From IMG/VR virus record IMGVR_UViG_3300036853_000417, positions 1-64,000 of that record: a stretch of 64,000 nucleotides of DNA. One strand, given 5' to 3'. The notes under the pieces are model-generated. The model was not told where the DNA came from, ran no database searches, and saw nothing but the letters and a program-made list of their open reading frames with translations. Positions 1 to 64,000 of this stretch are shown piece by piece (position 1 is the stretch's first letter; the number at the start of each line of letters is the position of its first letter). The translations under genes and the position numbers were made by a program. This stretch comes from a virus.

Positions 1-307
1 CGCATCGAGCTGGCCACGCACTCTATGGTACCTATATATTCGCTTCTAACGGAGTTCCGAAGAACTGAGTCTGGTTTCAACAAGATACTCCATTCAATCC
101 TGGGATTGAACAAAGAATCCCCAGGTTGCGGGACACGTTGCATGTTCGCAAATCAATTTTTGTCCTCAAATACCCTCGATTTTCGAGAAAACTTGAGCAC
201 AAACAAGAAGTATCCTCTCCTTTTCCAGAAGAAATGATGAGGATGTTTCCCGATTTGCGAAACTATCCATCTAGAGCAGCCTGACAAGCCATCAAAATCG
301 ACTTCCG
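1..307. other. Non-coding flank left of CRISPR array 1 (possible leader)
   Basis: I see no convincing gene here. A 70-codon reading frame from 25 lacks a ribosome site and looks random. The stretch lies next to the better-conserved end of array 1, whose repeats decay at the other end, so it is where a leader would be expected. No clear promoter was found. Confidence 0.4.
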
Positions 308-998
308 GTTGCAACGTGTCCCACAACCAGCATGGCAGTGAAACCATGTTCAGTTGTTTTGCCGGATGTTTGCCGACCACTTCTGTTGCAACGTGTCTCA
401 TAACCAGAATGGCAGTGAAACAGTTAGAGATGAGAATTGCAGAGCTTGAAGGACGAGCAGTTGCAACGTGTCTCATAACCAGAATGGCAGTGAAACCATG
501 TTCAGTTGTTTTGCCGGATGTTTGCCGACCACTTCTGTTGCAACGTGTCTCATAACCAGAATGGCAGTGAAACAGGCTTGGATACTTTGCATATAGTTCA
601 GCCATTTGCTTTGTTGCAACGTGTCCCACAACCAGAATGGCAGTGAAACCTGTTCTGGCATTAACAATCCAGCAGCAAACGCATTGTTGCAACGTTCCTC
701 ACAACCAGAATGGCAGTGAAACGCTCGTTGGTGCTGCTATCAACGGCGATGCTATCCGTTGCAACATGCCCCACAACCAGAATGGCAGTGAAACTTGCTG
801 AACGTTGGACGATCTTAGAGATAGCTCAAAGTTGCAGCATGTCTCACAACTAGCATGGCAGTGAAACTTTCAGTTACATACGCGGTGAAATGTATCACAT
901 GTCGTTGCAACCTGCCCTGCTCCTACATGGAGATGAAACGGAACACAGGATCATCTTCCCAGTTGCAACTTGCTCCACTCCCAGCATGAAGATGGAAC
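308..998 (+). CRISPR. CRISPR array 1: 11 repeats of 36-37 nt, orphan
   Basis: Repeats start at 308, 385, 460, 537, 613, 686, 758, 831, 904 and 962. They begin GTTGCAACGTGTC and end GGCAGTGAAAC. Counted as printed this is ten clear units; any further unit would lie beyond 998 and is not visible, so ten is the safe number. Spacers are 35-40 nt, except the last (22 nt). The units at 831, 904 and 962 are increasingly degenerate, the usual sign of a leader-distal end. With the GAAAC 3' end, this suggests plus-strand transcription. Spacers 1 (345-384) and 3 (497-536) are identical. No cas gene is in the window. Reading frames across the array are artefacts of the repeats. Confidence 0.93.
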
Positions 999-1175
999 CT
1001 CCATACTCATTCCCCCTATCGGTTGCGTATCTTTGAGATACATCTTCAGAGTAGCAAGAGGAAGAACAGATAATTATCTATCATTGATGTGCGGCTATGT
1101 AGCCACAGGCATTACTTTTCTCCTGAATATATTGCGATGGAAGTTTGGATATGTTCATAGACTTCGCCAGAATCC

Positions 1176-1297
1176 AAAAATTATACACATAACTTTTCAG
1201 AACCTTTGAAAATTGCCTCTAAAAGCATTGACATTTACACATATCTATGTTATGATATTGTTGGTGAAGGAAATACAAACAAGTCAGGAGAAACATA
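1176..1297 (+). promoter_or_regulatory. Cassette promoter P1
   Basis: TTGACA at 1228-1233 and TATGAT at 1251-1256 are separated by exactly 17 bp. Upstream lies a block shared with other copies in the window: TTATACACATAA at 1181, a GAACCTTT word at 1199 and TTGCCTCTAAAAGC just before the -35 box. Downstream, an AGGAG ribosome site at 1286 serves the gene starting at 1298. This is the first of seven near-identical cassettes. Confidence 0.85.
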
Positions 1298-1567
1298 ATG
1301 ACCACATGGCAACAGAAACAAGAAGTAACCGGACAATTAAGGAATGAATACAATAAGAAAATAGATTGTTTGACCTTTTCAGGGTCAGCACAATACAAAG
1401 TATATACCAAGATACTGCATGAACTGATTCTTGGTGAAGATGCAGCATGCAGAATGGTCGAGCAAGAACTGAAGACAGAGACAAATAAGCATGCAAGAAA
1501 AGCATATCTTGCATTTATTGTTCGTAGAAACACATTGATGCCATTATTAGGAGGTTACGATGGATAA
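1298..1567 (+). CDS. Small protein of unknown function, 89 aa
   Basis: First gene after cassette promoter P1, with CAGGAG placed well upstream of the ATG. The protein is soluble, charged and probably helical, with no motif I recognise. Its last codons overlap the start of the next gene (ATG at 1560), so the two are translationally coupled. Position directly behind a strong promoter suggests an early-expressed accessory protein; that is inference. Confidence 0.7.
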   Translation: MTTWQQKQEVTGQLRNEYNKKIDCLTFSGSAQYKVYTKILHELILGEDAACRMVEQELKTETNKHARKAYLAFIVRRNTLMPLLGGYDG

Positions 1568-1931
1568 TCAATTCAAAAATAAAAAAGAGTTTGCAGATTT
1601 TATCTCTCGAAGTCGGGGGAAGGTAATTAGCTGGAATAAGCAGAGCGGAGATTCACGTATCCACTCGCTGGCAAGCTGGATGGAGTACCTCAATAAATAC
1701 GAATATCTCAAGGGTGCTCAGGGCACCCTGTTGGGAAATACCATGTATGGACTGACCCGATTTTTGGATAGCGGACGAGCAAATCATTTTGCACATCAGG
1801 GTCTATGTGCGATGAACGCTCGACAATTGTGTGAACTTGTTTACACATTGACAGAGCAATCGCATGACATTGAGGAACATTGTCGTATCCTCAATCTTCG
1901 ATACGCGCAAAAGGCAGGAGTAATTAAATGA
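1560..1931 (+). CDS. Small protein of unknown function, 123 aa
   Basis: Overlaps the preceding gene by 8 nt and the next by 4 nt (ATG inside its stop region), so it is the middle of a three-gene coupled unit behind P1. An AGGAG sequence lies just before the start inside the upstream gene. No signal peptide, membrane segment or recognised motif. Two cysteines near residues 83-90 are not arranged as a metal site. Confidence 0.7.
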   Translation: MDNQFKNKKEFADFISRSRGKVISWNKQSGDSRIHSLASWMEYLNKYEYLKGAQGTLLGNTMYGLTRFLDSGRANHFAHQGLCAMNARQLCELVYTLTEQSHDIEEHCRILNLRYAQKAGVIK

Positions 1932-2164
1932 TTTCACTAACTAATGCACAAAAAGAAGTACTCCACGGCATTATTGATGCATACGAAGTACGAGAAGTGG
2001 AAAGCGTTACTATTGTAGACATTGCTCATAATTCAGGGATTAGCCTGGGATTAGCAGGTAGGCTCTTATCTCAATTAAAAACTCTTGGACTAGTTGAGTG
2101 CAATGACAATGGTATAGTAGTGTTTGCTGATGATAATAACGGGTATATCCCAGGTCGGGAGTGA
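1928..2164 (+). CDS. Small winged-helix-like DNA-binding protein, 78 aa
   Basis: Residues about 5-60 follow the pattern of a compact winged helix-turn-helix: a helix starting LTNAQKEVL, then VTIVDIAHNSGIS (helix-turn), a recognition-type helix LAGRLLSQLKTLG and a strand pair LVECNDNGIVVF. This is the arrangement of short MarR-like phage regulators. It is coupled to the genes before it. A regulator of early genes is plausible but unproven. Confidence 0.6.
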   Translation: MISLTNAQKEVLHGIIDAYEVREVESVTIVDIAHNSGISLGLAGRLLSQLKTLGLVECNDNGIVVFADDNNGYIPGRE

Positions 2165-2181
2165 AAAGAAAGGAACTATTT

Positions 2182-2649
2182 ATGGAAATATGTGATAACT
2201 GTGGTCGGGGCGTACGCAAGCCTGTGTACGCACCCAAAAATGAAGAGGAGCGTTCTCTGGTGCCCAGACATCAGAAATGCTTAAGTAAACTGATAAATGA
2301 TTGGAATCGCAGGAATACTGGCCCAATCAAAACCTATATCCACACGACAAAAGCATGGTATGGAAACGAAGCACGTGAATCTCTGAAAAGGGAGAGATGT
2401 ACAGATGAAGTGTACTTTTATGTCAATGAACCATTTGGAGAGATGGTGATGCGTTGGTATCATCTTGATCAACAAGATATACCACGTCTTGAAGTCTTTC
2501 TTGCTTCGATGGAGGCTATAGCAGGTTTGTCTGATGTGCTATCAGCATTGGGCAAAATAAGTCACAAGAAAGAGGATCTTTCCCCTGAAGCATTTTGTGC
2601 TTTGCTAGAGAAGTGCGGTTTTGTTGATAAAACTCCTTATGAAAAGTAA
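2182..2649 (+). CDS. Unknown protein with N-terminal CxxC, 155 aa
   Basis: The ATG at 2182 is preferred over an in-frame GTG at 2161 because AAAGGAAC lies at the right distance before it. The protein starts with a CDNCGRG knuckle and has a second Cys after HQK (residue about 30), suggesting a small zinc-binding site. The rest is helical and unrecognised. Its stop abuts the stop of the convergent gene at 2650. Confidence 0.65.
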   Translation: MEICDNCGRGVRKPVYAPKNEEERSLVPRHQKCLSKLINDWNRRNTGPIKTYIHTTKAWYGNEARESLKRERCTDEVYFYVNEPFGEMVMRWYHLDQQDIPRLEVFLASMEAIAGLSDVLSALGKISHKKEDLSPEAFCALLEKCGFVDKTPYEK

Positions 2650-2856
2650 CTAAGATGTTTTGAGGCGTTTAAAAACCCACAATAGCTTGAAATTTTCGAT
2701 AGGTGCTATCGAAACAAGTTCCCATCCATCCTCACCCTTTTCTTTCAAGTAATCATCCACTTCTGGCTTGATGCTATCTCCCAGAAGTGGATGATTATTT
2801 TCGATAAGAACTCGTGTCAGGTCAGTACGAACTCGAAGATATTCCCATTTCAGCAT
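2650..2856 (-). CDS. DUF4177-like small protein, 68 aa
   Basis: Opens with KWEYLRVRT and carries the conserved late motif GEDGWELVSI, typical of the DUF4177 family of short proteins with a WEY start and GWELV core. It has a good ribosome site (AGGGAG) and faces the plus-strand operon tail to tail with no gap. Function of the family is unknown. Confidence 0.65.
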   Translation of the reverse strand: MLKWEYLRVRTDLTRVLIENNHPLLGDSIKPEVDDYLKEKGEDGWELVSIAPIENFKLLWVFKRLKTS

Positions 2857-3002
2857 TTGATACTCCCTCTAAAAAGATATTTGTAACAGACATCCTGAAA
2901 AAAGTAAATACATTTGGGAAGAGGTTGAGATCTGTATATATACTGACTCCAGGAGAGGCTTGTTTGAGTGTGTAAATGCTTCCTCTTCATAGGGAGATCC
3001 AC

Positions 3003-3869
3003 ATGAATCCGTTTGAAGGATTATCAGAGACCGTTTTTATTCTGCTTCAGGTCATCGTGCTTGATGGTATCTTATCGCTGGATAACGCTGCGGTACTTGG
3101 TGCGATGGCCGCAAAACTTCCCAAAGATATCCCTGTTCCTCTTACACCGTGGTTGCAGCGTATTGTAGGTAAAAATCAGCAGGAAGCAGCGCTCAAGGCT
3201 GGTTTAATTGGAGCTTATGCAGGTCGCGGTTTTATGCTGGTTTTAGCAGGGGTTATTATCACATTCCCACTGCTCAAAGTTCTGGGCGCTCTCTACCTGC
3301 TCAACCTCGTCGCAGTCCACTTTGATCTCTATCAAAAGATTGATCGTTATACTGGCATCTTTGCCTTTTTAGATAAGATTGTTACTCCCATAAAAGTATT
3401 TCTCAGGAGAGCAGAACAAAAAAAGAGATTCTTCAGTCTCCAAAGCTGTGTTCCTAATCCATTCTGGCGCGTAGTCATAAGTATTGAAGTAATGGATCTG
3501 GTCTTTAGTCTTGATAATGTTATTGCCGTGGTCGCGCTGAGCGAGCATATCTGGGTGATTATCTTTGGAGTGTTTCTTTCAATTATCCTTATGCGATTTG
3601 CTTCAATGCTCTTTATCCAGCTAATTCAATTCGAGCCATTATTGATGCATGCAGCCTACGTACTGATCCTTGCTATTGGTATTGAATTGATCCTCAAATA
3701 TCTCAATGTGCATATTGAAGAATGGATTCAGTTTGTTATCTCAATGGCAATTATTCTTGGATGCATTGCTATTGGGCAGGTAAGATGCAGACGGATTCAA
3801 TCCAAGAAAGAAGACAAACTCAGTCTCAATCAAACGTCCGATGATACAAAAAGGATAAAGTATCTGTAA
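3003..3869 (+). CDS. TerC-family integral membrane protein, 288 aa
   Basis: Hydrophobic throughout, with about seven membrane segments. It carries the family signature twice: an early LDGILSLDNAAVLGAMA and a later IEVMDLVFSLDNVIAVVA, whose acidic residues inside membrane helices define TerC/Alx-type proteins (metal or tellurite stress, metal export during secretion). The start at 3003 follows GGGAGATCC; an upstream ATG at 2976 is less well placed. It is a single gene on its own promoter region. Such a gene in a phage is an accessory (moron) gene; export of metals in the lysogen is inference. Confidence 0.85.
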   Translation: MNPFEGLSETVFILLQVIVLDGILSLDNAAVLGAMAAKLPKDIPVPLTPWLQRIVGKNQQEAALKAGLIGAYAGRGFMLVLAGVIITFPLLKVLGALYLLNLVAVHFDLYQKIDRYTGIFAFLDKIVTPIKVFLRRAEQKKRFFSLQSCVPNPFWRVVISIEVMDLVFSLDNVIAVVALSEHIWVIIFGVFLSIILMRFASMLFIQLIQFEPLLMHAAYVLILAIGIELILKYLNVHIEEWIQFVISMAIILGCIAIGQVRCRRIQSKKEDKLSLNQTSDDTKRIKYL

Positions 3870-3960
3870 ACTCCGCGATTATACTCTTCAATAAAAACCC
3901 TTTTCTTCTTGCACAATATTTATCATTGTTAAATGGATATAGCTGGTCGTTACCTTTCCA

Positions 3961-3991
3961 TTGACAATAGATCATGTGCATGTGGTATATT
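3961..3991 (+). promoter_or_regulatory. Candidate sigma70-type promoter
   Basis: TTGACA at 3961 and TATATT at 3986, spaced 19 bp, lie 55 bp before the HD-LuxR gene. The spacing is longer than ideal and the sequence does not match the cassette promoters. Confidence 0.45.
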
Positions 3992-4045
3992 GTATTTTCA
4001 TGTGCCAGAGTTACCATTCATGTTTTTACACTGGAAGGATGAACC

Positions 4046-5584
4046 ATGAAAAAAGATTTTGTTGAGATACTGTGTGCTTTATCTTATGCAACAAGTCTTG
4101 GATTTGGAGGACATATTGAACATGGTCTGAGAACGGCGTTCATCGCACTTGAAATTGCTGATAGCCTTACTGTTACTGAAGTAGAATACGAGGCTATTTT
4201 TTATGGATCGCTGTTGAAGGATATTGCCTGTACTGCTTGTAGTGCTGGTGTGGCGGCATTTTTGCCAGGGAATAAACGGGCACACCTGCACGAGGTGATT
4301 CTTGTTGATCCATCTCGGATAGGGAACATGATGAGATGGTTGTCTCGGTATTTTACGCTAGATGCATCGTTTCTGCAGTGTATCTGCCGACTGATGTCAT
4401 TTGTTCTTCAGTGCGGTACCGTCTCACCAGAAACGATGCGTAGTCACTGTGAAATCGCCATGCTTTTTGCACGCGATCTTGGATTCCCGGTATATGTCCA
4501 GGAAACTCTTCATTTTCAGTTGGAACGGTGGGATGGCAGAGGGATGGCATACAAAGTCAAGGCACAGGATATCCCATTACCTTCTCGTATCCTCCACATT
4601 GCGCAGGTTATTGAGTTGACTTCTCAATTTTTTGGATTTGACAAGACCAGAATCTTCATCGAAAAAAATCGCGCGAGTCGGTTTGATCCAGAAGTTGTTG
4701 ATGTCTTCCTGGAATTGGAGCGTGAACCTACATTTTGGAGTCGCTTCGCCAAGCATTCTACTCAGGATGCTCTTCTAAATAGATGCCCGTCTACCGTTGC
4801 CCCGCTTCTGCAAGGTCAAACACTGATAGAACGAATATGCGAAATTCTAGCAGGCTTTATCGATCTTAGAATGGATCTTAACACTCGCAATCCGCTCCAT
4901 CACTCTCGGACAGTTGCAGATATTGCATATAAGATGGGAATTGCACTAAAAATGGATAGGCATGAACTTATAAATCTGAAGTGTGCTGCTCTGGTTCATG
5001 ATATTGGATACTTAGCAATTCCCGCAACCATTCTTAGAAAAAAGGAAACGCTCACAAGAGGGGAGGTGGAAACGCTACGCCTCCATCCATACTATACACA
5101 ATGGATTTTAGAACAATCTGCCCTTCATGAATTAGCAGAAGCAGCTTCTTCTGATCATGAATGGATCAATGGAACAGGATATTATCGCCGTCTCAAGGGA
5201 GAACAGATCCCTTTTCATGGGCGCATCCTGGCTGTTGCCAACTATTATGTAAGACATTCCCAACAACAAGAAGATCGGGATGTCTTACATCAGATGCAAG
5301 CTTTAGTAAATGTTCGATTTGATCCTGTCTGTTATCAGGCTCTCCTCTCCTCATTAAATATTCCCTCACAAAGGATACGTATCCGAAGATCTGATGACCT
5401 GACAACGCGTGAGATTGAAGTACTGGTGCACCTCGCGCGTGGAAATACGGCTATCCAGATCGCAAAATTGCTCCACATTAGCAAAAAGACCGTCGATCAT
5501 CACTTATCGCATATTTATCAGAAAATTGGGGTAAGTAGCCGAACAGCTGCGGTTGTCTATGCTGTTCAGCGGGGACTTGTCTAA
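4046..5584 (+). CDS. HD-GYP-like signalling protein with C-terminal LuxR helix-turn-helix, 512 aa
   Basis: Residues about 1-240 form a degenerate HD-type module. Residues about 275-440 form a second, better HD domain with HSRTVADIAY, LVHDIGYLAIPATIL and NGTGYYRRLKGEQIP. These correspond to the HD pair and the GYP loop of HD-GYP cyclic-di-GMP phosphodiesterases, but GYP reads GYY and the usual lysine after HDIG is Tyr. The last 65 residues are a LuxR/GerE helix-turn-helix (LTTREIEVLVHLARGNTAIQ; KTVDHHLSHIYQKIGV). A ligand-sensing transcription factor is likely; whether it still hydrolyses a cyclic dinucleotide is uncertain. Confidence 0.85.
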   Translation: MKKDFVEILCALSYATSLGFGGHIEHGLRTAFIALEIADSLTVTEVEYEAIFYGSLLKDIACTACSAGVAAFLPGNKRAHLHEVILVDPSRIGNMMRWLSRYFTLDASFLQCICRLMSFVLQCGTVSPETMRSHCEIAMLFARDLGFPVYVQETLHFQLERWDGRGMAYKVKAQDIPLPSRILHIAQVIELTSQFFGFDKTRIFIEKNRASRFDPEVVDVFLELEREPTFWSRFAKHSTQDALLNRCPSTVAPLLQGQTLIERICEILAGFIDLRMDLNTRNPLHHSRTVADIAYKMGIALKMDRHELINLKCAALVHDIGYLAIPATILRKKETLTRGEVETLRLHPYYTQWILEQSALHELAEAASSDHEWINGTGYYRRLKGEQIPFHGRILAVANYYVRHSQQQEDRDVLHQMQALVNVRFDPVCYQALLSSLNIPSQRIRIRRSDDLTTREIEVLVHLARGNTAIQIAKLLHISKKTVDHHLSHIYQKIGVSSRTAAVVYAVQRGLV

Positions 5585-5654
5585 ATATCTGTCAATTCTA
5601 CTGGCTCAATAGACGAGGGATAATCATGAAAATGTATGTGCATGTATTTTCGAA

Positions 5655-5750
5655 GATCCTTAAAATTGCCTCTAAAAGCATTGACATTGATACGTGCGTA
5701 TGTTATGATATATGTGTAAGAAGGAAGTACAAAACGACAAGGACACGGCG
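5655..5750 (+). promoter_or_regulatory. Cassette promoter P2
   Basis: TTGACA at 5681-5686 and TATGAT at 5704-5709, 17 bp apart, preceded by the shared AAAATTGCCTCTAAAAGCA block and followed by a GTAAGAAGGAAGTACAAA leader like the other copies. It drives the frameshifted SWIM-type gene and probably the genes to 8299. Confidence 0.85.
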
Positions 5751-6211
5751 ATGATTAGCAATCTCAACAAGTAATAGCTCGTCAAGAATACATCCAACAT
5801 GCAGAGGTTTCTTTGCACGGCAGTTATGCAGAAGTACCAAGTCAGATGAGTGAAGAAGATATCTATACTGTTCAGATTGAGCGAGGCGTTCCGGTCTCTT
5901 GTAATTGTCCTGATTACTACTGGCGTAGCAAGAAGGACCCCAAACATGTCTGTAAGCATGAGGAAGCTGTTGATGTGAAGCTCAAGGCAACGCTTCCACT
6001 GCTGAACACTCCTGAAATGAGGAGCATCATCAGAAGTGCTGAGCGTATCTTCAAAGTACGCAGGTCAGCTCCAAACACTCAACTGATTGCCTCGTTGCAA
6101 ATTCCAGAGGATGTATGTGTTCGTAAAGTTCGCAGACAAAAGGCACTGACTTGTCTTCTAATTGCGGTTGAATTGTCTCCCGTTTGTCCTGAAATGAAGA
6201 TGGCAGCATAG
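5751..6211 (+). pseudogene. SWIM-type zinc-finger protein, frameshifted near its start
   Basis: The ATG at 5751, correctly placed behind P2, stops after seven codons. The protein-like frame is open only downstream of a TAG at 5756 and continues to 6211. It contains CNCPDYYW...HVCKH, a CxC-HxCxH SWIM-like zinc site, at about residue 30 counted from a TTG at 5813. A one-base indel between 5751 and about 5765 would join the ATG to this frame. Either a real frameshift, an assembly error, or use of the weak TTG. A nucleic-acid or protein-binding role is typical of SWIM motifs. Confidence 0.55.
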
Positions 6212-6226
6212 AGAGGAATACATAAA

Positions 6227-6589
6227 ATGGCAACAAAAAATCTTTTTACAGGAATCAAAATCACTTTTAAGGATGGCCTCTTTGATCATTCTGAGTATAA
6301 CAAGGGTTTTGATCGAGATGGTTTCCGGCAGTATATGTTGCCGACAAAAGAAACCAGTGTGCAGCTCGTGGAGCGTGAGTTATCTTCCTATGTTATAGGG
6401 TATGAATTGCACTATGAATGTGAGTTTACCAGGCGTGATGATGGCACCATTACCATGTATATCAATTCCAGGAGAATGCTCATCATACTGAAAGAAAAGC
6501 TTGAAGCCATGCTTACTGCTAACGTTCTTGCAAGTTTTACATTTGGTAGCATGAAGACTGATGCTACCTTTCATGCAAGAAAATATTGA
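6227..6589 (+). CDS. Unknown protein, 120 aa
   Basis: Good ribosome site (AGAGGAA) 16 nt after the preceding stop. Mixed alpha/beta composition, no recognised motif, no membrane segment. It ends only 31 nt before the most likely start of the next gene, consistent with a single transcript from P2. Confidence 0.65.
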   Translation: MATKNLFTGIKITFKDGLFDHSEYNKGFDRDGFRQYMLPTKETSVQLVERELSSYVIGYELHYECEFTRRDDGTITMYINSRRMLIILKEKLEAMLTANVLASFTFGSMKTDATFHARKY

Positions 6590-6620
6590 TATCACTCTAT
6601 TAGTAGACAAGGAAACAATT

Positions 6621-7712
6621 ATGATACAAGGAATGGTGCCCGGAGCAAGTCTTCGTGCACATGTTGCTCAAACACAGTCTCTTATTGGGGATCTCTTAGG
6701 AAGACCCCCAAAAACACCATTACAACTACAAGATAGTTTTGCTGAAGAACAGGAAGAGTTTGAGCAAAACTGGACAGCTTTCTCTGCACACCTCCAAATG
6801 ATCACAGAGGAGGGATTGAATAAGGAGACACTGAGTAAAGCAGTGCACCTCTATCTGGAGATGGTTCAGGAAAGTGGAGATGTCCTTTACAATGGCGTCG
6901 GTTGCCTCAATGCAGGAATATCCCATGCCTGGGAGGAGATCCTGGAGAGGTTAGATCAAAGAATCGATATCAGAGTAGCTATCAGAGCTTATGGATCAAA
7001 ATATGGACGACGTAGCGTTGGTCTTGGAAAGGGGGAACAGGAGAGGCTCCTGCTGGCATCTCCTACACTTCCAACCGATCTGGCTCTTCCCTACAAACAA
7101 AATGATGGATTATGGATTCCTACCAACTGGCAGCCATATTCCCCAGTTCGCAGTGCTGAAGACCTGAGATTGACACTGAGCGGTGTGAGGGAATCTTTAG
7201 CCTTCATTAATCTTGGAGGCTTTATCTTTGATACAGATCTCCGCTTTAAAATGGCGGCATCTCAAGGTATCTCACCCTGGTCCCCTCAGCTATTTGCTCT
7301 GGATCGCAAATATCCTCGTGTCACACGACGTGTGGAGATGATAGAGCAATACTGCAATGTGTTTTTCATATCCACGTCGTGGGCCGAGAAGTCCGGCCTG
7401 GACCAGGCTGTGTATCAGGCTAATATTGATCTGCTCAATCAGCATGGTCTGTGGAGTACCTCGCGACAATTGATCCTACGTCCTCATTATGCCAAAATGT
7501 CCGGTATGTCCGGGGCGGAGTGGACATCAGAAATCATCTGGCAGGAGATCAGGCGGAAAACTCCTCAAGTAGTCCTGATCGGCAATGATCGTCAGGATAT
7601 CCAGGACTATCAAATGCAGAGAAGCGAGTTTGAGATGATGGGAGCAATGCCCCTCATTCGCACTTCAAACACGTTGTCTCAGATGGTGAAATATAGCAAA
7701 AGATTCAGGTAG
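6621..7712 (+). CDS. MazG-like NTP pyrophosphohydrolase fused to HAD-like phosphatase, 363 aa
   Basis: The start at 6621 follows AAGGAA; a longer frame from 6561 would overlap the previous gene. Residues about 40-95 show the all-alpha NTP-PPase pattern: EEQEEFEQ followed about 35 residues later by EMVQESGDVLYN (the EExxE...ExxD metal site of MazG/HisE). Residues about 195-345 look like a HAD domain: FIFDTDLRF (DxD nucleophile), FFISTSWAE (Thr/Ser motif II), a LRPHYAK lysine and VLIGNDRQD. Together they suggest nucleotide-pool cleaning: NTP to NMP, then dephosphorylation. I know of no characterised protein with exactly this fusion; domain calls are by eye. Confidence 0.6.
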   Translation: MIQGMVPGASLRAHVAQTQSLIGDLLGRPPKTPLQLQDSFAEEQEEFEQNWTAFSAHLQMITEEGLNKETLSKAVHLYLEMVQESGDVLYNGVGCLNAGISHAWEEILERLDQRIDIRVAIRAYGSKYGRRSVGLGKGEQERLLLASPTLPTDLALPYKQNDGLWIPTNWQPYSPVRSAEDLRLTLSGVRESLAFINLGGFIFDTDLRFKMAASQGISPWSPQLFALDRKYPRVTRRVEMIEQYCNVFFISTSWAEKSGLDQAVYQANIDLLNQHGLWSTSRQLILRPHYAKMSGMSGAEWTSEIIWQEIRRKTPQVVLIGNDRQDIQDYQMQRSEFEMMGAMPLIRTSNTLSQMVKYSKRFR

Positions 7713-7730
7713 ACATAAGAGGAAATGGAG

Positions 7731-8066
7731 ATGTCTATAATTCTATCGCAATCCAAGCGAGTGATCAAAATCGAAATGAAGAATGGATTCGGACAGATGC
7801 TGGACATCTTTATAGACACGATAACAGGGAAACAGGTTGTGCTCAAGCAAGACTTTAGCTGCGGGATATTTTCCCATTATGCAGTTATTGGCAGACAGGG
7901 GTATGCACAGACCTCCGGGGCCTTTTCCTGGTATGAAATTCGTGAGGTTATTGATAGGGCTGGTCCTCGCCGTGTCTATGTTGAAGCATTTCATGTGTCT
8001 GAACATTTTTACTTCAGGTCTCCGGTAGAAGCACTACAATTCATGAAGGAACAGAAGTTCAAATAA
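7731..8066 (+). CDS. Unknown protein, 111 aa
   Basis: The second ATG (7731) has AGAGGAA at proper distance; the first (7725) sits too close. Beta-rich, one central Cys, no family recognised. Spaced 18 nt from the upstream and 14 nt from the downstream gene, so it belongs to the same operon. Confidence 0.6.
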   Translation: MSIILSQSKRVIKIEMKNGFGQMLDIFIDTITGKQVVLKQDFSCGIFSHYAVIGRQGYAQTSGAFSWYEIREVIDRAGPRRVYVEAFHVSEHFYFRSPVEALQFMKEQKFK

Positions 8067-8080
8067 GAAGGAGAGCGATA

Positions 8081-8299
8081 ATGCAAAAATATGTCTATCG
8101 CTATCGGTGGATCACTATCAGGTCCACCTCTGGCGAGAATGATGAGACCTTCATATTCAAACATCAGTTCAGAAAAGGACGGAGAGGTATTCTTCATCCA
8201 ACTCAATACGGTGTACTCGTTGACCGCATGACTGATCGTGATGCAGCTATCAGGAAGTCTGAAGCACTCAACATATTAGAACAGCTAGAAGAAGAATAG
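8081..8299 (+). CDS. Small basic/acidic protein of unknown function, 72 aa
   Basis: Strong ribosome site (AGAAGGAGAG) before the ATG. A basic N-terminal half (KHQFRKGRRG) is followed by an acidic helical C-terminus. Last gene of the unit before CRISPR array 2. Confidence 0.6.
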   Translation: MQKYVYRYRWITIRSTSGENDETFIFKHQFRKGRRGILHPTQYGVLVDRMTDRDAAIRKSEALNILEQLEEE

Positions 8300-8335
8300 G
8301 AGGAAGAGGTTATGTACATATCAGTCTTGCAGACT

Positions 8336-8386
8336 GTCAGCTAAGAAAACCAGTAAGGTTGCAAGTTGCCGGTTCCTTAGCCTGAC
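8336..8386 (+). other. Stem-loop in the gap before CRISPR array 2
   Basis: GTCAGCTAAG (8336-8345) pairs with CTTAG-C-CTGAC (8376-8386) with one bulged base, enclosing AACC/GGTT. No T-run follows, so it is not a simple terminator. The word GTCAGCTAAGA recurs at 48594 before the capsid gene. The rest of the 8300-8540 gap holds no gene. Confidence 0.4.
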
Positions 8387-8495
8387 ATTTGAGGATGCAT
8401 GCGTAGTGCACTAGTCCTGAAGTAAGTATAGCATATATTATGTAACACAAGAAGTAGCACACAGCGAGACATAAGAAGATAGTACTAAGAGTCAG

Positions 8496-8526
8496 TTTTG
8501 AGTGAGTTTTCAAAACTCACTCAAAA
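8496..8526. repeat. Perfect inverted repeat, 15-bp arms
   Basis: TTTTGAGTGAGTTTT and its exact reverse complement flank a single C at 8511. It sits 14 bp before the -35 box of P3, where other cassettes carry the GAACCTTT block. It could be an operator or a bidirectional terminator. Confidence 0.6.
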
Positions 8527-8540
8527 CTATTCTAAAAGCC

Positions 8541-8617
8541 TTGACATACACATGGGTATATGTTATGATACTTTATGGGAGAAGGAAAGTACAAACAGTC
8601 ATCGAAGGGAACCGAAA
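8541..8617 (+). promoter_or_regulatory. Cassette promoter P3, reading toward CRISPR array 2
   Basis: TTGACA at 8541-8546 and TATGAT at 8564-8569, 17 bp apart, followed by the GAGAAGGAAAGTACAAAC leader of the family. The only things downstream on this strand are a 24-codon frame and the CRISPR array. Confidence 0.85.
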
Positions 8618-8692
8618 ATGAAAACCGCACAAGTAAAACGCCTGATGGAAACCTTTATTGCAACATTGCCACGGGAGCGCACTCTCAACTGA
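8618..8692 (+). CDS. 24-codon open frame behind P3, possibly a truncated gene
   Basis: The ATG at 8618 is placed like the starts behind the other cassette promoters, after GAAGGGAACC. It reads MKTAQVKRLM... and stops at 8690. It may be the stump of a gene cut off when the array arose. Its end also resembles an eroded CRISPR repeat (CCTTTATTGCAACATTGCCAC at 8652-8672), followed by 39 nt, a normal spacer length. The two readings are not exclusive. Confidence 0.35.
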   Translation: MKTAQVKRLMETFIATLPRERTLN

Positions 8693-8711
8693 ATGCGGCC
8701 ACACAAGAGGG

Positions 8712-9712
8712 GTTTCAATCGCTCAGTCGCGAAAAACCTTATTGCCACTTCACTTCTAAAGTAGATTTTCTGTTGTTCTGTGTTGTTTCAATCGCTCAGT
8801 CGCGAAAAACCTTATTGCCACGCTGAGATGCTTACACGTTGCCTCAAGATCAGTTATGTTTCAATCGCTCAGTCGCGAAAAACCTTATTGCCACCCCGCT
8901 TAATAATGTAGTTCCCACGAGGCTCTTTTTCGTTTCAATCGCTCAGTCGCGAAAAACCTTATTGCCACCATTGCAGATATTGTGCTTGAGAAGTACCTGG
9001 GACAGAGTTTCAATCGCTCAGTCGCGAAAAACCTTATTGCCACCATTGCAGATATTGTGCTTGAGAAGTACCTGGGACAGAGTTTCAATCGCTCAGTCGC
9101 GAAAAACCTTATTGCCACCTTACGTCAGAAAGGGTTGCCTGAAGAAACTGCTGACGAGTTTCAATCGCTCAGTCGCGAAAAACCTTATTGCCACTTCACT
9201 TCTAAAGTAGATTTTCTGTTGTTCTGTGTTGTTTCAATCGCTCAGTCGCGAAAAACCTTATTGCCACAAGTTTCAATGCCTCCTGCCGAGGAGGTAATGG
9301 AAATGTTTCAATCGCTCAGTCGCGAAAAACCTTATTGCCACTATTCCTCGCATTGCTAGATCGAACATGAATGCGATCAGTTTCAATCGCTCAGTCGCGA
9401 AAAACCTTATTGCCACTCATAGCCTGGCGTATCCAGAATGGTGCCATCCGGTCGGTTTCAATCGCTCAGTCGCGAAAAACCTTATTGCCACTGCGCGACG
9501 TCGCGCAAATTCAAGTTGCACTGCCACCGTTTCAATCGCTCAGTCGCGAAAAACCTTATTGCCACTGCAAGGAGGTTGAAATTCATATGCTCCTCCGGTC
9601 AGTTTCAATCGCTCAGTCGCGAAAAACCTTATTGCCACAGACAGATTATGCGTCTCTCCAAGTCGGATTATTGCCGTTTCAATCGCTCAGTCGCGAAAAA
9701 CCTTATTGCCAC
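8712..9712 (-). CRISPR. CRISPR array 2: 14 identical 37-nt repeats, 13 spacers, orphan
   Basis: Repeats start at 8712, 8785, 8858, 8932, 9007, 9082, 9158, 9231, 9305, 9380, 9455, 9529, 9602 and 9676. On the plus strand each begins GTTTCAATCGCTC and ends TTATTGCCAC. The reverse complement ends ATTGAAAC, the common 8-nt crRNA handle, so transcription is probably on the minus strand with the leader beyond 9712. A degenerate extra unit may lie at 8636-8672. Spacers are 36-39 nt. Spacer 1 (8749-8784) equals spacer 7 (9195-9230); spacers 4 (8969-9006) and 5 (9044-9081) are equal. Reading frames over the array are repeat artefacts. No cas gene is nearby. Confidence 0.96.
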
Positions 9713-10236
9713 CCCCGCCTCTCACTAGGATAGCACCACAAGCCACTTCATGCAACCCTTTGCGAGAGCCTCTTTACAGAGGAGCTTTTCGAGCCACGAT
9801 AAACGCATCCCTAAAGGGTCAAATGCGTGTTAAGTCGCTTGCAGAGTATTCCGAGAGGCTACGCTCAACACCCACACAGCCAAGCCTCTCGCAACAGGAG
9901 AAACACCTACGAAATCCCCGCATTCACCACAATCTTTAATAGCGCGTGTCGGGCTGAAGATTGTACCCAAGTTTGGCTCTCCACCACTTTTGGTGCTCAT
10001 GCTATTGTTGAGCTATGAGCACGTAGTATGAAACCGCTGCTGGAGCGGATGAAGGTCTTCAAGCTATCATGCTGATGAGCTTTTTGCACCAAAATCGCGG
10101 AAGAGCCGGCGCGTCTGTTGTGATTGCGTATGCAAGTGCGAACCGACGTTTATGGTGACAATAGCCACTACCTGATACACAAGAGTTGATGTAGCTACAC
10201 CGTGCTAATGCACAAGAAAAGTGAGAAACAGGACCA
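9713..10236. ncRNA. Structured non-coding region beside array 2 (leader and/or RNA gene)
   Basis: No credible gene in about 520 nt. Between 9750 and 9895 the DNA can fold strongly: TTGCGAGAG (9760-9768) pairs perfectly with CTCTCGCAA (9886-9894). CGAGAGGCT (9852-9860) pairs perfectly with AGCCTCTCG (9883-9891), which excludes the first stem. ACGCAT/ATGCGT (9803/9823) encloses a CCCTAAAGGG hairpin. The position fits the leader of array 2 if that array is read on the minus strand. It could also be an independent RNA. 9900-10236 shows nothing clear. Confidence 0.45.
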
Positions 10237-10297
10237 TTTACTTTTTCTGCTGCTGATGTTATAATGCTTCGGTGATTAGTGCTAATAATCACCGAAG
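10237..10297 (+). promoter_or_regulatory. Promoter with operator palindrome over the start point
   Basis: TTTACT (10237-10242), 17 bp, TATAAT (10260-10265). CTTCGGTGATTA (10267-10278) and its exact reverse complement (10286-10297) are separated by 7 nt and cover the expected transcription start. This is the layout of a repressor-controlled promoter for the operon starting at 10330. The 12-bp arms are much longer than chance. Confidence 0.7.
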
Positions 10298-10329
10298 TCG
10301 AACAAAAATTCTCAAGAAGAGAAACCATT

Positions 10330-10557
10330 ATGAGCCAAAAACGACACCTGGAGGTCTTATTCAATAGAGATAGGTATCTCAAGTCGAATACTGAAACAGT
10401 AATGGCAAGATTCCCTCATTTACGAGGAATGACTAGTACGAGATACTTTTACATTATGGAATCTATGCTCAGCGAATTTTCTGAGGAAGATAAACAGTTT
10501 CTCGATTACTGTATAGAAACAATGATTCTTCAACAATGGAGATGTGAGCAAGCATAG
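10330..10557 (+). CDS. Unknown small protein, 75 aa
   Basis: First gene behind the palindrome-controlled promoter. The ATG follows AAGAAGAGAAACC. Basic N-terminus, acidic helical C-terminus (LSEFSEEDKQFLDYC); no family recognised. An early or lysogeny-related product is suggested only by position. Confidence 0.6.
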   Translation: MSQKRHLEVLFNRDRYLKSNTETVMARFPHLRGMTSTRYFYIMESMLSEFSEEDKQFLDYCIETMILQQWRCEQA

Positions 10558-10572
10558 AAGAGGTTCGTTATT

Positions 10573-10872
10573 ATGAACTGGCAGAAAAGAAGCATTGAGT
10601 ATATCTGGTTACACACATGGTTGCTTTCAAGTATCATAACAACCCTCTTTTCTCAATTGCAGTATCCAGGGATACGGTTCGTTTTTGTTGATTGCATTGG
10701 CTGCATTCTTCTTTTCTTAATGGCTTTTGTAATTGTCTATATTTCCTGTCAGTCCATCCTGGATTGGAAACCGCTTCCAGTTCAACGTCTTGTAAATGAA
10801 AGTAGTTTCATTATTTTTGCACACGCTGTGACTGGCATTTATCTGTTTTGCTTCCTGGGAATAGGATGGTAA
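10573..10872 (+). CDS. Small membrane protein, about three transmembrane segments, 99 aa
   Basis: Hydrophobic stretches at about residues 12-30, 35-58 and 78-96 predict three membrane helices, with a WKPLPVQR loop between the second and third. Ribosome site AGAGG precedes the ATG. No family recognised; 12 nt to the next gene. Confidence 0.65.
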   Translation: MNWQKRSIEYIWLHTWLLSSIITTLFSQLQYPGIRFVFVDCIGCILLFLMAFVIVYISCQSILDWKPLPVQRLVNESSFIIFAHAVTGIYLFCFLGIGW

Positions 10873-10884
10873 ATAGGAGATTTT

Positions 10885-11364
10885 ATGATTTGGAAGATAT
10901 CTACCATTGATCAGGCGTTTATCAATGCGTGGAGTAATGCAGGAGAACCTGATCAACACATAATAGATACCTATTTAGAGAGGAAGCAACTACGCCAAAA
11001 ACCGATGAGGCATGTTGGTGTTCAGCGTTGGTATTATCTGCTTTCTGATAATCCTCGCATCCGTCTGTTGACGCTTGGACGCCCATTAGTCGAATGGATA
11101 GGGTTGTCTGGTAAAATACAGGTCGGAACCAATGAGATTATTGGGGAGTTCGCTGGCAATCGAGACTACGTGGGACAACGTGGATTGCAGATCGGCCTGC
11201 GTCCAGCAGAATGGTTACAAGGACAAGATAAGACCTTTGCTTTAGGATCATCTCTCTTTGAAGAGATTTCTGAACAGATCCTGGATAGTCGGAGCATTGA
11301 CCGTGTACAGAGCGACATTCAATCCAGATATCAATGGGAAAAGAGGCGTAACCATGACCGATAG
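10885..11364 (+). CDS. Unknown protein, 159 aa
   Basis: TAGGAG precedes the ATG. Soluble protein with a basic central part and a charged C-terminus (QWEKRRNHDR). Its 3' end overlaps the next gene by 11 nt. No family recognised. Confidence 0.65.
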   Translation: MIWKISTIDQAFINAWSNAGEPDQHIIDTYLERKQLRQKPMRHVGVQRWYYLLSDNPRIRLLTLGRPLVEWIGLSGKIQVGTNEIIGEFAGNRDYVGQRGLQIGLRPAEWLQGQDKTFALGSSLFEEISEQILDSRSIDRVQSDIQSRYQWEKRRNHDR

Positions 11365-11764
11365 CATGTTTGAAGATGTTGCAGGCATGTCTGCAATTCT
11401 TGTTGCGTTGGCACTTGAGGCACAAAAGACCATGCCTCGTGCCAGGAAGATGGAATGGGCAACGGAGCTTATCGGTGATCTTGTCCTATTCCATGAGGCT
11501 GCACCAATCATCAGGAGGCTTGAGCAATATACAAAGCAGACACTCCTGAGTCCTACACCGGCAAATCATTTTAGTATAGCACAGGCAAGACGTTTGCTTC
11601 ATTGTGATAGTGAAGAGCTACTTATCACGACAACCGATGCCTTACCTGTTTTTTCGACTATGATTGCCATGTATAATAAAAAAGGAGTTAGTGCGTTTAA
11701 TGAATTTCGCACGAACCTCTGGCATGCAGTCGGAACATATGTTCCACATTACCGGAGAGAATAA
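11354..11764 (+). CDS. Unknown protein, 136 aa
   Basis: The ATG at 11354 overlaps the upstream stop and is preferred to a frame extending back to 11258 inside the previous gene. Mostly helical, no recognised motif. Part of the 10.3-15.6 kb operon. Confidence 0.6.
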   Translation: MTDSMFEDVAGMSAILVALALEAQKTMPRARKMEWATELIGDLVLFHEAAPIIRRLEQYTKQTLLSPTPANHFSIAQARRLLHCDSEELLITTTDALPVFSTMIAMYNKKGVSAFNEFRTNLWHAVGTYVPHYRRE

Positions 11765-11788
11765 CGGTGTACGTAGAAAGGGAGAGTT

Positions 11789-12256
11789 ATGGATATTACA
11801 AAAGAATTTGAAAAAGCAAAAGAGGTATTATTGCGAGATGGATCGTTTGATCCTCTTCTTTGTGTTGAGTTTGCATTGAATGGAATACACTATTTCCCAT
11901 TCAATGAATTTCCATTTAGCATCACACTGGAACGCCAGGCTTTCTTTTTCTCAATTGGAGGAATACTTGCTACGCGCTATAAGGATGATGAATTGCGCCA
12001 GGTGTGTTTCATTGTGGAAATGTGGACCAGTGCAAGGGAATGCAAAGCATCGCAAGATCCTGAAAGGAAAGAGGCTCTCATGGCACAGGTGATGAATGTT
12101 GAAGGATCACGCACCTCTTTTTCAGTATATTGCGCTGAAATACTGAGGATGAGGAATACTATTGATCTTCTACCTTATCAAAATATGGAAGTGGTTTTAA
12201 ACAATCTTCTTCCATACCTACTTCATGGATTCCGTACAACCTATAAAGGAGAATAA
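11789..12256 (+). CDS. Unknown protein, 155 aa
   Basis: Good ribosome site (AAAGGGAGAG). A charged N-terminus is followed by mixed alpha/beta sequence; three Cys without metal-site spacing. The TAA overlaps the next ATG (TAATG at 12254), showing coupling. Confidence 0.65.
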   Translation: MDITKEFEKAKEVLLRDGSFDPLLCVEFALNGIHYFPFNEFPFSITLERQAFFFSIGGILATRYKDDELRQVCFIVEMWTSARECKASQDPERKEALMAQVMNVEGSRTSFSVYCAEILRMRNTIDLLPYQNMEVVLNNLLPYLLHGFRTTYKGE

Positions 12257-12825
12257 TGAATACAATTGCAGCTATCGTATTTGATATTGATGGTATCCTT
12301 GTTCATCCTGATGCCAGAATTGATGAGGCACTTCGTTTTTATATGAAAACTATCCCCGACGAGCTCGCTGTTCTCAGGACAAGAAAACATGCAGAAGAGA
12401 GTCCAATTTACTGGGGAAAGGTATTTGATCCAGGACTACTTGTGCTTGATACCCCTGTCCCAGAAGCAGCAGAGGCTATCAATCAGTTATCTCATGGACG
12501 CAAAGTCTGGTTCCAGACATCACGACCGGATTCCATGAGGGATGCGACAAGAGACCAACTGATCAGGCATGGGTTTCTCACAACATATCATCTTCCAGAA
12601 GTGTTGATGATGAAACCAACTGATATGCGGATTTACACAGAATTACTCAAGGCAGTTCAAGTTCATGAGAGGGTATGGAGAGATGGCATACGTGACCTGA
12701 TAGTCATTGATGACAAACAGAAAAATCTTGATGCTATCTTGAAATATCTGCCTGTGTGGTGCAATGCACGAGGATATTTGAATCTGTCTGACGCTATGGG
12801 AAAGGAGAAACAACTTGATGGGTAA
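12256..12825 (+). CDS. HAD-superfamily phosphatase-like protein, 189 aa
   Basis: The N-terminus has the hallmark hDxDGT-like motif (VFDIDGILV, residues 7-15), a motif II Ser/Thr (WFQTSRPDS), a lysine (MMKPTDM) and an acidic motif IV (LIVIDDKQKN). This is a complete HAD core without a large cap. Substrate is unknown; small phage HADs act on nucleotides, polynucleotide 3'-ends or sugars. Coupled to the genes on both sides. Confidence 0.75.
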   Translation: MNTIAAIVFDIDGILVHPDARIDEALRFYMKTIPDELAVLRTRKHAEESPIYWGKVFDPGLLVLDTPVPEAAEAINQLSHGRKVWFQTSRPDSMRDATRDQLIRHGFLTTYHLPEVLMMKPTDMRIYTELLKAVQVHERVWRDGIRDLIVIDDKQKNLDAILKYLPVWCNARGYLNLSDAMGKEKQLDG

Positions 12826-14539
12826 GATGCGTGTATATGAAGTTGGCAAACACTTTATCAAAGGAGCAATAACACCGGGAACCCATTTCAATTACCAAAA
12901 TGGGAGACTTGTGCTCGAACTGTATCTTGATCAACTAACAGCAAGTAATATACAGGCTATCGAGACAGGCAAATGTGAATTTGCTCTGACAATAGTTGAG
13001 GATGTTATCTTCCTCCTTTCCAGGTTCGGTACCATGTTACCGTGGTTTGATTCCCCCTATTCCATTCATCTCTTAGAAGAAGGGGACCGGATAGTCCCGC
13101 CTATTCTGGAATCAGAAGAGATGGCAGAACTCACCATATTCCTTGTGTCCTCTGAAGATGGTGTTTTGCGAGCAATCCGGCGTATTCATCTCGGCCATAC
13201 ATTTAGCGTTATGCTCTTTGATGCAATCAGAGTACAGCTCGATATGCCATTTAATAGAGAGGCATACGATAATAGAATTACCACACTTTATGGATTATAC
13301 AGCTCGAATGATCTTGCACAAATGTCCATTATACGTTGCATAGTTGATGCAAGAACAACTAAAAGAGCAAAACATATTCCTCACAAAGATAGCGATAAGC
13401 CACTTATTGAGAAGTACCTGACATACTTACGAATTGCCCATGAGGAAGCATTAGCGCGTATCAAACGTCGTACTCTATCACATGATTTGTATGATTTCAA
13501 TCTTGCGATGGCAAGATTGACCAGTCAGATTTACACCAATATGGCTGAGAAAGCCGTGAAGTATGAACTGGCTCGCAGTGGACAAAATATGACAGAGGTA
13601 CTGCGCCCCAGGCCCCTCATGAAAGAAGACATGGGGTTGCGTCATTTGATGGATATTGCTAACGAGAAATATTCCCTTGATCCAGATATCCCCACTCCTA
13701 TCTTACATATTCCAGATACGCCTATTTGGATTACGCTCGAACAACCCATCGAAATCAATACCGGACTGATAACAGGTCTCTTTTTTTGCTGTCCTGACCG
13801 TGAATTTGAAGACATGTTAAAGCAAAAACAGACAGCGGTCATGCAGCAGGTAATAAAGGAAGCAATCAAATATCCTGATGAAGACTATCGATGGAGTCTT
13901 TCCTTTATTGATTCTGATGGGGTCCCCCATTCACATTATCAGTACTATGAACAAGCACAGAAATGGGAAATTATTCCAGATAGACAGTTCGTTCCCTGTC
14001 CTACTGATAAGTGTACTTCTTATGAAGAATCTCATAAAGAAAGAAGATATCAACATATTTGCCCCTGTCCCTACTGTAGCGCGATCCTTGCTTACTGGAG
14101 GAGCTGGTTTGTTACGGCGCTTCTGGTTGTTGGTCGTGAATTTGCTGCTAATGAGGAAGAGGCATGGCCTGAGAAGACGGAGAATTATAGGAGAAAGGTG
14201 AAGCGTCCAGGGAGCGGAAAGTATGATGAAGTGCCGGTCACTCATACCTACCATTATGTCAGCTTTGACGCGTGTATAAAACGAGCATACCCTCCACAAG
14301 ATCACAAGCCTGTGTCGCGCGGCTCGTGGGTAGCAGATGCACAACAGATAGATCCTGAGAGCGTCATCTACATTCGGCGCAATTTTGGGAAGAGTGACCG
14401 CTTACTTGATCCAGAGCGAAATCCTCGATGGAAAACAAAGAGAGTTGTGCCCGTGAAAGCGCACGAGAAATGCGTGCCTATGAGAGTAGAGAGTGTGCAG
14501 AAGTACATTTACCATGTATTTGCCTCGAAGTATGAGTGA
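12818..14539 (+). CDS. Large protein of unknown function with central zinc-like cluster, 573 aa
   Basis: AAAGGAG precedes the ATG at 12818, which lies inside the end of the HAD gene. Residues 1-250 are alpha/beta with no known motif. Around residue 400 are CPTDKC and, about 20 residues later, CPCPYC, a likely zinc site. The C-terminus is basic (WKTKRVVPVKAHEKCVP). Overlap with the integrase gene by 8 nt puts it in an integration module, as is common for unknown partner proteins of recombinases on mobile elements; the functional link is inference. Confidence 0.65.
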   Translation: MGKMRVYEVGKHFIKGAITPGTHFNYQNGRLVLELYLDQLTASNIQAIETGKCEFALTIVEDVIFLLSRFGTMLPWFDSPYSIHLLEEGDRIVPPILESEEMAELTIFLVSSEDGVLRAIRRIHLGHTFSVMLFDAIRVQLDMPFNREAYDNRITTLYGLYSSNDLAQMSIIRCIVDARTTKRAKHIPHKDSDKPLIEKYLTYLRIAHEEALARIKRRTLSHDLYDFNLAMARLTSQIYTNMAEKAVKYELARSGQNMTEVLRPRPLMKEDMGLRHLMDIANEKYSLDPDIPTPILHIPDTPIWITLEQPIEINTGLITGLFFCCPDREFEDMLKQKQTAVMQQVIKEAIKYPDEDYRWSLSFIDSDGVPHSHYQYYEQAQKWEIIPDRQFVPCPTDKCTSYEESHKERRYQHICPCPYCSAILAYWRSWFVTALLVVGREFAANEEEAWPEKTENYRRKVKRPGSGKYDEVPVTHTYHYVSFDACIKRAYPPQDHKPVSRGSWVADAQQIDPESVIYIRRNFGKSDRLLDPERNPRWKTKRVVPVKAHEKCVPMRVESVQKYIYHVFASKYE

Positions 14540-15641
14540 TATAATAAGAAAGCAGGGACAGCACATGACTGAGCTTATGAGGTATGGTCAAGATCCACTG
14601 GCAGTGGCGGGTGCAATGGCAAATCAGCAGGCTGAAGAGGGCAAACTTTCACGATATCAGGAACTTCTGTCTCCTGATACTCTCAGGAGACAACGGGCAG
14701 ATCTCATGCTTTTTCAACGATATCTGGCCGAAAAGCGGAATGTGGTTCTGACAGGTCTCTTTGAAGATCTCTCAGAATGGCAGGGAATTACCTATGGACT
14801 GGTGGAGGATTACAAGCGGTGGCAGAAGGAAGAAGGATATGCACTTACCTCGGTTGCAATACGCCTGACGACTATACATGTCTATGCACGATTGGCCTTT
14901 GAAATTGGCCATATCCCTTTAGAAGAATACCTCAAGATCAAGGAGGTGAGAGGGGATAGCCAGCGGCATCGGCAGGCTATCGATGAGGGGAGACCAGTAA
15001 ATAAACGGAGGCGTCCGAATGCCAAACGCGCGGAGCCAATTATCCTATCTGCCAGCCAATGTCGCGCAATCAGGCAGGCTCTCCTGGATAAAATGAACTT
15101 CTGTACGAAATCTGAGTACTGTATGGCTGTACGAGATCTTGCCCTGTTCACCCTACTGTGTTATCAGGGCTTTCGGGTAGGGGAGGTTGTCAGGTTGTGC
15201 CGTAATGAGGTGCACTTAGATCGCGGCCTGATTATTGTGCATAGGCACAAGGTCAGGATAGAACAAAAACACGAACTTCATCCTCTAACTCTATCCGCAC
15301 TCAAAATGTATCTGGAGATAGTTAAAACACGAATATTGCTCTTTGAAGGGACAGATCGAGACCCTTGCATTCTTAATGGAAAGACATATACCGGATCGCG
15401 TGCGATTGATGGTATGGATGAGGACTCTGTTGCATATCGAATTGAAAAGTGCGGCCTGATGATTGGTATAGAGGGCCTGGCACCACATGACCTTAGACAT
15501 TCCTGGGCGAATGATTTAGCTGAGAATGGTACACCGATTGAAGTACTCAAAGAGGCGGGTGGATGGGCAACATATCAGATGCCAGAGCACTATAAAGGAA
15601 AAGCGAAAATTGCAAATAAAGGAGTCAGGCAATCTTCTTGA
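14532..15641 (+). CDS. Tyrosine recombinase / phage integrase, 369 aa
   Basis: An N-terminal core-binding-like helical region is followed by a catalytic domain with FRVGEVVRL (first Arg), a HRHKVR region (Lys), HDLRHSWANDLAENG (HxxR) and GGWATYQMPEHY (His/Trp and Tyr nucleophile). All signature residues appear intact. The start is at 14532 or at 14565, where AGGGA is better placed. It closes the 10.3-15.6 kb operon and is followed by a terminator. It would act in integration or dimer resolution; no attachment site was found next to it. Confidence 0.88.
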   Translation: MSDIIRKQGQHMTELMRYGQDPLAVAGAMANQQAEEGKLSRYQELLSPDTLRRQRADLMLFQRYLAEKRNVVLTGLFEDLSEWQGITYGLVEDYKRWQKEEGYALTSVAIRLTTIHVYARLAFEIGHIPLEEYLKIKEVRGDSQRHRQAIDEGRPVNKRRRPNAKRAEPIILSASQCRAIRQALLDKMNFCTKSEYCMAVRDLALFTLLCYQGFRVGEVVRLCRNEVHLDRGLIIVHRHKVRIEQKHELHPLTLSALKMYLEIVKTRILLFEGTDRDPCILNGKTYTGSRAIDGMDEDSVAYRIEKCGLMIGIEGLAPHDLRHSWANDLAENGTPIEVLKEAGGWATYQMPEHYKGKAKIANKGVRQSS

Positions 15642-15723
15642 TTGTCGTGTTTGTTCTGTTCTTTACACTTAAAAGAAAGATTCCTTTTGATGTGTATCTG
15701 TCTTCTCTCCCAGGACAGATCTT

Positions 15724-15758
15724 AAAAGCACCAGTAATTACTGATGCTTTTATTTTTT
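15724..15758 (+). terminator. Rho-independent terminator after the integrase
   Basis: AAAAGCA pairs with TGCTTTT, with CAGTAATTACTG as the upper stem, and the sequence continues into ATTTTTT. A strong hairpin plus T-run 83 nt after the integrase stop. Confidence 0.85.
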
Positions 15759-15848
15759 ACCCTTACTTTTTATTTGTAAATAGCGTATATTAAAGAGAAT
15801 ATATCTCGTGATACCGTTGTTTTACAGAGCTAAAGGAATAAAAAGACA

Positions 15849-16235
15849 ATGAGTGCCATAAACTATCCTGATGGCCGTCGCTATCGACCTGCCATTCAGC
15901 AAGAACAGAAAAAGAAACTATCCAAGTATCGCAACCGCAAGACCGAGTACATGGGTATCCACTTCGCTAGCCAGAAGGAAAAGAATCGCTACCAGGAATT
16001 ATTGCTCCTTGAACGAGCGGGGCTAATCAAAAACATTGAACTACAGCCTCGATATGATCTGGTAGTTAACGGGCACAAGCTTGGATTTTACCGAGGGGAC
16101 TTTCGTTACGAAGATGTGGCAACCGACTCCGTAATTCTAGAGGACGTAAAGAGTCCAGCAACAAAAACAGCGGTCTATCAACTCAAGAAGAAGCTCGTCA
16201 AAGCACTATATGGAGTAGATATTGTAGAGGTATAA
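15849..16235 (+). CDS. DUF1064-like phage nuclease candidate (PD-(D/E)XK type), 128 aa
   Basis: The sequence follows the DUF1064 pattern: RNRKTEYMGIHFASQKEKNRY, LLLLERAGLIKNIELQPRYDL, YRGDFRYEDV, ILEDVKSPATKTAVYQLKKKLV. The D...(E)DVK spacing matches a restriction-endonuclease-fold active site. These phage proteins are thought to be Holliday-junction or DNA-end nucleases; that role is by family only. It stands alone between two terminators. Confidence 0.75.
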   Translation: MSAINYPDGRRYRPAIQQEQKKKLSKYRNRKTEYMGIHFASQKEKNRYQELLLLERAGLIKNIELQPRYDLVVNGHKLGFYRGDFRYEDVATDSVILEDVKSPATKTAVYQLKKKLVKALYGVDIVEV

Positions 16236-16297
16236 TCATGCATCTTTCTATGTCGCTCAAGTATGCCCAACCAGATATCGACATGAGCGAAAAATTC

Positions 16298-16348
16298 AAC
16301 CTGCTACACTCTCTGTGACTCTGGCAATCACAGAGAGTGTAGCAGGTT
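16298..16348. terminator. Bidirectional terminator between convergent genes
   Basis: A perfect 20-bp stem (arms 16298-16317 and 16329-16348, 11-nt loop) starts AACCTGCTACACT and is flanked by A-rich and T-rich sequence. It serves the DUF1064 gene on the plus strand and the small gene at 16363-16579 on the minus strand. Confidence 0.85.
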
Positions 16349-16362
16349 TTCTATACGGAGGC

Positions 16363-16579
16363 TCAAAAGTATAGGGGGAAATGCGCTTTGATGCTCAACC
16401 TGGCTGAGTGACGATAATGCTCATTCGCCAGAGCTTCCTGCTCAGACTCTTGCTCGCGATCATATTCACCATTCCAATAACAAAAGCGAATGTAGTCGTC
16501 AATCTTCTCTTCTCTCAATTCTTCAGAAAGATCCCCCCCACTTGAGAACGAAACCGAATTGTTCTTCTAACTCTAACAT
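16363..16579 (-). pseudogene. Small gene frameshifted at a run of seven G
   Basis: Read on the minus strand, an ATG at 16579 behind cassette promoter P4 and GAAAGAGG gives MLELEEQFGFVLKWGG and then stops at a G7 run (16541-16552 region). One G fewer joins it to a protein-like frame, DLSEELREEKIDDYIRF..., that ends at 16363 beside the terminator. The joined product would be about 71 aa, acidic and helical. Homopolymer indel in the assembly, real mutation, or slippage on G7 are all possible. No family recognised. Confidence 0.6.
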
Positions 16580-16589
16580 GATTGTTTCC

Positions 16590-16705
16590 TCTTTCAGAAC
16601 TTGTGTGTTTTCTTCTTCCATAATGTATCATAACATATACACGTATCAATGTCAAGGCTTTGGAGGCAATTTTGAAAGGTTCTGAAAAATTATGTGTATA
16701 ACTTT
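16590..16705 (-). promoter_or_regulatory. Cassette promoter P4 (minus strand)
   Basis: On the minus strand TTGACA (16650-16655) and TATGAT (16627-16632) are 17 bp apart. The shared upstream block (GCCTCCAAAGCC, AGAACCTTTC, TTATACACATAA at about 16690-16702) is present. It drives the frameshifted gene at 16363-16579. Confidence 0.85.
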
Positions 16706-16728
16706 TGGGAAGAAAAAGAGGAGCATTC

Positions 16729-16770
16729 ATGCGAAAGAACCCGTACCGACTGGCTGATATCGATGCCTAA
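16729..16770 (+). CDS. 13-codon open frame followed by a terminator (leader-peptide candidate)
   Basis: AGAGGAG lies at ideal distance before an ATG; the frame MRKNPYRLADIDA ends 8 nt before a terminator hairpin. The pairing of a micro-frame with a terminator before a gene (16852) resembles attenuation. There is no regulatory run of one amino acid, so this is speculative. Confidence 0.35.
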   Translation: MRKNPYRLADIDA

Positions 16771-16777
16771 AGGATGC

Positions 16778-16805
16778 GCACCACAAGGACATGGTGCTTT
16801 TCTTT
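16778..16805 (+). terminator. Terminator-like hairpin upstream of the zinc-finger gene
   Basis: GCACCA (16778-16783) pairs with TGGTGC (16792-16797) around an 8-nt loop, followed by TTTTCTTTT. Six base pairs only, so strength is moderate. Confidence 0.6.
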
Positions 16806-16817
16806 TAACCTTCCTTC

Positions 16818-16829
16818 GTAACGTGTTAC
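16818..16829. promoter_or_regulatory. 12-bp palindrome before the zinc-finger gene
   Basis: GTAACGTGTTAC. A near-identical palindrome, GTAACATGTTAC, lies at 17271-17282 exactly at the stop codon of the same gene, each followed by (G/C)AGGAGG. The pair may be operators or remnants of a duplication bounding the gene. Confidence 0.5.
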
Positions 16830-16851
16830 AATACTCTGTAGGAGGTGACTT

Positions 16852-17274
16852 GTGACCAAATGTGCTTACCAATTATGTGAGAAGGACCTGGACCAGGATC
16901 TAATCGGCAGGCCAAAGCGTTACTGCTCCGATGCACACCGACAGGCAGATTATCGTCGCCGCCATCCTGAGATGACGTATAAAGAGCAGTTGCGTGCTGT
17001 TCGCAGGAGACTCTTTGCATTGGAGCGATTTGCAATCCAGCATGCTCCACCTGGATACCGCTTAGAGCGGAACATTCCAATAATAACACTCACTGAGATG
17101 ATCAGAGATCATGGCATTGCAACCGGGTATGTGGAGAGGGGGACCAAGGATGGTTTGCTCAAACCAGTAGATGGGATGCTTGATGCTCACGAACAGGAAA
17201 AATTTTACCTGTTGTGTGAGGGACAACCAGGCTGGCATGTTTGTTCGGATTGCCCACACGGAGTTATTCCGTAA
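16852..17274 (+). CDS. Zinc-finger protein of unknown role, 140 aa
   Basis: GTG start with AGGAGGTGA at proper distance. Residues 4-35 carry CAYQLC...RYCSDAHRQADYRRRH, a CxxxxC...CxxxH treble-clef-like finger common in small DNA-binding proteins. The middle is basic and helical and could bind DNA. The C-terminus has CEGQPGWHVCSDC, a possible second metal site. Flanked by twin GTAAC palindromes. Confidence 0.7.
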   Translation: MTKCAYQLCEKDLDQDLIGRPKRYCSDAHRQADYRRRHPEMTYKEQLRAVRRRLFALERFAIQHAPPGYRLERNIPIITLTEMIRDHGIATGYVERGTKDGLLKPVDGMLDAHEQEKFYLLCEGQPGWHVCSDCPHGVIP

Positions 17275-17282
17275 CATGTTAC

Positions 17283-17628
17283 GATTTGCAGGAGGAAGAA
17301 AAAGTCACCTAGCGACCAACTAGGTGACACATGTAAGTTTATATAATACTTTTTTCAGTTTTAGTGCGATGTAGATCCTAAATATTGGGATTCAATGATG
17401 TAGTTTTTGATAATTATGTAAGGTAATGCCTCTCCTGAAGCGGTTTTCCCTGATGGGAGAAAATGAGGATTACATCAGATAATTGTACGATTTTGCCATC
17501 ACTGAATCCGAACATTTACAGGATATCCCCGAACTCTTGCAGCACTTCAGCAATATCATCAATGGCTTGAAAGAATGAAGTTGCCAACTCTGTAGAAAAG
17601 AAAGCAATATTTTAGGAGAAAAAATTCC
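17283..17628. other. Gap with an operator-like hairpin and a short gene remnant
   Basis: GTCACCTAG (17304-17312) is mirrored by CTAGGTGAC (17320-17328), a 9-bp perfect stem. From a TTG at 17483 to a TGA at 17576 a 31-codon frame reads like the end of a protein (DFAITESEHLQDIPELLQHF...); it has no start context and is probably a remnant. Nothing else is visible. Confidence 0.4.
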
Positions 17629-18048
17629 ATGCCGAATAATCAGCTATCAAAACGCGCCCGTACCTTTCTACAAAAACGTAATTTTGCTGTTCTTGCTACT
17701 CACAATGCTGATGGCTCTATTCAGCAGACTACCATGTGGTATTTGCTAAAGGAAGATGGCGAGACAATTGTGATGAATACCAAGGTTGGGCGGTTGAAAG
17801 AGCGGAATATGCGGAATAACCCACAGGTTTCTTTGTGTATCCAATGTAGATATGAGTATGTCACCATTGCCGGTACTGTTACCTTCATTGATGATCCGGT
17901 TATCGGGCAGCGTGATATTCGTAAGCTGGCAGAGCATTACGATGGCAAGCAATCCGCAGCGAAGCAAATGAGAACCCGTTTTTCAAAAGAGAAGAGAGTG
18001 AGTTTACATCTGAAGTTTGAGCGAGTATATGAGTATTTTTCTCAGTGA
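17629..18048 (+). CDS. PPOX-class (pyridoxamine 5'-phosphate oxidase-like) flavin/F420 protein, 139 aa
   Basis: Matches the split-barrel family: FLQKRNFAVLATHNADGSIQQTTMWYLL, then MNTKVGRLKERNMRNNPQVSLCI and the late VSLHLKFERVYEY. These are the cofactor-binding strands and TxxGRxKxxNxxxxP motif of PPOX proteins using FMN or F420. A host-type redox gene with its own TAGGAG ribosome site and terminator, likely cargo. Substrate unknown. Confidence 0.8.
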   Translation: MPNNQLSKRARTFLQKRNFAVLATHNADGSIQQTTMWYLLKEDGETIVMNTKVGRLKERNMRNNPQVSLCIQCRYEYVTIAGTVTFIDDPVIGQRDIRKLAEHYDGKQSAAKQMRTRFSKEKRVSLHLKFERVYEYFSQ

Positions 18049-18124
18049 AAAATGAGAGGCGGGGTTGTTGTGGGTAAGAAGAAGCGTCAGTCATCAGAAC
18101 TATCAAGTATCAATTAGAGGAAGA

Positions 18125-18160
18125 AAGAGCAGATAGCCAATCAATCTGCTCTTCTTTTTT
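18125..18160 (+). terminator. Terminator after the PPOX gene
   Basis: AAGAGCAGAT and its exact complement ATCTGCTCTT (18144-18153) with a 9-nt loop, followed by CTTTTTT. It also separates the PPOX gene from the convergent minus-strand operon. Confidence 0.88.
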
Positions 18161-18161
18161 C

Positions 18162-18782
18162 TTATTTCTGTTCTTTGAAGAAGTTACGTGTTTGCCTGCC
18201 AGCAGTTGCCGTTGTTGCTCCAGCAAGCTGATCAAATGTTGATTGCATCTCTCCACTTGCAAAACTCATGGTATTGCCTGCATACATTCCGAGATCTCCC
18301 GCAACAGACCAGGCATCCTGATCAGCTCCTAAGTAGACAAAGGTCCATGCACCTTTATCCTCGCGCTCTTTTATTCCGGTAGTAATGTCTTTTTTCACGT
18401 ATTCCTTAGAGGCATTTTCCTGCCCATCGGTCATAATGATAACAAGTACGGGATCAGTCCCATAGGGGTGTTCTGGACTTACATCAGGAAATTTCGAGGC
18501 TTGCGCGAAAATGTATCCAATTGCATCATAGAGAGCAGTATGGTTAAGTGGCTGGTAATTCTCTTTGGTGAGCTGAGGTACTTCATCGAGTGCCATGCCA
18601 ATGACCAGAGGGTGAACTTTTGATTCAAACTTGATAATTGAGAGGGAATAGTTATTGCCATCTCCTTTCAATTTCTCAAGATAACTATTGAATCCTCCTC
18701 TAACATCTTCTGCTTTGGGTAACATTGATCCTGATTCATCAATTAAAAAGATTACGCGTGTTGTTATGTTTGCTTCCATCAT
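18162..18782 (-). CDS. VWA-domain protein, 206 aa
   Basis: The whole protein is a von Willebrand factor A domain: IFLIDESGSM (MIDAS DxSxS, residues 12-21), the NHTALYDAI threonine loop and VIIMTDGQENAS. A complete metal-dependent adhesion site. The C-terminus is Ala/Thr/Gly rich. No signal peptide, so it is intracellular. The start follows GGAGAAAG. Its start overlaps the preceding minus-strand gene. Role in the element unknown. Confidence 0.82.
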   Translation of the reverse strand: MMEANITTRVIFLIDESGSMLPKAEDVRGGFNSYLEKLKGDGNNYSLSIIKFESKVHPLVIGMALDEVPQLTKENYQPLNHTALYDAIGYIFAQASKFPDVSPEHPYGTDPVLVIIMTDGQENASKEYVKKDITTGIKEREDKGAWTFVYLGADQDAWSVAGDLGMYAGNTMSFASGEMQSTFDQLAGATTATAGRQTRNFFKEQK

Positions 18783-18990
18783 TATCTTTCTCCTCTATAA
18801 TACGAACTGTTCCCGTTTTCTTGAGTGCGGATAACAGGTCTCCTTGTTGGTTGTAACAATGGATATCATTATCCTCTCCAACGAACGCAACTTTGCCGTT
18901 CCCGAACACCACTCCTTCGTATGTCTGGACTACAGGTTTTCTAAATCCACACGGGAATCTGCTGTAACTAATGTGAATGTTTTTGGTCAT
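18739..18990 (-). CDS. Unknown protein, 83 aa
   Basis: Overlaps the gene before it by 23 nt and the VWA gene by 44 nt. Beta-strand and turn pattern (GNGKVAFVGEDNDIHCYNQQGDLL) resembles a single beta-propeller blade. The long overlap with the VWA start makes the exact end less certain. Confidence 0.5.
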   Translation of the reverse strand: MTKNIHISYSRFPCGFRKPVVQTYEGVVFGNGKVAFVGEDNDIHCYNQQGDLLSALKKTGTVRIIEEKDNDGSKHNNTRNLFN

Positions 18991-19744
18991 GCGGTACCCA
19001 ATCTTTTCCTCCGTATTTATAGCGCTTCCTGAGCACTACACGCACGCAATCAGCAATGGCATCTGGAATAGTAGTAGCCAGTGATCCAACTGATAAAAAA
19101 GCGCTATCCTCCAGGTCCCAACTGCTCTCCCCTTTCCCCGGAGCAGGAATGCCTTTCCCTGCAATATCGATAGTGGTTCCCCTGTGTTTTCTGGGAAAAG
19201 GACATCGTGGGCGTTTCCATGTGTAGTTTGAGAAGGTCACGGTAGCCTGGTATACGCCTTCTGGCATAGGGATAGATACGGGAACAGGGGGCTGATCGAT
19301 CTTGGAGAATTCGGCACGCCCCAGGAAAAAATCTGGAATATTAAAAGATCCGCGTCTCCATTTTGGCGTGGTCGATTTCCATATACTTTCATCGTGCCAG
19401 ATGCGCCACCATAGAGACCAGTGATGCGCACTAATGCTGGTCTCTCTTCCGTGATAGTTACGCGCAGTTCTCCATCTATTGAGTATTGGAAAATCTTCCA
19501 GGTTAAAATACAGCGCAAAGAGACCACAGCCAATACTCAAGCGCAATTGATCCTCCACACCTCCAATGGTTAGCTCAATGTGATAGCTTCTCGTTGGAAT
19601 ACACCACTCAATCCCAAATATTCCTTGTGGCCGGTAGTGCAACCAGACACGTCCATGTAGCCAGGATCGCGATGCATCTCCATGTTTTAAATTTTGCCAG
19701 TGCCACCAGAAACGTGGCTCATGTTGCGGTGTCGTTTTCTCCAT
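18968..19744 (-). CDS. Trp/Arg-rich protein of unknown function, 258 aa
   Basis: Very rich in Trp, His and Arg in its first half (EPRFWWHWQNLKHG, HHWSLWWRIWHD), with a beta-rich rest and a basic C-terminus. Proteins of this look occur in actinobacterial and Chloroflexota phages without a known role. Overlaps both neighbours, so part of one transcript. Confidence 0.65.
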   Translation of the reverse strand: MEKTTPQHEPRFWWHWQNLKHGDASRSWLHGRVWLHYRPQGIFGIEWCIPTRSYHIELTIGGVEDQLRLSIGCGLFALYFNLEDFPILNRWRTARNYHGRETSISAHHWSLWWRIWHDESIWKSTTPKWRRGSFNIPDFFLGRAEFSKIDQPPVPVSIPMPEGVYQATVTFSNYTWKRPRCPFPRKHRGTTIDIAGKGIPAPGKGESSWDLEDSAFLSVGSLATTIPDAIADCVRVVLRKRYKYGGKDWVPHDQKHSH

Positions 19745-20264
19745 CTCCCCTCCATTTCAGCGACTGTCGCAAGGCTTCAACAATGGGTTCGTCTTCTCTG
19801 GTAAGAGACCCTACTCTTTCTAAATATGCAAGATGCTCATATGCCATCTGTGCAGCCTCCTCTATTTTTTGCTGTCTTGTTGGATGTTCATCGGGTGTGA
19901 CTTTATCTTGAAGATAGTGTCCTACTCGTATTTCAGCCTTATCGTATCCCTCTTTCCTTCTGTGACTGCATGCCCTGCAAGCTGGAATCACATTATGATA
20001 GGTGAGACCATGTACAGGAATAAATCGTTCAATAACATTTCCAAGAAACTCATCACAAAATGCACATTTTCCCTCAAAGTCTGACAATGTTGCCAACCAT
20101 TCAATCAGATTGAGCGAAGCTGGAAGATTCATTCGTTGTACCTGATATCTTGCACTTTCAACTCTGTCAAATTCTCTCAGTCTATCGGTATTCGCACATT
20201 CTTTACATAATCCATAGGTATGCCGAGCCTGAAAGATTGCTCCACAGATAATACAGGTACTCAT
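19719..20264 (-). CDS. HNH-endonuclease-like zinc protein, 181 aa
   Basis: Two Cys pairs near the N-terminus (CIICGAIF, CKECAN) and a second cluster GKCAFCDEF...HGLTYHNVIPACRACSHRRK form an HNH-like beta-beta-alpha-metal layout (CxxC, H-N, CxxC). The first catalytic His of a standard HNH motif is not clear. Probably a nuclease or a structural relative. Confidence 0.6.
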   Translation of the reverse strand: MSTCIICGAIFQARHTYGLCKECANTDRLREFDRVESARYQVQRMNLPASLNLIEWLATLSDFEGKCAFCDEFLGNVIERFIPVHGLTYHNVIPACRACSHRRKEGYDKAEIRVGHYLQDKVTPDEHPTRQQKIEEAAQMAYEHLAYLERVGSLTREDEPIVEALRQSLKWRGDGENDTAT

Positions 20265-20482
20265 GAATCTTTATTCTTCCTGTGCATTTCCTCCCACTCC
20301 TCCAAAGTCCAGTATTCCCCAGGATGACATCCATGCATTCCGATTGGTCCAAATGTTCCATTCGGTCTCTTACCATAAGCAGGAAAGGGTTTGTCGTAAG
20401 ACCTGAGCGGTACCTTGAGATTCAAGAGACGCTCGGTCTCACGAGCCACCATCTCGTTATAGCTCTGTTCTTTGAGTTGCAT
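20261..20482 (-). CDS. Small protein of unknown function, 73 aa
   Basis: Overlaps the next minus-strand gene by 4 nt. Basic N-terminal helix, then a Gly/Pro-rich middle (GKRPNGTFGPIGMHG) and an acidic C-terminus. No family recognised. Confidence 0.55.
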   Translation of the reverse strand: MQLKEQSYNEMVARETERLLNLKVPLRSYDKPFPAYGKRPNGTFGPIGMHGCHPGEYWTLEEWEEMHRKNKDS

Positions 20483-20567
20483 GGTTCTCTGTCCAGTACT
20501 GATTTGTTGTCTGTTTGCTAAATGTACACATCATATTTTAGTTAGACTATAATCTTCCTTAGATACA

Positions 20568-21176
20568 CTATTCTTGTGAATTATCCCTTTTTAAACCAAT
20601 ATATAAATCATCTAATTCAGCAATCTTTCGCATATCTTCTATTCCCCAATACACCATTCCTTCATATTTATCAGAAATTGGAAGCAAAATAGGATGACAG
20701 AATAATCCAGTAGGTGCAGGACGATGCTCAGTTGGTACGCACTGTTTATCTAATGCTTTCTCTGACTTCGGTTTAATGATATGAAAGACATAGTGAGGAA
20801 TACGTGTAAGTCGTTCAGATTTGAGATAAATTTCCCAGCACCATTGATCAATACCTGATTGGTATCTTTTATTTTTGCGATAGTAGGAGCATTCATCTTT
20901 TTCCTTAATATCTGCAAAAAAGTGAGGAGGAAGTCCTTTAGGGGTAAGTTGTCGATTTTGATAAGGCCAAAATGCCTCAATATCTTGTACTGGCAAATTT
21001 TGCTTACAAACTTCATGAGATAAATAGAATCTTGGGCCATGTTGTTGTAATTCATTGCTTCTACCACGATGTAGAATGACAAACTTCAGATCTTTAAGAA
21101 AGTTCGCTATTATTTCCTCCTGATTCCATGCGTGCTTTAACGTTTCTAGTTTTTTTTCGGGAGTTTCATTCCACAT
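20568..21176 (-). CDS. Unknown protein, 202 aa
   Basis: Its start overlaps the end of the ParB-methyltransferase gene by 11 nt. It contains HFFADIKEKDECSYY and, about 20 residues on, WCWEIYLKSE, which could be part of a D...ExK nuclease fold, but the match is weak. A partner of the adjacent methyltransferase (restriction-like) is one idea suggested by position only. Confidence 0.55.
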   Translation of the reverse strand: MWNETPEKKLETLKHAWNQEEIIANFLKDLKFVILHRGRSNELQQHGPRFYLSHEVCKQNLPVQDIEAFWPYQNRQLTPKGLPPHFFADIKEKDECSYYRKNKRYQSGIDQWCWEIYLKSERLTRIPHYVFHIIKPKSEKALDKQCVPTEHRPAPTGLFCHPILLPISDKYEGMVYWGIEDMRKIAELDDLYIGLKRDNSQE

Positions 21177-22770
21177 TTGCTAGTCTCCTCTGCATAGCCA
21201 TAAAGAAAGTGTTATCCTTCTCAATACCAATGAACCTTCTTCGCAATTCTTTGGCTGCTGCGCCACTAGATCCCACACCAGCAAAACCATCAAAGACCGT
21301 ATCACCTCGATTGCTGCTTACTTGTATCAGATGCTTTAGAACTGATACAGGCTTTTGTGTGGGATGAAGAGTATCTCCTTTAGCATCAACTATTCTTTCT
21401 TTTCCAGAACAGATTGGTGCATCAATATAATCATGCATTTCATTCTCACCCTGCCAGTTAAGTGTATGTCTTCCCTTACCTTTAGTGAAAAAGAGGATGT
21501 ACTCACAGCTACTGCGATAAGTTGCTTTTACAATTTGTGGGCCTGGATTGGTCTTGTGCCATGTGATCATGACATGTACGTGTAAGTTTGCTTTTTGCAA
21601 GACTTCTCGCAAGTAAGAAACATACCAATAGGAACAAAAGACATAACCCGATCCATGTGGACGAAGAATTCGCATCCACTCTTGTGCCCATAAATCAAAG
21701 AGTGCAATGAACTCTTTAGGGATGTATTTATCCCACGCCCCAAAGTCTTGTGAGCGGTTATTTCTACCATCAAGATCAAATTCCCGCTCATTAGCTATAT
21801 TGTATGGAGGATCGGTTACAATAAGGTCAATGCTTTCATTAGCGATCTTCTTGACTTCTTCATAGAAATCACCATGAATCAGAGAAATGCTATTCTTCTG
21901 TTCATACTCATCGCGTATCGAAGCAATCAGCTTTTGCAACTTGGGGTGTGTCTCTTGCTTCCAATCAGCATCATATGCCCCACTATATACCTCATCGATA
22001 AGTTGCGTTGTGTATGTATCTCCTAGTGATTCGATCTGTTCTAGTGCATATTTCTTCATCTGGTTACGTGCTTTGTAGTTTCCAGCTAGAACTTTGAATT
22101 TTCCTTTAGAAAAGTTAGAATTAGTAATCAGTTCTTGAACCAGCTCCAATTGTTGTGAGGGCGTGAGGTCAAGAATTGAGCGGAGTAAGTTTTCTGTAAA
22201 GGGGGCGGTCGCCCCCTCAAGGGGGGCGACACCATTTTCCTCACCAGGGGCGGCACTCTCAAAAGTCGCCCCTATCATACTCCAAGCCTCTTTCTCTATT
22301 TTTCTGAGAGCAGCGTAGTCCTTCACACTCTCCTTATTCCATCCAAGCATCTGTCCAACATCAGCTTGTGTATATTTCTTCTTCCCCTGTTCATCCTCTT
22401 CTTCCAACCTTGCCCAAATAAACTCAGCATAGGTAACTAGTGTTGATGGGACAACCGTCTCAGCAGCATTGTTGCACTGCATTGCCATCTGATAGAATTC
22501 AGCTTCTGTGAATCCAGATTTAACTACGCAAGGGACAGAGATTATATCTAGTCCTTTAGCCGCCTCATGGCGATGATTGCCATCTATGAGAAGATAACCA
22601 TCTTCATAAGGAGTCACTGTTAAGGGGTAATTCTCTAAAAAACCTGCCCAACGCATACTTTCCTGTAAACGGGCAATACCAGATGCGCTGAGTCTACGCA
22701 CTGATAATTTAGATATAATTTTATTTAGAGGAAGTATTACAAAATGAGGAGTTTCAACTTCAGTTGTCAT
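21166..22770 (-). CDS. ParB-like domain fused to DNA N4/N6 methyltransferase, 534 aa
   Basis: Residues about 10-160 form a ParB/Srx-type N domain (IDGNHRHEAAKGLD; TQADVGQMLGWNKESVKDY helix-turn-helix). Residues about 295-534 form a class-I methyltransferase with LIVTDPPYN (DPPY, about 320-323) before the SAM-binding VFDGFAGVGSSG near residue 495, the order of beta-class amino-methyltransferases. This ParB-MTase fusion is common in phages. It would methylate A or C in the element's own DNA. A GC-rich repeat encodes part of the linker. Genes downstream overlap it. Confidence 0.85.
   Translation of the reverse strand: MTTEVETPHFVILPLNKIISKLSVRRLSASGIARLQESMRWAGFLENYPLTVTPYEDGYLLIDGNHRHEAAKGLDIISVPCVVKSGFTEAEFYQMAMQCNNAAETVVPSTLVTYAEFIWARLEEEDEQGKKKYTQADVGQMLGWNKESVKDYAALRKIEKEAWSMIGATFESAAPGEENGVAPLEGATAPFTENLLRSILDLTPSQQLELVQELITNSNFSKGKFKVLAGNYKARNQMKKYALEQIESLGDTYTTQLIDEVYSGAYDADWKQETHPKLQKLIASIRDEYEQKNSISLIHGDFYEEVKKIANESIDLIVTDPPYNIANEREFDLDGRNNRSQDFGAWDKYIPKEFIALFDLWAQEWMRILRPHGSGYVFCSYWYVSYLREVLQKANLHVHVMITWHKTNPGPQIVKATYRSSCEYILFFTKGKGRHTLNWQGENEMHDYIDAPICSGKERIVDAKGDTLHPTQKPVSVLKHLIQVSSNRGDTVFDGFAGVGSSGAAAKELRRRFIGIEKDNTFFMAMQRRLANVE
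22200..22275. repeat. GC-rich in-frame element inside the ParB-methyltransferase gene
   Basis: A patch of GGGGCG/CGCCCC words in several orientations, including the near-perfect palindrome GGGGGCGGTCGCCCCC, in a gene that is otherwise about 43% GC. It codes for roughly residues 166-191 (Ala/Gly/Pro/Glu-rich) in the linker between the two domains and keeps the frame. Confidence 0.6.
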
Positions 22771-22778
22771 ATCTCTCC

Positions 22779-23000
22779 CTATTCACTACTATGCTTACAC
22801 TGCCCTCTCACTGCATCAATGGCATATCGAAGAGCCTCAACAGTCTCACGGTTAGTTGGGAAATCATCCTGAAATGAGCGAGGAGTTAGCATTTCTACAA
22901 GCCATTGATAGCGCTTTATTATACGTATCACGTCTAACAGCACTCGTATAGAATGCTCAGCTTCGCTTAGTGGGCGTATATCTTTTGTTTTATCGCTCAT
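22779..23000 (-). CDS. Small helical protein of unknown function, 73 aa
   Basis: ATG at 23000 preceded by GGAGAAATAAAGAA. Charged and helical; no motif. Sits 8 nt upstream of the ParB-methyltransferase gene and 4 nt after the previous one. Confidence 0.6.
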   Translation of the reverse strand: MSDKTKDIRPLSEAEHSIRVLLDVIRIIKRYQWLVEMLTPRSFQDDFPTNRETVEALRYAIDAVRGQCKHSSE

Positions 23001-23004
23001 TTCT

Positions 23005-23481
23005 TTATTTCTCCTCAACAATATCAATATCACTTCTAACAAAATGTGTACTAAAACAACGGAAAATATCCTCTGTACAGAGTCCAAGTGTGTTCCCATA
23101 CCCTTCTGTGGCTGGCTTACTATCCCTCACCTCGCGCCAGTATTCTCCTGCCCGACCCTCTAATTGCTCAACCGCAGGACAGAGCATATTGCGTTCATAG
23201 TTTGGCTCCATGATTGAACCATAAAGCCACTCCTCAATGTCTTCTGCATTGCGGTATGAGAGGTAGAGTGCAGCCTGGTAAAAAAGCATCTTGTGGAGCA
23301 TTTTTTCATCTGCAATTAAGAATTGCCTCAGAAGTGCCAGATCAAATTGCTTTACTTCCTCATCGTTGCCCGACCTCGTAATGGGTGTGTCGGACACACA
23401 TATGTCAAGATACAACGTTACCCGCAAACGTCGCCTGAGTAGCTCATTATCTTGTTGTGCATCGTTTGCTATACCTATCAT
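23005..23481 (-). CDS. Unknown helical protein, 158 aa
   Basis: ATG at 23481 preceded by AAGGAGACAAC; a frame extending to 23580 lacks a ribosome site. Helix-rich with an acidic C-terminus. First gene of the minus-strand operon running to 18162, divergent from the hypermodification cassette. Confidence 0.6.
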   Translation of the reverse strand: MIGIANDAQQDNELLRRRLRVTLYLDICVSDTPITRSGNDEEVKQFDLALLRQFLIADEKMLHKMLFYQAALYLSYRNAEDIEEWLYGSIMEPNYERNMLCPAVEQLEGRAGEYWREVRDSKPATEGYGNTLGLCTEDIFRCFSTHFVRSDIDIVEEK

Positions 23482-23604
23482 AGTGTTGTCTCCTTGTCGT
23501 GATGAGTTTACGAGATATCTGGACGGCTTTTTCAGATACATTTGGGGTCTCTCTCTTATTATAGATCCTCTACCGAACACACAGGAAGGAGTTTCCTCAT
23601 TGTG

Positions 23605-23634
23605 TTGTACGGATAATCAGACATGCTGTATACT
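23605..23634 (+). promoter_or_regulatory. Candidate promoter of the hypermodification cassette
   Basis: TTGTAC at 23605 and TATACT at 23629 with an 18-bp spacer, 38 bp before the first ParB-like gene in the divergent 23481-23672 gap. It does not belong to the TTGACA cassette family, so this cluster is probably timed separately. Confidence 0.45.
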
Positions 23635-23671
23635 GGTATCAGACAGATGATTTAGAGAAAATAGGGGATGA

Positions 23672-24334
23672 ATGATTAACCTTGTTGCTAAGTCGATAGA
23701 TATCCTACAGGCTCATCCACGCAATTACCGTATCCATCCTGAGGATGAAATTGAGCATCTCATGGAGAGTATTCGTCTACATGGCATCTATCGCAATATT
23801 GTCATTGCACAGGATGGAAAGACGATTCTGGCTGGACACGGAGTTGTAGAAGCTGCTCGTAGACTTGGGATGACACAGGTCCCTGTGTTTCAGACAAACT
23901 ATCAACCTGATGATCCACATGCTTTAAAACTGCTGGTTGGTGATAATGAGATCCAGCACCTTGTTGAGGCTGATGATAGGGCACTCACGGAACTCTTACG
24001 TGAACTGAAAGAGATTGATGACCTACTTAGCACTGGTTATGATGAGATGATGCTTGCTAATCTCGTCATGGTCAGTCGGCCTGCATCTGAGATTACCGAT
24101 CTGGATGCAGCCTCACAATGGGTAGGACTACCTGAGCATGATAGAGAAGGAGAGCGCCGACTTCAAATTATCGTGAACTTTGCCAATGAGGAAGACCGCA
24201 AAGCATTCTGTCATCTGCTCGGCCTTGAGTCCAGCAAGATTGCAAATGAAGGAACAGGAAAGTCTATCTGGTGGCCGAAGCAAGATCGAGATGATGTGAA
24301 ATCCCTTCGCTTTACTGATGGGAGACAAGGATGA
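23672..24334 (+). CDS. ParB-like N-domain protein of the hypermodification cassette, 220 aa
   Basis: Residues 1-110 match the ParB/Srx fold: HPRNYRIHPEDEIEHLMESIRLHG, IVIAQDGKTILAGHGVVEAARRLGM, LLVGDNE. This is the short ParB-like protein seen beside TET and glycosyltransferase genes in phage base-modification clusters. The C-terminal 90 residues are unrecognised. Overlaps the next gene by 4 nt. A role in targeting or regulating modification is inferred from context. Confidence 0.8.
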   Translation: MINLVAKSIDILQAHPRNYRIHPEDEIEHLMESIRLHGIYRNIVIAQDGKTILAGHGVVEAARRLGMTQVPVFQTNYQPDDPHALKLLVGDNEIQHLVEADDRALTELLRELKEIDDLLSTGYDEMMLANLVMVSRPASEITDLDAASQWVGLPEHDREGERRLQIIVNFANEEDRKAFCHLLGLESSKIANEGTGKSIWWPKQDRDDVKSLRFTDGRQG

Positions 24335-25290
24335 CTCACCGAATACTCCCAAACTATCCTATCTATATTCCCAGCAAAGGTCGTGCTGATTGCTGCTATA
24401 CTGCCAAATGTCTTGATGCTGGTGAAGTTCCATTTCATCTCGTTATTGAACCACAAGAAGAAGCTCTCTATCGGGTGCAGTTCCCCAGTGCTCATTTTCT
24501 AATTCTCCCCTGGAATGGTGATGATCAGGTACGACGTGATTTCTGCCAGCAACGTCGTATTGAGAATGGGGGCCTCATTGCTGCACGCAACTGGATTAAA
24601 GAGCATGCCACAGCAACAGGCAGTGAAAGACATTGGCAGTTAGATGACAATATCACAGAGTTCTATCGGCGCTACAAGGGTAAGCGTATCCGATGTGAGT
24701 CGGGTCTTGCACTACGTGCCTGTGAAGACTTTACTGACCGTTATGAGAATGTTGCGATCTCAGGTCTCAATTATTATATGTTTGTTATGGATGATAAGCA
24801 GACATCTCCACTTGTTATTAATTGTCATGTGTATTCTTGCTCCCTGATCCTGAATGCACTTCCCTTCTGCTGGCGTTTGGCCTACAATGATGATACGGAT
24901 ATATGCCTGCAAGTCCTCTCAACAGGGATATGGTGTACGGTACTCATCAATGTCTTCATGTGTAGGAAGTTGCGCACAATGACTGTACAGGGTGGCAATA
25001 CTGCTGATCTCTATCAAGGTGATGGACGATTGCATATGGCGCGTTCACTTGAACGGGTATGGCCAGGCATCGTTGAAACAAAGCGTCGTTTTCATCGACC
25101 ACAACATGTCATAAAAGAGAACTGGAAATGCTTTGATACTCCGCTTCGATTGAAACCGGACATTGATCTAACACAACTTCCTCCAACCAATGAATATGGG
25201 ATGGATCTTTGTCAGATCAAAGATGTAATCAAAAGTCCCCGAATCCAAAGATTACATGATGCATGGCAACAGACACATAGATCTGAGTAA
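24331..25290 (+). CDS. TET-associated glycosyltransferase (TAGT-like), 319 aa
   Basis: The start YPIYIPSKGRADCCYTAKCL, the ARNWIKEHA segment and the DxD-like HWQLDDNI (about residue 107) match the GT-A-like glycosyltransferases first described next to TET/JBP genes in phages. NDDTDICLQVL is a second acidic motif. It would transfer a sugar to a hydroxymethylated base in DNA. Coupled to the ParB-like gene before it. Assignment is by eye from family memory. Confidence 0.7.
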   Translation: MTHRILPNYPIYIPSKGRADCCYTAKCLDAGEVPFHLVIEPQEEALYRVQFPSAHFLILPWNGDDQVRRDFCQQRRIENGGLIAARNWIKEHATATGSERHWQLDDNITEFYRRYKGKRIRCESGLALRACEDFTDRYENVAISGLNYYMFVMDDKQTSPLVINCHVYSCSLILNALPFCWRLAYNDDTDICLQVLSTGIWCTVLINVFMCRKLRTMTVQGGNTADLYQGDGRLHMARSLERVWPGIVETKRRFHRPQHVIKENWKCFDTPLRLKPDIDLTQLPPTNEYGMDLCQIKDVIKSPRIQRLHDAWQQTHRSE

Positions 25291-25302
25291 GGATTTCTTA
25301 TT

Positions 25303-25393
25303 ATGAGGGGCAATTTTATCTTTAGTGATGCATGGTCTTTTTCACAAAAAGTGAGGTTTGCATGGCAAAAATGCCATTGTTGAAGTTGCCCCT
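25303..25393 (+). other. Folded leader before the P-loop kinase gene
   Basis: AGGGGCAA (25306-25313) pairs with TTGCCCCT (25386-25393). Inside are TCAC-GTGA and ATGGCA-TGCCAT hairpins. A 26-codon frame from 25303 to 25383 (MRGNFIFSDAW...) shares the space and could instead be a small gene. The gap 25291-25450 is the only real break within the cassette. Confidence 0.35.
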
Positions 25394-25450
25394 TGAATAG
25401 TGCTGGTATGCTCTGTATACTTATAGTAGATTACTGGAAAAGAGGAAAAA

Positions 25451-26035
25451 GTGGACAGGGGAAATTCATCACTTTTCGTTCTTGGCGCTCCTGGGACTGG
25501 AAAATCAATCCTGTTACGTTCTTTTCTTCAATCCCTCGGATCTTTTGGAGAGTCTTATCAGTACAACCTGATTACCGGACAATGGTTTTCTGACTATTCA
25601 TTGTTGGTTTTGGGAGAATATGTATCTGAGGAATCCTTTCCCGGCACTGATCGCTGGTCAATGGAGGTACAACGGTGTGCAGCAGGATTTTGGCAGGACA
25701 TTGCTCAACAATCTTGTACAGTTCTTGGTGAGGGAAGTCGCATTGCAACACGTCCCTTTATTGATGCGGCACGTATCTCTACGCTGGTCTCTCTTGTTTT
25801 CTTACAGGTACACACTGATATTCTACAGGCACGCAGGGAATGGAGAGGAAAGCAAAATGCATCCTGGGTGAAAGGGATAGAGACACGCATAGAGAATCTT
25901 CAGCACTATTATCAAAATCAATTGCCCTGTTTTACCTGGAAGAATGAAACAGACCAGGACCTCACACGCAATCTGAATGCATTGCATACAATGTTATTTA
26001 GCTCGATGTCTGTACATATGGAGGACCTATCATGA
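25451..26035 (+). CDS. P-loop kinase, probable DNA base (hydroxymethyl-pyrimidine) kinase, 194 aa
   Basis: GTG start after AAAGAGGAAAAA. Walker A is LGAPGTGKS (residues 11-19). The following LGEYVSEESFPGTDRWS resembles the G-x-Y...F-G-x-D motif of phage 5-hydroxymethyl-dU DNA kinases. Such kinases phosphorylate the hydroxymethyl group in DNA so that an amino compound can replace the phosphate. Overlaps the next ParB-like gene by 4 nt. Kinase type is inference; P-loop is direct. Confidence 0.6.
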   Translation: MDRGNSSLFVLGAPGTGKSILLRSFLQSLGSFGESYQYNLITGQWFSDYSLLVLGEYVSEESFPGTDRWSMEVQRCAAGFWQDIAQQSCTVLGEGSRIATRPFIDAARISTLVSLVFLQVHTDILQARREWRGKQNASWVKGIETRIENLQHYYQNQLPCFTWKNETDQDLTRNLNALHTMLFSSMSVHMEDLS

Positions 26036-26838
26036 GTACTACAGTTGTTACCCATAAAACGATTCCGCTTTCACTCATTGATACGCACGCTCGTAATTAT
26101 CGCAAGCATCCTCCTGCACAATTAGAGAGGCTGCGTGCCTCGCTTATCCGATTCTCGCAGGTGCGTTCTATCGTCGTGCAGGCAAAAGAAGGTGGTCGCT
26201 ACAGGATACTGGCAGGGCATGGAGTTGCATCGGCTGCACTTGAATGTGGAATTCTCAAGCTGCATTGTAACGTTGTTCCTGACAACTGGGATGAGGGGAC
26301 CTGTAATGCATATCTTGTTGCTGATAATGAGGTTGAACGAGGGGTGGATCTTGATAATCAACTTTTAGCTGAATTGCTGAAAGAGCAGGTGGATGCTGGA
26401 TACTCGCTAGATGCATTAGGTATTCAAGAGAAAGAATTTACTGATCTTTTGCAAATACTCCAGGAATCTGATCGTGCTGTCCCGTCTTTTGCTGAACTTG
26501 AAGAAGAGGAGGAGGATGTACGACAGTCGATGACCCTTCCTCAAGGGAGAACTGCCGATATTGTGAACTCTAAGAATATCAATCAAAAAGGAGATGGTGT
26601 TGCATTCGGGAGAGATCCAAAGCAATGGTTGCAGCAGTATGAAACAACTATGCTACGACAGATAGTTCTCATCTATAAAAGCGATGAATATACACGTGTT
26701 TTAACCCAATTTATGGCTATTCGTCGCCAAAATAATCTGGAAACAAATGCCGATGTTGTAGGAGAACTTCTTTCATTTTATTTAAAGAGTCATCCAGAAC
26801 TTGAAGAGGAGGCAAAGCAATATGCCTCTTCAGTCTGA
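26032..26838 (+). CDS. Second ParB-like protein of the cassette, 268 aa
   Basis: ParB N-domain pattern again: IDTHARNYRKHPPAQLERLRASL, IVVQAKEGGRYRILAGHGVASAALECG, NAYLVADNEVERG. The C-terminal 120 residues have an acidic linker (LEEEEEDVR) and a helical end unlike the first copy. Only moderately similar to the copy at 23672, so not a recent duplication. Coupled to the genes on both sides. Confidence 0.8.
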   Translation: MSTTVVTHKTIPLSLIDTHARNYRKHPPAQLERLRASLIRFSQVRSIVVQAKEGGRYRILAGHGVASAALECGILKLHCNVVPDNWDEGTCNAYLVADNEVERGVDLDNQLLAELLKEQVDAGYSLDALGIQEKEFTDLLQILQESDRAVPSFAELEEEEEDVRQSMTLPQGRTADIVNSKNINQKGDGVAFGRDPKQWLQQYETTMLRQIVLIYKSDEYTRVLTQFMAIRRQNNLETNADVVGELLSFYLKSHPELEEEAKQYASSV

Positions 26839-27676
26839 GCCAAGAGTCATCACTCGACCAAGACGTGAGCTTGATCTCAAGTCATATCGTTTTCGGAGAG
26901 CAGAGATACGTGACTATACAGAATTGTTGACCTCTTCCACTATTTTGCGAGATGAAGCTAGTGGAAGAGTGCGTGTTGTTTATCTCGTATTATCTGATGA
27001 TTGTAATGAGATTGTCCAGTCACTGCGCTCTATTCAATTTGAAATAGATGAGCGTGCATCAGGAATGCTTTCTCAATCTCGGATATTTGGATATCGTCCA
27101 AGAATTACCATTCGAGATGATTTTTGTACGACTGCTGCTCTTGCTCGCGAGCATCCTTTTGCCTACAAACTTATTTCTTCCTATGCAGCAAAGGTTTCAG
27201 ATTACTACCATCAGTTCAATCCTGAGTTGTTTATAGAACATCAACGGATAGTAGGTCGTGTGCTTCCTGAATGGAGGCTGGAGGGATCGGTTTTTACCTC
27301 TGGAATTATTAATAAGAATAATCCTTTGCCTTATCACTTTGATCAAGGAAATTTTCAGGATGTTTGGAGTAATATGCTTGTTTTCAAGCACCAAATAGGA
27401 GAGGGGTATCTTTCTGTTCCTGAATATGACATTGGTTTTGAGGTAGCACATAATTCTCTTCTGATGTTTGATGGGCAAAACATTCTACACGGAGTAACAC
27501 CTATTTATTTAGAAGGACCTGAAGCTTTTCGTTATTCCATCGTTTACTATAGCTTAAAATCAATGTGGAATTGTCTGTCTCCCGATGAAGAGGTGAGGCG
27601 TATTCAACGTTTGCGTACCTCTCGTGAAGAAAAAAGATTTTTCAAATATCTTCCACCAAAGGAGATGCCAGAATGA
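26822..27676 (+). CDS. TET/JBP-family 2-oxoglutarate/Fe(II) dioxygenase, 284 aa
   Basis: ATG at 26822 behind GAGGAGGC. The double-stranded beta-helix core carries PYHFDQGNF (iron ligands H172 and D174), then SLLMFDGQNILHGVTP (distal His, H223) and FRYSIVYYS (2OG-binding R237). This is the TET/JBP layout. The enzyme would hydroxylate 5-methylcytosine or thymine in DNA, giving the hydroxymethyl group that the cassette then decorates. Length suits phage TETs, which lack vertebrate extensions. No C5-methyltransferase is in the window. Confidence 0.8.
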   Translation: MPLQSEPRVITRPRRELDLKSYRFRRAEIRDYTELLTSSTILRDEASGRVRVVYLVLSDDCNEIVQSLRSIQFEIDERASGMLSQSRIFGYRPRITIRDDFCTTAALAREHPFAYKLISSYAAKVSDYYHQFNPELFIEHQRIVGRVLPEWRLEGSVFTSGIINKNNPLPYHFDQGNFQDVWSNMLVFKHQIGEGYLSVPEYDIGFEVAHNSLLMFDGQNILHGVTPIYLEGPEAFRYSIVYYSLKSMWNCLSPDEEVRRIQRLRTSREEKRFFKYLPPKEMPE

Positions 27677-28569
27677 TCATGTCTGCAAAGGTATTTGAGG
27701 ATTTTGCATTCTTCTGTCAGCATCAACTTGTGAGTAAAGATGTTGATCCCGTCTATCCATTGTTGCGGTTGCTGGTATCTCCTCTCTTGGAGGAGCAGGC
27801 ACTCTGGCACACACTCCTCTATGTTGGATATTACTCTCTCCCTTCATCTCGTGCCGCTTTTGATCGTGTTCCCAGTGTTGATGCACTTCCCTTGTCCCTG
27901 TCACGTTTACCAACTGGGGTAGAGCGAAGAGGATTTCGTGGAGGAACCATTACCAGGCATGTTGATAGCTTGCTTTATTTGCACGAGACATTTGGAAGTT
28001 TGAAAGCATGGCTCTGTCAGGAATTTGGGAGAGACATACGACAGAACTGGATTCATTTACAAAATACCCTGCAGCAGGCATGGGGGAATGGACGGTGGGC
28101 TGCTTATAAGACCGGAGAAATTTTACAGAAAGTCCATGATTTTCCAGTGCAGCCAACAGATATGGGACATGAGTTTTCAACGGGTCCTCGTCATGGTCTT
28201 GCCCTTTTCTATGGGAATGCTTGGGGGAATGCTCCTGATGCTATTCAAACACTGAATGCTCAGGGAGAAAATCTCCTACAGTGTCTTGCAGAACAAGGGA
28301 TACACATGGGCATAGAGCAGTTAGAGACAATGCTCTGTGATTTTTATTCCCTGGTAGGGGGACGCTATTATGTTGGTCATGATATTGATATGCTACAGAC
28401 ACAATTACTTGCCTCCTCTCTTTCATCAGATATCCTTGAACCTATCTGGCAAGCAAGAAAAAGAGCATTACCACACGCATATCTGGGAGAAATACAAGGC
28501 TGGACAGGAATTGATAGGGAGCGGAAAAAAGTGTATCAAAGAACAGGAAGGGTGATTATTCGTGGCTAA
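27673..28569 (+). CDS. AADT / AGPT-pyrophosphorylase-like helical protein, 298 aa
   Basis: Helical protein with a middle section LLYLHETFGSLKAWLCQEF and GNGRWAAYKTGEILQKVH, similar in look to the glycosylase-fold family called amino-acid:DNA transferase or alpha-glutamyl/putrescinyl-thymine pyrophosphorylase in phage hypermodification clusters. These join an amino compound to an activated base. Start codon overlaps the TET stop. Recognition rests on context plus short motifs, so the call is tentative. Confidence 0.5.
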   Translation: MIMSAKVFEDFAFFCQHQLVSKDVDPVYPLLRLLVSPLLEEQALWHTLLYVGYYSLPSSRAAFDRVPSVDALPLSLSRLPTGVERRGFRGGTITRHVDSLLYLHETFGSLKAWLCQEFGRDIRQNWIHLQNTLQQAWGNGRWAAYKTGEILQKVHDFPVQPTDMGHEFSTGPRHGLALFYGNAWGNAPDAIQTLNAQGENLLQCLAEQGIHMGIEQLETMLCDFYSLVGGRYYVGHDIDMLQTQLLASSLSSDILEPIWQARKRALPHAYLGEIQGWTGIDRERKKVYQRTGRVIIRG

Positions 28570-29452
28570 ACAGTGTCACCTTGTGGGTATGGGGCTGACT
28601 GGAGCGATGGTTGCATGGATACTCTATCAACATGGCTATACATTCACATGGGAGGATAATGACCAATCTGTTTGTGCCTGGAAAGCTTCAACAGGACTGA
28701 TTTACCCTTGTGGGGATGACGGAGAAATGAAAGCATACTCTATCTGGAAACAATGGCATGGAGGAAGAGCATCCTGGTCTGGTTGCCAGGTAATTGAAAA
28801 ATGTGTAGAAGCTGGATCATTCTGGTTTGTGACGAAGAATCCTCCCCACGGGGGAACCTATTCAATTGAGCGCTCAATTGGATTGCTGCATCTTGCCTCT
28901 CTTTCATCATATCACTTGAATGTTCAGCATTTTGTGCGGCAAACCAGGCAGATATTTTCTGCTTGCCGCAAAGATAGATCTCATGGTCAGATCATTATTG
29001 CGAATGGATATGGATCACGCCTCCACCATTATCTTTGGGGCTGGTCTGCTCGCGTTCACCTCTCTTTTTCACAGGATTTGCTCAATGCTTCCCCATTGCG
29101 TCCAACATTCTATTTACGTCGCTCACGTTATCAATTTGGATATGCCAATATCATTCCTGGGGAATCTGTCTATTATGCAGGTTCATCCCTCATTCATCAG
29201 GCTGAACCAAAATCCTTGAATATTGATTCTAAATATGAACGATGGAAACAACATGTATTTGATACAACTGGAGGCAAGATATGTGTAACAGGTGTTTTGG
29301 ACAGGCAAGAAGGATGGAGACCTGTATCAGACAAGCAAGATCTCGCATGGATTACACAAGAGAATGGGATGCTGATCGTGCGCCCAATGGGTAGCTCCGG
29401 GGTCCGTCTTGCCCCATTGCTATGTGAAGCATTGCTTAAAATACTGGGATAG
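28562..29452 (+). CDS. FAD-dependent amino-oxidase-like (DAO family) enzyme, 296 aa
   Basis: GTG start inside the end of the previous gene. The N-terminal Rossmann GMGLTGAMVAWILYQHG with acidic strand end (WEDND) binds FAD. The C-terminus GWRPVSD...MLIVRPMGSSGVRLAPLLCEALL is the second FAD contact of glycine/D-amino-acid oxidases. In phage cassettes such enzymes trim an amino acid already attached to the base. Last enzyme gene before the terminase. Confidence 0.7.
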   Translation: MAKQCHLVGMGLTGAMVAWILYQHGYTFTWEDNDQSVCAWKASTGLIYPCGDDGEMKAYSIWKQWHGGRASWSGCQVIEKCVEAGSFWFVTKNPPHGGTYSIERSIGLLHLASLSSYHLNVQHFVRQTRQIFSACRKDRSHGQIIIANGYGSRLHHYLWGWSARVHLSFSQDLLNASPLRPTFYLRRSRYQFGYANIIPGESVYYAGSSLIHQAEPKSLNIDSKYERWKQHVFDTTGGKICVTGVLDRQEGWRPVSDKQDLAWITQENGMLIVRPMGSSGVRLAPLLCEALLKILG

Positions 29453-29461
29453 GGGAAAGAT

Positions 29462-29995
29462 ATGCGCGAAACACCTGATTCAGCTTTGGCATTTGAGCGA
29501 TATTATGACCTGGGAGAGGATCGTACCTTAGCCCTTCTTGCCCAAAAAATGCGTCAGGAAATGATCAGACAACAACAGATCCTGAGGGATACCAAACCCA
29601 TACCAACAGAAGCAACACTGCTCTCTCGTTATAAGAAATGGTCAAAGGCACACAAATGGCAGGAGCATGTCATTCAGCGTGACCGCGCACAGGCAGAAAA
29701 GGACCGTAAGAAGAGGCTAAAAGCCATAGAGCAGATGAATGATGAACATTCACTGTTTGGACGAACACAGGCAATGCAGGCAGTAAGACAAATCAAAGAA
29801 TTGATTGATGCAAAGAAACTTGGGGCGCCTGCAGCAGTGCAGCTCTTTAAATATGCAACCGATCTGGAACGGGTAGCGCGGGGGGCTGCTACCGAAGTGG
29901 CACATCTTCAGCATACAGGTGAAGAAGGTGGACCAATTGTCATTAAGACCGAATGGGGGACGGTAAAACTTGATCGCAATGAAGAGGAGATATAA
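29462..29995 (+). CDS. terS: Terminase small subunit candidate, 177 aa
   Basis: Directly precedes and overlaps the large terminase by 1 nt, with GGGGAAAG before the ATG. Charged helical protein: an N-terminal helix-turn-helix-like region (LLSRYKKWSKAHKWQEHV), a central coil and a C-terminal acidic beta tail (WGTVKLDRNEEE). Called from position and composition. Confidence 0.7.
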   Translation: MRETPDSALAFERYYDLGEDRTLALLAQKMRQEMIRQQQILRDTKPIPTEATLLSRYKKWSKAHKWQEHVIQRDRAQAEKDRKKRLKAIEQMNDEHSLFGRTQAMQAVRQIKELIDAKKLGAPAAVQLFKYATDLERVARGAATEVAHLQHTGEEGGPIVIKTEWGTVKLDRNEEEI

Positions 29996-31332
29996 TGCCT
30001 ACTGCTACTCGCGAGTATCGCGTTCGGCTCTACACTCCTCATCCAGGTCAAGTCCCTCTCCATGAAAGTCGGGCGCGTTTTCGTGTGATAAATTGCGGCA
30101 GAAGATTCGGGAAAACGTATTTCGCCGCGAATGAAGAATGTAAGTTTGCCCTTGACCACAATGATGTTCTCTGCTGGTGGGTAGCTCCAACATATAGACA
30201 ATGTAAGATTGCCTATCGTTTGATGAAGAGAGCCTTAAAAGAGGTGCTGGTCAAGCATAGTGATACGGATCTTCGCTTAGAAATCATCAATGGTTCTGTT
30301 ATCGAGTGTCGGTCATGCGATAAACCAGACAACCTGCTTGGAGAAGGTATACACCTGCTCGTCGTTGATGAGGCCGCCATGCTTCCAGATAGCACGTGGT
30401 TCAATGTGCTGCGTCCCATGCTTTCAGACACAAATGGGAAAGCTATCTTTATCTCAACACCCAAGGGTCGCAACTGGTTTTACACGATGTACTTGCGGGG
30501 GTTGGACCCACTTCAGAAAGATTATGAGTCCTTTACCAGGCCCACATCCGCCAACCCCTACATTGATCCAGAAGAAATTGCGCATGCAAAAGAAGATTTG
30601 CCAGAGGATGTCTATGAGCAAGAATACCTGGCAGAATTTAAGGAGAATGCAGCGGGCGCGTTTCGGGGGATTGATGCCTGTATTGAAGGAGAGCTACAGG
30701 AGCCTCGCCCTGGAGTCATTTATGAAATTGGGTATGATGTAGCCAAGCATCGGGATTTTTCAGTGATCACGGTGCTCAATACTTCAACACAGCATGTAGA
30801 CTGGTGGTACAGGGTCAATCACGTGGATTACGTTGTTCAAGTCCAAGATTTAAAAGATATTGCAATGCGCTATAATAATGCGCACGTACTGATGGATGCT
30901 ACCGGCGTTGGGGACGCGGTGATGGAGATGGCACGCCTGGTTGGGGTCACTGTTGATGGATTTCTCTACACCAATACCTCTAAAACCAATCTTATTGGTG
31001 ATCTGATTGTGGGTATCCAGCACCGGGCCATTACATTTCCTGATATTCCGGTACTGGTCGGGGAGCTACGTGCAATGCAGGTCAAATATTTACCAAGTCG
31101 TCTGGTTCAATATGAAGCCCCTCCCGGCTATACGGATGATGGAGTGCATTCACTGGGTCTCTGCTACAAAGCAGGTGCAACAGGTGGTACAATAGCCTTA
31201 TCATCTTCTCATCAGGACAAGGGTGATGAACTTCCTGTACAACATCAATCTGATGATGATCTGATTATGGAGCGCCAGGCGCAGATGGCAAGATTGCTTG
31301 GACGTGTTCGTATTACATCAACATTTGGATAG
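29995..31332 (+). CDS. terL: Terminase large subunit, 445 aa
   Basis: ATPase half with Walker A GRRFGKT (residues 35-41) and Walker B LLVVDEA (121-127), then IFISTPKGRNWFY (coupling motif). The C-terminal RNase-H-like nuclease has EIGYDVAKHRDFSVI and later VLMDATGVGDAVME and YTDDGVHSL, supplying the acidic residues. Full length. It pumps DNA into the prohead through the portal encoded next. Confidence 0.93.
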   Translation: MPTATREYRVRLYTPHPGQVPLHESRARFRVINCGRRFGKTYFAANEECKFALDHNDVLCWWVAPTYRQCKIAYRLMKRALKEVLVKHSDTDLRLEIINGSVIECRSCDKPDNLLGEGIHLLVVDEAAMLPDSTWFNVLRPMLSDTNGKAIFISTPKGRNWFYTMYLRGLDPLQKDYESFTRPTSANPYIDPEEIAHAKEDLPEDVYEQEYLAEFKENAAGAFRGIDACIEGELQEPRPGVIYEIGYDVAKHRDFSVITVLNTSTQHVDWWYRVNHVDYVVQVQDLKDIAMRYNNAHVLMDATGVGDAVMEMARLVGVTVDGFLYTNTSKTNLIGDLIVGIQHRAITFPDIPVLVGELRAMQVKYLPSRLVQYEAPPGYTDDGVHSLGLCYKAGATGGTIALSSSHQDKGDELPVQHQSDDDLIMERQAQMARLLGRVRITSTFG

Positions 31333-31358
31333 ACTTGTACAGATGTGTGGAGAACGTG

Positions 31359-33089
31359 GTGAGTAGGAGACGATACAAAAAAGCAAAAAAAGGAAATTGG
31401 CAACATCTTATTGAGAATGAAGAGTTGCGTACTGCATTCTTGCGCTTTGCACGAAGTATTCATACAGCAGAGGAATCGGCAGAGCAGATAGCAGTGCGTG
31501 CTGGCCGACCTGCTTCACAGTTTATCGATTTACGCGAGGCTGGTCGTATTCTGGACCGATATCCTCAGTTATCTGGTTATCTCTTGAGTATTCGAGAACG
31601 CCAGGAAGAGCTACAAGATGCTCAAATGAGGCATAAAGAATCCCCCACACATGAAGTATCTCAGGCTGCGGCGCTTGGAGGATGGGCAGGATATCAAAAT
31701 GTGACACCACAGGGAGTCCCTAATGCACGTGCCTTGCGCAATTTTGCAGATGAATGTGAATTTGTAGCGGCAAGTATTAATCATTATTGTGATCGTATCA
31801 GCAGATTTAAACTAACGGTACTCCCCATCGATGAACAAAAACCATATAATCGCTCAGTTGAAAAAGAGATGATTGCGCTTCTTGAAAATCCTAATGAACT
31901 GGGAGATACCGTTGCTGATATTGTAAGTACCATCACTCGTGATTATCTTACCATTGGACGCGGCATTATCAGCAAAGCAATGTCAGTGCGGCGCATTCCT
32001 ACAACGCTCTATATGGAGGATGCAGCCCTGTTTCGGATTGATCCAAAGTGGAGTGGAAATGCTGAAGAACCTCGCTATCTCTACCAACCAAATTCACAGA
32101 CAAAGATCCCACTACGCAATGATGAGATTATTTGCTTACTTTGCGGTCCATCCACCTTTCGTCTATCATTTTCTCCTGTCCAGATCTTGAGAAACACCAT
32201 TCTCTCTGACCTCAAAGCGACAGAGAGCGCATCCCGACTGGTCGAGCACAAACCTCCTCCTCACCTTGTTCAACTGCCAGGAGCCAGCGCAGCACAAATT
32301 GATCGTTTGCGATCAACCTATGATGCAGATATTGCAGGACATCGTGAGATCATGTTTCTGGGTGGCCCTAACCCGGCGCAGATCAAACCGATGATTTTCT
32401 CATTGCGGGACAATCAGTGGATGGAGTGGCTTGAATATCTGGCACGCAAAATAGCTGTTGTGTTTGGACTGTCTATACAAGATCTTTCCTTCACCGGAGA
32501 TGTCAACAGGGCAACCGCAACCAGCCAGCAAGAGCTATCAGAAAGCAAGGGACTTATCCCACTGATGCTTCGTATTGAAATGTATTTCCATCATCATCTT
32601 CTTTCAGATTTTGCTCCTAAGCGAAATGGTATTCCAGATATGCGTGCGCTCAACTTACGTGTTGCATATCCTGAGATTGGAGAAGCTATGCGTATGCTTC
32701 ATGTAGAGCAAACAATCCATCTGGCAACAAAAAGTCTTGCTGGTCTTCCCTCGCAAACGCTCAATCAGGTGCTCACTGCGCAGGGGTTAGAGCCTGTGCC
32801 AGGAGGAAATACTTTTTATCTCAAAACAGCAACCGGCGCTATTCCCTGGTTGTCTTATGACAATGATTTTGGTCCGACCATTCAGGAGAATCCAACAGAA
32901 GAAGAGAATAATTCTCAAAATCCCACGAATGAAGAGGAGAACAAGAGCTATCGCACCCCAAAGCGAGCAACCATTCAAAAATCACATCCATATGATAAGG
33001 AGGCACGCGATACTTTGGGTACCGCAATAGAACATATTTTCCACTCGATAGAAAAGCAAGGATCAGAGCAATTGAGGAGGCTACAATGA
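31359..33089 (+). CDS. Portal protein (HK97-type), 576 aa
   Basis: GTG at 31359 has GGAG at better distance than a TTG at 31335. The central part matches portal proteins: ITRDYLTIGRGIISK, LFRIDPKWSG, DEIICLLCGPSTFR, SPVQILRNTILSDLKATES, and IAVVFGLSIQDLSFTGDVNRATA with QQELSESKGLIPLM. The C-terminal Glu/Asn/Lys tail is low complexity. Forms the dodecameric DNA gate at one capsid vertex. Confidence 0.9.
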   Translation: MSRRRYKKAKKGNWQHLIENEELRTAFLRFARSIHTAEESAEQIAVRAGRPASQFIDLREAGRILDRYPQLSGYLLSIRERQEELQDAQMRHKESPTHEVSQAAALGGWAGYQNVTPQGVPNARALRNFADECEFVAASINHYCDRISRFKLTVLPIDEQKPYNRSVEKEMIALLENPNELGDTVADIVSTITRDYLTIGRGIISKAMSVRRIPTTLYMEDAALFRIDPKWSGNAEEPRYLYQPNSQTKIPLRNDEIICLLCGPSTFRLSFSPVQILRNTILSDLKATESASRLVEHKPPPHLVQLPGASAAQIDRLRSTYDADIAGHREIMFLGGPNPAQIKPMIFSLRDNQWMEWLEYLARKIAVVFGLSIQDLSFTGDVNRATATSQQELSESKGLIPLMLRIEMYFHHHLLSDFAPKRNGIPDMRALNLRVAYPEIGEAMRMLHVEQTIHLATKSLAGLPSQTLNQVLTAQGLEPVPGGNTFYLKTATGAIPWLSYDNDFGPTIQENPTEEENNSQNPTNEEENKSYRTPKRATIQKSHPYDKEARDTLGTAIEHIFHSIEKQGSEQLRRLQ

Positions 33090-33151
33090 TCATTGAAATT
33101 CGAGAAATTAAGGAAATTCCAACATACAGGACTATTCTTGTGATCTATTAG
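33086..33151 (+). CDS. 21-codon open frame coupled to the portal gene
   Basis: ATG overlaps the portal stop (ATGA) and has GAGGAGG in front. It reads MIIEIREIKEIPTYRTILVIY. The strong ribosome site and coupling favour real translation; role unknown. Confidence 0.45.
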   Translation: MIIEIREIKEIPTYRTILVIY

Positions 33152-33161
33152 GAGAGAAGAA

Positions 33162-33464
33162 ATGTCAATAGAAGAAATGTGCGCAACACAAACGAGTCTT
33201 CCACTGATCGAGGGAGTTGCTAAAAAGATTGGCATGATCAGAGAACGTATCTATTGTCCTCCAAAATGTCCTCCACTTCGTTGTTTTACTTTCCAAAAGT
33301 ATGGGTATACGTGGCAGGGAGTTCTTTTTGAAGATGGATATATTTGCATTCGTGGGAGATCAGCAAAAGGGGATGCAGTGACCTGCCAGTATAGCGATCT
33401 TGAAGAAATGATGAGAATTCGTAGTTTAAAGCAAGCAGACATTCACTGGATGGAAAATGAGTAA
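33162..33464 (+). CDS. Unknown protein, 100 aa
   Basis: TAGGAGAGAAG precedes the ATG. Cys/Pro-rich segment (YCPPKCPPLRCF) followed by beta-rich sequence. Overlaps the next gene by 8 nt. Confidence 0.6.
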   Translation: MSIEEMCATQTSLPLIEGVAKKIGMIRERIYCPPKCPPLRCFTFQKYGYTWQGVLFEDGYICIRGRSAKGDAVTCQYSDLEEMMRIRSLKQADIHWMENE

Positions 33465-33762
33465 GAACACTATCTGTGAAATATGTGGAGGAATATTGCG
33501 TGTTGAGTATGTCATTACCTTTGAGCAATGTACACCACGTGAAATGAGGGTAGAACCTTCTCCATTTCCTCAAGATGCACGACTCTGTGCAGGGCATGAT
33601 GCTCTTGCACCCAAAGACACCGTATCACTACTCAAAGAAGCACTTTCTGACGGATTGCATGCTGAGGGTGCTCACCATAAACAGCATGCACTCTGGAGGC
33701 TTGCAAAAATCCTGGGATTAGAACATTTGTTTGAAGATGGAGAAGAGAGAGGAATTGCATGA
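33457..33762 (+). CDS. Small protein with one Cys knuckle, 101 aa
   Basis: N-terminal CEICGG knuckle; a third Cys in LCAGHDA may complete a metal site. C-terminal His-rich helix (HAEGAHHKQHALWR). Coupled to neighbours on both sides. Confidence 0.6.
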   Translation: MSKNTICEICGGILRVEYVITFEQCTPREMRVEPSPFPQDARLCAGHDALAPKDTVSLLKEALSDGLHAEGAHHKQHALWRLAKILGLEHLFEDGEERGIA

Positions 33763-33887
33763 TGATGATACTTGCCGATGTTGGTATCAATGGGGAAATG
33801 CTTTTTAATGATTTCATCACAGCTTTGATGGTGGTAATCTTGATGGCAGTGCTCTTTGGTGTTTTTCGGTGGTGGACACCAAGATAG
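33759..33887 (+). CDS. Single-span membrane peptide, 42 aa
   Basis: ATG overlaps the upstream stop. One hydrophobic helix (ITALMVVILMAVLFGVF) followed by a basic end (RWWTPR), a typical small phage membrane protein. Too short to be found by simple length cut-offs. Could be a holin-like or inhibitor peptide, without proof. Confidence 0.6.
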   Translation: MMMILADVGINGEMLFNDFITALMVVILMAVLFGVFRWWTPR

Positions 33888-33896
33888 GAGAAGATT

Positions 33897-34523
33897 ATGG
33901 CTCGTATTCGTTGCTTCCTTTTAGAGGAGACAGAGCGTGTTGCAGTCTATTTCCGTCGCTATAATAGCACTGCCTTCAAAAAAGGAACCTGTCCAGTACA
34001 TGATGATTATCATAATGCTTCTGTTCGTATTGAAGATGAGTTAGTAGAGAAGGATGAACGAGGATATATTGTCAATGGCAGCAAGCCAGCCTCACACGAC
34101 GATCCTCGCTGGCCGAAAATCTGTGCTTGTGGATATATCTTTCGTCCAGAGGATGAGTGGCAACGTGATGCCCATCTCCTCTATTGGAGACGGGATACTG
34201 GAGAGGAAATGATTCTGCGCAATGCTCCACCAGGTGCAATGTGGTATGCCTGGTGGTTTGATGATATCTATCAACCACAGGGCAAGCATTGTCTGGTCAT
34301 CAGGATGCCAGGAGGAGGGGAATGGATAGTGGATAGCCAGGCCAAAAATTGTAGCATGCCAGAAGATAGAAAGCAGGAGAAACATCATTGTTGGATACTT
34401 CATGGTGACCCTCCTAATGTCACAGTAGACAAGCAGGGAGCCTCTACCTGTGCAGCAGGGTCTGGAAGTGTTCAGATGCAGAATTGGCATGGTTTTTTGA
34501 GAAATGGTTTTTTAGAAGAATAG
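33897..34523 (+). CDS. Unknown phage protein, MARIRCFLLE type, 208 aa
   Basis: ATAGGAGAAG precedes the ATG. Similar in style to conserved unknown proteins in actinophages that begin MARI/VRC...LRRY. Contains CPVHDDYHNAS, a CACGYIF knuckle and a GGGEWIVDSQAKNC segment. Probably a metal-binding structural or accessory protein. Confidence 0.65.
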   Translation: MARIRCFLLEETERVAVYFRRYNSTAFKKGTCPVHDDYHNASVRIEDELVEKDERGYIVNGSKPASHDDPRWPKICACGYIFRPEDEWQRDAHLLYWRRDTGEEMILRNAPPGAMWYAWWFDDIYQPQGKHCLVIRMPGGGEWIVDSQAKNCSMPEDRKQEKHHCWILHGDPPNVTVDKQGASTCAAGSGSVQMQNWHGFLRNGFLEE

Positions 34524-34532
34524 GAGAAATAC

Positions 34533-34739
34533 ATGTCTTATTCTGCTGTTGGGCAGTGTACCAGGTGTGGTGCTCCGATCTATGCAGAATATCCCTGGAT
34601 GGCAGTTACTCCCCCTCCATTTCGTTATTCCTGTCTCTGTTGGGTTTCTGTGAAAAAAGGGAGACCATTCTACAAAACAACTTCAGGAACAACGGTAGAT
34701 GAACAAGATACAAAAAACAAGGAACAACAGAAAACATGA
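34533..34739 (+). CDS. Small zinc-ribbon protein, 68 aa
   Basis: TAGGAG before the ATG. CTRCGAPIY and, 20 residues later, CLCW give a CxxC...CxC ribbon. Hydrophilic C-terminus. Overlaps the methyltransferase gene by 4 nt. Confidence 0.6.
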   Translation: MSYSAVGQCTRCGAPIYAEYPWMAVTPPPFRYSCLCWVSVKKGRPFYKTTSGTTVDEQDTKNKEQQKT

Positions 34740-35173
34740 TGACAGAAAGAACAGCAGAGGGTCAGATTATCAACGGAGATGCTTTAATTGTGTTGAAAAA
34801 TCTACCTACACACTCGGTAGATTCCATTGTTACTGATCCACCTGGTGGGATTTTCTTTATGGGCAAAGAATGGGATAGCGATAAGGGTGGGCGAGATCAA
34901 TGGATCGCATGGTTAGCGTCAATTATGCAAGAGGCTCGCCGTGTGATCAAACCTGGGGGTCATGCTTTGGTATGGTCACTTCCTCGTACTGCACATTGGA
35001 CTGCAATAGCGTTAGAAGATGCAGGATGGGAAATAAGGGATAGTGTGCATCACATCTTCGGAAGCGGTATGCCCAAAAGTCATAATATAAGTAAAGCGGT
35101 AGAATCTGAGATAGTAAAACAACTGCAACTAAAAGGGATAGTATTTACTAGTTGGGAGGATGAACATGAATGA
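34736..35173 (+). CDS. DNA methyltransferase, N-terminal part of a split gene
   Basis: Begins GQIINGDALIVLKNLPTHSVDSIVTDPPGG, an amino-methyltransferase start with DPPG in place of DPPY, and continues through RRVIKPGGHALVWSLPRTAHW to GSGMPKSHNISKAVE. The rest of the enzyme (GTGMKPSHEVWWLARAPLS, SAM motif) lies beyond the antisense HNH gene at 35947-36981. The last ~15 codons here are read from the inserted sequence. Either two chains assemble or the enzyme is broken. Confidence 0.75.
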   Translation: MMTERTAEGQIINGDALIVLKNLPTHSVDSIVTDPPGGIFFMGKEWDSDKGGRDQWIAWLASIMQEARRVIKPGGHALVWSLPRTAHWTAIALEDAGWEIRDSVHHIFGSGMPKSHNISKAVESEIVKQLQLKGIVFTSWEDEHE

Positions 35174-35933
35174 GTTTTTCAAATCTATCTATGTATTGCG
35201 CTTCTTTGCCCCATATAGAGCGATGACAAGATACACACAATGTTATTCCATTAGTAATATCAAGAATACGTTCAGGACATTCTCTGACTGGATGTATGTG
35301 ATGTGCTTGTATGTCTCCATTGCTAGGCTTATTGCACATTTGGCAGGTATAATTATCACGTTCATATACAGATTTGCGCCAGTCTTTGTACTCAAATTGA
35401 CCATGAATAATAGCTCGATATTTAGTAATTCCTCCATTTTTCCAATTAGGATGAAGATGTTGACGATATTTTCCTTTAAGGCTGCTAGAAATCTTTTTAC
35501 GGGTAGTATCAGCAAGCTTGGCCCCGTATCGTGGGGAATTCTCTCCTATACGGCTTTTTGCATAATCACTCAATTCTTGTTTACGTTGAGCAGACAAGGG
35601 AATACCCTTGTTCCAACCAGCACATTTTTCAGTTTTATCTCGAATTGGAATTTCGTATTCATGCAACAATTTACTAATACTACTTTCAGACGAACCCAGT
35701 TGACGCCATATAGTATCTATACTCAATTCCTGATTTACATACAGTTCATGCAATTGTTCTTTACTAGATGCCACAGGACGTTGTGCAAGATGCCTGTCAC
35801 GAATGGGAATATCATATTTTCTCAACCAATTACTAATAGTTTGGCTAGAATTGACTCCTACAAGTGCAGCAATTTCAACTGTGGTCAAATTTTCAGTAAC
35901 ATACAAATTATACAAAGTGTCTTTGTCCAGCAT
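35148..35933 (-). CDS. HNH homing endonuclease inserted antisense in the methyltransferase gene, 261 aa
   Basis: Two N-terminal helix-turn-helix repeats (LTTVEIAALVGV...; LSIDTIWRQLGS...), a NUMOD3-like stretch (GENSPRYGAKLADTTRKKIS, HPNWKNGG), then the HNH nuclease: RDNYTCQMC, IQAHHIHPV, ITLCVSCHRS. All Cys and His of the motif are present. It has its own ribosome site (AGGAGCC). The gene sits exactly between the two halves of the methyltransferase, as expected of a mobile homing gene. Confidence 0.85.
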   Translation of the reverse strand: MLDKDTLYNLYVTENLTTVEIAALVGVNSSQTISNWLRKYDIPIRDRHLAQRPVASSKEQLHELYVNQELSIDTIWRQLGSSESSISKLLHEYEIPIRDKTEKCAGWNKGIPLSAQRKQELSDYAKSRIGENSPRYGAKLADTTRKKISSSLKGKYRQHLHPNWKNGGITKYRAIIHGQFEYKDWRKSVYERDNYTCQMCNKPSNGDIQAHHIHPVRECPERILDITNGITLCVSCHRSIWGKEAQYIDRFEKLIHVHPPN

Positions 35934-35946
35934 GGGAGGCTCCTTT

Positions 35947-36981
35947 ATGCAGTACCATAACTTTCCTAATTATAACACAACAGAAGAAATTATACAAGTT
36001 ACTGTATATGGAAGAACGTTAAATCTTATCAGACGTAATGGGAGATTTGTGAAACCTATTGAACTAAAAGAACTAGAAGGGAATGGGACTGGGATGAAGC
36101 CCTCTCATGAAGTATGGTGGCTGGCGCGTGCTCCTCTTTCAGAATCTACTGTAGCTGCTAATGTCCTAAAACATGGTACTGGTGCACTCAATATTGATGC
36201 CAGTCGAGTCTCATATGTGAGTGAGAAAGATGGACAACCTAAAGATTATAGCAATAGCAAAGGGATAGGAACCTATCAGGAAAGTTGTAAAGAACAGGGT
36301 GCCCGCAAATACGCAGATGGTTTTTCTTATCTTAAAAATAACTTTGTTGCACAGACTCCTGCCAATGGTCGATGGCCTGCTAATCTTCTGTTTTCTCACA
36401 CTTTATTTTGTACTGAGGAGCAATGTACAGAAGATTGTCCGATAGTGCTACTAGATAAACAGAGCGGGGTGAGGAAAAGCGTAAGAAGCCTAAGAGGCGG
36501 TGTGAAGCTCACCGGGACAACGTATAGCCCTCGATTTAAGCAAGAAATCAGCGAATATGAATGTGGCTACAATGATCAAGGTGGAGCTTCCCGTTTCTTT
36601 CAGCAATTTTACTACTGCCCTAAAGCTTCACAATCTGAAAGAGAATCAGGTTGCGAACATCTTTCTGAGCACAATGGATTTGATAAAAACACCAGTAAGC
36701 AGATAGCGCACATCAATCACGAAACAGGGAATACGACCTATTCAGAGTATTCCCCAAGTGTGCGTAAAAATAATCATCCAACGGTAAAGCCTGTAAATCT
36801 TTTGAAGTATCTTATCAGGATGATTACGCCTCCTGGTGGAACAGTTCTTGACATGTTTGCAGGAAGTGGGAGTACTGGGCTGGCAGCAATACAGGATGGA
36901 TGTACCTTTATTCTCATTGAAAAAGAGATTGAGTATGTAGAGATTGCACGTGCAAGGATAGCCGCTATCCAGAATGGATGA
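35947..36981 (+). CDS. DNA methyltransferase, C-terminal part of a split gene, 344 aa
   Basis: The ATG at 35947 has GGGAGG in front, so this half can be translated by itself. It contains GTGMKPSHEVWWLARAPLS and KHGTGALNIDASRV, normally found after the SKAxE region of the upstream half, and ends with the SAM motif LDMFAGSGSTGLAAI. The middle holds CTEEQCTEDCP. Together with 34736-35173 this makes one complete phage amino-methyltransferase. Confidence 0.8.
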   Translation: MQYHNFPNYNTTEEIIQVTVYGRTLNLIRRNGRFVKPIELKELEGNGTGMKPSHEVWWLARAPLSESTVAANVLKHGTGALNIDASRVSYVSEKDGQPKDYSNSKGIGTYQESCKEQGARKYADGFSYLKNNFVAQTPANGRWPANLLFSHTLFCTEEQCTEDCPIVLLDKQSGVRKSVRSLRGGVKLTGTTYSPRFKQEISEYECGYNDQGGASRFFQQFYYCPKASQSERESGCEHLSEHNGFDKNTSKQIAHINHETGNTTYSEYSPSVRKNNHPTVKPVNLLKYLIRMITPPGGTVLDMFAGSGSTGLAAIQDGCTFILIEKEIEYVEIARARIAAIQNG

Positions 36982-37534
36982 AAGAAAGATGACGAAAGAA
37001 CACTATAAAAAAACAATAGATCTCAGGGAATATCCCTATCCGGCCCTGATTCTTCCCTGTGAGTCAGGAATCCTTTTTGAGCAGCAAACAGGAGGGTTGG
37101 CGTGTTCACACCATCAAATAGAAGGGTTGTTCTTGCCACTTCCTGTACAGAGTCATAACTTACACATGTTTATGGAAGCACTGGAAGTCATTCATCCAGG
37201 ATGCTATGGACACTCCCTGACATTTGAAGAGGCATGTAAACTCGATGATGCTGTTATTAAAAGATATAATGTACCATTAGAGGTAAATAAAGAAAAGCGA
37301 GGAGAAAGCACAGAAGCATGGGTACATGTACGTATTATGGGGAAGGATGACAAATGGCCGTATAGACCAGGGAGTTCTGAACTATGGGATTTTCAGCGGT
37401 TTGCCAAAAAAATGAAACCAGACATCACCAAAGAAGAAATTATCCAGATTCTTCATAAGAACATCCTTGAATGCTCTACTCTGGCAGATTTTGCAGGAGA
37501 AGGGGCTATTTTGACCTGGGAGAATTGTGACTGA
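36974..37534 (+). CDS. DUF6210-like protein, 186 aa
   Basis: The start LREYPYPALILPCESGILFEQQTGGLACSHHQIEGLFLPLP matches the DUF6210 pattern (PALILPC, GI.FEQQ.GG, EG.F.P). Function of the family is unknown. Overlaps the methyltransferase end by 8 nt and the next start by 1 nt. Confidence 0.7.
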   Translation: MDERKMTKEHYKKTIDLREYPYPALILPCESGILFEQQTGGLACSHHQIEGLFLPLPVQSHNLHMFMEALEVIHPGCYGHSLTFEEACKLDDAVIKRYNVPLEVNKEKRGESTEAWVHVRIMGKDDKWPYRPGSSELWDFQRFAKKMKPDITKEEIIQILHKNILECSTLADFAGEGAILTWENCD

Positions 37535-38196
37535 TGACAGATGCAGAGCTGATTACAACCATTCTCAATGTCTATAGTTTCCAGGATCAGGAGATTACCA
37601 CTCTCTCTGAGGCTATTGTTGATGCGCGTCTGCTTTCCATGCGGGTATCCTACCAGCACGCACAAAAGGTTGTTGGGGTGCCTGTAAACTGGGAACCATC
37701 TGGAAGCATGCGAAGTCGAATTACCAGGCAAAGTCAGAAGGATGCGCATGGGATTGCTACAACATTTAGGAATCTCCTGACATCACTGCTTGAAGATCTT
37801 TTCCAGGTCAAGCATGTTGCCAGTTGGCAAGACATCTTTGGAACACTTTCAGAGGCTGTATCCAGTGTTATTGCTCATATTAAAGAATGGATACGCGATC
37901 TGCTTCCCTGGAAAGGACAACAAATTATCAATGCTTCATGTGGCACCGGACTAAATGAAGGGCTGGATACTTTTATGAAAGATCTTGCCAATGGAGATAT
38001 CATTGATGATTCAGGGAAACCGCTCAGTATTGAGTACATGACTGACTATGCAGTTCGCGTACTTCCGGTAGAATCAAGTGATGATATTTGTCGTGATTAT
38101 GCAGGAGTTACTTTTGCGCTATCCGATTACGATCTCATCCCTGCGTTCCCTGTCCATGTAAATTGTCCACATTATAAAGAAATTCTTCAAAGATAG
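37534..38196 (+). CDS. Minor head / head-morphogenesis protein, 220 aa
   Basis: The C-terminus has the signature of SPP1 gp7-like head morphogenesis proteins: a Cys-Ala-Gly segment (ICRDYAGVTF) followed by FPVHVNCPHYKEI (PxHxNCxH). N-terminus helical. Position between portal and protease fits. Likely a few copies per virion near the portal. Confidence 0.75.
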   Translation: MTDAELITTILNVYSFQDQEITTLSEAIVDARLLSMRVSYQHAQKVVGVPVNWEPSGSMRSRITRQSQKDAHGIATTFRNLLTSLLEDLFQVKHVASWQDIFGTLSEAVSSVIAHIKEWIRDLLPWKGQQIINASCGTGLNEGLDTFMKDLANGDIIDDSGKPLSIEYMTDYAVRVLPVESSDDICRDYAGVTFALSDYDLIPAFPVHVNCPHYKEILQR

Positions 38197-38210
38197 AGGA
38201 GGACGACCGT

Positions 38211-38513
38211 ATGTACTACCGTCAGAATGAGCATATTGTTGAGACTGATAATATTGATGCAATTCAACGCGCCTATCTTACCGAAGAGGAGGATGGTGTA
38301 AAGCTTCTGCATGTAACATTTGTACTCAAACCGGATGCAAATATTACAACGCCTGAGTCCTTTCATCTTACCAATGGGGTAGAACACCGCTTATTACATA
38401 TTCCACCAGAGGAGCCTGCTCCTCCGTCTGAAGAGCCTTTTCCTCCACCAGAGGAGCCTGCTCCTCCGTCTGAAGAACAAGTACAGGAAGACGAAAAGCC
38501 TGTTGAGGATTAG
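38211..38513 (+). CDS. Small protein with Pro/Glu repeat tail, 100 aa
   Basis: AGGAGG before the ATG. The first 62 residues are mixed; the tail is a tandem repeat of PPEEPAPPSEE-like blocks encoded by a near-identical DNA repeat (38404-38480). Such extended tails serve as spacers. Function unknown. Confidence 0.6.
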   Translation: MYYRQNEHIVETDNIDAIQRAYLTEEEDGVKLLHVTFVLKPDANITTPESFHLTNGVEHRLLHIPPEEPAPPSEEPFPPPEEPAPPSEEQVQEDEKPVED

Positions 38514-38526
38514 TCGTTGTTTAGTG

Positions 38527-38560
38527 GTGTCTATCCGAATAAGCTTATTTGGATAGACAC
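38527..38560. repeat. 34-bp inverted repeat before the prohead protease gene
   Basis: Starts GTGTCTATCC and ends GGATAGACAC, 17-bp arms with one G:T mismatch and no loop. No T-run follows, so an operator or a processing hairpin is more likely than a terminator. Confidence 0.6.
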
Positions 38561-38583
38561 TCAAGTGGTAAGGTGGTAATGAA

Positions 38584-40662
38584 GTGGATGCTCTTCTTTC
38601 CTCTCGATATATTCAAGCTTCAAAATTTGGAGTTGGACCTGATTTCTCTATCCATACTGGTGCTATGCATCCGGTAACTGAAAAGGATATTCCAGTAGAG
38701 GACCTGGATAAGCCTGTGCTCAAGATGCGCGGTTCATCAGTCGTGGAAGATTTACAGGGAGATATCATGCAACTTACGGCATTGCAAGATATGACCAAAG
38801 TTGCCTCAGATCTCACCTTCTGGCTCAATCATAGCTATGAGTTGCCAGATGATGCCTATGGTAAGATGTACGGTCATCCGACTATTCAGGTACAAAACAC
38901 TATTGCTGACCTTTGGGTAGCTGTTGAGACCTTTATCAGTAATTCTAAGGCTGAAAAGACCTATAACCTGATAAAGCGAGAAGGGGCAAGATTCGGCTGC
39001 TCTATTGGCTGCATGGTCACGGATTGGAGCTGGCTTGATCCTGACGATCCCTGGATGTCTGGAATCTCTATTGATCATGTTTACACGGTCGAATTTAGTA
39101 TTGTTGGCGTTCCTGCAAATCAACGCTGTTGGGTGGAAAATGCGATTAAGGGCATGTTTGCGCGGAGCCTGGTCAATGGAAATGGGGATATGGCTAAAAG
39201 TCTCGCGCCAGCATTTCGAGGACTCTTCTCCAAACAATATGAGGACATTCTGCGAAACGTGACAAGTGAAGGATTACGAAAGGACCTGGAAAGTATCCCT
39301 CTTCGTGATGCACCATCTCACCGCATTATCTATGATTTTGATGGGACAGAAGGGTTTGCTTTGAGGGACAATAAGGGGACAAAGAAGTCATTACATCGCG
39401 AAGATATCCCCACAATTCTTGAGCAATATAAAGAGAAGAAGACGACCAGCGGTAATACCAACTATCCCCAGAAGGAGGATAGTACCAATGAGCCTGAAGA
39501 GGGGACAGACAAAAAGGAGAAGATAGCTGCTGCATCCGAGGTCAGTGTTTCTGAAGATGGGTCCCACGAGGTATGTACAGGAACACATTCCCATTCGCAC
39601 AAAGCATATGGGGATCAAGGTAGTGATGAAATGCACAAGCATTCCCATAGTCACGATGGAGATTCTGCCCACGGCCACAACCACGAAAAATCACAGGAAC
39701 CTGAAGTACAGAAGGATGTATCAGGACAGGAGCCAATTGTACAACACGACGCTCTAAGGGTGGTCTATCATGCATTGCTCGATCAAGCAAACGCTATTGG
39801 CAAACAACTTGGTTTATCTCCTGTTGGAGAAGAGACACAAAAAGCAATCATCGCAGTCAACATTCCTCCGCAAGACGTGATTACCTTGCTATCTAGCATT
39901 GACAGTCAGGTTGATACTCTTATGGCAGGTTTCGGTATCCCTGATATTGATGAGACCTACAGCATTGATACTCAGGTGCGTAGAATGCTTGAGAGCTTTT
40001 TCAAGATAGCAGAGGGGAGAGAGCTGTCTGACAAAAATAAGCGCATCTTGCAGTCTATTCATGATGGAGTAAAATCCATGCATCCTGCTGTCTGCGGAGA
40101 AGAGAATGCAATGAGTATTGATGATCTGGCCAGATCCTTGCATCCTGACACTCGCAAAGATATGACACTTCAGCAAGTACAGGTTTACCAGGAAAGTATG
40201 GAAAAGCAACTTGAAGTGTTTACCAGACTCACGGAGGCAATTGAATCAGTCACTGCAAAAGATCTGATAGAAGGAGCAATTTCGAACGCTTTCAAGAAGT
40301 TTCGCATAGAGCAAGAGGAAATCGTACAGATGTTCAAAAGGCTCAAAGATATGCCTCTTGGCCGACCGACGAATCTTGTGGGAAGAACAGTAGAACCGCA
40401 AGATGAGGGTGTAGCGCATTATCATGATTTTCTTCAGAGTAGAGCAGGAAAACCCTGGAGTTTGGAGGAGGCTCTGGCACAGACAATAGTCGAAGAGTAC
40501 CGTGGAATGCCTTGCAGGAGATGGGAAGATGGTATTGGGGGAGATGTATCATCAGGAGTGCGCCCGCGCCTGACAGAACATCAGAAAACGTACATGTCCC
40601 CATCTGAAATACTTCGATACAATAAGGGGGAAAAGGCATTCGTTCCAGAATTTAACCGATAG
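38584..40662 (+). CDS. Prohead protease fused to scaffold-like domain with His-rich insert, 692 aa
   Basis: GTG start after AAGGTGG. Residues 1-190 match caudoviral prohead (S78-type) serine proteases: LKMRGSSVVEDLQGD, FWLNHSYELPDD (catalytic His) and VEFSIVGVPANQRCWV (catalytic Ser). Residues about 190-325 are a linker. About 329-370 is a His-rich stretch (THSHSHK, HKHSHSHDG, HGHNHEK) able to bind metal. The rest is long, acidic and coiled, like a scaffold. A protease-scaffold fusion directs capsid assembly, then self-cleaves. Confidence 0.8.
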   Translation: MDALLSSRYIQASKFGVGPDFSIHTGAMHPVTEKDIPVEDLDKPVLKMRGSSVVEDLQGDIMQLTALQDMTKVASDLTFWLNHSYELPDDAYGKMYGHPTIQVQNTIADLWVAVETFISNSKAEKTYNLIKREGARFGCSIGCMVTDWSWLDPDDPWMSGISIDHVYTVEFSIVGVPANQRCWVENAIKGMFARSLVNGNGDMAKSLAPAFRGLFSKQYEDILRNVTSEGLRKDLESIPLRDAPSHRIIYDFDGTEGFALRDNKGTKKSLHREDIPTILEQYKEKKTTSGNTNYPQKEDSTNEPEEGTDKKEKIAAASEVSVSEDGSHEVCTGTHSHSHKAYGDQGSDEMHKHSHSHDGDSAHGHNHEKSQEPEVQKDVSGQEPIVQHDALRVVYHALLDQANAIGKQLGLSPVGEETQKAIIAVNIPPQDVITLLSSIDSQVDTLMAGFGIPDIDETYSIDTQVRRMLESFFKIAEGRELSDKNKRILQSIHDGVKSMHPAVCGEENAMSIDDLARSLHPDTRKDMTLQQVQVYQESMEKQLEVFTRLTEAIESVTAKDLIEGAISNAFKKFRIEQEEIVQMFKRLKDMPLGRPTNLVGRTVEPQDEGVAHYHDFLQSRAGKPWSLEEALAQTIVEEYRGMPCRRWEDGIGGDVSSGVRPRLTEHQKTYMSPSEILRYNKGEKAFVPEFNR

Positions 40663-40665
40663 CTA

Positions 40666-40838
40666 TTAGGAACAGATAAAGATCGGGTCATCATACGCCC
40701 GCTCTTTATCCTTTCGCACCTGCTCTAGATCATCAAGCATCTCGCCAGGCAGATCACTCCATGCTCCGAATGGATAAATTTCTTCAAGCAATCTCTGATT
40801 CGATCTTTAGTCAAATCTGAAAATGGATAGTGGGTCAT
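40666..40838 (-). pseudogene. Small gene with a one-base deletion
   Basis: ATG at 40838 after AAAAGGAG reads MTHYPFSDLTKDRIRD, then goes out of frame. One missing base near 40795 restores LLEEIYPFGAWSDLPGEM and an acidic end to a TAA at 40666. The span is 173 nt, one short of a multiple of three. A real mutation or an assembly indel. Product would be 57 aa, unknown. Confidence 0.55.
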
Positions 40839-40871
40839 AAAAATGCTCCTTTTCTATTCAACAACCAGCTC

Positions 40872-41519
40872 CTACTGAGGGGATGACATTGATACAAAGG
40901 AATATCGATAGTCACTTTTATATGCACCCACTATGGAGCGTATATCTTTGATATCATACTCATTATTGTAGGGATCAATCTTCCATGAGGGGGCATCGAT
41001 CATACATTGCTTGCCTCTCTCTAAACGGATAATAGAAAGATCCTGTGGCAAGAAGTCTGGAATTTCTTCCTCATCATATACAGCAAGGAAAGATATGTAA
41101 TGCGATCTTTTGGTGAGATTGGCCGTGTGACCCTCCTTCCATGCAGTTATGTCCTCTTCCCTTCCCTTCTCTCTGAGAGCGTCCAACACCTCGCCTTTTG
41201 GCAAAACATCCTCGCCTGAAGGAGGGAGATGAATTGTCTCTATGGGATAACGGATCACGGACGATTCTTCCCGCATGCCATATCCATCAGGAGACTCGTA
41301 CTCCAACTTCACTATTTTCTCAGTGTAAAACTCGACCTCAACGTTGTTCGCACTGACACTGACATCCATAAGGCATTCTGAAAAACGTTTCGATCCATCG
41401 GGCCAAATGGAGGTTGCAACCTCAATGACAATAGCAATCTCATCGAAATTCTGCAATTTGCGGGTATAACGGTAGCAGTCGCTGTCAGTAAAACTGACAG
41501 TATTATTCTCATAATACAT
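40872..41519 (-). CDS. Unknown protein, 215 aa
   Basis: Ribosome site AAAGGATAAGGAT before the ATG, as in the neighbouring minus-strand genes. Beta-rich, acidic, one Cys pair apart; no family recognised. Last intact member of the minus-strand set between 43904 and 40872. Confidence 0.6.
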   Translation of the reverse strand: MYYENNTVSFTDSDCYRYTRKLQNFDEIAIVIEVATSIWPDGSKRFSECLMDVSVSANNVEVEFYTEKIVKLEYESPDGYGMREESSVIRYPIETIHLPPSGEDVLPKGEVLDALREKGREEDITAWKEGHTANLTKRSHYISFLAVYDEEEIPDFLPQDLSIIRLERGKQCMIDAPSWKIDPYNNEYDIKDIRSIVGAYKSDYRYSFVSMSSPQ

Positions 41520-41539
41520 ATCCTTATCCTTTCAAACTC

Positions 41540-41839
41540 TTATTCTAAAACAACATAATTCGGGATACGTGCCGGTTCCAATGGTTTCCAGGGGGGACGC
41601 TTGTTTCCTACGTCGCCCAGGGCATTCATTACGCCTGTCCACGAGTAGTGAGGAACAATCCCCAGAGACTCACAGGCTTGCGCATACTCAGCAAGGAGTC
41701 CTGTAACTAGTGCGCGATCACGTCCTTCCAAAATGCTTCCAACACTGTGAGCCTTAGAACCTTCCGGTTCTAGTTGATAGAGCATTCCCTCATACACGAG
41801 GAAATGCCTACCCGACTTTGTACTTTTCCGTATTTCCAT
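41540..41839 (-). CDS. Unknown protein, 99 aa
   Basis: GAAAGGATGAATC precedes the ATG. Basic N-terminus, Pro/Trp-rich C-terminus (KRPPWKPLEPARIP). No family recognised. Confidence 0.6.
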   Translation of the reverse strand: MEIRKSTKSGRHFLVYEGMLYQLEPEGSKAHSVGSILEGRDRALVTGLLAEYAQACESLGIVPHYSWTGVMNALGDVGNKRPPWKPLEPARIPNYVVLE

Positions 41840-41843
41840 TGAT

Positions 41844-41924
41844 TCATCCTTTCAAAATTTGGCACGTTTCACGCAGAGCATTTATTTGGTCTAGAGACAT
41901 TCCATGATTATTCCAACGTGCCAT
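41844..41924 (-). CDS. 26-codon small gene
   Basis: GGGAGGATTATATC lies before the ATG at 41924; reads MARWNNHGMSLDQINALRET... and ends 4 nt before the next ATG. Clean ribosome site and tight spacing support translation. Confidence 0.5.
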   Translation of the reverse strand: MARWNNHGMSLDQINALRETCQILKG

Positions 41925-41942
41925 GATATAATCCTCCCTGAG

Positions 41943-42419
41943 CTATCTCTGCCAATATTGGAGGAGCATAAGCTCTCCCTCACTCAAAGAGGAGACATCC
42001 AGCTTCTCAAGATCATTTGCTGCAAATCCATAGGCTGCTGTGGGGCCTGTGCAGGATACGTAATAATCAGGGAGGCCCTCTTCAGGCTTTGGCGCTCTGA
42101 TGAGATCGATCATCATAGGGGCGCCACTTTCCCCTTTCCTCTGGACGAGATCTCCCAGAGAGAACCCGCCGCCTGATAGCAGGGATATCGTCAATACGGA
42201 ATCTTGTACGGAATCTTGTACAGAGTCCCTATCAGGGACATGATAGATGAGGAGATATCCCGCACACTCCCAAGTGTGCATCTTCCCTGAGGAGAAGAGC
42301 GTGGAGCGCTCCATTGTACCCTCTATTGTAACTTGCATGCCCTCGGCAGCAGACTCATAAGGAATTCTGCAATCGTCCAGGTCTCCCTGAAATCGGGAAT
42401 CAATGAGAATGTTTGTCAT
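41943..42419 (-). CDS. Unknown protein behind P5, 158 aa
   Basis: ATG at 42419 with GAAAGGACAAAG, the same leader as other cassette genes. Mixed alpha/beta with a tandem DSVQ repeat (about residues 67-78) from a duplicated 12-bp unit. No family recognised. First gene after cassette promoter P5. Confidence 0.65.
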   Translation of the reverse strand: MTNILIDSRFQGDLDDCRIPYESAAEGMQVTIEGTMERSTLFSSGKMHTWECAGYLLIYHVPDRDSVQDSVQDSVLTISLLSGGGFSLGDLVQRKGESGAPMMIDLIRAPKPEEGLPDYYVSCTGPTAAYGFAANDLEKLDVSSLSEGELMLLQYWQR

Positions 42420-42432
42420 TTTCTTTGTCCTT

Positions 42433-42699
42433 TCAGAACTTGTGTGTTTCTTCTGACACATATACCATAACATATATACATACATATGTCAAGGCTTTAG
42501 CGATATCAGCAGCGGTACAACCAATATCAACGGGCTTGACGAGTGCGTCTATCTCGTCGCTAGGAACATCTGAGAAGTACTGCACATACGCACGCGTGCA
42601 GGCTGATTGTGACATCTTTGAATCAATTGTACTAATAATGTCTTCAGAGGTGGCTTGTAGAGAAATCATAACCACCTTTGAAATATCGGCTATCTGCAA
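42433..42699 (-). CDS. Unknown protein, start or frame uncertain, 88 aa
   Basis: The frame from a TTG at 42699 is protein-like (SKVVMISLQATSEDIISTID, a Cys-containing helix), but the TTG has no ribosome site. An ATG at 42715, coupled to the previous stop, gives MSKPDFAD and would need a one-base shift to enter this frame. Its last 20 codons run through promoter P5, so the true end may have been altered when the promoter arrived. Confidence 0.4.
   Translation of the reverse strand: MQIADISKVVMISLQATSEDIISTIDSKMSQSACTRAYVQYFSDVPSDEIDALVKPVDIGCTAADIAKALTYVCIYVMVYVSEETHKF
42464..42492 (-). promoter_or_regulatory. Cassette promoter P5 (minus strand)
   Basis: Minus-strand TTGACA (42487-42492), 17 bp, TATGGT (42464-42469). 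The AAAGCC just upstream of the -35 box and the CACACAAGTTCTGAAAGGAC leader match P4, P6 and P7. The farther upstream block is absent here. Confidence 0.8.
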
Positions 42700-42711
42700 A
42701 ATCCGGTTTAC

Positions 42712-42951
42712 TCATCTATTCCTTCGTAACTTCCGTTTCAGCAACGGCTCGACTTCATCAGGCCAGAAGGACATTGAATGCCCATCTTCTGCTTCGACAA
42801 TGAGAACTTCATCTAAACGAATCTTCTTAACAGTTACAGCCTGTCCAGGGCCGTATCCATCCTCAATATCGTCCTCATACATCTCAGCATTTTGAGCAAT
42901 GCGAACTTTATCATTCACTGCATACTGTATCGTCCAAGTGTGCAACCTCAT
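42712..42951 (-). CDS. Unknown small beta-barrel-like protein, 79 aa
   Basis: GGAGG precedes the ATG region. Pattern of short strands (YAVNDKVRIAQNAEM, GPGQAVTVKKIRLDEVLIVEAEDG) followed by a basic tail (KRKLRRNR) resembles an SH3-like or KOW-like barrel. Tentative. Confidence 0.5.
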   Translation of the reverse strand: MRLHTWTIQYAVNDKVRIAQNAEMYEDDIEDGYGPGQAVTVKKIRLDEVLIVEAEDGHSMSFWPDEVEPLLKRKLRRNR

Positions 42952-42975
42952 ACGACCTCCTTCCTGTAGCAGAAG

Positions 42976-43257
42976 TTATGACTCGCCGAGTACATTCTTA
43001 AACCCTTGTTGGTATCCAAGGTAGTATGCGTGCTGCGCCTTTCGCACACGCTTTACCCCCTCAGTGATATCAGGTCCCCACTTGCTATCCTCTATGCATT
43101 CGCTGATACGTTTGAGTGTTTCTTCCAATGTTGTACCTCCAAAGATATTGGTTTTCTTATATGGCTGTGCAAATGCTTTGCCATCTGCATAACCTTTGGA
43201 TTGTTGATACTCCAGGATTTGTTGTAATCCTTCAGTACTCAGATCTTCCCATTTCAT
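42976..43257 (-). CDS. Unknown helical protein, 93 aa
   Basis: AGAGGGTATAGT before the ATG. Helical, with a KRVRKAQHAYYLGYQQGF helix near the end. No family recognised. Confidence 0.55.
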   Translation of the reverse strand: MKWEDLSTEGLQQILEYQQSKGYADGKAFAQPYKKTNIFGGTTLEETLKRISECIEDSKWGPDITEGVKRVRKAQHAYYLGYQQGFKNVLGES

Positions 43258-43309
43258 ACTATACCCTCTTTCTGACTGTAAAAATCACTATTGAAGCATA
43301 ATATCTCAC

Positions 43310-43588
43310 TTAGTCACAATCATCTAACGGACAAGATTGTTCTCCAGTACATTCATAAATGGTGATAAGTGTGTGTGCATTGTCCTGACTGGACCATGCC
43401 AGATCATACGCGCTTTTGTGATGGAGACAAAGCATTCCATCTGTAGCTACGCCAGTACAGATAAAATCATCTGCATAGAGATGTTTGGCAGCCCTTAACT
43501 CTCTAACTGCCTGCTTCCATGTTTTAATATGACGTTCTAGTATGTCTCCTAGCTCTGAATCCATAATGTGGTAATGTAGTGTGCTCAT
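43310..43588 (-). CDS. Unknown protein, 92 aa
   Basis: Helical N-terminus, a Cys/His-containing middle (MLCLHHKSAYD) and a C-terminal CTGEQSCPLDDCD that may bind metal. Weak ribosome site. Lies between two small genes on the same strand. Confidence 0.55.
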   Translation of the reverse strand: MSTLHYHIMDSELGDILERHIKTWKQAVRELRAAKHLYADDFICTGVATDGMLCLHHKSAYDLAWSSQDNAHTLITIYECTGEQSCPLDDCD

Positions 43589-43610
43589 TTGATACCTCGG
43601 TGATTTTGTT

Positions 43611-43904
43611 TCATCTAAAACAAAGATCTTTTATTTTAGATGGACCAGATATGCGGTCATAGGTTACTTTTAATTGTGTCTCATCGTATTCTCGTAGCTC
43701 CACCCTGACTGCTGGCACTGCACATTCTTTCTCGTAGTCGTTCGCTGTGAGATTACCATTTCGCAGCATCCTCTCAAGCATCTCAAACTTCTGAGCAGCT
43801 AGCGTTGGATTAGATCCAACATAGTAAGCATCTTTGCTTCCCACAACATAATTAGGGTCATTGGTAGGGAAAATGATCACTATCTGATTTCTTACTTTTT
43901 TCAC
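43611..43904 (-). CDS. Unknown small protein behind P6, 97 aa
   Basis: GTG start with GAAAGGATAAGAAA, the cassette leader. N-terminal strand (NQIVIIFPTND), helical centre (AAQKFEMLERMLRNG) and a basic end. Driven by promoter P6. Confidence 0.6.
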   Translation of the reverse strand: MKKVRNQIVIIFPTNDPNYVVGSKDAYYVGSNPTLAAQKFEMLERMLRNGNLTANDYEKECAVPAVRVELREYDETQLKVTYDRISGPSKIKDLCFR

Positions 43905-43919
43905 TTTCTTATCCTTTCA

Positions 43920-44032
43920 GAACTGTTGGTACTTTCTTCTTCTATATATATCATAACATATATACGTGCATATGTCAAGGCTTTGGAGGCAATTTTGAAA
44001 GGTTCTGAAAAATTATGTGTATAAGTTTTGGC
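43920..44032 (-). promoter_or_regulatory. Cassette promoter P6 (minus strand)
   Basis: Minus-strand TTGACA (43973-43978), 17 bp, TATGAT (43950-43955), with the full upstream block up to TTATACACATAA near 44015-44026. The next 20 bp also match the flank of P4 (AAGAAAAAGAGGAGC), so the shared unit is about 120 bp. Confidence 0.85.
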
Positions 44033-44033
44033 A

Positions 44034-44071
44034 AGAAAAAAAGAGGAGCCATGCCTGTATAGCCCCTCTTT
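44034..44071 (-). terminator. Terminator of the glycoside-hydrolase gene
   Basis: On the minus strand AAAGAGGGGC pairs with GCTCCTCTTT (one mismatch) and is followed by TTTTCTT. It ends 12 nt after the hydrolase stop and isolates promoter P6. Confidence 0.8.
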
Positions 44072-44082
44072 GAATTGCTGTG

Positions 44083-45696
44083 TCAGGAAATGGTAAGAGA
44101 CAGAGGAAAAGAGAAGTTTCCTCCACTGGTTGTTACCTTAACCATTGCTGTATGTTCTCCGCCGGATAGTTCGGAAACATTTATGAGGATGTTGAAGGTT
44201 TGTGCCTGTCCCGGTCCCAGAGATCCTCCGGTGATATCGAAAAAATACCACGGTTGATCAGATGAGACACTCCAGGTCAGGCGAATCGGTCCATCATTCT
44301 GGATAGTATGAGCAATCTTATAGAGCAATCCTGATGATGATGATGATGTTGGAGGTGGCGCAGGTTCTGGTGGTACCTGTGTTATCCACTGTGGGTACTT
44401 TGCAATGTAGTTCTTTAGAGCGGTGTAGGCTTTCACGTATCGTGTTTGTGCTTGCCCATTGACATACTGTACTTGTACCAGGCTGAAGGCATCTGAGATA
44501 GGATTGCCACTAGCATCTCTGTTGATAGCTGCATTAGATGGAGCGTAATCTAGTGTCCAGAAAAAGGCATGAGAGACAGTACTCGATGTACGTGCACTAT
44601 CCAAAACAGTAACGAAATTCTTTGCCTGAACCTCCTCTGTTACCAGATTCTCCGTTCCACGATATGGCTGATTCGTGGTCGCATACCAGCCAAATTCCGT
44701 AACCCTGATACCCTTGTCGCCGTCTCCATTGGCTTTCATCACCTCATAGAGTGCCTTCCATTCTTGTTCAAATGAGGGAACAGTAGACTTGAGTTGTGCT
44801 GCCCACTTCCATTGAGTCGGGTCAGTCGCACCGCTTGCTCCAGACTCAAATGGATAGTAGTGGAAGTTGACATAATCAAAATGGCTTTTCATGGTTGGAG
44901 ATGCTTTATAAATAGCATCCAAAAAGTCACAAATGTGGGGTATCTGATTCCACCAGATGGCACACATCCCAACCAGGGCAGCAGGATTCGCTGTCCTGAT
45001 TACAGGTGCAACCACAGGCAAAACATTGATGTAGTACTTAGGAGAACGATCATTGTAGGCATTTACTGAACCACCATCTGAATTCTGGCTATCGTATTCC
45101 TCGTTTCCGATCTCAAATGCCTGGATGATTCCATGTCCATTCTTCCCGTTATAGCGCGTAGCTACCGCTTCAGCAAAGATTGCAGTCTGCTTAGGATCGG
45201 GGTAGAGGTACCATTGTATCATTGTTCGGTTGTTGCCAGTTATAGGGTTGGCAAGTATAACTGGATTGGAGCCAGTGCCATAAAACCGATCAGTCTGAAT
45301 AATTTCTGGATTGCCTATCCCTCCACTCAAGCGCACAGGAGTGTTTGCAGGTAACTCGGTTGGAGCATTGTCAAGCCTGATAAATTTTGAACCTGTTGTT
45401 CCACCACTGATAATGGCACGATTGTTATATCCAGGTTGCTGATCATAAAACAGTGGTGATCCCTGGATGACATAACAAATGTTGATGTTGTTACTATTGC
45501 ATGCTGCTACGACACTATCCAGAGCGGTCCAGGTATACACACCCTGCTTCTGCTCAATAAAAGACCATGGGAGTTGGTACCGCAGCCAGGTCAGCCCGAT
45601 AGATTTCATATCGGTAATCAACTGACTAGGAAGTGTGCCATTTATCGGGTCAAATGTAAAGAAGGCGCAACCATAGGGGGAATCATTCACAACCAT
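44083..45696 (-). CDS. Glycoside-hydrolase-like protein (GH-A clan) with C-terminal Ig-like domain, 537 aa
   Basis: A TIM-barrel-like catalytic region: WLRYQLPWSFIEQKQGVYTW, IQAFEIGNEEYD (acid/base E199 in the NE motif) and IRVTEFGWYAT (nucleophile E334), the arrangement of clan GH-A enzymes such as GH39 or GH5. A Pro/Ser linker (EPAPPPTSSSSS) at about residue 444 leads to a BACON/Ig-like domain. No signal peptide, so release would need lysis or virion attachment. Could be a tail-borne depolymerase or a lysogen cargo enzyme; substrate unknown. Confidence 0.78.
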   Translation of the reverse strand: MVVNDSPYGCAFFTFDPINGTLPSQLITDMKSIGLTWLRYQLPWSFIEQKQGVYTWTALDSVVAACNSNNINICYVIQGSPLFYDQQPGYNNRAIISGGTTGSKFIRLDNAPTELPANTPVRLSGGIGNPEIIQTDRFYGTGSNPVILANPITGNNRTMIQWYLYPDPKQTAIFAEAVATRYNGKNGHGIIQAFEIGNEEYDSQNSDGGSVNAYNDRSPKYYINVLPVVAPVIRTANPAALVGMCAIWWNQIPHICDFLDAIYKASPTMKSHFDYVNFHYYPFESGASGATDPTQWKWAAQLKSTVPSFEQEWKALYEVMKANGDGDKGIRVTEFGWYATTNQPYRGTENLVTEEVQAKNFVTVLDSARTSSTVSHAFFWTLDYAPSNAAINRDASGNPISDAFSLVQVQYVNGQAQTRYVKAYTALKNYIAKYPQWITQVPPEPAPPPTSSSSSGLLYKIAHTIQNDGPIRLTWSVSSDQPWYFFDITGGSLGPGQAQTFNILINVSELSGGEHTAMVKVTTSGGNFSFPLSLTIS

Positions 45697-45843
45697 TTTC
45701 CACCTGCATTCTCCTGGGAAATGTTACTCAAAATTGATTATCACCTTCATTATACCTCTTAAAGACTTTCCTTGGAGGGTATTCTAAAGATAGAACATAT
45801 TCTCATATTATCGGGGGAGCAGCGATGAAAAATATCTGCTTTT

Positions 45844-45917
45844 GGATCTTTAGCTCAGAAGGTGAGAGCGTAGTCCTGATAAGGCTGAGGTCCCTGGTTC
45901 GAGTCCAGGAAGATCCA
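45844..45917 (+). tRNA. tRNA-Ile (anticodon GAU)
   Basis: Complete cloverleaf: acceptor GGATCTT/AAGATCC, D stem GCTC/GAGC, anticodon loop CTGATAA, T arm CCTGG-TTCGAGT-CCAGG, discriminator A. CCA is not encoded. It lies alone in a phage region, so it is probably virus-encoded rather than a host rRNA-linked copy. Confidence 0.92.
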
Positions 45918-45927
45918 TTATTCATAC

Positions 45928-45970
45928 AAAAAGGAACCAGAGCATCAAATAATCTCTCTGGTTCCTTTTT
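45928..45970 (+). terminator. Terminator after tRNA-Ile(GAU)
   Basis: AAAAAGGAACCAGAG pairs with CTCTGGTTCCTTTTT around a 13-nt loop. The T-run on the plus strand fits termination of the tRNA transcript; the A-run makes it bidirectional. Confidence 0.9.
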
Positions 45971-45974
45971 GACT

Positions 45975-46475
45975 TTCAAGCCCAATAGGGGTTTTTCATC
46001 GTGTCGGGTCAGGAGACCCCCGTCATTTATGCGGGAGAGGAATGACCCTTCCTTTCTTTGGTGGATAGGGTGGGGATTCCCACCTACGCTCAAGTCCCCT
46101 TGCGGGGAGCCGTTTTTGTCGGAACGGTTAAACCGTTGGCGGATTGCCGCCCACCGTGTCCAGGCACGGGTGATATAACCCTTCGTGGTTGCAATACAGG
46201 CTTAGCTATGAATGTATCCATAACATCGCTTTCGGCGTGAGTAGAAGAGGTCCGAGTTAGGGTGGCGCTCGGACATTCTTGTAGCCCGTACCGCTGCTGA
46301 CTGTTCACAAGAACAAAGCCCACTAGTCACAAACTTACGTTGCGCTGGCCGTTTCGCAAGCCCCGTCATTTCTGGCGGGGTTCATGACATCACTTGGCTT
46401 GATGTATGCAAAAGTTTCAACCCTGTTCAGGTTGCCATCGAGAAGGAAATCGCCATTGAATTCCTTCTCGGCGGA
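45975..46475. ncRNA. Highly structured non-coding region, IS605/HEARO-like candidate
   Basis: About 500 nt without a gene and more GC-rich than its surroundings. Clear hairpins: CCCG-CGGG around CATTTATG (46018-46035), CCCCTTGCGGGG, AACGGTTAAACCGTT, CCGTGTCCAGGCACGG, GTCCGAG/CTCGGAC (46250-46274), AGCCCCG/CGGGGTT (46359-46382) and CGAGAAGGAA/TTCCTTCTCG (46439-46470). Two hairpins share a CCCCGTCATTT word and a nearby ATGAC, like the ends of IS200/IS605-type elements. Ktedonobacteria are known for stand-alone IscB omega-RNA (HEARO) copies, so that is one explanation. No IscB or TnpB gene is present. Confidence 0.5.
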
Positions 46476-46533
46476 GTTGTTTGACCGGTGATTAACTCAT
46501 CATACCATACAACTCAACAACACGCAAGAGTAT

Positions 46534-46899
46534 TCAGGCAGTTCCATTAAATCCTTTAAGCCATCCTTCTATGAATGCCTGTACATGAGGACGCTCACTA
46601 TATTCCATATATGTTTCTTCGCGTGGCATCTCATCAGAAAAATCATATGCGTGATCCAGTGCAATCTCCTTTGGCGATTTTCCACTGGATGATAGAGCTT
46701 CCATATATGCCAGGGGTCCTAATTTCATGATCTGATTGTAAGGAGTACGGTGTGCAATAGCGTATCTTTTCCCTGCCTCATATCCGATCTGCTGCGTTGC
46801 CTCTATGGTCTTTGAATTTCTCCAAGTAGAAACACACTCCAGGTACTCAGTAGGAAAGGGGATACAGAGTATCTCATAGGCAAAATCATATTTGTTCAC
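46534..46899 (-). CDS. Unknown protein, 121 aa
   Basis: GTG at 46899 after AGAAGGAG; the frame extending to 46947 lacks a ribosome site and runs into the promoter. Mixed helical, acidic; the C-terminal VQAFIEGWLKGF helix is typical of small phage proteins. Controlled by the palindromic promoter at 46939-46967. Confidence 0.65.
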   Translation of the reverse strand: MNKYDFAYEILCIPFPTEYLECVSTWRNSKTIEATQQIGYEAGKRYAIAHRTPYNQIMKLGPLAYMEALSSSGKSPKEIALDHAYDFSDEMPREETYMEYSERPHVQAFIEGWLKGFNGTA

Positions 46900-46938
46900 T
46901 TGCTTGCTCCTTCTATCTTGTATTTTATCCTTACTCCC

Positions 46939-46967
46939 ATTATACACATTAATGTGTATAATGTAAA
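46939..46967 (-). promoter_or_regulatory. Promoter with a 22-bp palindromic operator
   Basis: Minus-strand TTTACA (46962-46967), 17 bp, TATAAT (46939-46944). The spacer and -10 box are covered by a perfect palindrome at 46940-46961: TTATACACAT, TA, ATGTGTATAA. The half-site TTATACACAT is the word found in the upstream blocks of cassette promoters P1, P4 and P6. Confidence 0.75.
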
Positions 46968-46989
46968 TATTTTAACACATTTGAAGTAA

Positions 46990-47129
46990 CACAAAATTAT
47001 GTGTATAATTTTTCAGAACCTTTCAAAACTGCCTTAAAATTACCCCCAAAAGCATTGACATTGATACGTGTGTATGTTATGATATATGTGTAAGAAGGAA
47101 AACACGCAAGTTCTGAAAGGACAAAGAAA
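46990..47129 (+). promoter_or_regulatory. Cassette promoter P7
   Basis: TTGACA (47055-47060), 17 bp, TATGAT (47078-47083). Upstream AAAATTATGTGTATAATTTTT, CAGAACCTTTC and CCCCAAAAGCA match the family, and the leader AAGTTCTGAAAGGACAAAG precedes the gene at 47130. It is divergent from the palindromic promoter at 46939. Confidence 0.85.
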
Positions 47130-47621
47130 ATGGACACAGTCGTAGAGATCGCCACCTGCCAGGTCTGTGGCAGGCAAATCAAAGCCAAAACAGGCTTGAT
47201 CGCCCACCACGGATATAAGCGCCCCTACGAGGGGTGGCAAACCGCTTCTTGTGAGGGTGCAAGATATGTGCCTTACGAAGTATCCTGCGAGCGTCTTATC
47301 GAGGTTACAACATGGGTGGAAAAATTTATTCAGGACCAGGAACTCTTCCTGGCAGACCTCCTCACAACGCCGCCACAAACAATCACTGTTTTTGAGAAAT
47401 GGGGATCATACGGAAAAGGGGAAGAGGTGACATATGAGAGGCCGAGCGATTTCAAACAAGATGGTTATCAGTATTGTATCCCGCGAACCTATGACAGTGC
47501 CTACGGCAATAGGAAATTTTCGTTACAAACGAATATTAAAGCGGCAAAAGCGGATTTCTCGATAATGCAGAGACGAATACAAGAGTGGAAACCTGCTATC
47601 CAGGCAACACAGAAAGGATAA
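47130..47621 (+). CDS. Phage zinc-finger protein (HHGYxRP type), 163 aa
   Basis: CQVCGRQIKAKTGLIAHHGYKRPYEGWQTASCEGAR near the N-terminus: CxxC, HHGY.RP and a later Cys, a pattern seen in many uncharacterised phage proteins. The rest is helical. First gene behind P7. Confidence 0.7.
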   Translation: MDTVVEIATCQVCGRQIKAKTGLIAHHGYKRPYEGWQTASCEGARYVPYEVSCERLIEVTTWVEKFIQDQELFLADLLTTPPQTITVFEKWGSYGKGEEVTYERPSDFKQDGYQYCIPRTYDSAYGNRKFSLQTNIKAAKADFSIMQRRIQEWKPAIQATQKG

Positions 47622-47627
47622 TTCATA

Positions 47628-48065
47628 ATGTATAAAAACTACACAAAAGGCCGGGTTGTTTTTGAGACTATTCCTCTTGACAATGGTTTCCCCTATCAGG
47701 AAACAGTGGTACATGTAAGTAACGTTATTGCTGTTATTGAGTTTAGAACAGGTAGCACTGTTCATGGGTACCGCATTGAATGGATGGATGAAGTTGCATC
47801 ACTCCATCACACACAGGTTCTGGTTGATGATCTTGATCAGGCTTTTACAAGAGTTGTGGAGGTTTGCCAGCAGATTGCAAAAGATCGCGCCTGTCCTGTA
47901 AAAATCTACAACGATGCGTTTCAGAACGTATTAACTGGAAGGATGTATACCATTGAAGACCCCCTGAGCATTTTCGACAATGGAGGACAGGTAATCAATG
48001 CCGATAGTAAACAACTCTTATCAAAACCCCACCTGGAGCTTCTTCTAGGATATACAAAGCAATAA
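47628..48065 (+). CDS. Unknown protein, 145 aa
   Basis: AAAGGATAATTCAT precedes the ATG, 6 nt after the previous stop. Alpha/beta, acidic, no motif recognised. Confidence 0.6.
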   Translation: MYKNYTKGRVVFETIPLDNGFPYQETVVHVSNVIAVIEFRTGSTVHGYRIEWMDEVASLHHTQVLVDDLDQAFTRVVEVCQQIAKDRACPVKIYNDAFQNVLTGRMYTIEDPLSIFDNGGQVINADSKQLLSKPHLELLLGYTKQ

Positions 48066-48083
48066 AGAAGGAGAGAACATTCA

Positions 48084-48464
48084 ATGAAAGAATACGAAGT
48101 TATGCCAGATACTATCTGGAACAAGTGTGTTTTTTGTGACGGTTATACGGTCGCCAATATTGTAGAGAGTGATGGATGGCAGGCAATTGCGGTGTGGGGT
48201 AGCCAGGATTGCCATTTCCTGGGAAACTGGCCTTATGTAATCTTCTTTGAGAAGCAGATAGAGGGAGATAAACCCTTTCTTATTGTGGTCTACTCTGAGG
48301 GTAGTATTACCCAATATGTATTCGAGGATGAAGCAGCGAGAAACACCTTTCTGGACATAATGGCTTTTAATCAATGGAAACATGAGGAGCAGGAATGGGT
48401 CAAAGACTACCAATCGGTAGAGGATTTGCCTGCGGCTTTGCGCGGATATCCTGAGCAAGATTAG
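48084..48464 (+). CDS. Unknown protein, 126 aa
   Basis: AGAAGGAGAG before the ATG. CVFC knuckle near the start, aromatic-rich strands (WGSQDCHFLGNWPYVIFF), acidic end. Last gene of the P7 operon, followed by a terminator. Confidence 0.6.
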   Translation: MKEYEVMPDTIWNKCVFCDGYTVANIVESDGWQAIAVWGSQDCHFLGNWPYVIFFEKQIEGDKPFLIVVYSEGSITQYVFEDEAARNTFLDIMAFNQWKHEEQEWVKDYQSVEDLPAALRGYPEQD

Positions 48465-48469
48465 AAGGG

Positions 48470-48505
48470 AAAGAGGATACTCTAAACCGTATCCTCTTTT
48501 ATATA
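48470..48505 (+). terminator. Terminator of the P7 operon
   Basis: AAAGAGGATAC and GTATCCTCTTT (48489-48499) with an 8-nt loop, followed by TATATATTT. Confidence 0.85.
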
Positions 48506-48523
48506 TTTCTCAAATTCTCTCCA

Positions 48524-48738
48524 TTGATCTCTTGTTTCTTTCTATGTTATACTTATCATGTATAGCACGCCAATACAATGTCTTCGGCAGGTAGTCAGCT
48601 AAGACATTCCTCTGGCCGCACAATATTGGTACCTCAATGTGCAGCACGCCGCTTTTTTTCTTCGGCTCTTAGCAGCTAAGATTCCCCCACAGGTGAGCCT
48701 CGGCAACGATGGTTAGTCATTTACGAGGTGTACCTTGA
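48524..48738 (+). promoter_or_regulatory. Promoter and long structured leader of the capsid gene
   Basis: TTGATC (48524-48529), 17 bp, TTATAC (48547-48552) is a plausible late promoter. The following ~180 nt are not coding: GTCAGCTAAGA (48594, also found at 8336), a GCACA...TGTGC hairpin before GCCGCTTTTTTT, and CTTAGCAGCTAAG (palindrome). The ribosome site is ACGAGGTG before 48739. Confidence 0.5.
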
Positions 48739-49950
48739 ATGGACACATTCCAAAAAACATATAGTCCACATGATTCACAGTACAAAGCCAATAGAATGCA
48801 TATCCTGCGTGAGCTGAGCACGCAATCGGATACTGCGCTCAAACAGCAACTGGACTACCTGGAAACACAACCTCCTCCAGCTGACGAACAAAATGAAGCG
48901 GTGCGCATGTTCCACAATATTCGCACGCTCAGACTTCCACAACGCATTAAAGGCATACTTGATAGTACATCAGGGACGACCGGAAGTGTCATCATCAGGC
49001 AGGACCTTGAACCCATTATTCACCTGCTCTTTGTCAGGAAATTCCCATTATGGGAGGCAATACAAAAAGCTCAGTCAAATGGGTTGGTTCATGCGTATGA
49101 ACAAATGACTGCTCCCGATGCTGGCGCACTTGGCAGTTCACTCATTGCAGAACTTGGTCCTGCTCAATACGACCATAGTGTGATGGTCCGACAAACGACG
49201 CCTATCAGCGTTTTTGCGCAGGGGAGAGGCGTTTCATTTAAAGAGCAGGCTGCGGTGGAGGCTGGCGGAATGAACTTCAAACCGCTTTCTATTGAGATGA
49301 GCGGTGCTGTTACCAGGCTCGCAACTGATATTCAGTTTTACATGTTTCAGGGAAATTTCGGTAACTCCAGCATAACATCTACCGCACTTGAAGGGGGTAA
49401 CTATAACGCTCTTGCCTTTGATGGGTTCAGGGGCGTCATGGGGTCCGTTGGCAATTTTAGTGCCAATAATGCAACACAGGTTGATATTGGGACGCTCAAT
49501 ATCACAGAATCACTCAAGTTTACAGCGGCCAAGATTGCTGATAATGGTGGAATGCCTGACATGGTTGTGATGGGCATGCTCGCGAAAGATGCGCTCGAAA
49601 CTGAGAATATGGGCAATCAACGCTGGAATGATAACCTCCCTGAAATCGTTCCTGGCGTGCGCGTCAACACGGTCAACTGGTCCAATGGTCAACTCAAGCT
49701 GTTACCAGTGCCCGGCAACACCATTGGGAAGTATAACCGAACATCAGACAGTGCGCTGGTTGAGGATCTCTATGTCTTCGACTCATCCAAGATCATTCTC
49801 CGCTGGCTTTACTCCGAGACGATGACTGTTCTTGAAATTCCTTCAGGGGTTGATAGTCAACTGAGTAACAGAATTATCGCCTTTTACATGTATGGCATGG
49901 AACAGGCTGCTCCTGTCTTCTCAGGTAAAGCGAGACGGTTAGCAAGTTAA
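48739..49950 (+). CDS. Major capsid protein (HK97 fold), 403 aa
   Basis: Acidic/helical N-terminal arm (residues 1-65), then TTGSVIIRQDLEPIIHLLFVRKFPLWEAI, a pattern typical of HK97-like capsid proteins of this type, a long middle with EMSGAVTRLATDIQFYMF, MPDMVVMGMLAKDALE and a C-terminal GMEQAAPVFSGKARR. Longest protein in the right place after protease and followed by decoration and connector genes. Preceded by its own promoter and long leader, as expected for a highly expressed gene. Confidence 0.85.
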   Translation: MDTFQKTYSPHDSQYKANRMHILRELSTQSDTALKQQLDYLETQPPPADEQNEAVRMFHNIRTLRLPQRIKGILDSTSGTTGSVIIRQDLEPIIHLLFVRKFPLWEAIQKAQSNGLVHAYEQMTAPDAGALGSSLIAELGPAQYDHSVMVRQTTPISVFAQGRGVSFKEQAAVEAGGMNFKPLSIEMSGAVTRLATDIQFYMFQGNFGNSSITSTALEGGNYNALAFDGFRGVMGSVGNFSANNATQVDIGTLNITESLKFTAAKIADNGGMPDMVVMGMLAKDALETENMGNQRWNDNLPEIVPGVRVNTVNWSNGQLKLLPVPGNTIGKYNRTSDSALVEDLYVFDSSKIILRWLYSETMTVLEIPSGVDSQLSNRIIAFYMYGMEQAAPVFSGKARRLAS

Positions 49951-49964
49951 TAGGTGTAGAATAA

Positions 49965-50378
49965 ATGTCAAAAACTGAACAGCAGACAGCTCAAGAAGAA
50001 GCTATGATAAGCAGAAAACAAGAGAAGACAGCAGAACACTATGAGGACAATGATCCCGTTACGGTGATCTGGAAGTCATGGGGAACCAATGGTATGCCAT
50101 CCAACAAAGTAACGTACTTTGACAGGCAAATGTTTGAGGGTGGAGTTGGTCGGCGCATTCCCTATGGCATAGCTCAAAAATGGCAGAAGCAGGGACATGG
50201 AGTGCTCATCTTTGATGTTGATGCGACGGAGGCTGATTTTATCCGAGCAACAGGGCATAAGCCGCTGGACGACGATAAACTGACAATGCTCCTCAAGGCA
50301 ACGCCTCTCGACAAGATTGCAGCACTCCTGGGTCCTGATGCCGTTGAAAAGATTACTGCCATGCAAAACAAAAAGTGA
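49965..50378 (+). CDS. Unknown virion-associated protein, 137 aa
   Basis: Follows the capsid gene by 14 nt. Charged N-terminus, beta-rich centre (DPVTVIWKSWGTNGMPSNKVTYFDRQ), helical end. Position suggests a head accessory protein. Weak ribosome site. Confidence 0.6.
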   Translation: MSKTEQQTAQEEAMISRKQEKTAEHYEDNDPVTVIWKSWGTNGMPSNKVTYFDRQMFEGGVGRRIPYGIAQKWQKQGHGVLIFDVDATEADFIRATGHKPLDDDKLTMLLKATPLDKIAALLGPDAVEKITAMQNKK

Positions 50379-50420
50379 TGTGGTTTTTCAATCGGGTTGG
50401 TGGAGGGTCGGAGAAGAGAT

Positions 50421-51101
50421 ATGGCACGATTTTCACGCGTTATTGGACGCAATAGAGATATTCCACAATTTGCCTCCTATCAGGGTGCCGCAGCAGCAGG
50501 TGGGACAGCAGCAGACTTTGAGCGTCCAATTGTTGCGCTCACTGATCTGACACTCAATGCTCCATCTGGGTCAGTAGGAAGTATTGTCAGTAATGCAATG
50601 TCAGCGCGAGCATGCATATTGACATTCATGGCTGCAATTACGGGAGATAATACCAATAATTGCGCCTTTAGTTTTGTTCAGTATCGCAGTGGCGCAATCC
50701 TGGTCAACACGACATCAGCCACAACCATTACTGCCGGAACAAGAACTGTTACCCCTACAAGCATGACAAATCTCTATAATGGTCAGCAGCTTATCTTTAG
50801 TGGTGGTACAGGTGCTACCGAAACCGTTGTCATTTACAATCTTACCCCAACAACCTTTCAAGCAACCTTTGCAAACGGGCATAGCGGAGCCTACGCGATC
50901 ACATCAGCTCCTTTAGCTTCAACAACCTTCCAAACCGGAGTGAATGCCTCAGCCATTGTTCCGATTCAGTTTGCCAGCGCTATCAACTACATTAAAGGCG
51001 GAGATGTAATCACTATCAAGCGTGTGAGTAATAATGTAACAGGCCTTGCAACACCTGCATTTGATGCAAGGATTGACTGGGTTCCTGCAGGTCTTGGTTA
51101 G
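50421..51101 (+). CDS. Structural protein, Thr/Ala/Gly-rich, 226 aa
   Basis: ATG at 50421 after GGAGAAGAG. Beta-strand repeats with TT, NTTS and GGTGA turns are typical of decoration or fibre proteins. No enzyme motif. Between capsid and tail genes, so capsid decoration is a fair guess. Confidence 0.65.
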   Translation: MARFSRVIGRNRDIPQFASYQGAAAAGGTAADFERPIVALTDLTLNAPSGSVGSIVSNAMSARACILTFMAAITGDNTNNCAFSFVQYRSGAILVNTTSATTITAGTRTVTPTSMTNLYNGQQLIFSGGTGATETVVIYNLTPTTFQATFANGHSGAYAITSAPLASTTFQTGVNASAIVPIQFASAINYIKGGDVITIKRVSNNVTGLATPAFDARIDWVPAGLG

Positions 51102-51111
51102 AGGTATGGAC

Positions 51112-51828
51112 ATGGCTGACTTTACGACGATAAGATCCATGTGGAATAGCAACACTGATGCAGCTCCTACATGGAATGCTGTTACATTTGGAGGATCATC
51201 AGGTCAACAGGAAATCAGGTGGTGTGCTACCAGTGCAGGTTCTGCTACGATAGGTTCTGCTGCATGGCCGCAATACGCGAGGCCAGCCAGCCCCGGTGCA
51301 GTACCAGAACTCTGGTACTTTACGTCTTCCGATAACTCAGGAGGGGTCAAAGTCGGAACCTATGATGGGGACAATGGACAGGCCAACGTCGCATGTATCG
51401 ACTATGACAACCTTGGGACATTTGCCACCGCTCCCACGCTCACTGCATACAGTTCCTCTGCACACAATGCACCAGTTGCAGGCACACAACCGGGAGCCGA
51501 GGCAGGATCTCCAATTATCAATGGACATGCAACCGATACCAGCTCGACTTCCTACCTCAAAATTAATCTCTATGGGGATGATCAGACGGGCAATCCAACG
51601 GCAGGCGCTGTTGGAAGCATGCCATCAGCTACCACAGGCACGGCAGGTAGTGTGTCTCCTGGCGCTGCTGCATGGTTAGCTACGTGGCAGTCAGCGCAGG
51701 GAGCCGTCCAATTCATCACCCATCGCAGGACACCTGCCGCAACTACAGCAGGAAAGATCTTTTTTGTACTTATTCTGTTTACGGGGCCGAATATGAGCCT
51801 TAGTTTAGCCAGGGCCTTCAAGGAGTAA
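51112..51828 (+). CDS. Structural protein, 238 aa, next to a group I intron
   Basis: ATG at 51112 with TTAGAGG at good distance; an ATG at 51106 is too close. Ser/Thr/Ala/Gly-rich, beta-type virion protein ending MSLSLARAFKE. The stop lies 13 nt before the P3 strand of a group I intron core, so the true C-terminus may be made by splicing. Confidence 0.65.
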   Translation: MADFTTIRSMWNSNTDAAPTWNAVTFGGSSGQQEIRWCATSAGSATIGSAAWPQYARPASPGAVPELWYFTSSDNSGGVKVGTYDGDNGQANVACIDYDNLGTFATAPTLTAYSSSAHNAPVAGTQPGAEAGSPIINGHATDTSSTSYLKINLYGDDQTGNPTAGAVGSMPSATTGTAGSVSPGAAAWLATWQSAQGAVQFITHRRTPAATTAGKIFFVLILFTGPNMSLSLARAFKE

Positions 51829-52080
51829 TCCTTGTTGAAAACCTCTCTGGGAACGGTGAAAGCCCCAATCATTGAATGGGTAACGCCGTGGCAAGCAGGG
51901 CAATGAAGCCTGTGCAGCCGTAGAGATCAAGTGAGAGGCTCCATACAATTGTGTATGGATGATGCCATGATCCGACCCTTGCAGGAATGTAAGGAGGCCA
52001 GCAGAAATGACTGACCCCACTCATAAGAGTGAGTAACAAGATAGTGGTACACTAACACCCGTAATCACATTTACCTATAG
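51820..52080 (+). ncRNA. Group I intron core
   Basis: The full catalytic core can be drawn: P3 CCTCTC (51842) with GAGAGG (51933); P4 ACGG/CCGT with P5 inside (GCCC/GGGT) and the conserved TAACGCCGTGGCAAGC; P6 CAGG/CCTG; P7 GATCA (51925) with TGATC (51968); P8 CCATAC/GTATGG; P9 CCTTGCA-GGAA-TGTAAGG. A CAAGG/CCTTG hairpin at about 51819-51834 may be P1. Layout resembles the Azoarcus tRNA-Ile intron. Exact ends and splice sites are not resolved. An antisense HNH gene follows. Confidence 0.75.
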
Positions 52081-52101
52081 TTATGTGTAGTAATGTACAT
52101 T

Positions 52102-53331
52102 CTAATAGTTGATGCCACGACGATCAAAGGGCGTAAGGTCTTCAAGTCTACGATTTGACTTTCTGGCATTACATTCACGATGTGTAGGTTTGATATTGTC
52201 CTCTGTGTGGGTTCCCTGTGGATCACCTGCACGAGGGACGAGAGGCACAATATGATCGAATGTCAAAGTATGGTGAAGCAAAATAGGTTTATCGCACAGG
52301 TAACAATGTCTTCCATCGCGTTTAAGGATATGAGTAAAGTCTACCTTATCTACGATGACTGCCCCCTTTTTACGAGCAAGACGTTGAAGTTGATATCCTT
52401 GTGTGCGAAGTCTATTGTTGTGCCTCCATACTCGATGTTTTGCCCTAATCGAAGCCATATGCAGAGCATCATGACGACGACTATCATTGTATATACGCCT
52501 CTCTTCAAGCCGTTCATGATGATATATGCCCACACACTTTTTGCAGATCGCATAATGTCCATCACGTCGGTTCCTGTCCAAAGAAAACTCACTCAAGAAC
52601 TTTTCAAGAGAACATTGTGGGCATACCTTGGCTCGTACCTTACGCGGAGGCGGAATCATCTGTCGCTGTTTGAGGATGCGAGTCTGACGCTTTACAGCAT
52701 TGCGTGCTCTTCTTCTTGCTCTGTGCTCATCAGTATTGTGGCGAGCACGATCATAGGTGCGAAGGCGATCACTGTTAGCGGATCTATAGGCATTATTATA
52801 TGTCCTTTTCTCGAATTTCTTTTCAGGAGAGGCATGATAGCGCTCACTCTTACATTGCTTGCAACGACCTGCATAGCCATCCTTTTGAGCAATGTCATGC
52901 ATAAATGCACTATGAGGTTTTTCTATCAGGCATGTGTTACACACCTTGTGTCCTTCAAGAGTGGCCTTTGGAAGAACAGGTGTCTTGCGAATACGTCGCA
53001 ATTGATTGCGCTCTCTGTCCCTTGCATGTTCACAGGTAATACAAGTGGCTGTAGGCTTGCCATTCCGAAAATGAAAGTCAATATATGGCTTCTCCTGCTT
53101 ACAAGCATTGCAAAATCGGTAGCCCTCTTTAGTCGATTTCAATTGAGATTTATTACGTGGGTTATACCGAGGATTCGGCAGCACATAGGGGCGTCTACGT
53201 GCTCGATCTCGTTCCCGTGTGCAATCAATACAGTAACTAGAGGGTCTATCCTTATGTATCTTGAATTGACCAAAAGGTTTTTCAATCTCGCACGATGCGC
53301 AAACTTTGAAAGTAGGATACAATGGGTCCAT
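52102..53331 (-). CDS. HNH endonuclease with four zinc-finger repeats, 409 aa
   Basis: Four Cys4 units of the type CxxCxxEKPFxxF...CxxC start at about residues 11, 73, 131 and 240, separated by very basic linkers. The C-terminal HNH motif is RDGRHCYLCDKP, LTFDHIVPLVPRAG, DNIKPTHRECNARKS. The fingers would read DNA and the HNH cut it. Lies antisense beside the group I intron, which it may mobilise. No RuvC domain, so not IscB. Confidence 0.88.
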   Translation of the reverse strand: MDPLYPTFKVCASCEIEKPFGQFKIHKDRPSSYCIDCTRERDRARRRPYVLPNPRYNPRNKSQLKSTKEGYRFCNACKQEKPYIDFHFRNGKPTATCITCEHARDRERNQLRRIRKTPVLPKATLEGHKVCNTCLIEKPHSAFMHDIAQKDGYAGRCKQCKSERYHASPEKKFEKRTYNNAYRSANSDRLRTYDRARHNTDEHRARRRARNAVKRQTRILKQRQMIPPPRKVRAKVCPQCSLEKFLSEFSLDRNRRDGHYAICKKCVGIYHHERLEERRIYNDSRRHDALHMASIRAKHRVWRHNNRLRTQGYQLQRLARKKGAVIVDKVDFTHILKRDGRHCYLCDKPILLHHTLTFDHIVPLVPRAGDPQGTHTEDNIKPTHRECNARKSNRRLEDLTPFDRRGINY

Positions 53332-53357
53332 AGCTATGAGTCCTCAAATTCTAGCTT

Positions 53358-53392
53358 AGGTACAAAGAGTGTCGTAAGCACTCTTTGTACCT
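53358..53392. repeat. Inverted repeat upstream of the HNH gene
   Basis: AGGTACAAAGAGTG and its exact complement (53379-53392), 7-nt loop. No T-run on the HNH side. Lies between the tRNA-Ile(UAU) and the HNH start; operator or processing hairpin. Confidence 0.6.
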
Positions 53393-53464
53393 CAAAAAAT
53401 CCACCCTCATTATACCACAAAACCGCTCCACAAGCCAGTTTATGTCTTTTTTGCGTATCAAAAA

Positions 53465-53538
53465 TAGCCCCAATTGGAGTTGAACCAATGCCTCCCATTT
53501 ATAAGATAGGTGCACTTAACCACATGTGCTTTGGGGCT
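53465..53538 (-). tRNA. tRNA-Ile (anticodon UAU)
   Basis: On the minus strand: acceptor AGCCCCA/TGGGGCT, bases 8-9 AA, D stem GCAC/GTGC, anticodon stem CCTAT/ATGGG with loop CTTATAA, T arm ATTGG-TTCAACT-CCAAT, discriminator A. Position 8 is A instead of U and the variable loop is 4 nt, both slightly unusual. UAU reads AUA, the codon most bacteria read with a lysidine-modified CAU tRNA. Confidence 0.82.
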
Positions 53539-53672
53539 ATGCGTTCACTATTGCTTCCTGCCAAAAAAACCGTGTCGTCGGTAGTAAGAAATCGCCAATC
53601 GAACACGTGTCACAAAATCAGCAAAAAATGTTCTCATGCATTCAATCTCCTTTCAGAAAGGAGTATAGCACA

Positions 53673-54185
53673 ATGGGCATAGCTACATCTCTCTATGCCG
53701 TTGGAGATGCGATAGATCCCTCCCTCTCCTACTGGAGTGTCCTTTTGACGACTGGCAAAACATGGTCAGAACGTCAACTTGTACCAACGTGGACAAAGGG
53801 CCAGAGGGGATTGCGCAAGCTTGATTGGGGAGAGGATTTAGTAAGCACCGGGGATATCCACCGTATAAAAGAAATCACACTCCATTGTCCTGATGGAGGA
53901 ACGGCAGTCCTGGAAGTCCCTGAGCGGAGTACCGCGTTTCAATTTAAGACACGCAGCCTCAATATGCTTGGCGCAAGTGGCAATGACCTGGAATTTCAGG
54001 TTATTGGTCGTGTGGTTGACAAGACAACAGGACGATGTGAGTGCTTTATCTGGGATTACCGACCACTCCCAGGAGAGAAAAATCTCATAGCGTATAAATC
54101 GAGTATATACAACTTTGGTGCATGGAGAAACACTATCACACCTATTGGTGCACTAGGTATTGAAGTACAGGGTTTCCGTTTATGA
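53673..54185 (+). CDS. Structural/tail-associated protein, 170 aa
   Basis: ATG at 53673 after GAAAGGAG. Beta-rich (ITLHCPDGGTAVLEVPERSTAFQFKTRSL), with FIWDYRPLPGEKN. No family recognised. Resumes the late plus-strand operon after the intron/HNH/tRNA insert. Confidence 0.6.
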   Translation: MGIATSLYAVGDAIDPSLSYWSVLLTTGKTWSERQLVPTWTKGQRGLRKLDWGEDLVSTGDIHRIKEITLHCPDGGTAVLEVPERSTAFQFKTRSLNMLGASGNDLEFQVIGRVVDKTTGRCECFIWDYRPLPGEKNLIAYKSSIYNFGAWRNTITPIGALGIEVQGFRL

Positions 54186-54324
54186 GATAAGAAATGATTC
54201 ATGTCATGGCATTTGGCTAAACACCTGCTGGCTCGGTTTTGAGCGACACACAAACAGCAGTAACGACATCAAAATTTATCCATGTATTCCTCATTTTTGA
54301 GGATAGTATAACACAGGAGGAGCA

Positions 54325-54741
54325 ATGTCAGGAAAGTCGGCATATCTAGAGGATAAATTGCTAAACTGGCTCAAGGGAACGGCGTTTGGAACTGCACCAA
54401 CTACCGTTTATGTCGCTCTTCTGACAACGAACCCAGCCTCAGATGACGGTACGGGTGCTGTTGAAGTGAGCGGCGGGTCCTATGCACGTGTAGCTATCAC
54501 CACATCGTCAGGTTGGTCAGCTATTAGTGGATCAGGCACAAGTCCGCACCAAATCAGCAATAGCGGCGTGGTGACGTTTGTTACGCCCACGGCCTCATGG
54601 GGGGATATCATAGGCATAGCTATCTATGATGCTAGTACAGCAGGCAACTTACTCTATTGGAATAGTATAACATTGCAAACAATAAACAGCGGAGTTATTG
54701 CTTCGTTTGCGATTGGTGCTTTAGTCGTAACCGACAATTGA
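54325..54741 (+). CDS. Tail-fibre-like virion protein, 138 aa
   Basis: AGGAGGAG before the ATG. The start SAYLEDKLLNWLKGTAFGTAPTTVYVALLT...PASDDGTG and the end GDIIGIAIYDASTAGNLLYW match a common phage fibre/tail domain (LEN.LL..L.G....AP..VYVALYT). Trimeric beta structure is likely. Confidence 0.75.
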   Translation: MSGKSAYLEDKLLNWLKGTAFGTAPTTVYVALLTTNPASDDGTGAVEVSGGSYARVAITTSSGWSAISGSGTSPHQISNSGVVTFVTPTASWGDIIGIAIYDASTAGNLLYWNSITLQTINSGVIASFAIGALVVTDN

Positions 54742-54776
54742 CGGTTAATTAGTGCATTAACTGTAAAGGAGATATC

Positions 54777-55667
54777 ATGCCTTTAACACCAGGAATAGCT
54801 GACGTACTGCAACCAATGGCAGCACCTACCGTTGTACAGAATGCAACAGGCGCGGGTGCGGCTATTACATATAACATTGTCGCTGTAAATGGAGCAGGCG
54901 CGGACGGCGCTCCTAGCCCGTCGTTTGTGACAGGTGCCAATAACGCAGCGACTGCCAACAATACGATAAGTTGGGTAGCCATTCCAGGGGCATTTGCATA
55001 CCGTGTGCTCAAGAATGGAGCACTCTTAGTAACAGTAGGACCTGGGGTCACTTCATACACAGACAGCGCAGGCGCGGCGGGCGCTGCGTACACGGCGTCC
55101 GTTGTCAACCCATCGGCTCCAGCGCTTGTTGCCAATTCTCTATTGGATGGTGGCAAACCAACATATTCAGCGGCGAAACAAGGTCTGGTACCAGTTGCTA
55201 CACCTACCGATGTGTGGACGATTATCGGTAGTGCCTCAAAGATTGTTCGCGTATTGCGTATTGAGATTGTCGTCACATCTACCGCTGCAACAGGCGCGGC
55301 TATTGATGTTTTGTTACTCAGGAGAAGTACAGCAGACACGGGTGGGACCTCATCGACTACAGCATTTATTCCTCATGATAGCCTTGATCCGGCTGCAACC
55401 GCTGTCTTCACGACCTACACAGCGAATCCAACACTTGGGTCAATTATTGGTGTTGCACTTAGAGCGACAAAGATCATGCCTACTCTTGCCACAAGTACAG
55501 CTACAGACTTTCCACTGCCTGATAGGGCTTCCTGGGACTTTGGTAGCCGTCCAGGTAAGGGAATTGTGCTTAGAGGAGCTGCTGATACACTGGCAATTAA
55601 CTTGAACTCAGTGTCATTAGCGGCGGGTGCTTCTATGAATATCGCATGCGAAATTACAGAGGAATAG
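54777..55667 (+). CDS. Virion protein with Ig/FN3-like domain, 296 aa
   Basis: AAAGGAGATATC before the ATG. Residues 15-110 look like an FN3 domain (TYNIVAVNGAGADGAPSP, WVAIPGAFAYRVLKNGALL). The rest is a Ser/Thr/Ala-rich beta region. Its start context (AGGAGATATC...ATGCCTTTA) is nearly the same as at 56840, a sign of local duplication of 5' ends. Adhesion role likely. Confidence 0.7.
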   Translation: MPLTPGIADVLQPMAAPTVVQNATGAGAAITYNIVAVNGAGADGAPSPSFVTGANNAATANNTISWVAIPGAFAYRVLKNGALLVTVGPGVTSYTDSAGAAGAAYTASVVNPSAPALVANSLLDGGKPTYSAAKQGLVPVATPTDVWTIIGSASKIVRVLRIEIVVTSTAATGAAIDVLLLRRSTADTGGTSSTTAFIPHDSLDPAATAVFTTYTANPTLGSIIGVALRATKIMPTLATSTATDFPLPDRASWDFGSRPGKGIVLRGAADTLAINLNSVSLAAGASMNIACEITEE

Positions 55668-55670
55668 ACC

Positions 55671-56828
55671 ATGGGATTTAGCAATCCACAACCAAATGAC
55701 TCTGCTACTGTTCCAATAAGTTCGGAGTACTCACCACAAAATAATACCTTCCCAGCCATGCAAGGTGCTGACGGGGCCTATGTCGATGCGTATGGGAATG
55801 CATCAACCGCTCCCGTCACGTCCTTTATACAGCCTAGAGTTGTTCAGAGAGGCATTGCGCAAACGGGCGCGGGAGCGAAAAGTCTTTCTTATACGTTTCC
55901 TAATCCTGTCATGGGCGGGAACTCTATTGTCGTTTGCTTAGGTGTGGGCGATATGGAGGACTCGGTTACTAGCTTTGTAGTGGCTGACTCGGCAGGGAAC
56001 ATCTATACCAAGGTGACATCACAACCGCAAGGAAGCACGCTTGAGGCCGCTATCTATCTCACAACTGGCATTAAATCAGGACTTGGTTCAAATCCAGATC
56101 TGCTACCTGTGACAAGTCCAGTTCTCAATACGGTCACGATTAAGATCACAGGTCCTACTGCTGTTCCTACTGGCATTTCGATGAAGGTGTATGAAATCTG
56201 GGGAACTATTGCCTCATTGGATGCGCTTGATCAAGTAGATATGGGTAGTGGAGCTAGTGGATTGATAGCATCAACTTCAGTGGTTACACCGCAAGTCCCC
56301 AACACGATAGCATTTACAGCTCTTGCCGTAGGGAGAATAACAACTATCACACCAATGGTTGGATATTCAACAAATGACGGCACACTATTCCCTTGGGGTG
56401 GGAACTTAGGTGCTTTTGATAGTCAGTACCGTGCGCTCTCAACCATTGCAACGGTTACACCACAAGCAAACTTGTCACTTTCTAGCGCGTGGGCTATGTG
56501 TAGCGCAACGTTTAGGACAATTGTGTTACCAGTAGAGGGAACATTTAATTATGCTCCCGCTACAAATGCTCCAATGACAACAGTAAATGCGTCATTATCT
56601 CCTGTACAGTTACTTGCAGCAAACGGAGTGCGTAAAGGCGTTAGTGTGTTTGGAGGTTCAACAGCTATATTGTTTGTGGCATATGGTGTTATTACAGCAA
56701 AAACAGCATACGTAACGCAAGTGCCACCCGGGGCTCTTTGGGAAATGCCGTTGCCAATTTATCCAGGTCCAATTTATGGATGGTGGTCTGCTGTCAATGG
56801 CAGCGCGAACATAACCGAACTTTCCTAG
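55671..56828 (+). CDS. Virion (tail/fibre) protein, 385 aa
   Basis: Three nt after the previous stop. Repeated beta segments: SYTFPNPVMGGNSIVVCLGVGD, SFVVADSAGNIYTKV, AIYLTTGIKSG, typical of phage surface proteins that carry a jelly-roll unit. The C-terminal 90 residues resemble receptor-exposed domains. No enzymatic motif. Confidence 0.7.
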   Translation: MGFSNPQPNDSATVPISSEYSPQNNTFPAMQGADGAYVDAYGNASTAPVTSFIQPRVVQRGIAQTGAGAKSLSYTFPNPVMGGNSIVVCLGVGDMEDSVTSFVVADSAGNIYTKVTSQPQGSTLEAAIYLTTGIKSGLGSNPDLLPVTSPVLNTVTIKITGPTAVPTGISMKVYEIWGTIASLDALDQVDMGSGASGLIASTSVVTPQVPNTIAFTALAVGRITTITPMVGYSTNDGTLFPWGGNLGAFDSQYRALSTIATVTPQANLSLSSAWAMCSATFRTIVLPVEGTFNYAPATNAPMTTVNASLSPVQLLAANGVRKGVSVFGGSTAILFVAYGVITAKTAYVTQVPPGALWEMPLPIYPGPIYGWWSAVNGSANITELS

Positions 56829-56839
56829 GAGATATCATA

Positions 56840-58123
56840 ATGCCTTTATATCCATCAAATCAATTCATACCTAATGTAGTTGTGCCTGCTACTCCACCTC
56901 CTGACATTGATACGCCGTTGCCTATTTCAGGTCCATATTACTATTTGCCGACTGACTGGGACGCAGCATGGAAAGCTGCGAAATCTGCTGTTGGAAGCCA
57001 ACGTATAAGCGTGGTCGGGATTGGAGATAGCGATACAGCCGGGGAAGGGGCGTCGGATATCGTGACGACGGCCTGGTGGCCCAGACTTCGCTCAGCTCTC
57101 CTCTCGGCCAATGGCAACCGACTTGGAGGAGATCACTTTGGAGTTCTCTATACTCCTGCTGTGAACCTTCCAAAATCCTCGACGCCGCTCACAATGGGTG
57201 GCACAATCAATACTGATTGGACAGCGTACTATAACTCATTTAATAACGTTATTTTTAACAATAATGCACAAACGCCACTGTGGACCTGTGCGCCAGCCTA
57301 TAATGTCGTCGGTTTCGATATCCTCTATCAGGATTTCCAGGCAGGAAGCTGGACCTACAACGTGGACGGAGGAAGCAATACGACCGTTACTGTCACCAAT
57401 AACGGCACATATGCAACTGCACAGGTCAAAAAGATAAGCATTACAGGTCTCACATCGGGCCTGCATACTCTTCATATCAATTCGTCTTCCACTACAAATT
57501 CCTGCACTATTCTTGGCATTACCGCGTATGCCAGCACGAGCGGCATCTGTTTTGCAAATAACGGGTGGCAAGGATTGGGGCTAGTAAACGGGGATGTGTA
57601 TAACAATGCGCTCCTCGACACATCGCTTACGCCAGTTGATCGATTGGCAATGTATCAGGGGTACACAGGCATCCCATCAGCGCCAACAGCATTATCGGGT
57701 TTGGGCTTTCCTGCTCAGCCGGATCTCGCTATCGTTGCGCTTGGGATCAATGATGCTATTGCCTCAGTCAGTCGTGCAGATTTTCGCAATGGGTTAGAGC
57801 GACTCATCTGGTCGTTGCGATACGGCAAAAACGATGCTTGCAGCATTATCATTGTCGCTATGTACTGCCCAGATGGGACGCTGACAAACTCCTCAACTAC
57901 CGTTGCAAATATGGATTACACCAATGCGGCATATGTCGCTTATCGTGATATCAAAGCTGCCATGCTTGAATGCGCACAGGCAAATAACTGTGCATTTGTA
58001 GATGTGCATAGCGCGTTTGGCAGGCAGCCGATTGCAAATGGGTGGGTTACCAGCGCAAGCAATCTGCATCCAACAGATGCAGGACATTTGAAGATTGCTA
58101 CTCTGTTGGGTGCGCTTGTGTAG
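56840..58123 (+). CDS. SGNH/GDSL hydrolase in the tail module, 427 aa
   Basis: ATG at 56840 after AGGAGATATCATA. Motifs: VVGIGDSDTAGEG (block I; the nucleophile position reads GDSD, Ser present), LAIVALGINDAI (block III, GxND) and NLHPTDAGH (block V, DxxH-type). A beta-sandwich insert lies at about 130-240. Such enzymes on tails deacetylate host polysaccharides. Secreted-type linkers but no signal peptide, fitting a virion protein. Confidence 0.82.
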   Translation: MPLYPSNQFIPNVVVPATPPPDIDTPLPISGPYYYLPTDWDAAWKAAKSAVGSQRISVVGIGDSDTAGEGASDIVTTAWWPRLRSALLSANGNRLGGDHFGVLYTPAVNLPKSSTPLTMGGTINTDWTAYYNSFNNVIFNNNAQTPLWTCAPAYNVVGFDILYQDFQAGSWTYNVDGGSNTTVTVTNNGTYATAQVKKISITGLTSGLHTLHINSSSTTNSCTILGITAYASTSGICFANNGWQGLGLVNGDVYNNALLDTSLTPVDRLAMYQGYTGIPSAPTALSGLGFPAQPDLAIVALGINDAIASVSRADFRNGLERLIWSLRYGKNDACSIIIVAMYCPDGTLTNSSTTVANMDYTNAAYVAYRDIKAAMLECAQANNCAFVDVHSAFGRQPIANGWVTSASNLHPTDAGHLKIATLLGALV

Positions 58124-58134
58124 AAGAGGTGTAA

Positions 58135-60264
58135 ATGGCAGTATTATATAAGCCTAGAGCATTTGGCGGTGCGGTTCCATATGAATCTCAGGCAGTGTCT
58201 CTTGCAGGCACGCTTGCAGGCACAGGTACGCTTGTACCTGTATTGTCGGCTTCTACTGCTCTCTCAGCAGAATTCGATGGAATTGGCACTTTAACAGGAA
58301 CGCTCTCAGCTAATCAATTAAAAGATATTGCTACACGTTTACGATTAGCTCTTTTTAAAGATATTGCCTCTCGATTACGTTTGGTGTCAGCTATTCAATT
58401 AAAAGATATTGCTACACGTCTAAGATTAATATCCACATTGCAATTCAAGGATATTATAACACGTCTAAGACTGATATCTGCATTACAGAGCAAGGACATT
58501 CCTTCACGTCTGAGATTGATATCTTCTAACCAATTAAAAGATATTGTTTCTCGATTCCGTTTGGCTATTTTCAAAGATACTACTGCTCGATTACGTTTAA
58601 TGTCTGCTAATCAATTAAAAGATATTGTCACCCGTTTCTCTCTCATAGGGAGTGTCCAGATACAGGGTATTATGACCCGGTTGAGATTGATATCAGCCTC
58701 ACAACTCAAGGATGTAGCTATTCGTCTGCGTTTGATGTCAGCAAATCAGATCAAAGACATCATATCCAGATTGCGCCTGATGTCTTCCTCGCAATTGAAG
58801 GATGTTATTTCTAGATTGCGTCTGAGAAGTGCAAATCAGATCAAGGACCTCATCACACGTCTGCGTTTAGCATTCTTTAAAGACATTGTTTCCAGACTTC
58901 GTTTAATGAGTGCCTCGCAACTAAAGAATGTAGCTCTTCGATTGCACCTGATGTCTGCTCCTCAGGTAAAGGATGCCGTAACACGTTTAAGACTGCGATC
59001 AATTAATCAATTCAAAGATATAGACACACGTTTGCGCCTGGCACTCTTTAAAGATATTTCTGCCAGATTGCGCGTAATGAGCTTGAGTCAGCTCAAAGAT
59101 ATCACTTCCAGACTTCGCTTAATATCTGCCAGCCAGCTGAAAGACATTGTTTCCAGATTGCGCTTGATATCAGGGAGTCAGCGCAAGGATGTGTCATCAC
59201 GTCTACGACTGGCACTCTTTAAAGACATTGTTGCACGTTTGCGCCTGATGTCTGCCAGTCAGATCAAAGATGTCGCTCTTCGGCTACGTCTGATATCTGC
59301 CAGCCAGCTCAAAGACATTATTTCCAGATTGCGCTTAAAATCAGCAAATCAGCTCAAGGATATCAATACACGTCTACGATTAGCGCTCTTTAAAGATATT
59401 GCGGCCAGACTGCGCTTGATGAGTGCCAAACAGTTTAAGGATGTTTCAACACGATTTATCCAGGTTGTGCCAGGGCAACAAATCAAGGATCTTATCACAC
59501 GTATGCGACTCATGAGTGCTAATCAACGCAAGGACATTCCTGCTCGCATGTGTTTGGCACTCTTTAAAGACATTGTTTCCAGATTGCACTTGATATCAGC
59601 TAGTCAACTCAAGGATGTAGAAACGCGTCTGAGAATAATGTCCACTCCTCAGATAAAGGATGCTCTAACCAGGATTCGATTGCGATCTGCTAATCAGTTC
59701 AATGACATCGACACACGTCTACGGTTAGCACTCTTTAAAGACATCGCTTCCAGGCTTCGTTTGATGAGTGCTGAACAGATCAAGGATACCACGACTCGCC
59801 TGAGAATGAGGAGTGCTAACCAGCTTGAGGACATCGTTTCAAGGCTCAGTCTAATGTCTGCTAGCCAGCTCAAGGATGTCACTTCCAGGCTTCACTTAAT
59901 GTCTGCCAGTCAGTTCAAGGATGTCGTATCCAGACTGCGCCTGATGTCAGCTATCCAGTTCAGGGATATGTCCATTCGTTTGCGCCTGATGTCAGCTTTA
60001 CAACAAAATGACCTCGATACCCGTTTGCAATTAATGTCAGCAAGACAATTATGTGATATCAATGTACGTCTTCTCCTAACATATGCTATTCAATTAAAAG
60101 ATATTACATCAAGACTGATTCTTATTTATGATGCGGATCAATATCACGATATTCCTTGTCGCTTTATTTTAACGACAATAGTGGATGGGACTTTCTATGT
60201 ACGTAGTGGTAACATTACGTCATATGTACGTAGTGGTGATATTAACATGTATGTAAGGAGCTAA
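58135..60264 (+). CDS. Highly repetitive protein: 43 units of a 13-15-residue KDI-x-x-RLRL repeat, 709 aa
   Basis: Residues 1-60 are a normal Ala/Gly/Thr-rich lead. From residue 61 to about 670 the chain is made of units of the form QLKDI-xx-RLRLMSAS. Most are 15 residues; a 13-residue form ending LAL or LAF is always followed by a 14-residue form starting FKDI. Those doublets recur every four units from about residue 235, giving a 57-residue super-repeat. The end has YVRSG repeats. The pattern predicts a regular solenoid or long fibre. Lies between the hydrolase and a BppU-like gene. Family unknown to me. Confidence 0.75.
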   Translation: MAVLYKPRAFGGAVPYESQAVSLAGTLAGTGTLVPVLSASTALSAEFDGIGTLTGTLSANQLKDIATRLRLALFKDIASRLRLVSAIQLKDIATRLRLISTLQFKDIITRLRLISALQSKDIPSRLRLISSNQLKDIVSRFRLAIFKDTTARLRLMSANQLKDIVTRFSLIGSVQIQGIMTRLRLISASQLKDVAIRLRLMSANQIKDIISRLRLMSSSQLKDVISRLRLRSANQIKDLITRLRLAFFKDIVSRLRLMSASQLKNVALRLHLMSAPQVKDAVTRLRLRSINQFKDIDTRLRLALFKDISARLRVMSLSQLKDITSRLRLISASQLKDIVSRLRLISGSQRKDVSSRLRLALFKDIVARLRLMSASQIKDVALRLRLISASQLKDIISRLRLKSANQLKDINTRLRLALFKDIAARLRLMSAKQFKDVSTRFIQVVPGQQIKDLITRMRLMSANQRKDIPARMCLALFKDIVSRLHLISASQLKDVETRLRIMSTPQIKDALTRIRLRSANQFNDIDTRLRLALFKDIASRLRLMSAEQIKDTTTRLRMRSANQLEDIVSRLSLMSASQLKDVTSRLHLMSASQFKDVVSRLRLMSAIQFRDMSIRLRLMSALQQNDLDTRLQLMSARQLCDINVRLLLTYAIQLKDITSRLILIYDADQYHDIPCRFILTTIVDGTFYVRSGNITSYVRSGDINMYVRS
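58315..60150 (+). repeat. 45-bp degenerate coding repeat tract (43 units)
   Basis: The DNA under the repeat protein repeats at about 45 bp (39 and 42 bp in the doublets) with strong third-position variation. Purifying selection on the protein rather than recent expansion is therefore likely. Confidence 0.8.
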
Positions 60265-60265
60265 T

Positions 60266-60637
60266 ATGATTGATGATTTTAGTCCCATCATGCAGGGAGA
60301 TACGGGTAATCCATTTAATGTGCAAATTCGATATACGGCTAATGGAAAACCATATCCACTTGATAATGTCACCTTTAGCATGAAAATGCAGATTATCGAA
60401 ACAATTGGAGATATTGGGAAAGTAGGTATGGTCAAGACCTGTTCAGTCAGTGGGGATGGTGCGGTGATTGTGGATGATGCTGAAAATGGTAAGTGCCATC
60501 GACAGTGGCAACCGGAGGATGTAGACATTCCTGGGAAATGGGGGATTTATCTGAAAGCAATAAGAGCGGGACGGAGCGTTACAGGGGATAATGGATTTGG
60601 CCATCCAAAAACTATTACCATTCTTCCAGCACCATAG
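60266..60637 (+). CDS. BppU-like baseplate/fibre-holder domain protein, 123 aa
   Basis: AAGGAG before the ATG. IMQGDTGNPFNVQIRYTANGKPYPLDNVTFSMKM and HRQWQPEDVDIPGKWGIYLKA match the N-terminal domain of BppU-type upper baseplate proteins that hold receptor-binding proteins. A stand-alone copy here suggests it links the repeat protein or fibres to the virion. Confidence 0.7.
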   Translation: MIDDFSPIMQGDTGNPFNVQIRYTANGKPYPLDNVTFSMKMQIIETIGDIGKVGMVKTCSVSGDGAVIVDDAENGKCHRQWQPEDVDIPGKWGIYLKAIRAGRSVTGDNGFGHPKTITILPAP

Positions 60638-60649
60638 AAAGAGCAACAC

Positions 60650-61561
60650 ATGCCAAAATATCTCACCACACAACAATATAGAGATCTTGATGCAGGTACC
60701 AGCCTTGCTGACATCAATGACTTTACTCTGGCAAGGCTTATTGCTCGCGCTGAAACAGCAGTCGATGCTCATATGGGATTTGATCTCGCTTATGGGGGAT
60801 TTGAACCGCATCCTGTCTGGGTTCAATGCGCATATGATATGCAATCACGAAAAATAACCTATGCTGGAATTGTACCGGTACAGGTCATTAATCGCTATCG
60901 TATACAAATTTCAAATCAGGGGGATGGTTCGGGCTTTTTTGCCACTATTCGACCACAGGATTGTGTGATTAATCAGGGAGATAAATACATTGAAATTGTC
61001 CCGTTTCAAGCAATCACCTTTGATATTACTCCTTTCCTTTTTCAGTTTGGTCTTAATCCTCCTATTATGCAGATGGATAGTTTTGTCTGTTTTTATACCC
61101 CGTTCTTCAATGACGCTTTATATAACACAGGAGATAACAGGGCATATAGGGCGCTACGAGGATTCTGGGCATCAACCTATATCCAGGCAACATATTTACA
61201 ACCATTTCAGATACCACAGGTTCCTCCCATTGTGTATGTAGATGGGATTATTGCAACAGATTACACGATAGATTATACGGAAGGGGCTATCACGTTTGAT
61301 GAAGCGCAATCGGCAAATGCAAAAGTTACCGCTGATTACACAGCACAAATACCGGATACGGTGCGAGAGGCAACAATTCGTCAGGTCACGTACATTTTGG
61401 AACAGAGAGCGCTCAAAAAGACGGGAATGGGAAGCATCATGCGTGCCAGGAATGCTGATCAAGAAATACAACTCTTTTCGAAAGGGGATGGACAGATAGT
61501 TGTTCTCTGTGAAGAGGCTGCAAAATGTCTCGTAAATTATGAGGAGATTGCAATCGCATGA
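60650..61561 (+). CDS. Head-tail adaptor-like protein, 303 aa
   Basis: The start KYLTTQQYRDLDAGTSLADINDFTLARLIARAETAVDAHMGF is the helical beginning of phage head-tail adaptors (gp6/gp15-like). The remainder has a large beta insert, then a C-terminal helix (VREATIRQVTYILEQRALKK). Overlaps the next gene by 4 nt. Confidence 0.7.
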   Translation: MPKYLTTQQYRDLDAGTSLADINDFTLARLIARAETAVDAHMGFDLAYGGFEPHPVWVQCAYDMQSRKITYAGIVPVQVINRYRIQISNQGDGSGFFATIRPQDCVINQGDKYIEIVPFQAITFDITPFLFQFGLNPPIMQMDSFVCFYTPFFNDALYNTGDNRAYRALRGFWASTYIQATYLQPFQIPQVPPIVYVDGIIATDYTIDYTEGAITFDEAQSANAKVTADYTAQIPDTVREATIRQVTYILEQRALKKTGMGSIMRARNADQEIQLFSKGDGQIVVLCEEAAKCLVNYEEIAIA

Positions 61562-61938
61562 TTCCGCTGAAAAATGTCGTCATCTCAACTAAACGTCCGG
61601 GCATCTATACCGCATCAACAGGAACATCTGCACCAGGTCCTTACCTCTCGCTGGTTCCAGCATATGCAGGACCTGTCCCGGAGTCTGACTATCGCACAGG
61701 GACAGCCCCCATTTTGGAAAGTGATTATCTGCTAAAAGTGGACATTGGAATAGACATTAGGAAAGGAGACATTATTAGCGAGGTGTGCCTTAACAATTCA
61801 CCTGTATATAGTGCATGGGATGAACTGGGAATCAATGAAACGCTTCTCGTCAGTTTTGCTAGAAATAGTTCGGCTGGAGTTTTGCAGCATCGCAGAGTCT
61901 ACTGCAAACGTATTACAGCAGGTGGACCTGTAGTATAG
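61558..61938 (+). CDS. Probable head-closure / stopper protein, 126 aa
   Basis: ATG overlaps the adaptor stop. Beta-rich small protein in the place where stopper proteins are encoded. Assignment is mainly by gene order. Confidence 0.5.
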   Translation: MIPLKNVVISTKRPGIYTASTGTSAPGPYLSLVPAYAGPVPESDYRTGTAPILESDYLLKVDIGIDIRKGDIISEVCLNNSPVYSAWDELGINETLLVSFARNSSAGVLQHRRVYCKRITAGGPVV

Positions 61939-61949
61939 GAGGAAAGATA

Positions 61950-62195
61950 ATGAGTAATTCAGTTTTAGCACGATTTTCATTACAAGAAGTGGCACGCGTT
62001 TACTACTGGCAAGAGCCGCATCAAGCAACCAGGATACGACTACAGGCTGTGCATGGAGAGCCATTTGGAAGTGCCACGCCAAGCGCAAATATAGAAATGG
62101 TCATTGTCAATCCAGAAGCAGCAGCCGTCTTCAACAATGCTGAGATTGGTAAGGAGTTCAATGTCATGATCTCTCCTGTTGAGGATCAGACATGA
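61950..62195 (+). CDS. Small virion-module protein, 81 aa
   Basis: AGGAGGAAAG before the ATG. Beta-rich with a IEMVIVNPEAAAVFNNAEIGKEF strand-turn pattern. Overlaps the next gene by 4 nt. No family recognised. Confidence 0.55.
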   Translation: MSNSVLARFSLQEVARVYYWQEPHQATRIRLQAVHGEPFGSATPSANIEMVIVNPEAAAVFNNAEIGKEFNVMISPVEDQT

Positions 62196-62698
62196 ACATT
62201 AAAAGTGATGCATCTGGCATGGACATCCTTTACCAACAATTCAGTCGGTTGTATGCAGAATTTCCTTATATGACACGAGAGATTGCACGACACACTGGTG
62301 ATGCGGTTACGCAATTACTCCATGATAGTGCACCTCGTGGTTCCCTCGGAGGACCGCCACCTCCGGGGGATGCGGGAGGCTCACTTGCATCCTCGTTTCA
62401 GGCAGAGGTGATAGAAATCGGTGGGGGAAGTGTTACGCTCAACCTGTTCACCAGTCAACCAACCAAGCTGGGATACGTGACAAAGGGGACGGGTATCTAT
62501 GGTCCCTCGCGTCATCGTATTGTCCCTCGTGAAAAGCGAGCGCTATTCTGGCAGGGAGCTGCGCATCCCTACCGCAGTGTTGCCGGACAACGCCCGAACA
62601 ACTTCGTTAAACGAGTACGCAATCGCTTTGACGAGATTGTCCAAACGGAAATGGATCGCTTGATCGAGGAGATGAATCAAATGGTAGGAGGTGGATGA
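62192..62698 (+). CDS. HK97 gp10-like tail completion protein, 168 aa
   Basis: N-terminal helices (MDILYQQFSRLYAEF, ARHTGDAVTQLLHDSAPRGSLGG), a middle beta part (VTLNLFTSQPTKLGYVTKGTG) and a C-terminal FVKRVRNRFDEIVQTEMDRL helix fit gp10-like tail-component proteins. Gene order agrees. Confidence 0.7.
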   Translation: MNIKSDASGMDILYQQFSRLYAEFPYMTREIARHTGDAVTQLLHDSAPRGSLGGPPPPGDAGGSLASSFQAEVIEIGGGSVTLNLFTSQPTKLGYVTKGTGIYGPSRHRIVPREKRALFWQGAAHPYRSVAGQRPNNFVKRVRNRFDEIVQTEMDRLIEEMNQMVGGG

Positions 62699-62744
62699 GA
62701 CACCTCCCAAAAATTATACACATAATTTTTTGTTGATAGAGGAG

Positions 62745-63278
62745 ATGCAGAGAGTGCTACGTGGATTCAACAATCCGCAGGATGTTCTGACAGTGATGGG
62801 TGTGTTTAAACAACTCTTGCCGAGTGACCCAAAAACAGGACAATCTAATACCAGACTTGGGGACATTATGAGCGCAACTGGGGTTGATCTTATCTACATC
62901 CAAAAGCGCTATGAAATGTTGCTCGGTCCCAAACCAGCACTCTTAATTGAGGCGGGTCCTCAGATATCAAGGCTCGCAGCAGGAGAGGGACGGGATGGAG
63001 AGATGCGCATCAAGATCCGTTACATTGACACCTGGGATCGTCAACCTGATACCATTGATACCATCAAATTAAACAATATGATCGATCTCATGCGCATGCA
63101 GGCAAATCTGGAAAACAACGATGCATCCACCTTTCAGAGGCATGATTACAGTATGAGCCTGCCAACGATGACACTTGGAGGATATGAGGGAGCCATTGAT
63201 GACGTGACCATACCAGGAACCAGCCTTATTGTTCATGATCTTGACGTTGTGGTCAATGTGCTCCCGTATGATGTCTGA
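62745..63278 (+). CDS. Probable tail terminator / joining protein, 177 aa
   Basis: An ATG at 62745 and an upstream GTG at 62691 are both possible. I prefer the later one because TTATACACATAA, the regulatory word of the cassette promoters, lies between them at 62713. Alpha/beta with VLTVMGVFKQLLPSDPK and LVVDV-type end. Named from its place between gp10-like and tail-tube genes. Confidence 0.55.
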   Translation: MQRVLRGFNNPQDVLTVMGVFKQLLPSDPKTGQSNTRLGDIMSATGVDLIYIQKRYEMLLGPKPALLIEAGPQISRLAAGEGRDGEMRIKIRYIDTWDRQPDTIDTIKLNNMIDLMRMQANLENNDASTFQRHDYSMSLPTMTLGGYEGAIDDVTIPGTSLIVHDLDVVVNVLPYDV

Positions 63279-63291
63279 TCAGGAGGAAAAG

Positions 63292-63684
63292 ATGGAAGAA
63301 GAATTTGTACCTGCACGATATATCGGCAATCACATTGTAGATTTACAGAAAAGTCGAAGAGACTGGAAACACATTGATGGCACTCCCATGACCAATCTTC
63401 AATTAAGCAATGGTGATGTTGTCATGATGCCTGCACAGGAGGTCATCGGTCAAACATTCTTCTTTGATCGCAACGGCAATGCCCCTCCTCTCTGGCTTGG
63501 ATATGGTCGTGTCGTCAAGTCCGAACACGCTGCTGTTCCTGTAGAGGATCTGGGACCCCTGGGATATGAGTTTCATGATGGCCGACCTGATTTTGAGGTG
63601 CTTGAAACACCGTCAGAGCAATCTCCAGAAGCTATTCCAGAATCGATCACGATTGATGAAAGACAGGTTGAGGAGGAAAAGTAA
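63292..63684 (+). CDS. Unknown tail-module protein, 130 aa
   Basis: ATG at 63292 after AGGAGGAAAAG. Beta-rich first 75 residues, acidic C-terminus (Glu/Pro/Ser). Just before the tail-tube-like gene. Confidence 0.6.
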   Translation: MEEEFVPARYIGNHIVDLQKSRRDWKHIDGTPMTNLQLSNGDVVMMPAQEVIGQTFFFDRNGNAPPLWLGYGRVVKSEHAAVPVEDLGPLGYEFHDGRPDFEVLETPSEQSPEAIPESITIDERQVEEEK

Positions 63685-64000
63685 ATGGCGTTAATTGTAC
63701 CAGTTCGTGAAAATAATGGATACCTTGGTTTTAGCAAACAGACGGTATCAGATGTAGCGGTTGCGCCATCGGTATTTCCCAGGTGGATGGACGGATCTGG
63801 AATTGAGATAATAGCAGACTCCGAAACCATTGAGGAAGGAGAAGGATCACGCCGCACATCCATTATTATTAAAAATGGGCAAAGGGCAAAAATAAAGCTG
63901 AAAGCCGCTTTTCGTGCCAATGAGTTAGGGTTTTTTGAGGCGGCTTCAATGGGGAGTGGAAGTGATGTGTATACTGCCCCAACTGTCAGCACAACCCTTT
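63685..64000 (+). CDS. Tail-tube-like protein, 5' part only
   Basis: ATG at 63685 one base after the previous stop region, with GAGGAAAAG before it. The visible 105 residues read MALIVPVRENNGYLGF..., SVFPRWMDGSGIEIIADSET and IIIKNGQRAKIKLKAAFRANELG, the pattern of phage major tail (tube) proteins. Cut by the window end. Confidence 0.65.
   Translation, partial: MALIVPVRENNGYLGFSKQTVSDVAVAPSVFPRWMDGSGIEIIADSETIEEGEGSRRTSIIIKNGQRAKIKLKAAFRANELGFFEAASMGSGSDVYTAPTVSTTL

Follow-up and report, generated by a model that had tools for sequence, protein, structure and literature searches.

An uncultured phage that encodes an integrase, and is probably a provirus, carries in one region two DNA modification modules which, by their sequence relationships, are of separate origin. 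The first (the sugar module) pairs a ParB-like protein, ParB1, with a TET-associated glycosyltransferase (TAGT) and belongs with the "solo" ParB-TAGT units of other phages. The second (the amine module) consists of a P-loop kinase, another ParB-like protein (ParB2), a TET/JBP dioxygenase, an amino acid:DNA transferase (ADDT), and an FAD-dependent amine oxidase/lyase-like protein, and it belongs with a cassette found in many viral contigs. The five-gene set before the terminase is already known, and the added ParB-glycosyltransferase pair is the unusual part. Each module is known from other phages; the presence of both in one record is unique within our data set, elsewhere in which the two are mutually exclusive. 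The window analyzed here is the 64,000-nucleotide stretch at positions 1 to 64,000 of IMG/VR record IMGVR_UViG_3300036853_000417.

Layout of the locus

Seven open reading frames lie on the + strand at positions 23672-29452, and an ORF check of the window found them all intact at the place given in an earlier note on this DNA. The same note regarded the seven as tightly coupled. ParB1 and TAGT do overlap by 4 bp, and the successive genes from the kinase through ParB2, TET, and ADDT to the FAD gene overlap as well, but a 160-bp gap between TAGT and the kinase (25291-25450, +) splits the first pair from the other five. Because of this gap and the separate ancestry described below, we rejected a single unit of seven equally tight genes. 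The gap holds a folded stretch (fold z-score -2.81) and a promoter-like site at 25393-25421 (TTGAAT-17-TATACT), of a kind no commoner than chance in our scan; an Rfam search of the region returned no RNA family. The FAD gene ends 9 bp before TerS (29462-29995, +), so the note had correctly placed the cassette directly upstream of the terminase. TerL (29995-31332, +), for which homologues were found, comes next in a TerS-TerL-portal block (29462-33089), and Terminase_6N is present among the downstream genes.

Ancestry of the two modules

ParB1 (23672-24334, +) matches the ParB-like phage family phrog_620 (4.6e-25), with ParB_N slightly below its cut-off (2.4e-5). It shares 57-62% identity with its nearest counterparts adjoining solo TAGTs (best score 243 bits), as against at most 68 bits with any ParB adjoining a TET. 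TAGT (24331-25290, +), a GT-A type DNA glycosyltransferase, scores above the gathering cut-off of PF20691 (1.5e-38). Its residues D105, D106, D188, and D190 are invariant in an alignment of 13 relatives, and it is 55-71% identical to its nearest solo relatives; a PDB profile search gave no match. In the TAGT tree it does not fall in the TET-associated glycosyltransferase clade but nests among TET-free TAGTs, with the enzyme of locus L011 as its sister (100/94). The two paired genes, both of the solo clade, thus make up a solo ParB-TAGT unit.

The amine module opens with the kinase (25451-26035, +), which is predicted to phosphorylate a base 5-hydroxymethyl group in DNA. It scores above the gathering cut-off of PF18751 (Ploopntkinase3, 1.3e-8), carries GAPGTGKS at residue 12, and gives a model with a nucleotide-kinase fold (pLDDT 91); the family counts 78 ORFs in related loci. 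The protein resembles generic nucleotide kinases and gave no match to a proven 5-hmU DNA kinase family, and a PDB profile search returned mostly generic P-loop proteins. Its PHROG name, "terminase small subunit", was rejected because Pfam and context disagree with it. ParB2 (26032-26838, +; phrog_620, 2.9e-23) is closest to the ParB adjoining the TET of locus L002 (33% over 273 aa, 135 bits).

The TET gene (26822-27676, +) begins at ATG 26822, and its frame can also be read from TTG 26801. The protein scores above the gathering cut-off of PF12851 (Tet_JBP, 4.2e-10) and is predicted from sequence to oxidize a 5-methylpyrimidine in DNA. Its H-x-D and H iron ligands and its 2-oxoglutarate R are invariant in nine of nine aligned TETs; the earlier numbering of these residues (H172, D174, H223, and R237) is correct if the ATG is the start and becomes H179, D181, H230, and R244 from the TTG. 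In the TET tree the enzyme pairs with that of L002 (99/82), a locus with ADDT, FAD, and kinase genes, within a wider four-row grouping of weaker support (98/60 and 97/70). Here too a PHROG name, "queuine tRNA-ribosyltransferase", was rejected in view of Pfam and context.

ADDT (27673-28569, +), a predicted glycinyltransferase, scores above the gathering cut-off of PF18724 (9.7e-18), and its profile matches an amino acid:DNA transferase (25qc, 8.7e-16) and a solved phage glycinyltransferase (8z2m, 1.4e-11). The last protein (28562-29452, +) has GMGLTG at residue 9 and a DAO match below cut-off (0.019). Its sequence profile matched no FAD enzyme in the PDB, and the likeness is therefore one of fold: the AlphaFold model (pLDDT 92.5) has a D-amino-acid/glycine-oxidase fold, and Foldseek returned D-amino-acid oxidase (2.5e-13), the phage GlyT lyase NGTO (8z2o, 3.7e-11), and glycine oxidase (7cyx, 5.3e-11). 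The TM score against 8z2o is 0.61-0.63, and generic amino-acid oxidases are equally good or better matches.

Overall, the families named in the earlier note were borne out, with TAGT, Tet_JBP, ADDT, and Ploopntkinase3 above Pfam cut-offs, both ParBs in phrog_620, and the FAD protein placed by its model fold. Hypermodification as the likely function was supported too.

The distribution of the genes follows the same division. The combination of TET, kinase, ADDT (with or without FAD), and ParB occurs in about 71 loci, including dozens of viral contigs, and is published for the Gordonia DR-cluster phage CaiB (PMC9302106) and the Rhodococcus phage Tonitrus (PMC11955845). The note's view that phage TETs work only with glycosyltransferases and that kinase/transferase/oxidase systems are TET-free thus finds no support. 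About 52 viral-contig loci combine TET with ParB and a TAGT-like glycosyltransferase ahead of the terminase. TAGT together with kinase or ADDT was found in one locus of about 260, the window's own. Many of the compared records are fragments. TAGT was absent from all 50 TET/ADDT records, TET above cut-off from all 45 solo-TAGT records, and ADDT from all 48 other records, a search in which both positive controls were detected. In viral contig L186, ParB-TAGT is followed by terminase and portal genes and the five-gene block is absent. A scan of genome contigs found two remote relatives only. It is on the TET tree, the TAGT tree, the ParB similarities, the mutual exclusion elsewhere, and the intervening gap that we base the two-module view.

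Proposed chemistry and its alternatives

We consider it reasonably likely that the two modules stand in series before the terminase as separate modification systems, the amine module producing a 5-aminomethylpyrimidine via glycine and the sugar module adding its sugar independently. The amine module would act on a 5-methylpyrimidine in finished DNA. TET would hydroxylate the methyl group, preferably converting thymine to 5-hmU, with 5mC to 5-hmC as a possible course. In the reaction order that we infer, the kinase would then activate the 5-hydroxymethyl group by phosphorylation, ADDT would exchange the phosphate for an amino acid, predicted to be glycine, and the FAD enzyme would oxidize the glycyl group, releasing glyoxylate and leaving 5-aminomethyl. 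ParB1-TAGT would place a sugar on a separate acceptor. Each ParB-like protein probably recruits the enzymes of its own module to DNA. Proximity to the terminase suggests that the modifications are made prior to packaging, and their presumed benefit would be to shield phage DNA from host nucleases. More tentatively, we suggest that one genome bears two hypermodified nucleotides, one an aminomethyl pyrimidine that derives from TET and the other a glycosylated base, with a separate ParB-guided module for each, and that the TAGT acceptor comes from neither TET nor a nucleotide hydroxymethylase, as in the solo relatives. Widespread ParB-TAGT units occur in records that have neither enzyme.

A thymidylate-synthase-type hydroxymethylase (PF00303) was found neither in this record, which may be incomplete, nor in 50 related records, and TET would therefore have to supply the hydroxyl. 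This yields a testable route to 5-aminomethyl by way of a glycine intermediate, with TET standing in for the hydroxymethylase that serves classical thymidine hypermodification in the nucleotide pool. Thymine is the more likely substrate than 5mC because no C5-cytosine methyltransferase was recognized in four complete TET phage genomes (CaiB, Tonitrus, Nigel, and MementoMori). The phage itself does encode such an enzyme (65003-65845 of the phage record; PF00145; motifs PPCQ, ENV, and RHR), and the substrate may for that reason be 5mC. Under this somewhat unlikely alternative, the methyltransferase would make 5mC, TET would convert it to 5-hmC, the kinase, ADDT, and FAD enzymes would yield 5-aminomethylcytosine, and TAGT would glucosylate other 5-hmC. 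Relatives of the methyltransferase adjoin TET in three loci (L118, L146, and L169) and lie near TET/ADDT/kinase in two (L071 and L092), and phage TETs reportedly act on 5mC (Burke et al. 2021). However, the gene sits among tail genes at a distance of about 36 kb, and its family also occurs in the L012 record, where TAGT is present and TET absent, and is carried by many mycobacteriophages and Paenibacillus phages; the four complete genomes count against it as well.

The earlier note had envisaged one base bearing both sugar and amine. We judge such a combined pathway, or one in which TAGT caps TET-made 5-hmU or 5-hmC, improbable. The modules are adjacent and point in the same direction, TET is the only recognized enzyme in the record that would give TAGT a hydroxymethyl group, and a TAGT-type glycosyltransferase lies beside thymidine-hypermodification genes in HTVC023P-type pelagiphages (PMC9599517). 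Yet this TAGT belongs to the TET-free clade and the enzyme is missing from the TET/ADDT records, as noted above; because the modules' relatives differ and each has its own ParB, two separate modifications are likelier. That the region is decaying or non-expressed cargo producing no modified base is very unlikely: the cassette is known from an uncultured record only, but all seven frames are open, the genes retain their overlaps and their ribosome-binding-like sequences, and conservation extends to the catalytic residues.

Comparison with known systems

In the Pseudomonas phages M6 and PaMx11, where N-alpha-GlyT leads to 5-NmdU, 5-hmU arises in the nucleotide pool from a dUMP hydroxymethylase. 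The window shares with them an amino acid:DNA transferase, its ADDT being related to the solved glycinyltransferase, and an FAD protein with the NGTO lyase fold. It differs in that TET takes the place of the dUMP hydroxymethylase, whose gene is absent from the record, and in its kinase, which gave no hit to a 5-hmU DNA kinase family. In the pelagiphages the TAGT-type enzyme is accompanied by thymidylate synthase and aG/PT-PPlase1, in place of TET, ADDT, and FAD (PMC9599517). A glycosyltransferase beside kinase, transferase, and oxidase genes is unusual, as the note held, and unique within our data set. The viral contigs with TET and TAGT resemble the window in the genes that precede their terminase, which include TET, ParB, and a TAGT-like glycosyltransferase; their glycosyltransferases are of another clade, and kinase, ADDT, and FAD are missing. 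Solitary TAGTs have been noted before (PMC13216743), and the solo contigs L011, L013, and L186 show the same ParB-TAGT pairing, often adjoining terminase, although they have no ADDT and no TET above cut-off.

The closest likeness of the amine module is to CaiB and Tonitrus. The same five families occur together in overlapping genes, which in CaiB precede the terminase and in Tonitrus lie upstream of it, and the window's TET lies on the branch of kinase/ADDT loci. Identity to the window is 31-33% for FAD (homologues CaiB gp5 and Tonitrus gp8), about 32-36% for TET, and 37-40% for ADDT. The gene order differs, with kinase and ParB2 coming first in the window, and only the window has the ParB1-TAGT pair and, in its record, the C5-methyltransferase. 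CaiB and Tonitrus are isolated phages with the same five-gene set, and the amine half of the proposal can already be tested in them.

Gene identities and layout of the region

The seven ORFs that the earlier note had placed at 23672-29452 were borne out, on the plus strand, as were its family names, with Pfam matches above the curated cut-offs for the DNA glycosyltransferase (TAGT, 1.5e-38), the kinase (Ploopntkinase3, 1.3e-8), the TET/JBP dioxygenase (Tet_JBP, 4.2e-10), and the amino acid:DNA transferase (ADDT, 9.7e-18). Genes 1 and 4 are ParB-like (ParB1 and ParB2). The iron and 2-oxoglutarate residues proposed for TET are correct when counted from the ATG at 26822 and are invariant in nine sequences. 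The kinase carries a P-loop, and its predicted model folds like nucleotide kinases. The ADDT profile matches the solved glycinyltransferase 8z2m (1.4e-11) and the amino acid:DNA transferase 25qc (8.7e-16). The FAD protein is weak in sequence profiles (Pfam DAO, 0.019); its predicted model (pLDDT 92.5) resembles D-amino-acid oxidases and glycine oxidase, as well as the phage 5-N-alpha-glycinylthymidine FAD-dependent lyase 8z2o (3.7e-11, TM 0.61-0.63). Two public names, queuine tRNA-ribosyltransferase for TET homologues and terminase small subunit for the kinase (PHROG 6059 and 800, e.g., gp2 and gp3 of phage Nigel, L009), look wrong.

The description of these genes as tightly coupled holds within two blocks and not across them. 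A four-base overlap joins ParB1 to TAGT, a 160-bp gap follows (25291-25450), and kinase, ParB2, TET, ADDT, and FAD then overlap successively, with TerS starting nine bases past FAD, which together indicate two blocks instead of one. The gap contains a long inverted repeat (GGGGCAA...TTGCCCC; fold z -2.8) and a promoter-like site, although such sites were not above chance frequency in the scan; it has no Rfam match.

The full record spans 82,150 bp, and the bases beyond 64000 were analyzed as L010. Three N6/N4-type DNA methyltransferase ORFs lie at 21166-22770, 34736-35173, and 35803-36981; the first, on the minus strand, immediately precedes the cassette and carries a ParB-like domain at its N-terminus. 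Because a tyrosine-type integrase (14493-15641) has bacterial-looking TerC and HD/LuxR genes to its left (2976-5584), the record could represent a provirus together with flanking host DNA.

A union of two known modules

Searching viral contigs with TET, ADDT, FAD, and TAGT yielded about 260 loci, some overlapping on one contig so that records are slightly fewer, in a set biased by query choice. TET occurs with kinase and/or ADDT in 71 and with TAGT in 52; TAGT occurs without TET in 96, mostly with ParB and often preceding TerL. Only the window combines TAGT with kinase, ADDT, and FAD among these loci, many of which are on fragments and from which close relatives may be missing. Whole-record scans found TAGT (PF20691) in 0 of 50 TET/ADDT records. 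The scan for ADDT (PF18724) found it in 0 of 48 records with TAGT, TET plus TAGT, or TET alone and detected both positive controls. No TET was found by profile in 45 solo TAGT records; PF12851 gave one match among them, below cut-off, and detected both positive controls.

Each module is of a known kind, and what is new is their union. Solitary TAGTs with no known acceptor have been pointed out before (PMC13216743). The five-gene block is likewise already known: a tblastn search of 50,697 phage records with the FAD protein matched only CaiB-group Gordonia phages and Rhodococcus phage Tonitrus, whose gene order is ParB-TET-ADDT-kinase-FAD, upstream of terminase.

The modules also differ in their nearest relatives. 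In a tree of 112 TAGTs, that of the window pairs with L011 (100/94) within the solo TAGT clade, apart from the TET-accompanying glycosyltransferases. ParB1 shares 57-62% identity with its closest counterparts among the ParBs of solo TAGT units and scores at most 68 bits against TET-adjacent ParBs. In a tree of 120 TETs, the window pairs with L002 (99/82), an ADDT-FAD-kinase-ParB-TET locus that also supplies the nearest relative of ParB2; this pair falls near the main TET/TAGT clade but outside it. In L186, ParB-TAGT is followed by terminase and portal genes, and the five-gene block is absent. The simplest candidate history suggested by these comparisons is that a phage with a ParB-TAGT unit would have taken up the amine cassette of five genes, which came to lie after TAGT and ahead of the terminase.

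Fifteen of the roughly 96 TAGT-without-TET loci (L011-L030, L186-L261) have a sugar-nucleotide epimerase/dehydratase-like neighbor. L239 has a run of four TAGT genes with several ParBs. A single cassette of L002 (10004-13388) contains a pair of TET genes along with several ParBs, and L115 also has two TETs.

The predicted modified base and its proposed chemistry

In the complete genomes of four phages with TET (CaiB, Tonitrus, Nigel, and MementoMori), PF00145 and the small C5-methyltransferase family are both absent (0/4), which favors thymine. Counting against thymine, the window's own record encodes a C5-methyltransferase (65003-65845; L010:1003-1845) with PPCQ, ENV, and RHR motifs, whose relatives adjoin TET in other loci. 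This small C5-cytosine-type protein has a cysteine-rich C-terminal tail and is set among tail genes. The argument for cytosine is weakened, however, because this family also turns up in L012's record, where TAGT occurs without TET, and is widespread in further phages, commonly mycobacteriophages and Paenibacillus phages. On balance, thymine is judged about twice as likely as cytosine.

A thymidylate-synthase-type hydroxymethylase was found neither in the window's record nor in 50 related records, so the hydroxymethyl group would have to be supplied by TET acting on DNA. The ADDT matches and the FAD fold point to a series running from hydroxymethyl through phosphate and glycyl to aminomethyl, a chemistry predicted from the genes of one uncultured record. 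A single base carrying both sugar and amine, which the earlier note had allowed, is less likely than two modifications. The proposed aminomethyl series parallels a published conversion of N-alpha-GlyT to 5-NmdU (Wen et al. 2024, as cited in PMC11946847), with the amino acid and step order inferred. Pelagiphages also carry a TAGT-type enzyme near thymidine-hypermodification genes, but their loci, unlike the window, include thymidylate synthase and aG/PT-PPlase1 (PMC9599517).

Follow-up and report, generated by a model that had tools for sequence, protein, structure and literature searches.

A gene on the + strand of the 64,000-nucleotide window analysed here (positions 1 to 64,000 of the uncultured virus record IMGVR_UViG_3300036853_000417) encodes a protein of tandem R-L-R-L units that, on balance, probably forms the elongated shaft of a modular fibre, or adhesin, on the virion. 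This function is the most likely one because related proteins are fused to sugar-binding or esterase domains, the gene lies in the structural region, and the number of units varies among relatives. The sequences show the repeat and its super-periods, the family of relatives, their cassette and the fused domains; from these we infer virion incorporation, a fibre shape, a beta fold and a polysaccharide receptor.

In the proposed mechanism, each unit would contribute an eight-residue core, D-[IVL]-x-[ST]-R-[LF]-R-L, with side chains alternating in and out as in a beta-strand, and the cores would be joined by linkers of 4 to 9 residues. Stacking of the units would produce a long, strongly basic rod, which the final unit and the 9-residue tail repeats that recur across members may cap or anchor. 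The variable N-terminal side would carry the working modules, putative ConA/LamG-type sugar-binding domains or a GDSL esterase in relatives; in the window phage the gene immediately upstream encodes the predicted esterase on its own. Held off the particle by the rod, these modules would bind and trim host surface polysaccharide before injection. Phage fibres that combine repeats with exchangeable lectin or esterase modules are already known as a device type.

More tentatively, a rod of stacked beta units, each of 12 to 17 residues, strongly basic and rich in arginine, may be a new fibrous architecture with an optional three- or four-unit super-period (12+15+15+15, 12+12+15, 12+12+12+14 or 12+12+14). 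The cassette that encodes it together with partner genes would have been placed near the tail tip, on the neck side and on the portal side in different phages, and a single adhesin system may thereby act as tail or head fibre. If the fibre-shaft reading is right, a repeat type beyond the libraries searched joins the short list of phage fibre shafts, and it follows a simple rule, a fixed core with linker length changing in few steps, with super-periods arising more than once. The 170-aa neighbour described below would then be a sequence handle on the adhesion modules of uncultured temperate phages, and simple tandem units with quantised lengths would be useful to fibre biophysics.

The repeat protein and its nested periods

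The open reading frame at 58135-60264 is a real gene: it begins with an ATG preceded by a Shine-Dalgarno-like AGAAGAGG, and the AAGGAG of the next gene lies within its 3′ end. The product is poor in Gly (2.8%) and Pro (0.6%) and has a pI of 11.5. The gene and its parts are as follows:

58135..60264, + strand: RLRL-repeat protein gene, 709 aa, net charge +72
58135..58323, + strand: N-terminal 63 aa, upstream of 58324, with a YKPRAFGG motif noted by eye
58324..60192, + strand: 43 tandem units, each a fixed core D-[IVL]-x-[STA]-R-L-R-L and a variable-length linker (12-, 15- and 16-residue units)
58846..59874, + strand: super-repeat tract in 57-residue cycles of 12+15+15+15 (one cycle of 58), units 13 to 36
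60193..60261, + strand: C-terminal tail of ~9-residue YVRSG repeats after the final unit DIPCRF, the counterpart of the TRDG tails of relatives

Units were parsed by anchoring on D-x-x-x-R-[LIFM], which yielded exactly 43 units from residue 64 to about residue 686, as the original prediction of 43 KDI-xx-RLRL units had stated. Of the 42 spacings that can be measured, 8 are 12, 32 are 15 and 2 are 16 residues long, and the 12-residue units are numbers 1, 6, 13, 17, 21, 25, 29 and 33. Motifs similar to YKPRAFGG ([YF]xPRALGGT, again found by eye) stand immediately ahead of the repeats in several relatives.

From residue 238 the order 12, 15, 15, 15 occurs six times; one of these cycles reads 12, 15, 16, 15 and spans 58 residues because of its one 16-residue unit. 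The 12-residue units fall every four units more often than expected by chance (permutation p = 0.0002; p = 0.001 with another statistic). The 57-residue super-repeat of the original prediction is thus real in its period but not in its proposed split of 13+14+15+15. The doublets it noted at units 13/14, 17/18, 21/22, 25/26, 29/30 and 33/34 were rightly placed, though each is 12+15 and not 13+14.

Self-identity within residues 238-575 is 0.51 at a lag of 57 and 0.70 at a lag of 229 (about four super-repeats); residues 238-345 and 467-574 are ~70% identical at this lag, pointing to an older block duplication. Comparison of the lag-229 blocks shows 87% identity at codon position 2 against only 46% at position 3, so that it is the protein and not the DNA that is conserved, by selection on the protein.

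Super-periods of three or four units are recurrent yet optional, being present in three further lineages: 12+12+15 in L031 (p < 0.0003), 12+12+12+14 across most of the 66 units of L033 (p = 0.00025), and 12+12+14 in L044 and its close relative L043 (p = 0.001 and 0.0035, respectively), all p-values being slightly optimistic as five lags were tried per protein. The same lag test found no super-period in the remaining members, about half of the family. The earlier suggestion that nested periodicity implies a regular shape is therefore plausible, but such periodicity is not required.

Relatives, fused domains and the gene cassette

We searched IMG/VR with a degenerate three-unit DNA pattern, which has 14 matches in the window and none in 100 shuffles, and then with a variant carrying a 12-residue step, which returned further stretches; the stretches from both patterns all translate as repeat proteins. 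A third pattern added no IMG/VR relatives. The 170-aa neighbour as IMG/VR query led back to these contigs and revealed one additional repeat gene (L073). Besides the window, relatives are found on 12 contigs from uncultured viruses; 7 of 12 records contain an integrase. Complete relatives have about 11 to 66 units of R-L-R-L or R-F-R-L type. Among 316 units the lengths are 15 (n = 164), 12 (n = 99), 14 (n = 32), 16 (n = 15), 17 (n = 5) and 13 residues (n = 1), with all change confined to the linker, from L8 to D1 of the following unit. Most members again carry the C-terminal unit and the tail repeats (TRDG, VRSG).

No convincing match to the repeat unit was found in Pfam, PHROGs, NCBIfam, PDB sequences or phage records, and the repeat is undescribed in the literature searched, whose scope excluded preprints and most subscription papers. 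The 170-aa and ~250-aa cassette proteins likewise match nothing in any library searched, and the repeat family with its cassette partners is new relative to these libraries. In all libraries searched the original prediction of no known family is thus borne out, although the protein is no orphan.

Several apparent matches were discarded. Pfam and PHROG E-values down to about 1e-6 are sums over repeats with no single significant stretch; the plant Pfam model BRX_N passes its cut-off in this way, with a best stretch of 11 residues. In tblastn searches of phage records, neither the window protein, a fragment of it, nor the repeats of L007 and L009 yielded relatives; a match in Ruminococcus phage phiRM10 is antisense, and plasmid matches at 24-29% identity reflect composition. 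Scanning genome contigs with the repeat pattern gave 19 stretches, none of them a relative once translated. The 170-aa profile had no match in 396 genomes of one phylum, an absence that is uninformative, and a weak match among 398 genomes of a second phylum is due to chance; both phyla were arbitrary choices.

Fusions link the family to receptor-binding and depolymerising domains. A ConA-like domain and LamG_3 (E 1e-20) precede the repeats in L039, L007 (on the same contig as L042) has a ConA-like match, and in L004 a GDSL domain (E 4e-14) lies between two repeat blocks, a position occupied in L002 and L033 by a globular domain. In the window this link takes the form of the separate GDSL gene. 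The N-terminal ConA-like domain also occurs in L004 and in the record of the window, in proteins whose genes immediately follow the tape measure. The genes around the repeat gene, and the latter tail protein, are:

48739..49950, + strand: probable major capsid protein, left of the fibre block (SU10_MCP, 23.7 bits, narrowly missing the cut-off of 24.1)
51046..51828, + strand: conserved cassette protein (about 240-260 aa; 60-88% identity to relatives), its start probably an internal Met
53673..54185, + strand: conserved 170-aa cassette protein, 44-82% identity across the family, the best cassette marker
54325..54741, + strand: GP4 gp80-like fibre/head protein (PF23140, E 6e-34; PHROG 240, head protein)
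54777..55667, + strand: cassette protein with a C-terminal part (195 aa) similar to genes of 214-223 aa in six relatives (37-44%)
56840..58123, + strand: GDSL esterase (PF13472, E 8e-15; PHROG 15881, tail protein, E 8e-20), likely ATG at 56840 after AGGAGA, mechanical ORF start at 56738
60266..60637, + strand: small protein with a weak BppU_N-like match (E 0.12)
60650..61561, + strand: connector-like gene, right of the fibre block (weak PHROG head-tail adaptor and DUF2460 matches)
record 71806-73761 (L046:9806-11761), after the tape measure: tail protein with the ConA-like domain that relatives fuse to RLRL repeats

In relatives the usual order is the ~250-aa gene, the 170-aa gene, genes of 214-223 and ~117-157 aa in some, the repeat gene, and a gene of ~110 aa that in some relatives weakly resembles BppU_N. 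A gene similar in size to 60266..60637 lies directly 3′ of the repeat gene in most of them. The 170-aa gene is present in 10 of the 11 family records searched, the exception being a 4-kb fragment. As the sole query, it located a repeat gene at most three genes away in all 10 matches with downstream sequence; the contig of one further match ends ahead of the repeat-gene position.

The position of the cassette varies. Four relatives (L004, L039, L040 and L044) place it near the tail tip, 3′ of the tape measure and hub-position genes, and in L004 and L044 a GH25 or amidase lysin follows. In L073 (3041-9096) it occupies a third position, directly after terminase and portal and before the scaffold and major head genes. 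The window cassette extends over 51046-60637, with extra genes in it (tRNA, gp80-like fibre, GDSL esterase), within the structural region and adjoining capsid genes. The repeat gene had been placed between a tail hydrolase and a baseplate-like protein; this is correct gene by gene, for the GDSL esterase and, weakly, the BppU_N-like protein, but the block as a whole lies between the probable major capsid protein and the connector-like gene, ahead of the connector and tail genes. Given these different positions, the cassette behaves as one unit that can occupy various places.

For the window phage, a head (capsid) fibre or decoration in place of a tail fibre is a possible, though not a likely, reading. 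It would fit the capsid-side location, the gp80-like fibre/head protein inside the block, and the portal-to-scaffold position in L073. The four tail-tip cassettes argue against it, and the position of a movable cassette need not tell where its protein is sited.

The alternatives to a fibre fare less well. The original prediction had offered a long fibre or a ruler; of these the fibre is the better supported, by a conserved cassette that in relatives stands at the close of the tail module and by the lectin-like and esterase fusions. A second ruler or tail-length determinant would suit a long, regular protein from the structural region, but a separate tape-measure gene is present (record 66794-70537; PHROG 167, E 8e-89) and the repeat protein matches no tape-measure profile. 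Unit number is not significantly related to tape-measure length in eight phages (Pearson r 0.46, p 0.25), although an earlier set of six had looked promising and the rank correlation is suggestive only (Spearman 0.67, p 0.07, n = 8); a tape measure of 993 aa accompanies 66 units in L033, and one of 1247 aa accompanies 43 units in the window phage. We consider a ruler most improbable. The charge of the protein and the prophage setting would also suit a basic protein that binds nucleic acid or serves in packaging, or a moron on the surface of the lysogen, but either is very unlikely given the lectin-like and GDSL fusions and the fixed place among structural genes.

Strand or helix

If the protein is a fibre, we favour a beta fold with reasonable confidence on the pattern of its residues, and a helix is the main rival. 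The hydrophobic moment of residues 2-9 of the unit is 1.0 at 180 degrees and 0.2 at 100 degrees. In full-length periodograms the 2.0-2.45 residue band exceeds the 3.4-3.85 band in 11 of 12 members, at least twofold in 10. The peak of L033 reaches 81 at exactly 2.0 residues, the in/out alternation staying in phase for ~700 residues. The bands are nearly equal in the window protein (16.9 and 14.1, respectively) and reversed in L041; a peak near 3.8 residues is notable only in these two proteins and weak elsewhere. Within-unit covariation is confined to the linker and does not discriminate between helix and strand.

Structure prediction, a check proposed with the original prediction, gave helix in both runs. 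For the full protein (13 alignment rows) AlphaFold2 returned helix at low confidence (pLDDT 50.5). For a 174-residue piece (80 rows) the best of five models is one continuous 133-residue helix at a pLDDT of ~91, the five model means ranging from 81 to 50 (71 to 50 for the other four). AlphaFold2 has been reported to be biased towards beta-solenoids on perfect repeats (PMC11795689), so that the helical output is not that bias. These models, the near-equal bands of the window protein, and the scarcity of Gly and Pro, unusual in a turn-rich beta protein, count against a beta shaft.

The fibre could instead be an alpha-helical rod, either a coiled coil or a helix-turn-helix stack, which we regard as less likely; a continuous helix of ~620 residues would be ~90 nm long. 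Beyond the AlphaFold2 models, low Gly/Pro and the 3.8-residue peaks, it would account for an S-x-x-Q pattern akin to a helix capping box. Against it, 10 of 12 members show only weak periodicity in the alpha band, and units of 12, 14, 15, 16 and 17 residues would disrupt the helical phase. Unit composition also speaks against it, with 0.3% Glu, a nearly fixed Asp at position 1, and Gly at position 9 in 42% of 12-residue units. The AlphaFold2 helix is moreover an isolated monomer with no packing by which to judge it.

Known fibrous systems resemble the RLRL protein in part. The adenovirus fibre shaft, a triple beta-spiral, is likewise an elongated attachment fibre with ~15-residue repeats whose number varies among members; the RLRL protein differs in its fixed R-L-R-L core, its units of 12 to 17 residues and its strongly basic character. 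The conserved Gly or Pro turn that is the hallmark of the triple beta-spiral is absent from the RLRL 15-residue units, common as these are, and the repeats have no Pfam or PDB sequence match to it. The phi29 head fibre, a triple repeating helix-turn-helix, is also a repetitive phage fibre and agrees with the helical AlphaFold2 result, but there is no PDB sequence match and the alternating hydrophobic pattern of the RLRL protein favours strands. The VASP tetramerisation domain, a right-handed coiled coil, shares the 15-residue period, whereas RLRL proteins have mixed units of 12/14/15/16/17 residues, often polar residues at core positions 9 and 13, and far more units. The adhesion devices of siphophages have similarly modular baseplate and fibre proteins, with sugar-binding and esterase domains and BppU-like modules akin to the BppU_N-like neighbour; they differ in that the RLRL shaft and the 170-aa and ~250-aa proteins lie outside all libraries searched.

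Prophage setting and other features

The left end of the window (1-15641) has the look of host chromosome (TerC, an HD/LuxR regulator, a CRISPR array) and is followed by an integrase (14493-15641), and the record thus probably represents an integrated prophage plus chromosomal flank. The CRISPR array (8712-9712) has 14 repeats of 37 bp and 13 spacers of 36-39 bp, of which spacers 4 and 5 are identical, as are spacers 1 and 7. The spacers had no match among the loci examined here, and one spacer had no exact IMG/VR match.

Genes for a TET-associated glycosyltransferase (PF20691) and an amino acid:DNA transferase (PF18724) at 24331-28569 suggest that the prophage DNA may be hypermodified. The prophage also encodes two N6/N4 DNA methylases (PF01555), at 21166-22770 (− strand, with a ParB_N match) and 35803-36981 (+ strand). 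Two tRNA-Ile genes lie at 53464-53539 (− strand) and 45843-45918 (+ strand), with anticodons TAT and GAT, respectively; the former overlaps + strand ORFs immediately upstream of the 170-aa cassette gene.
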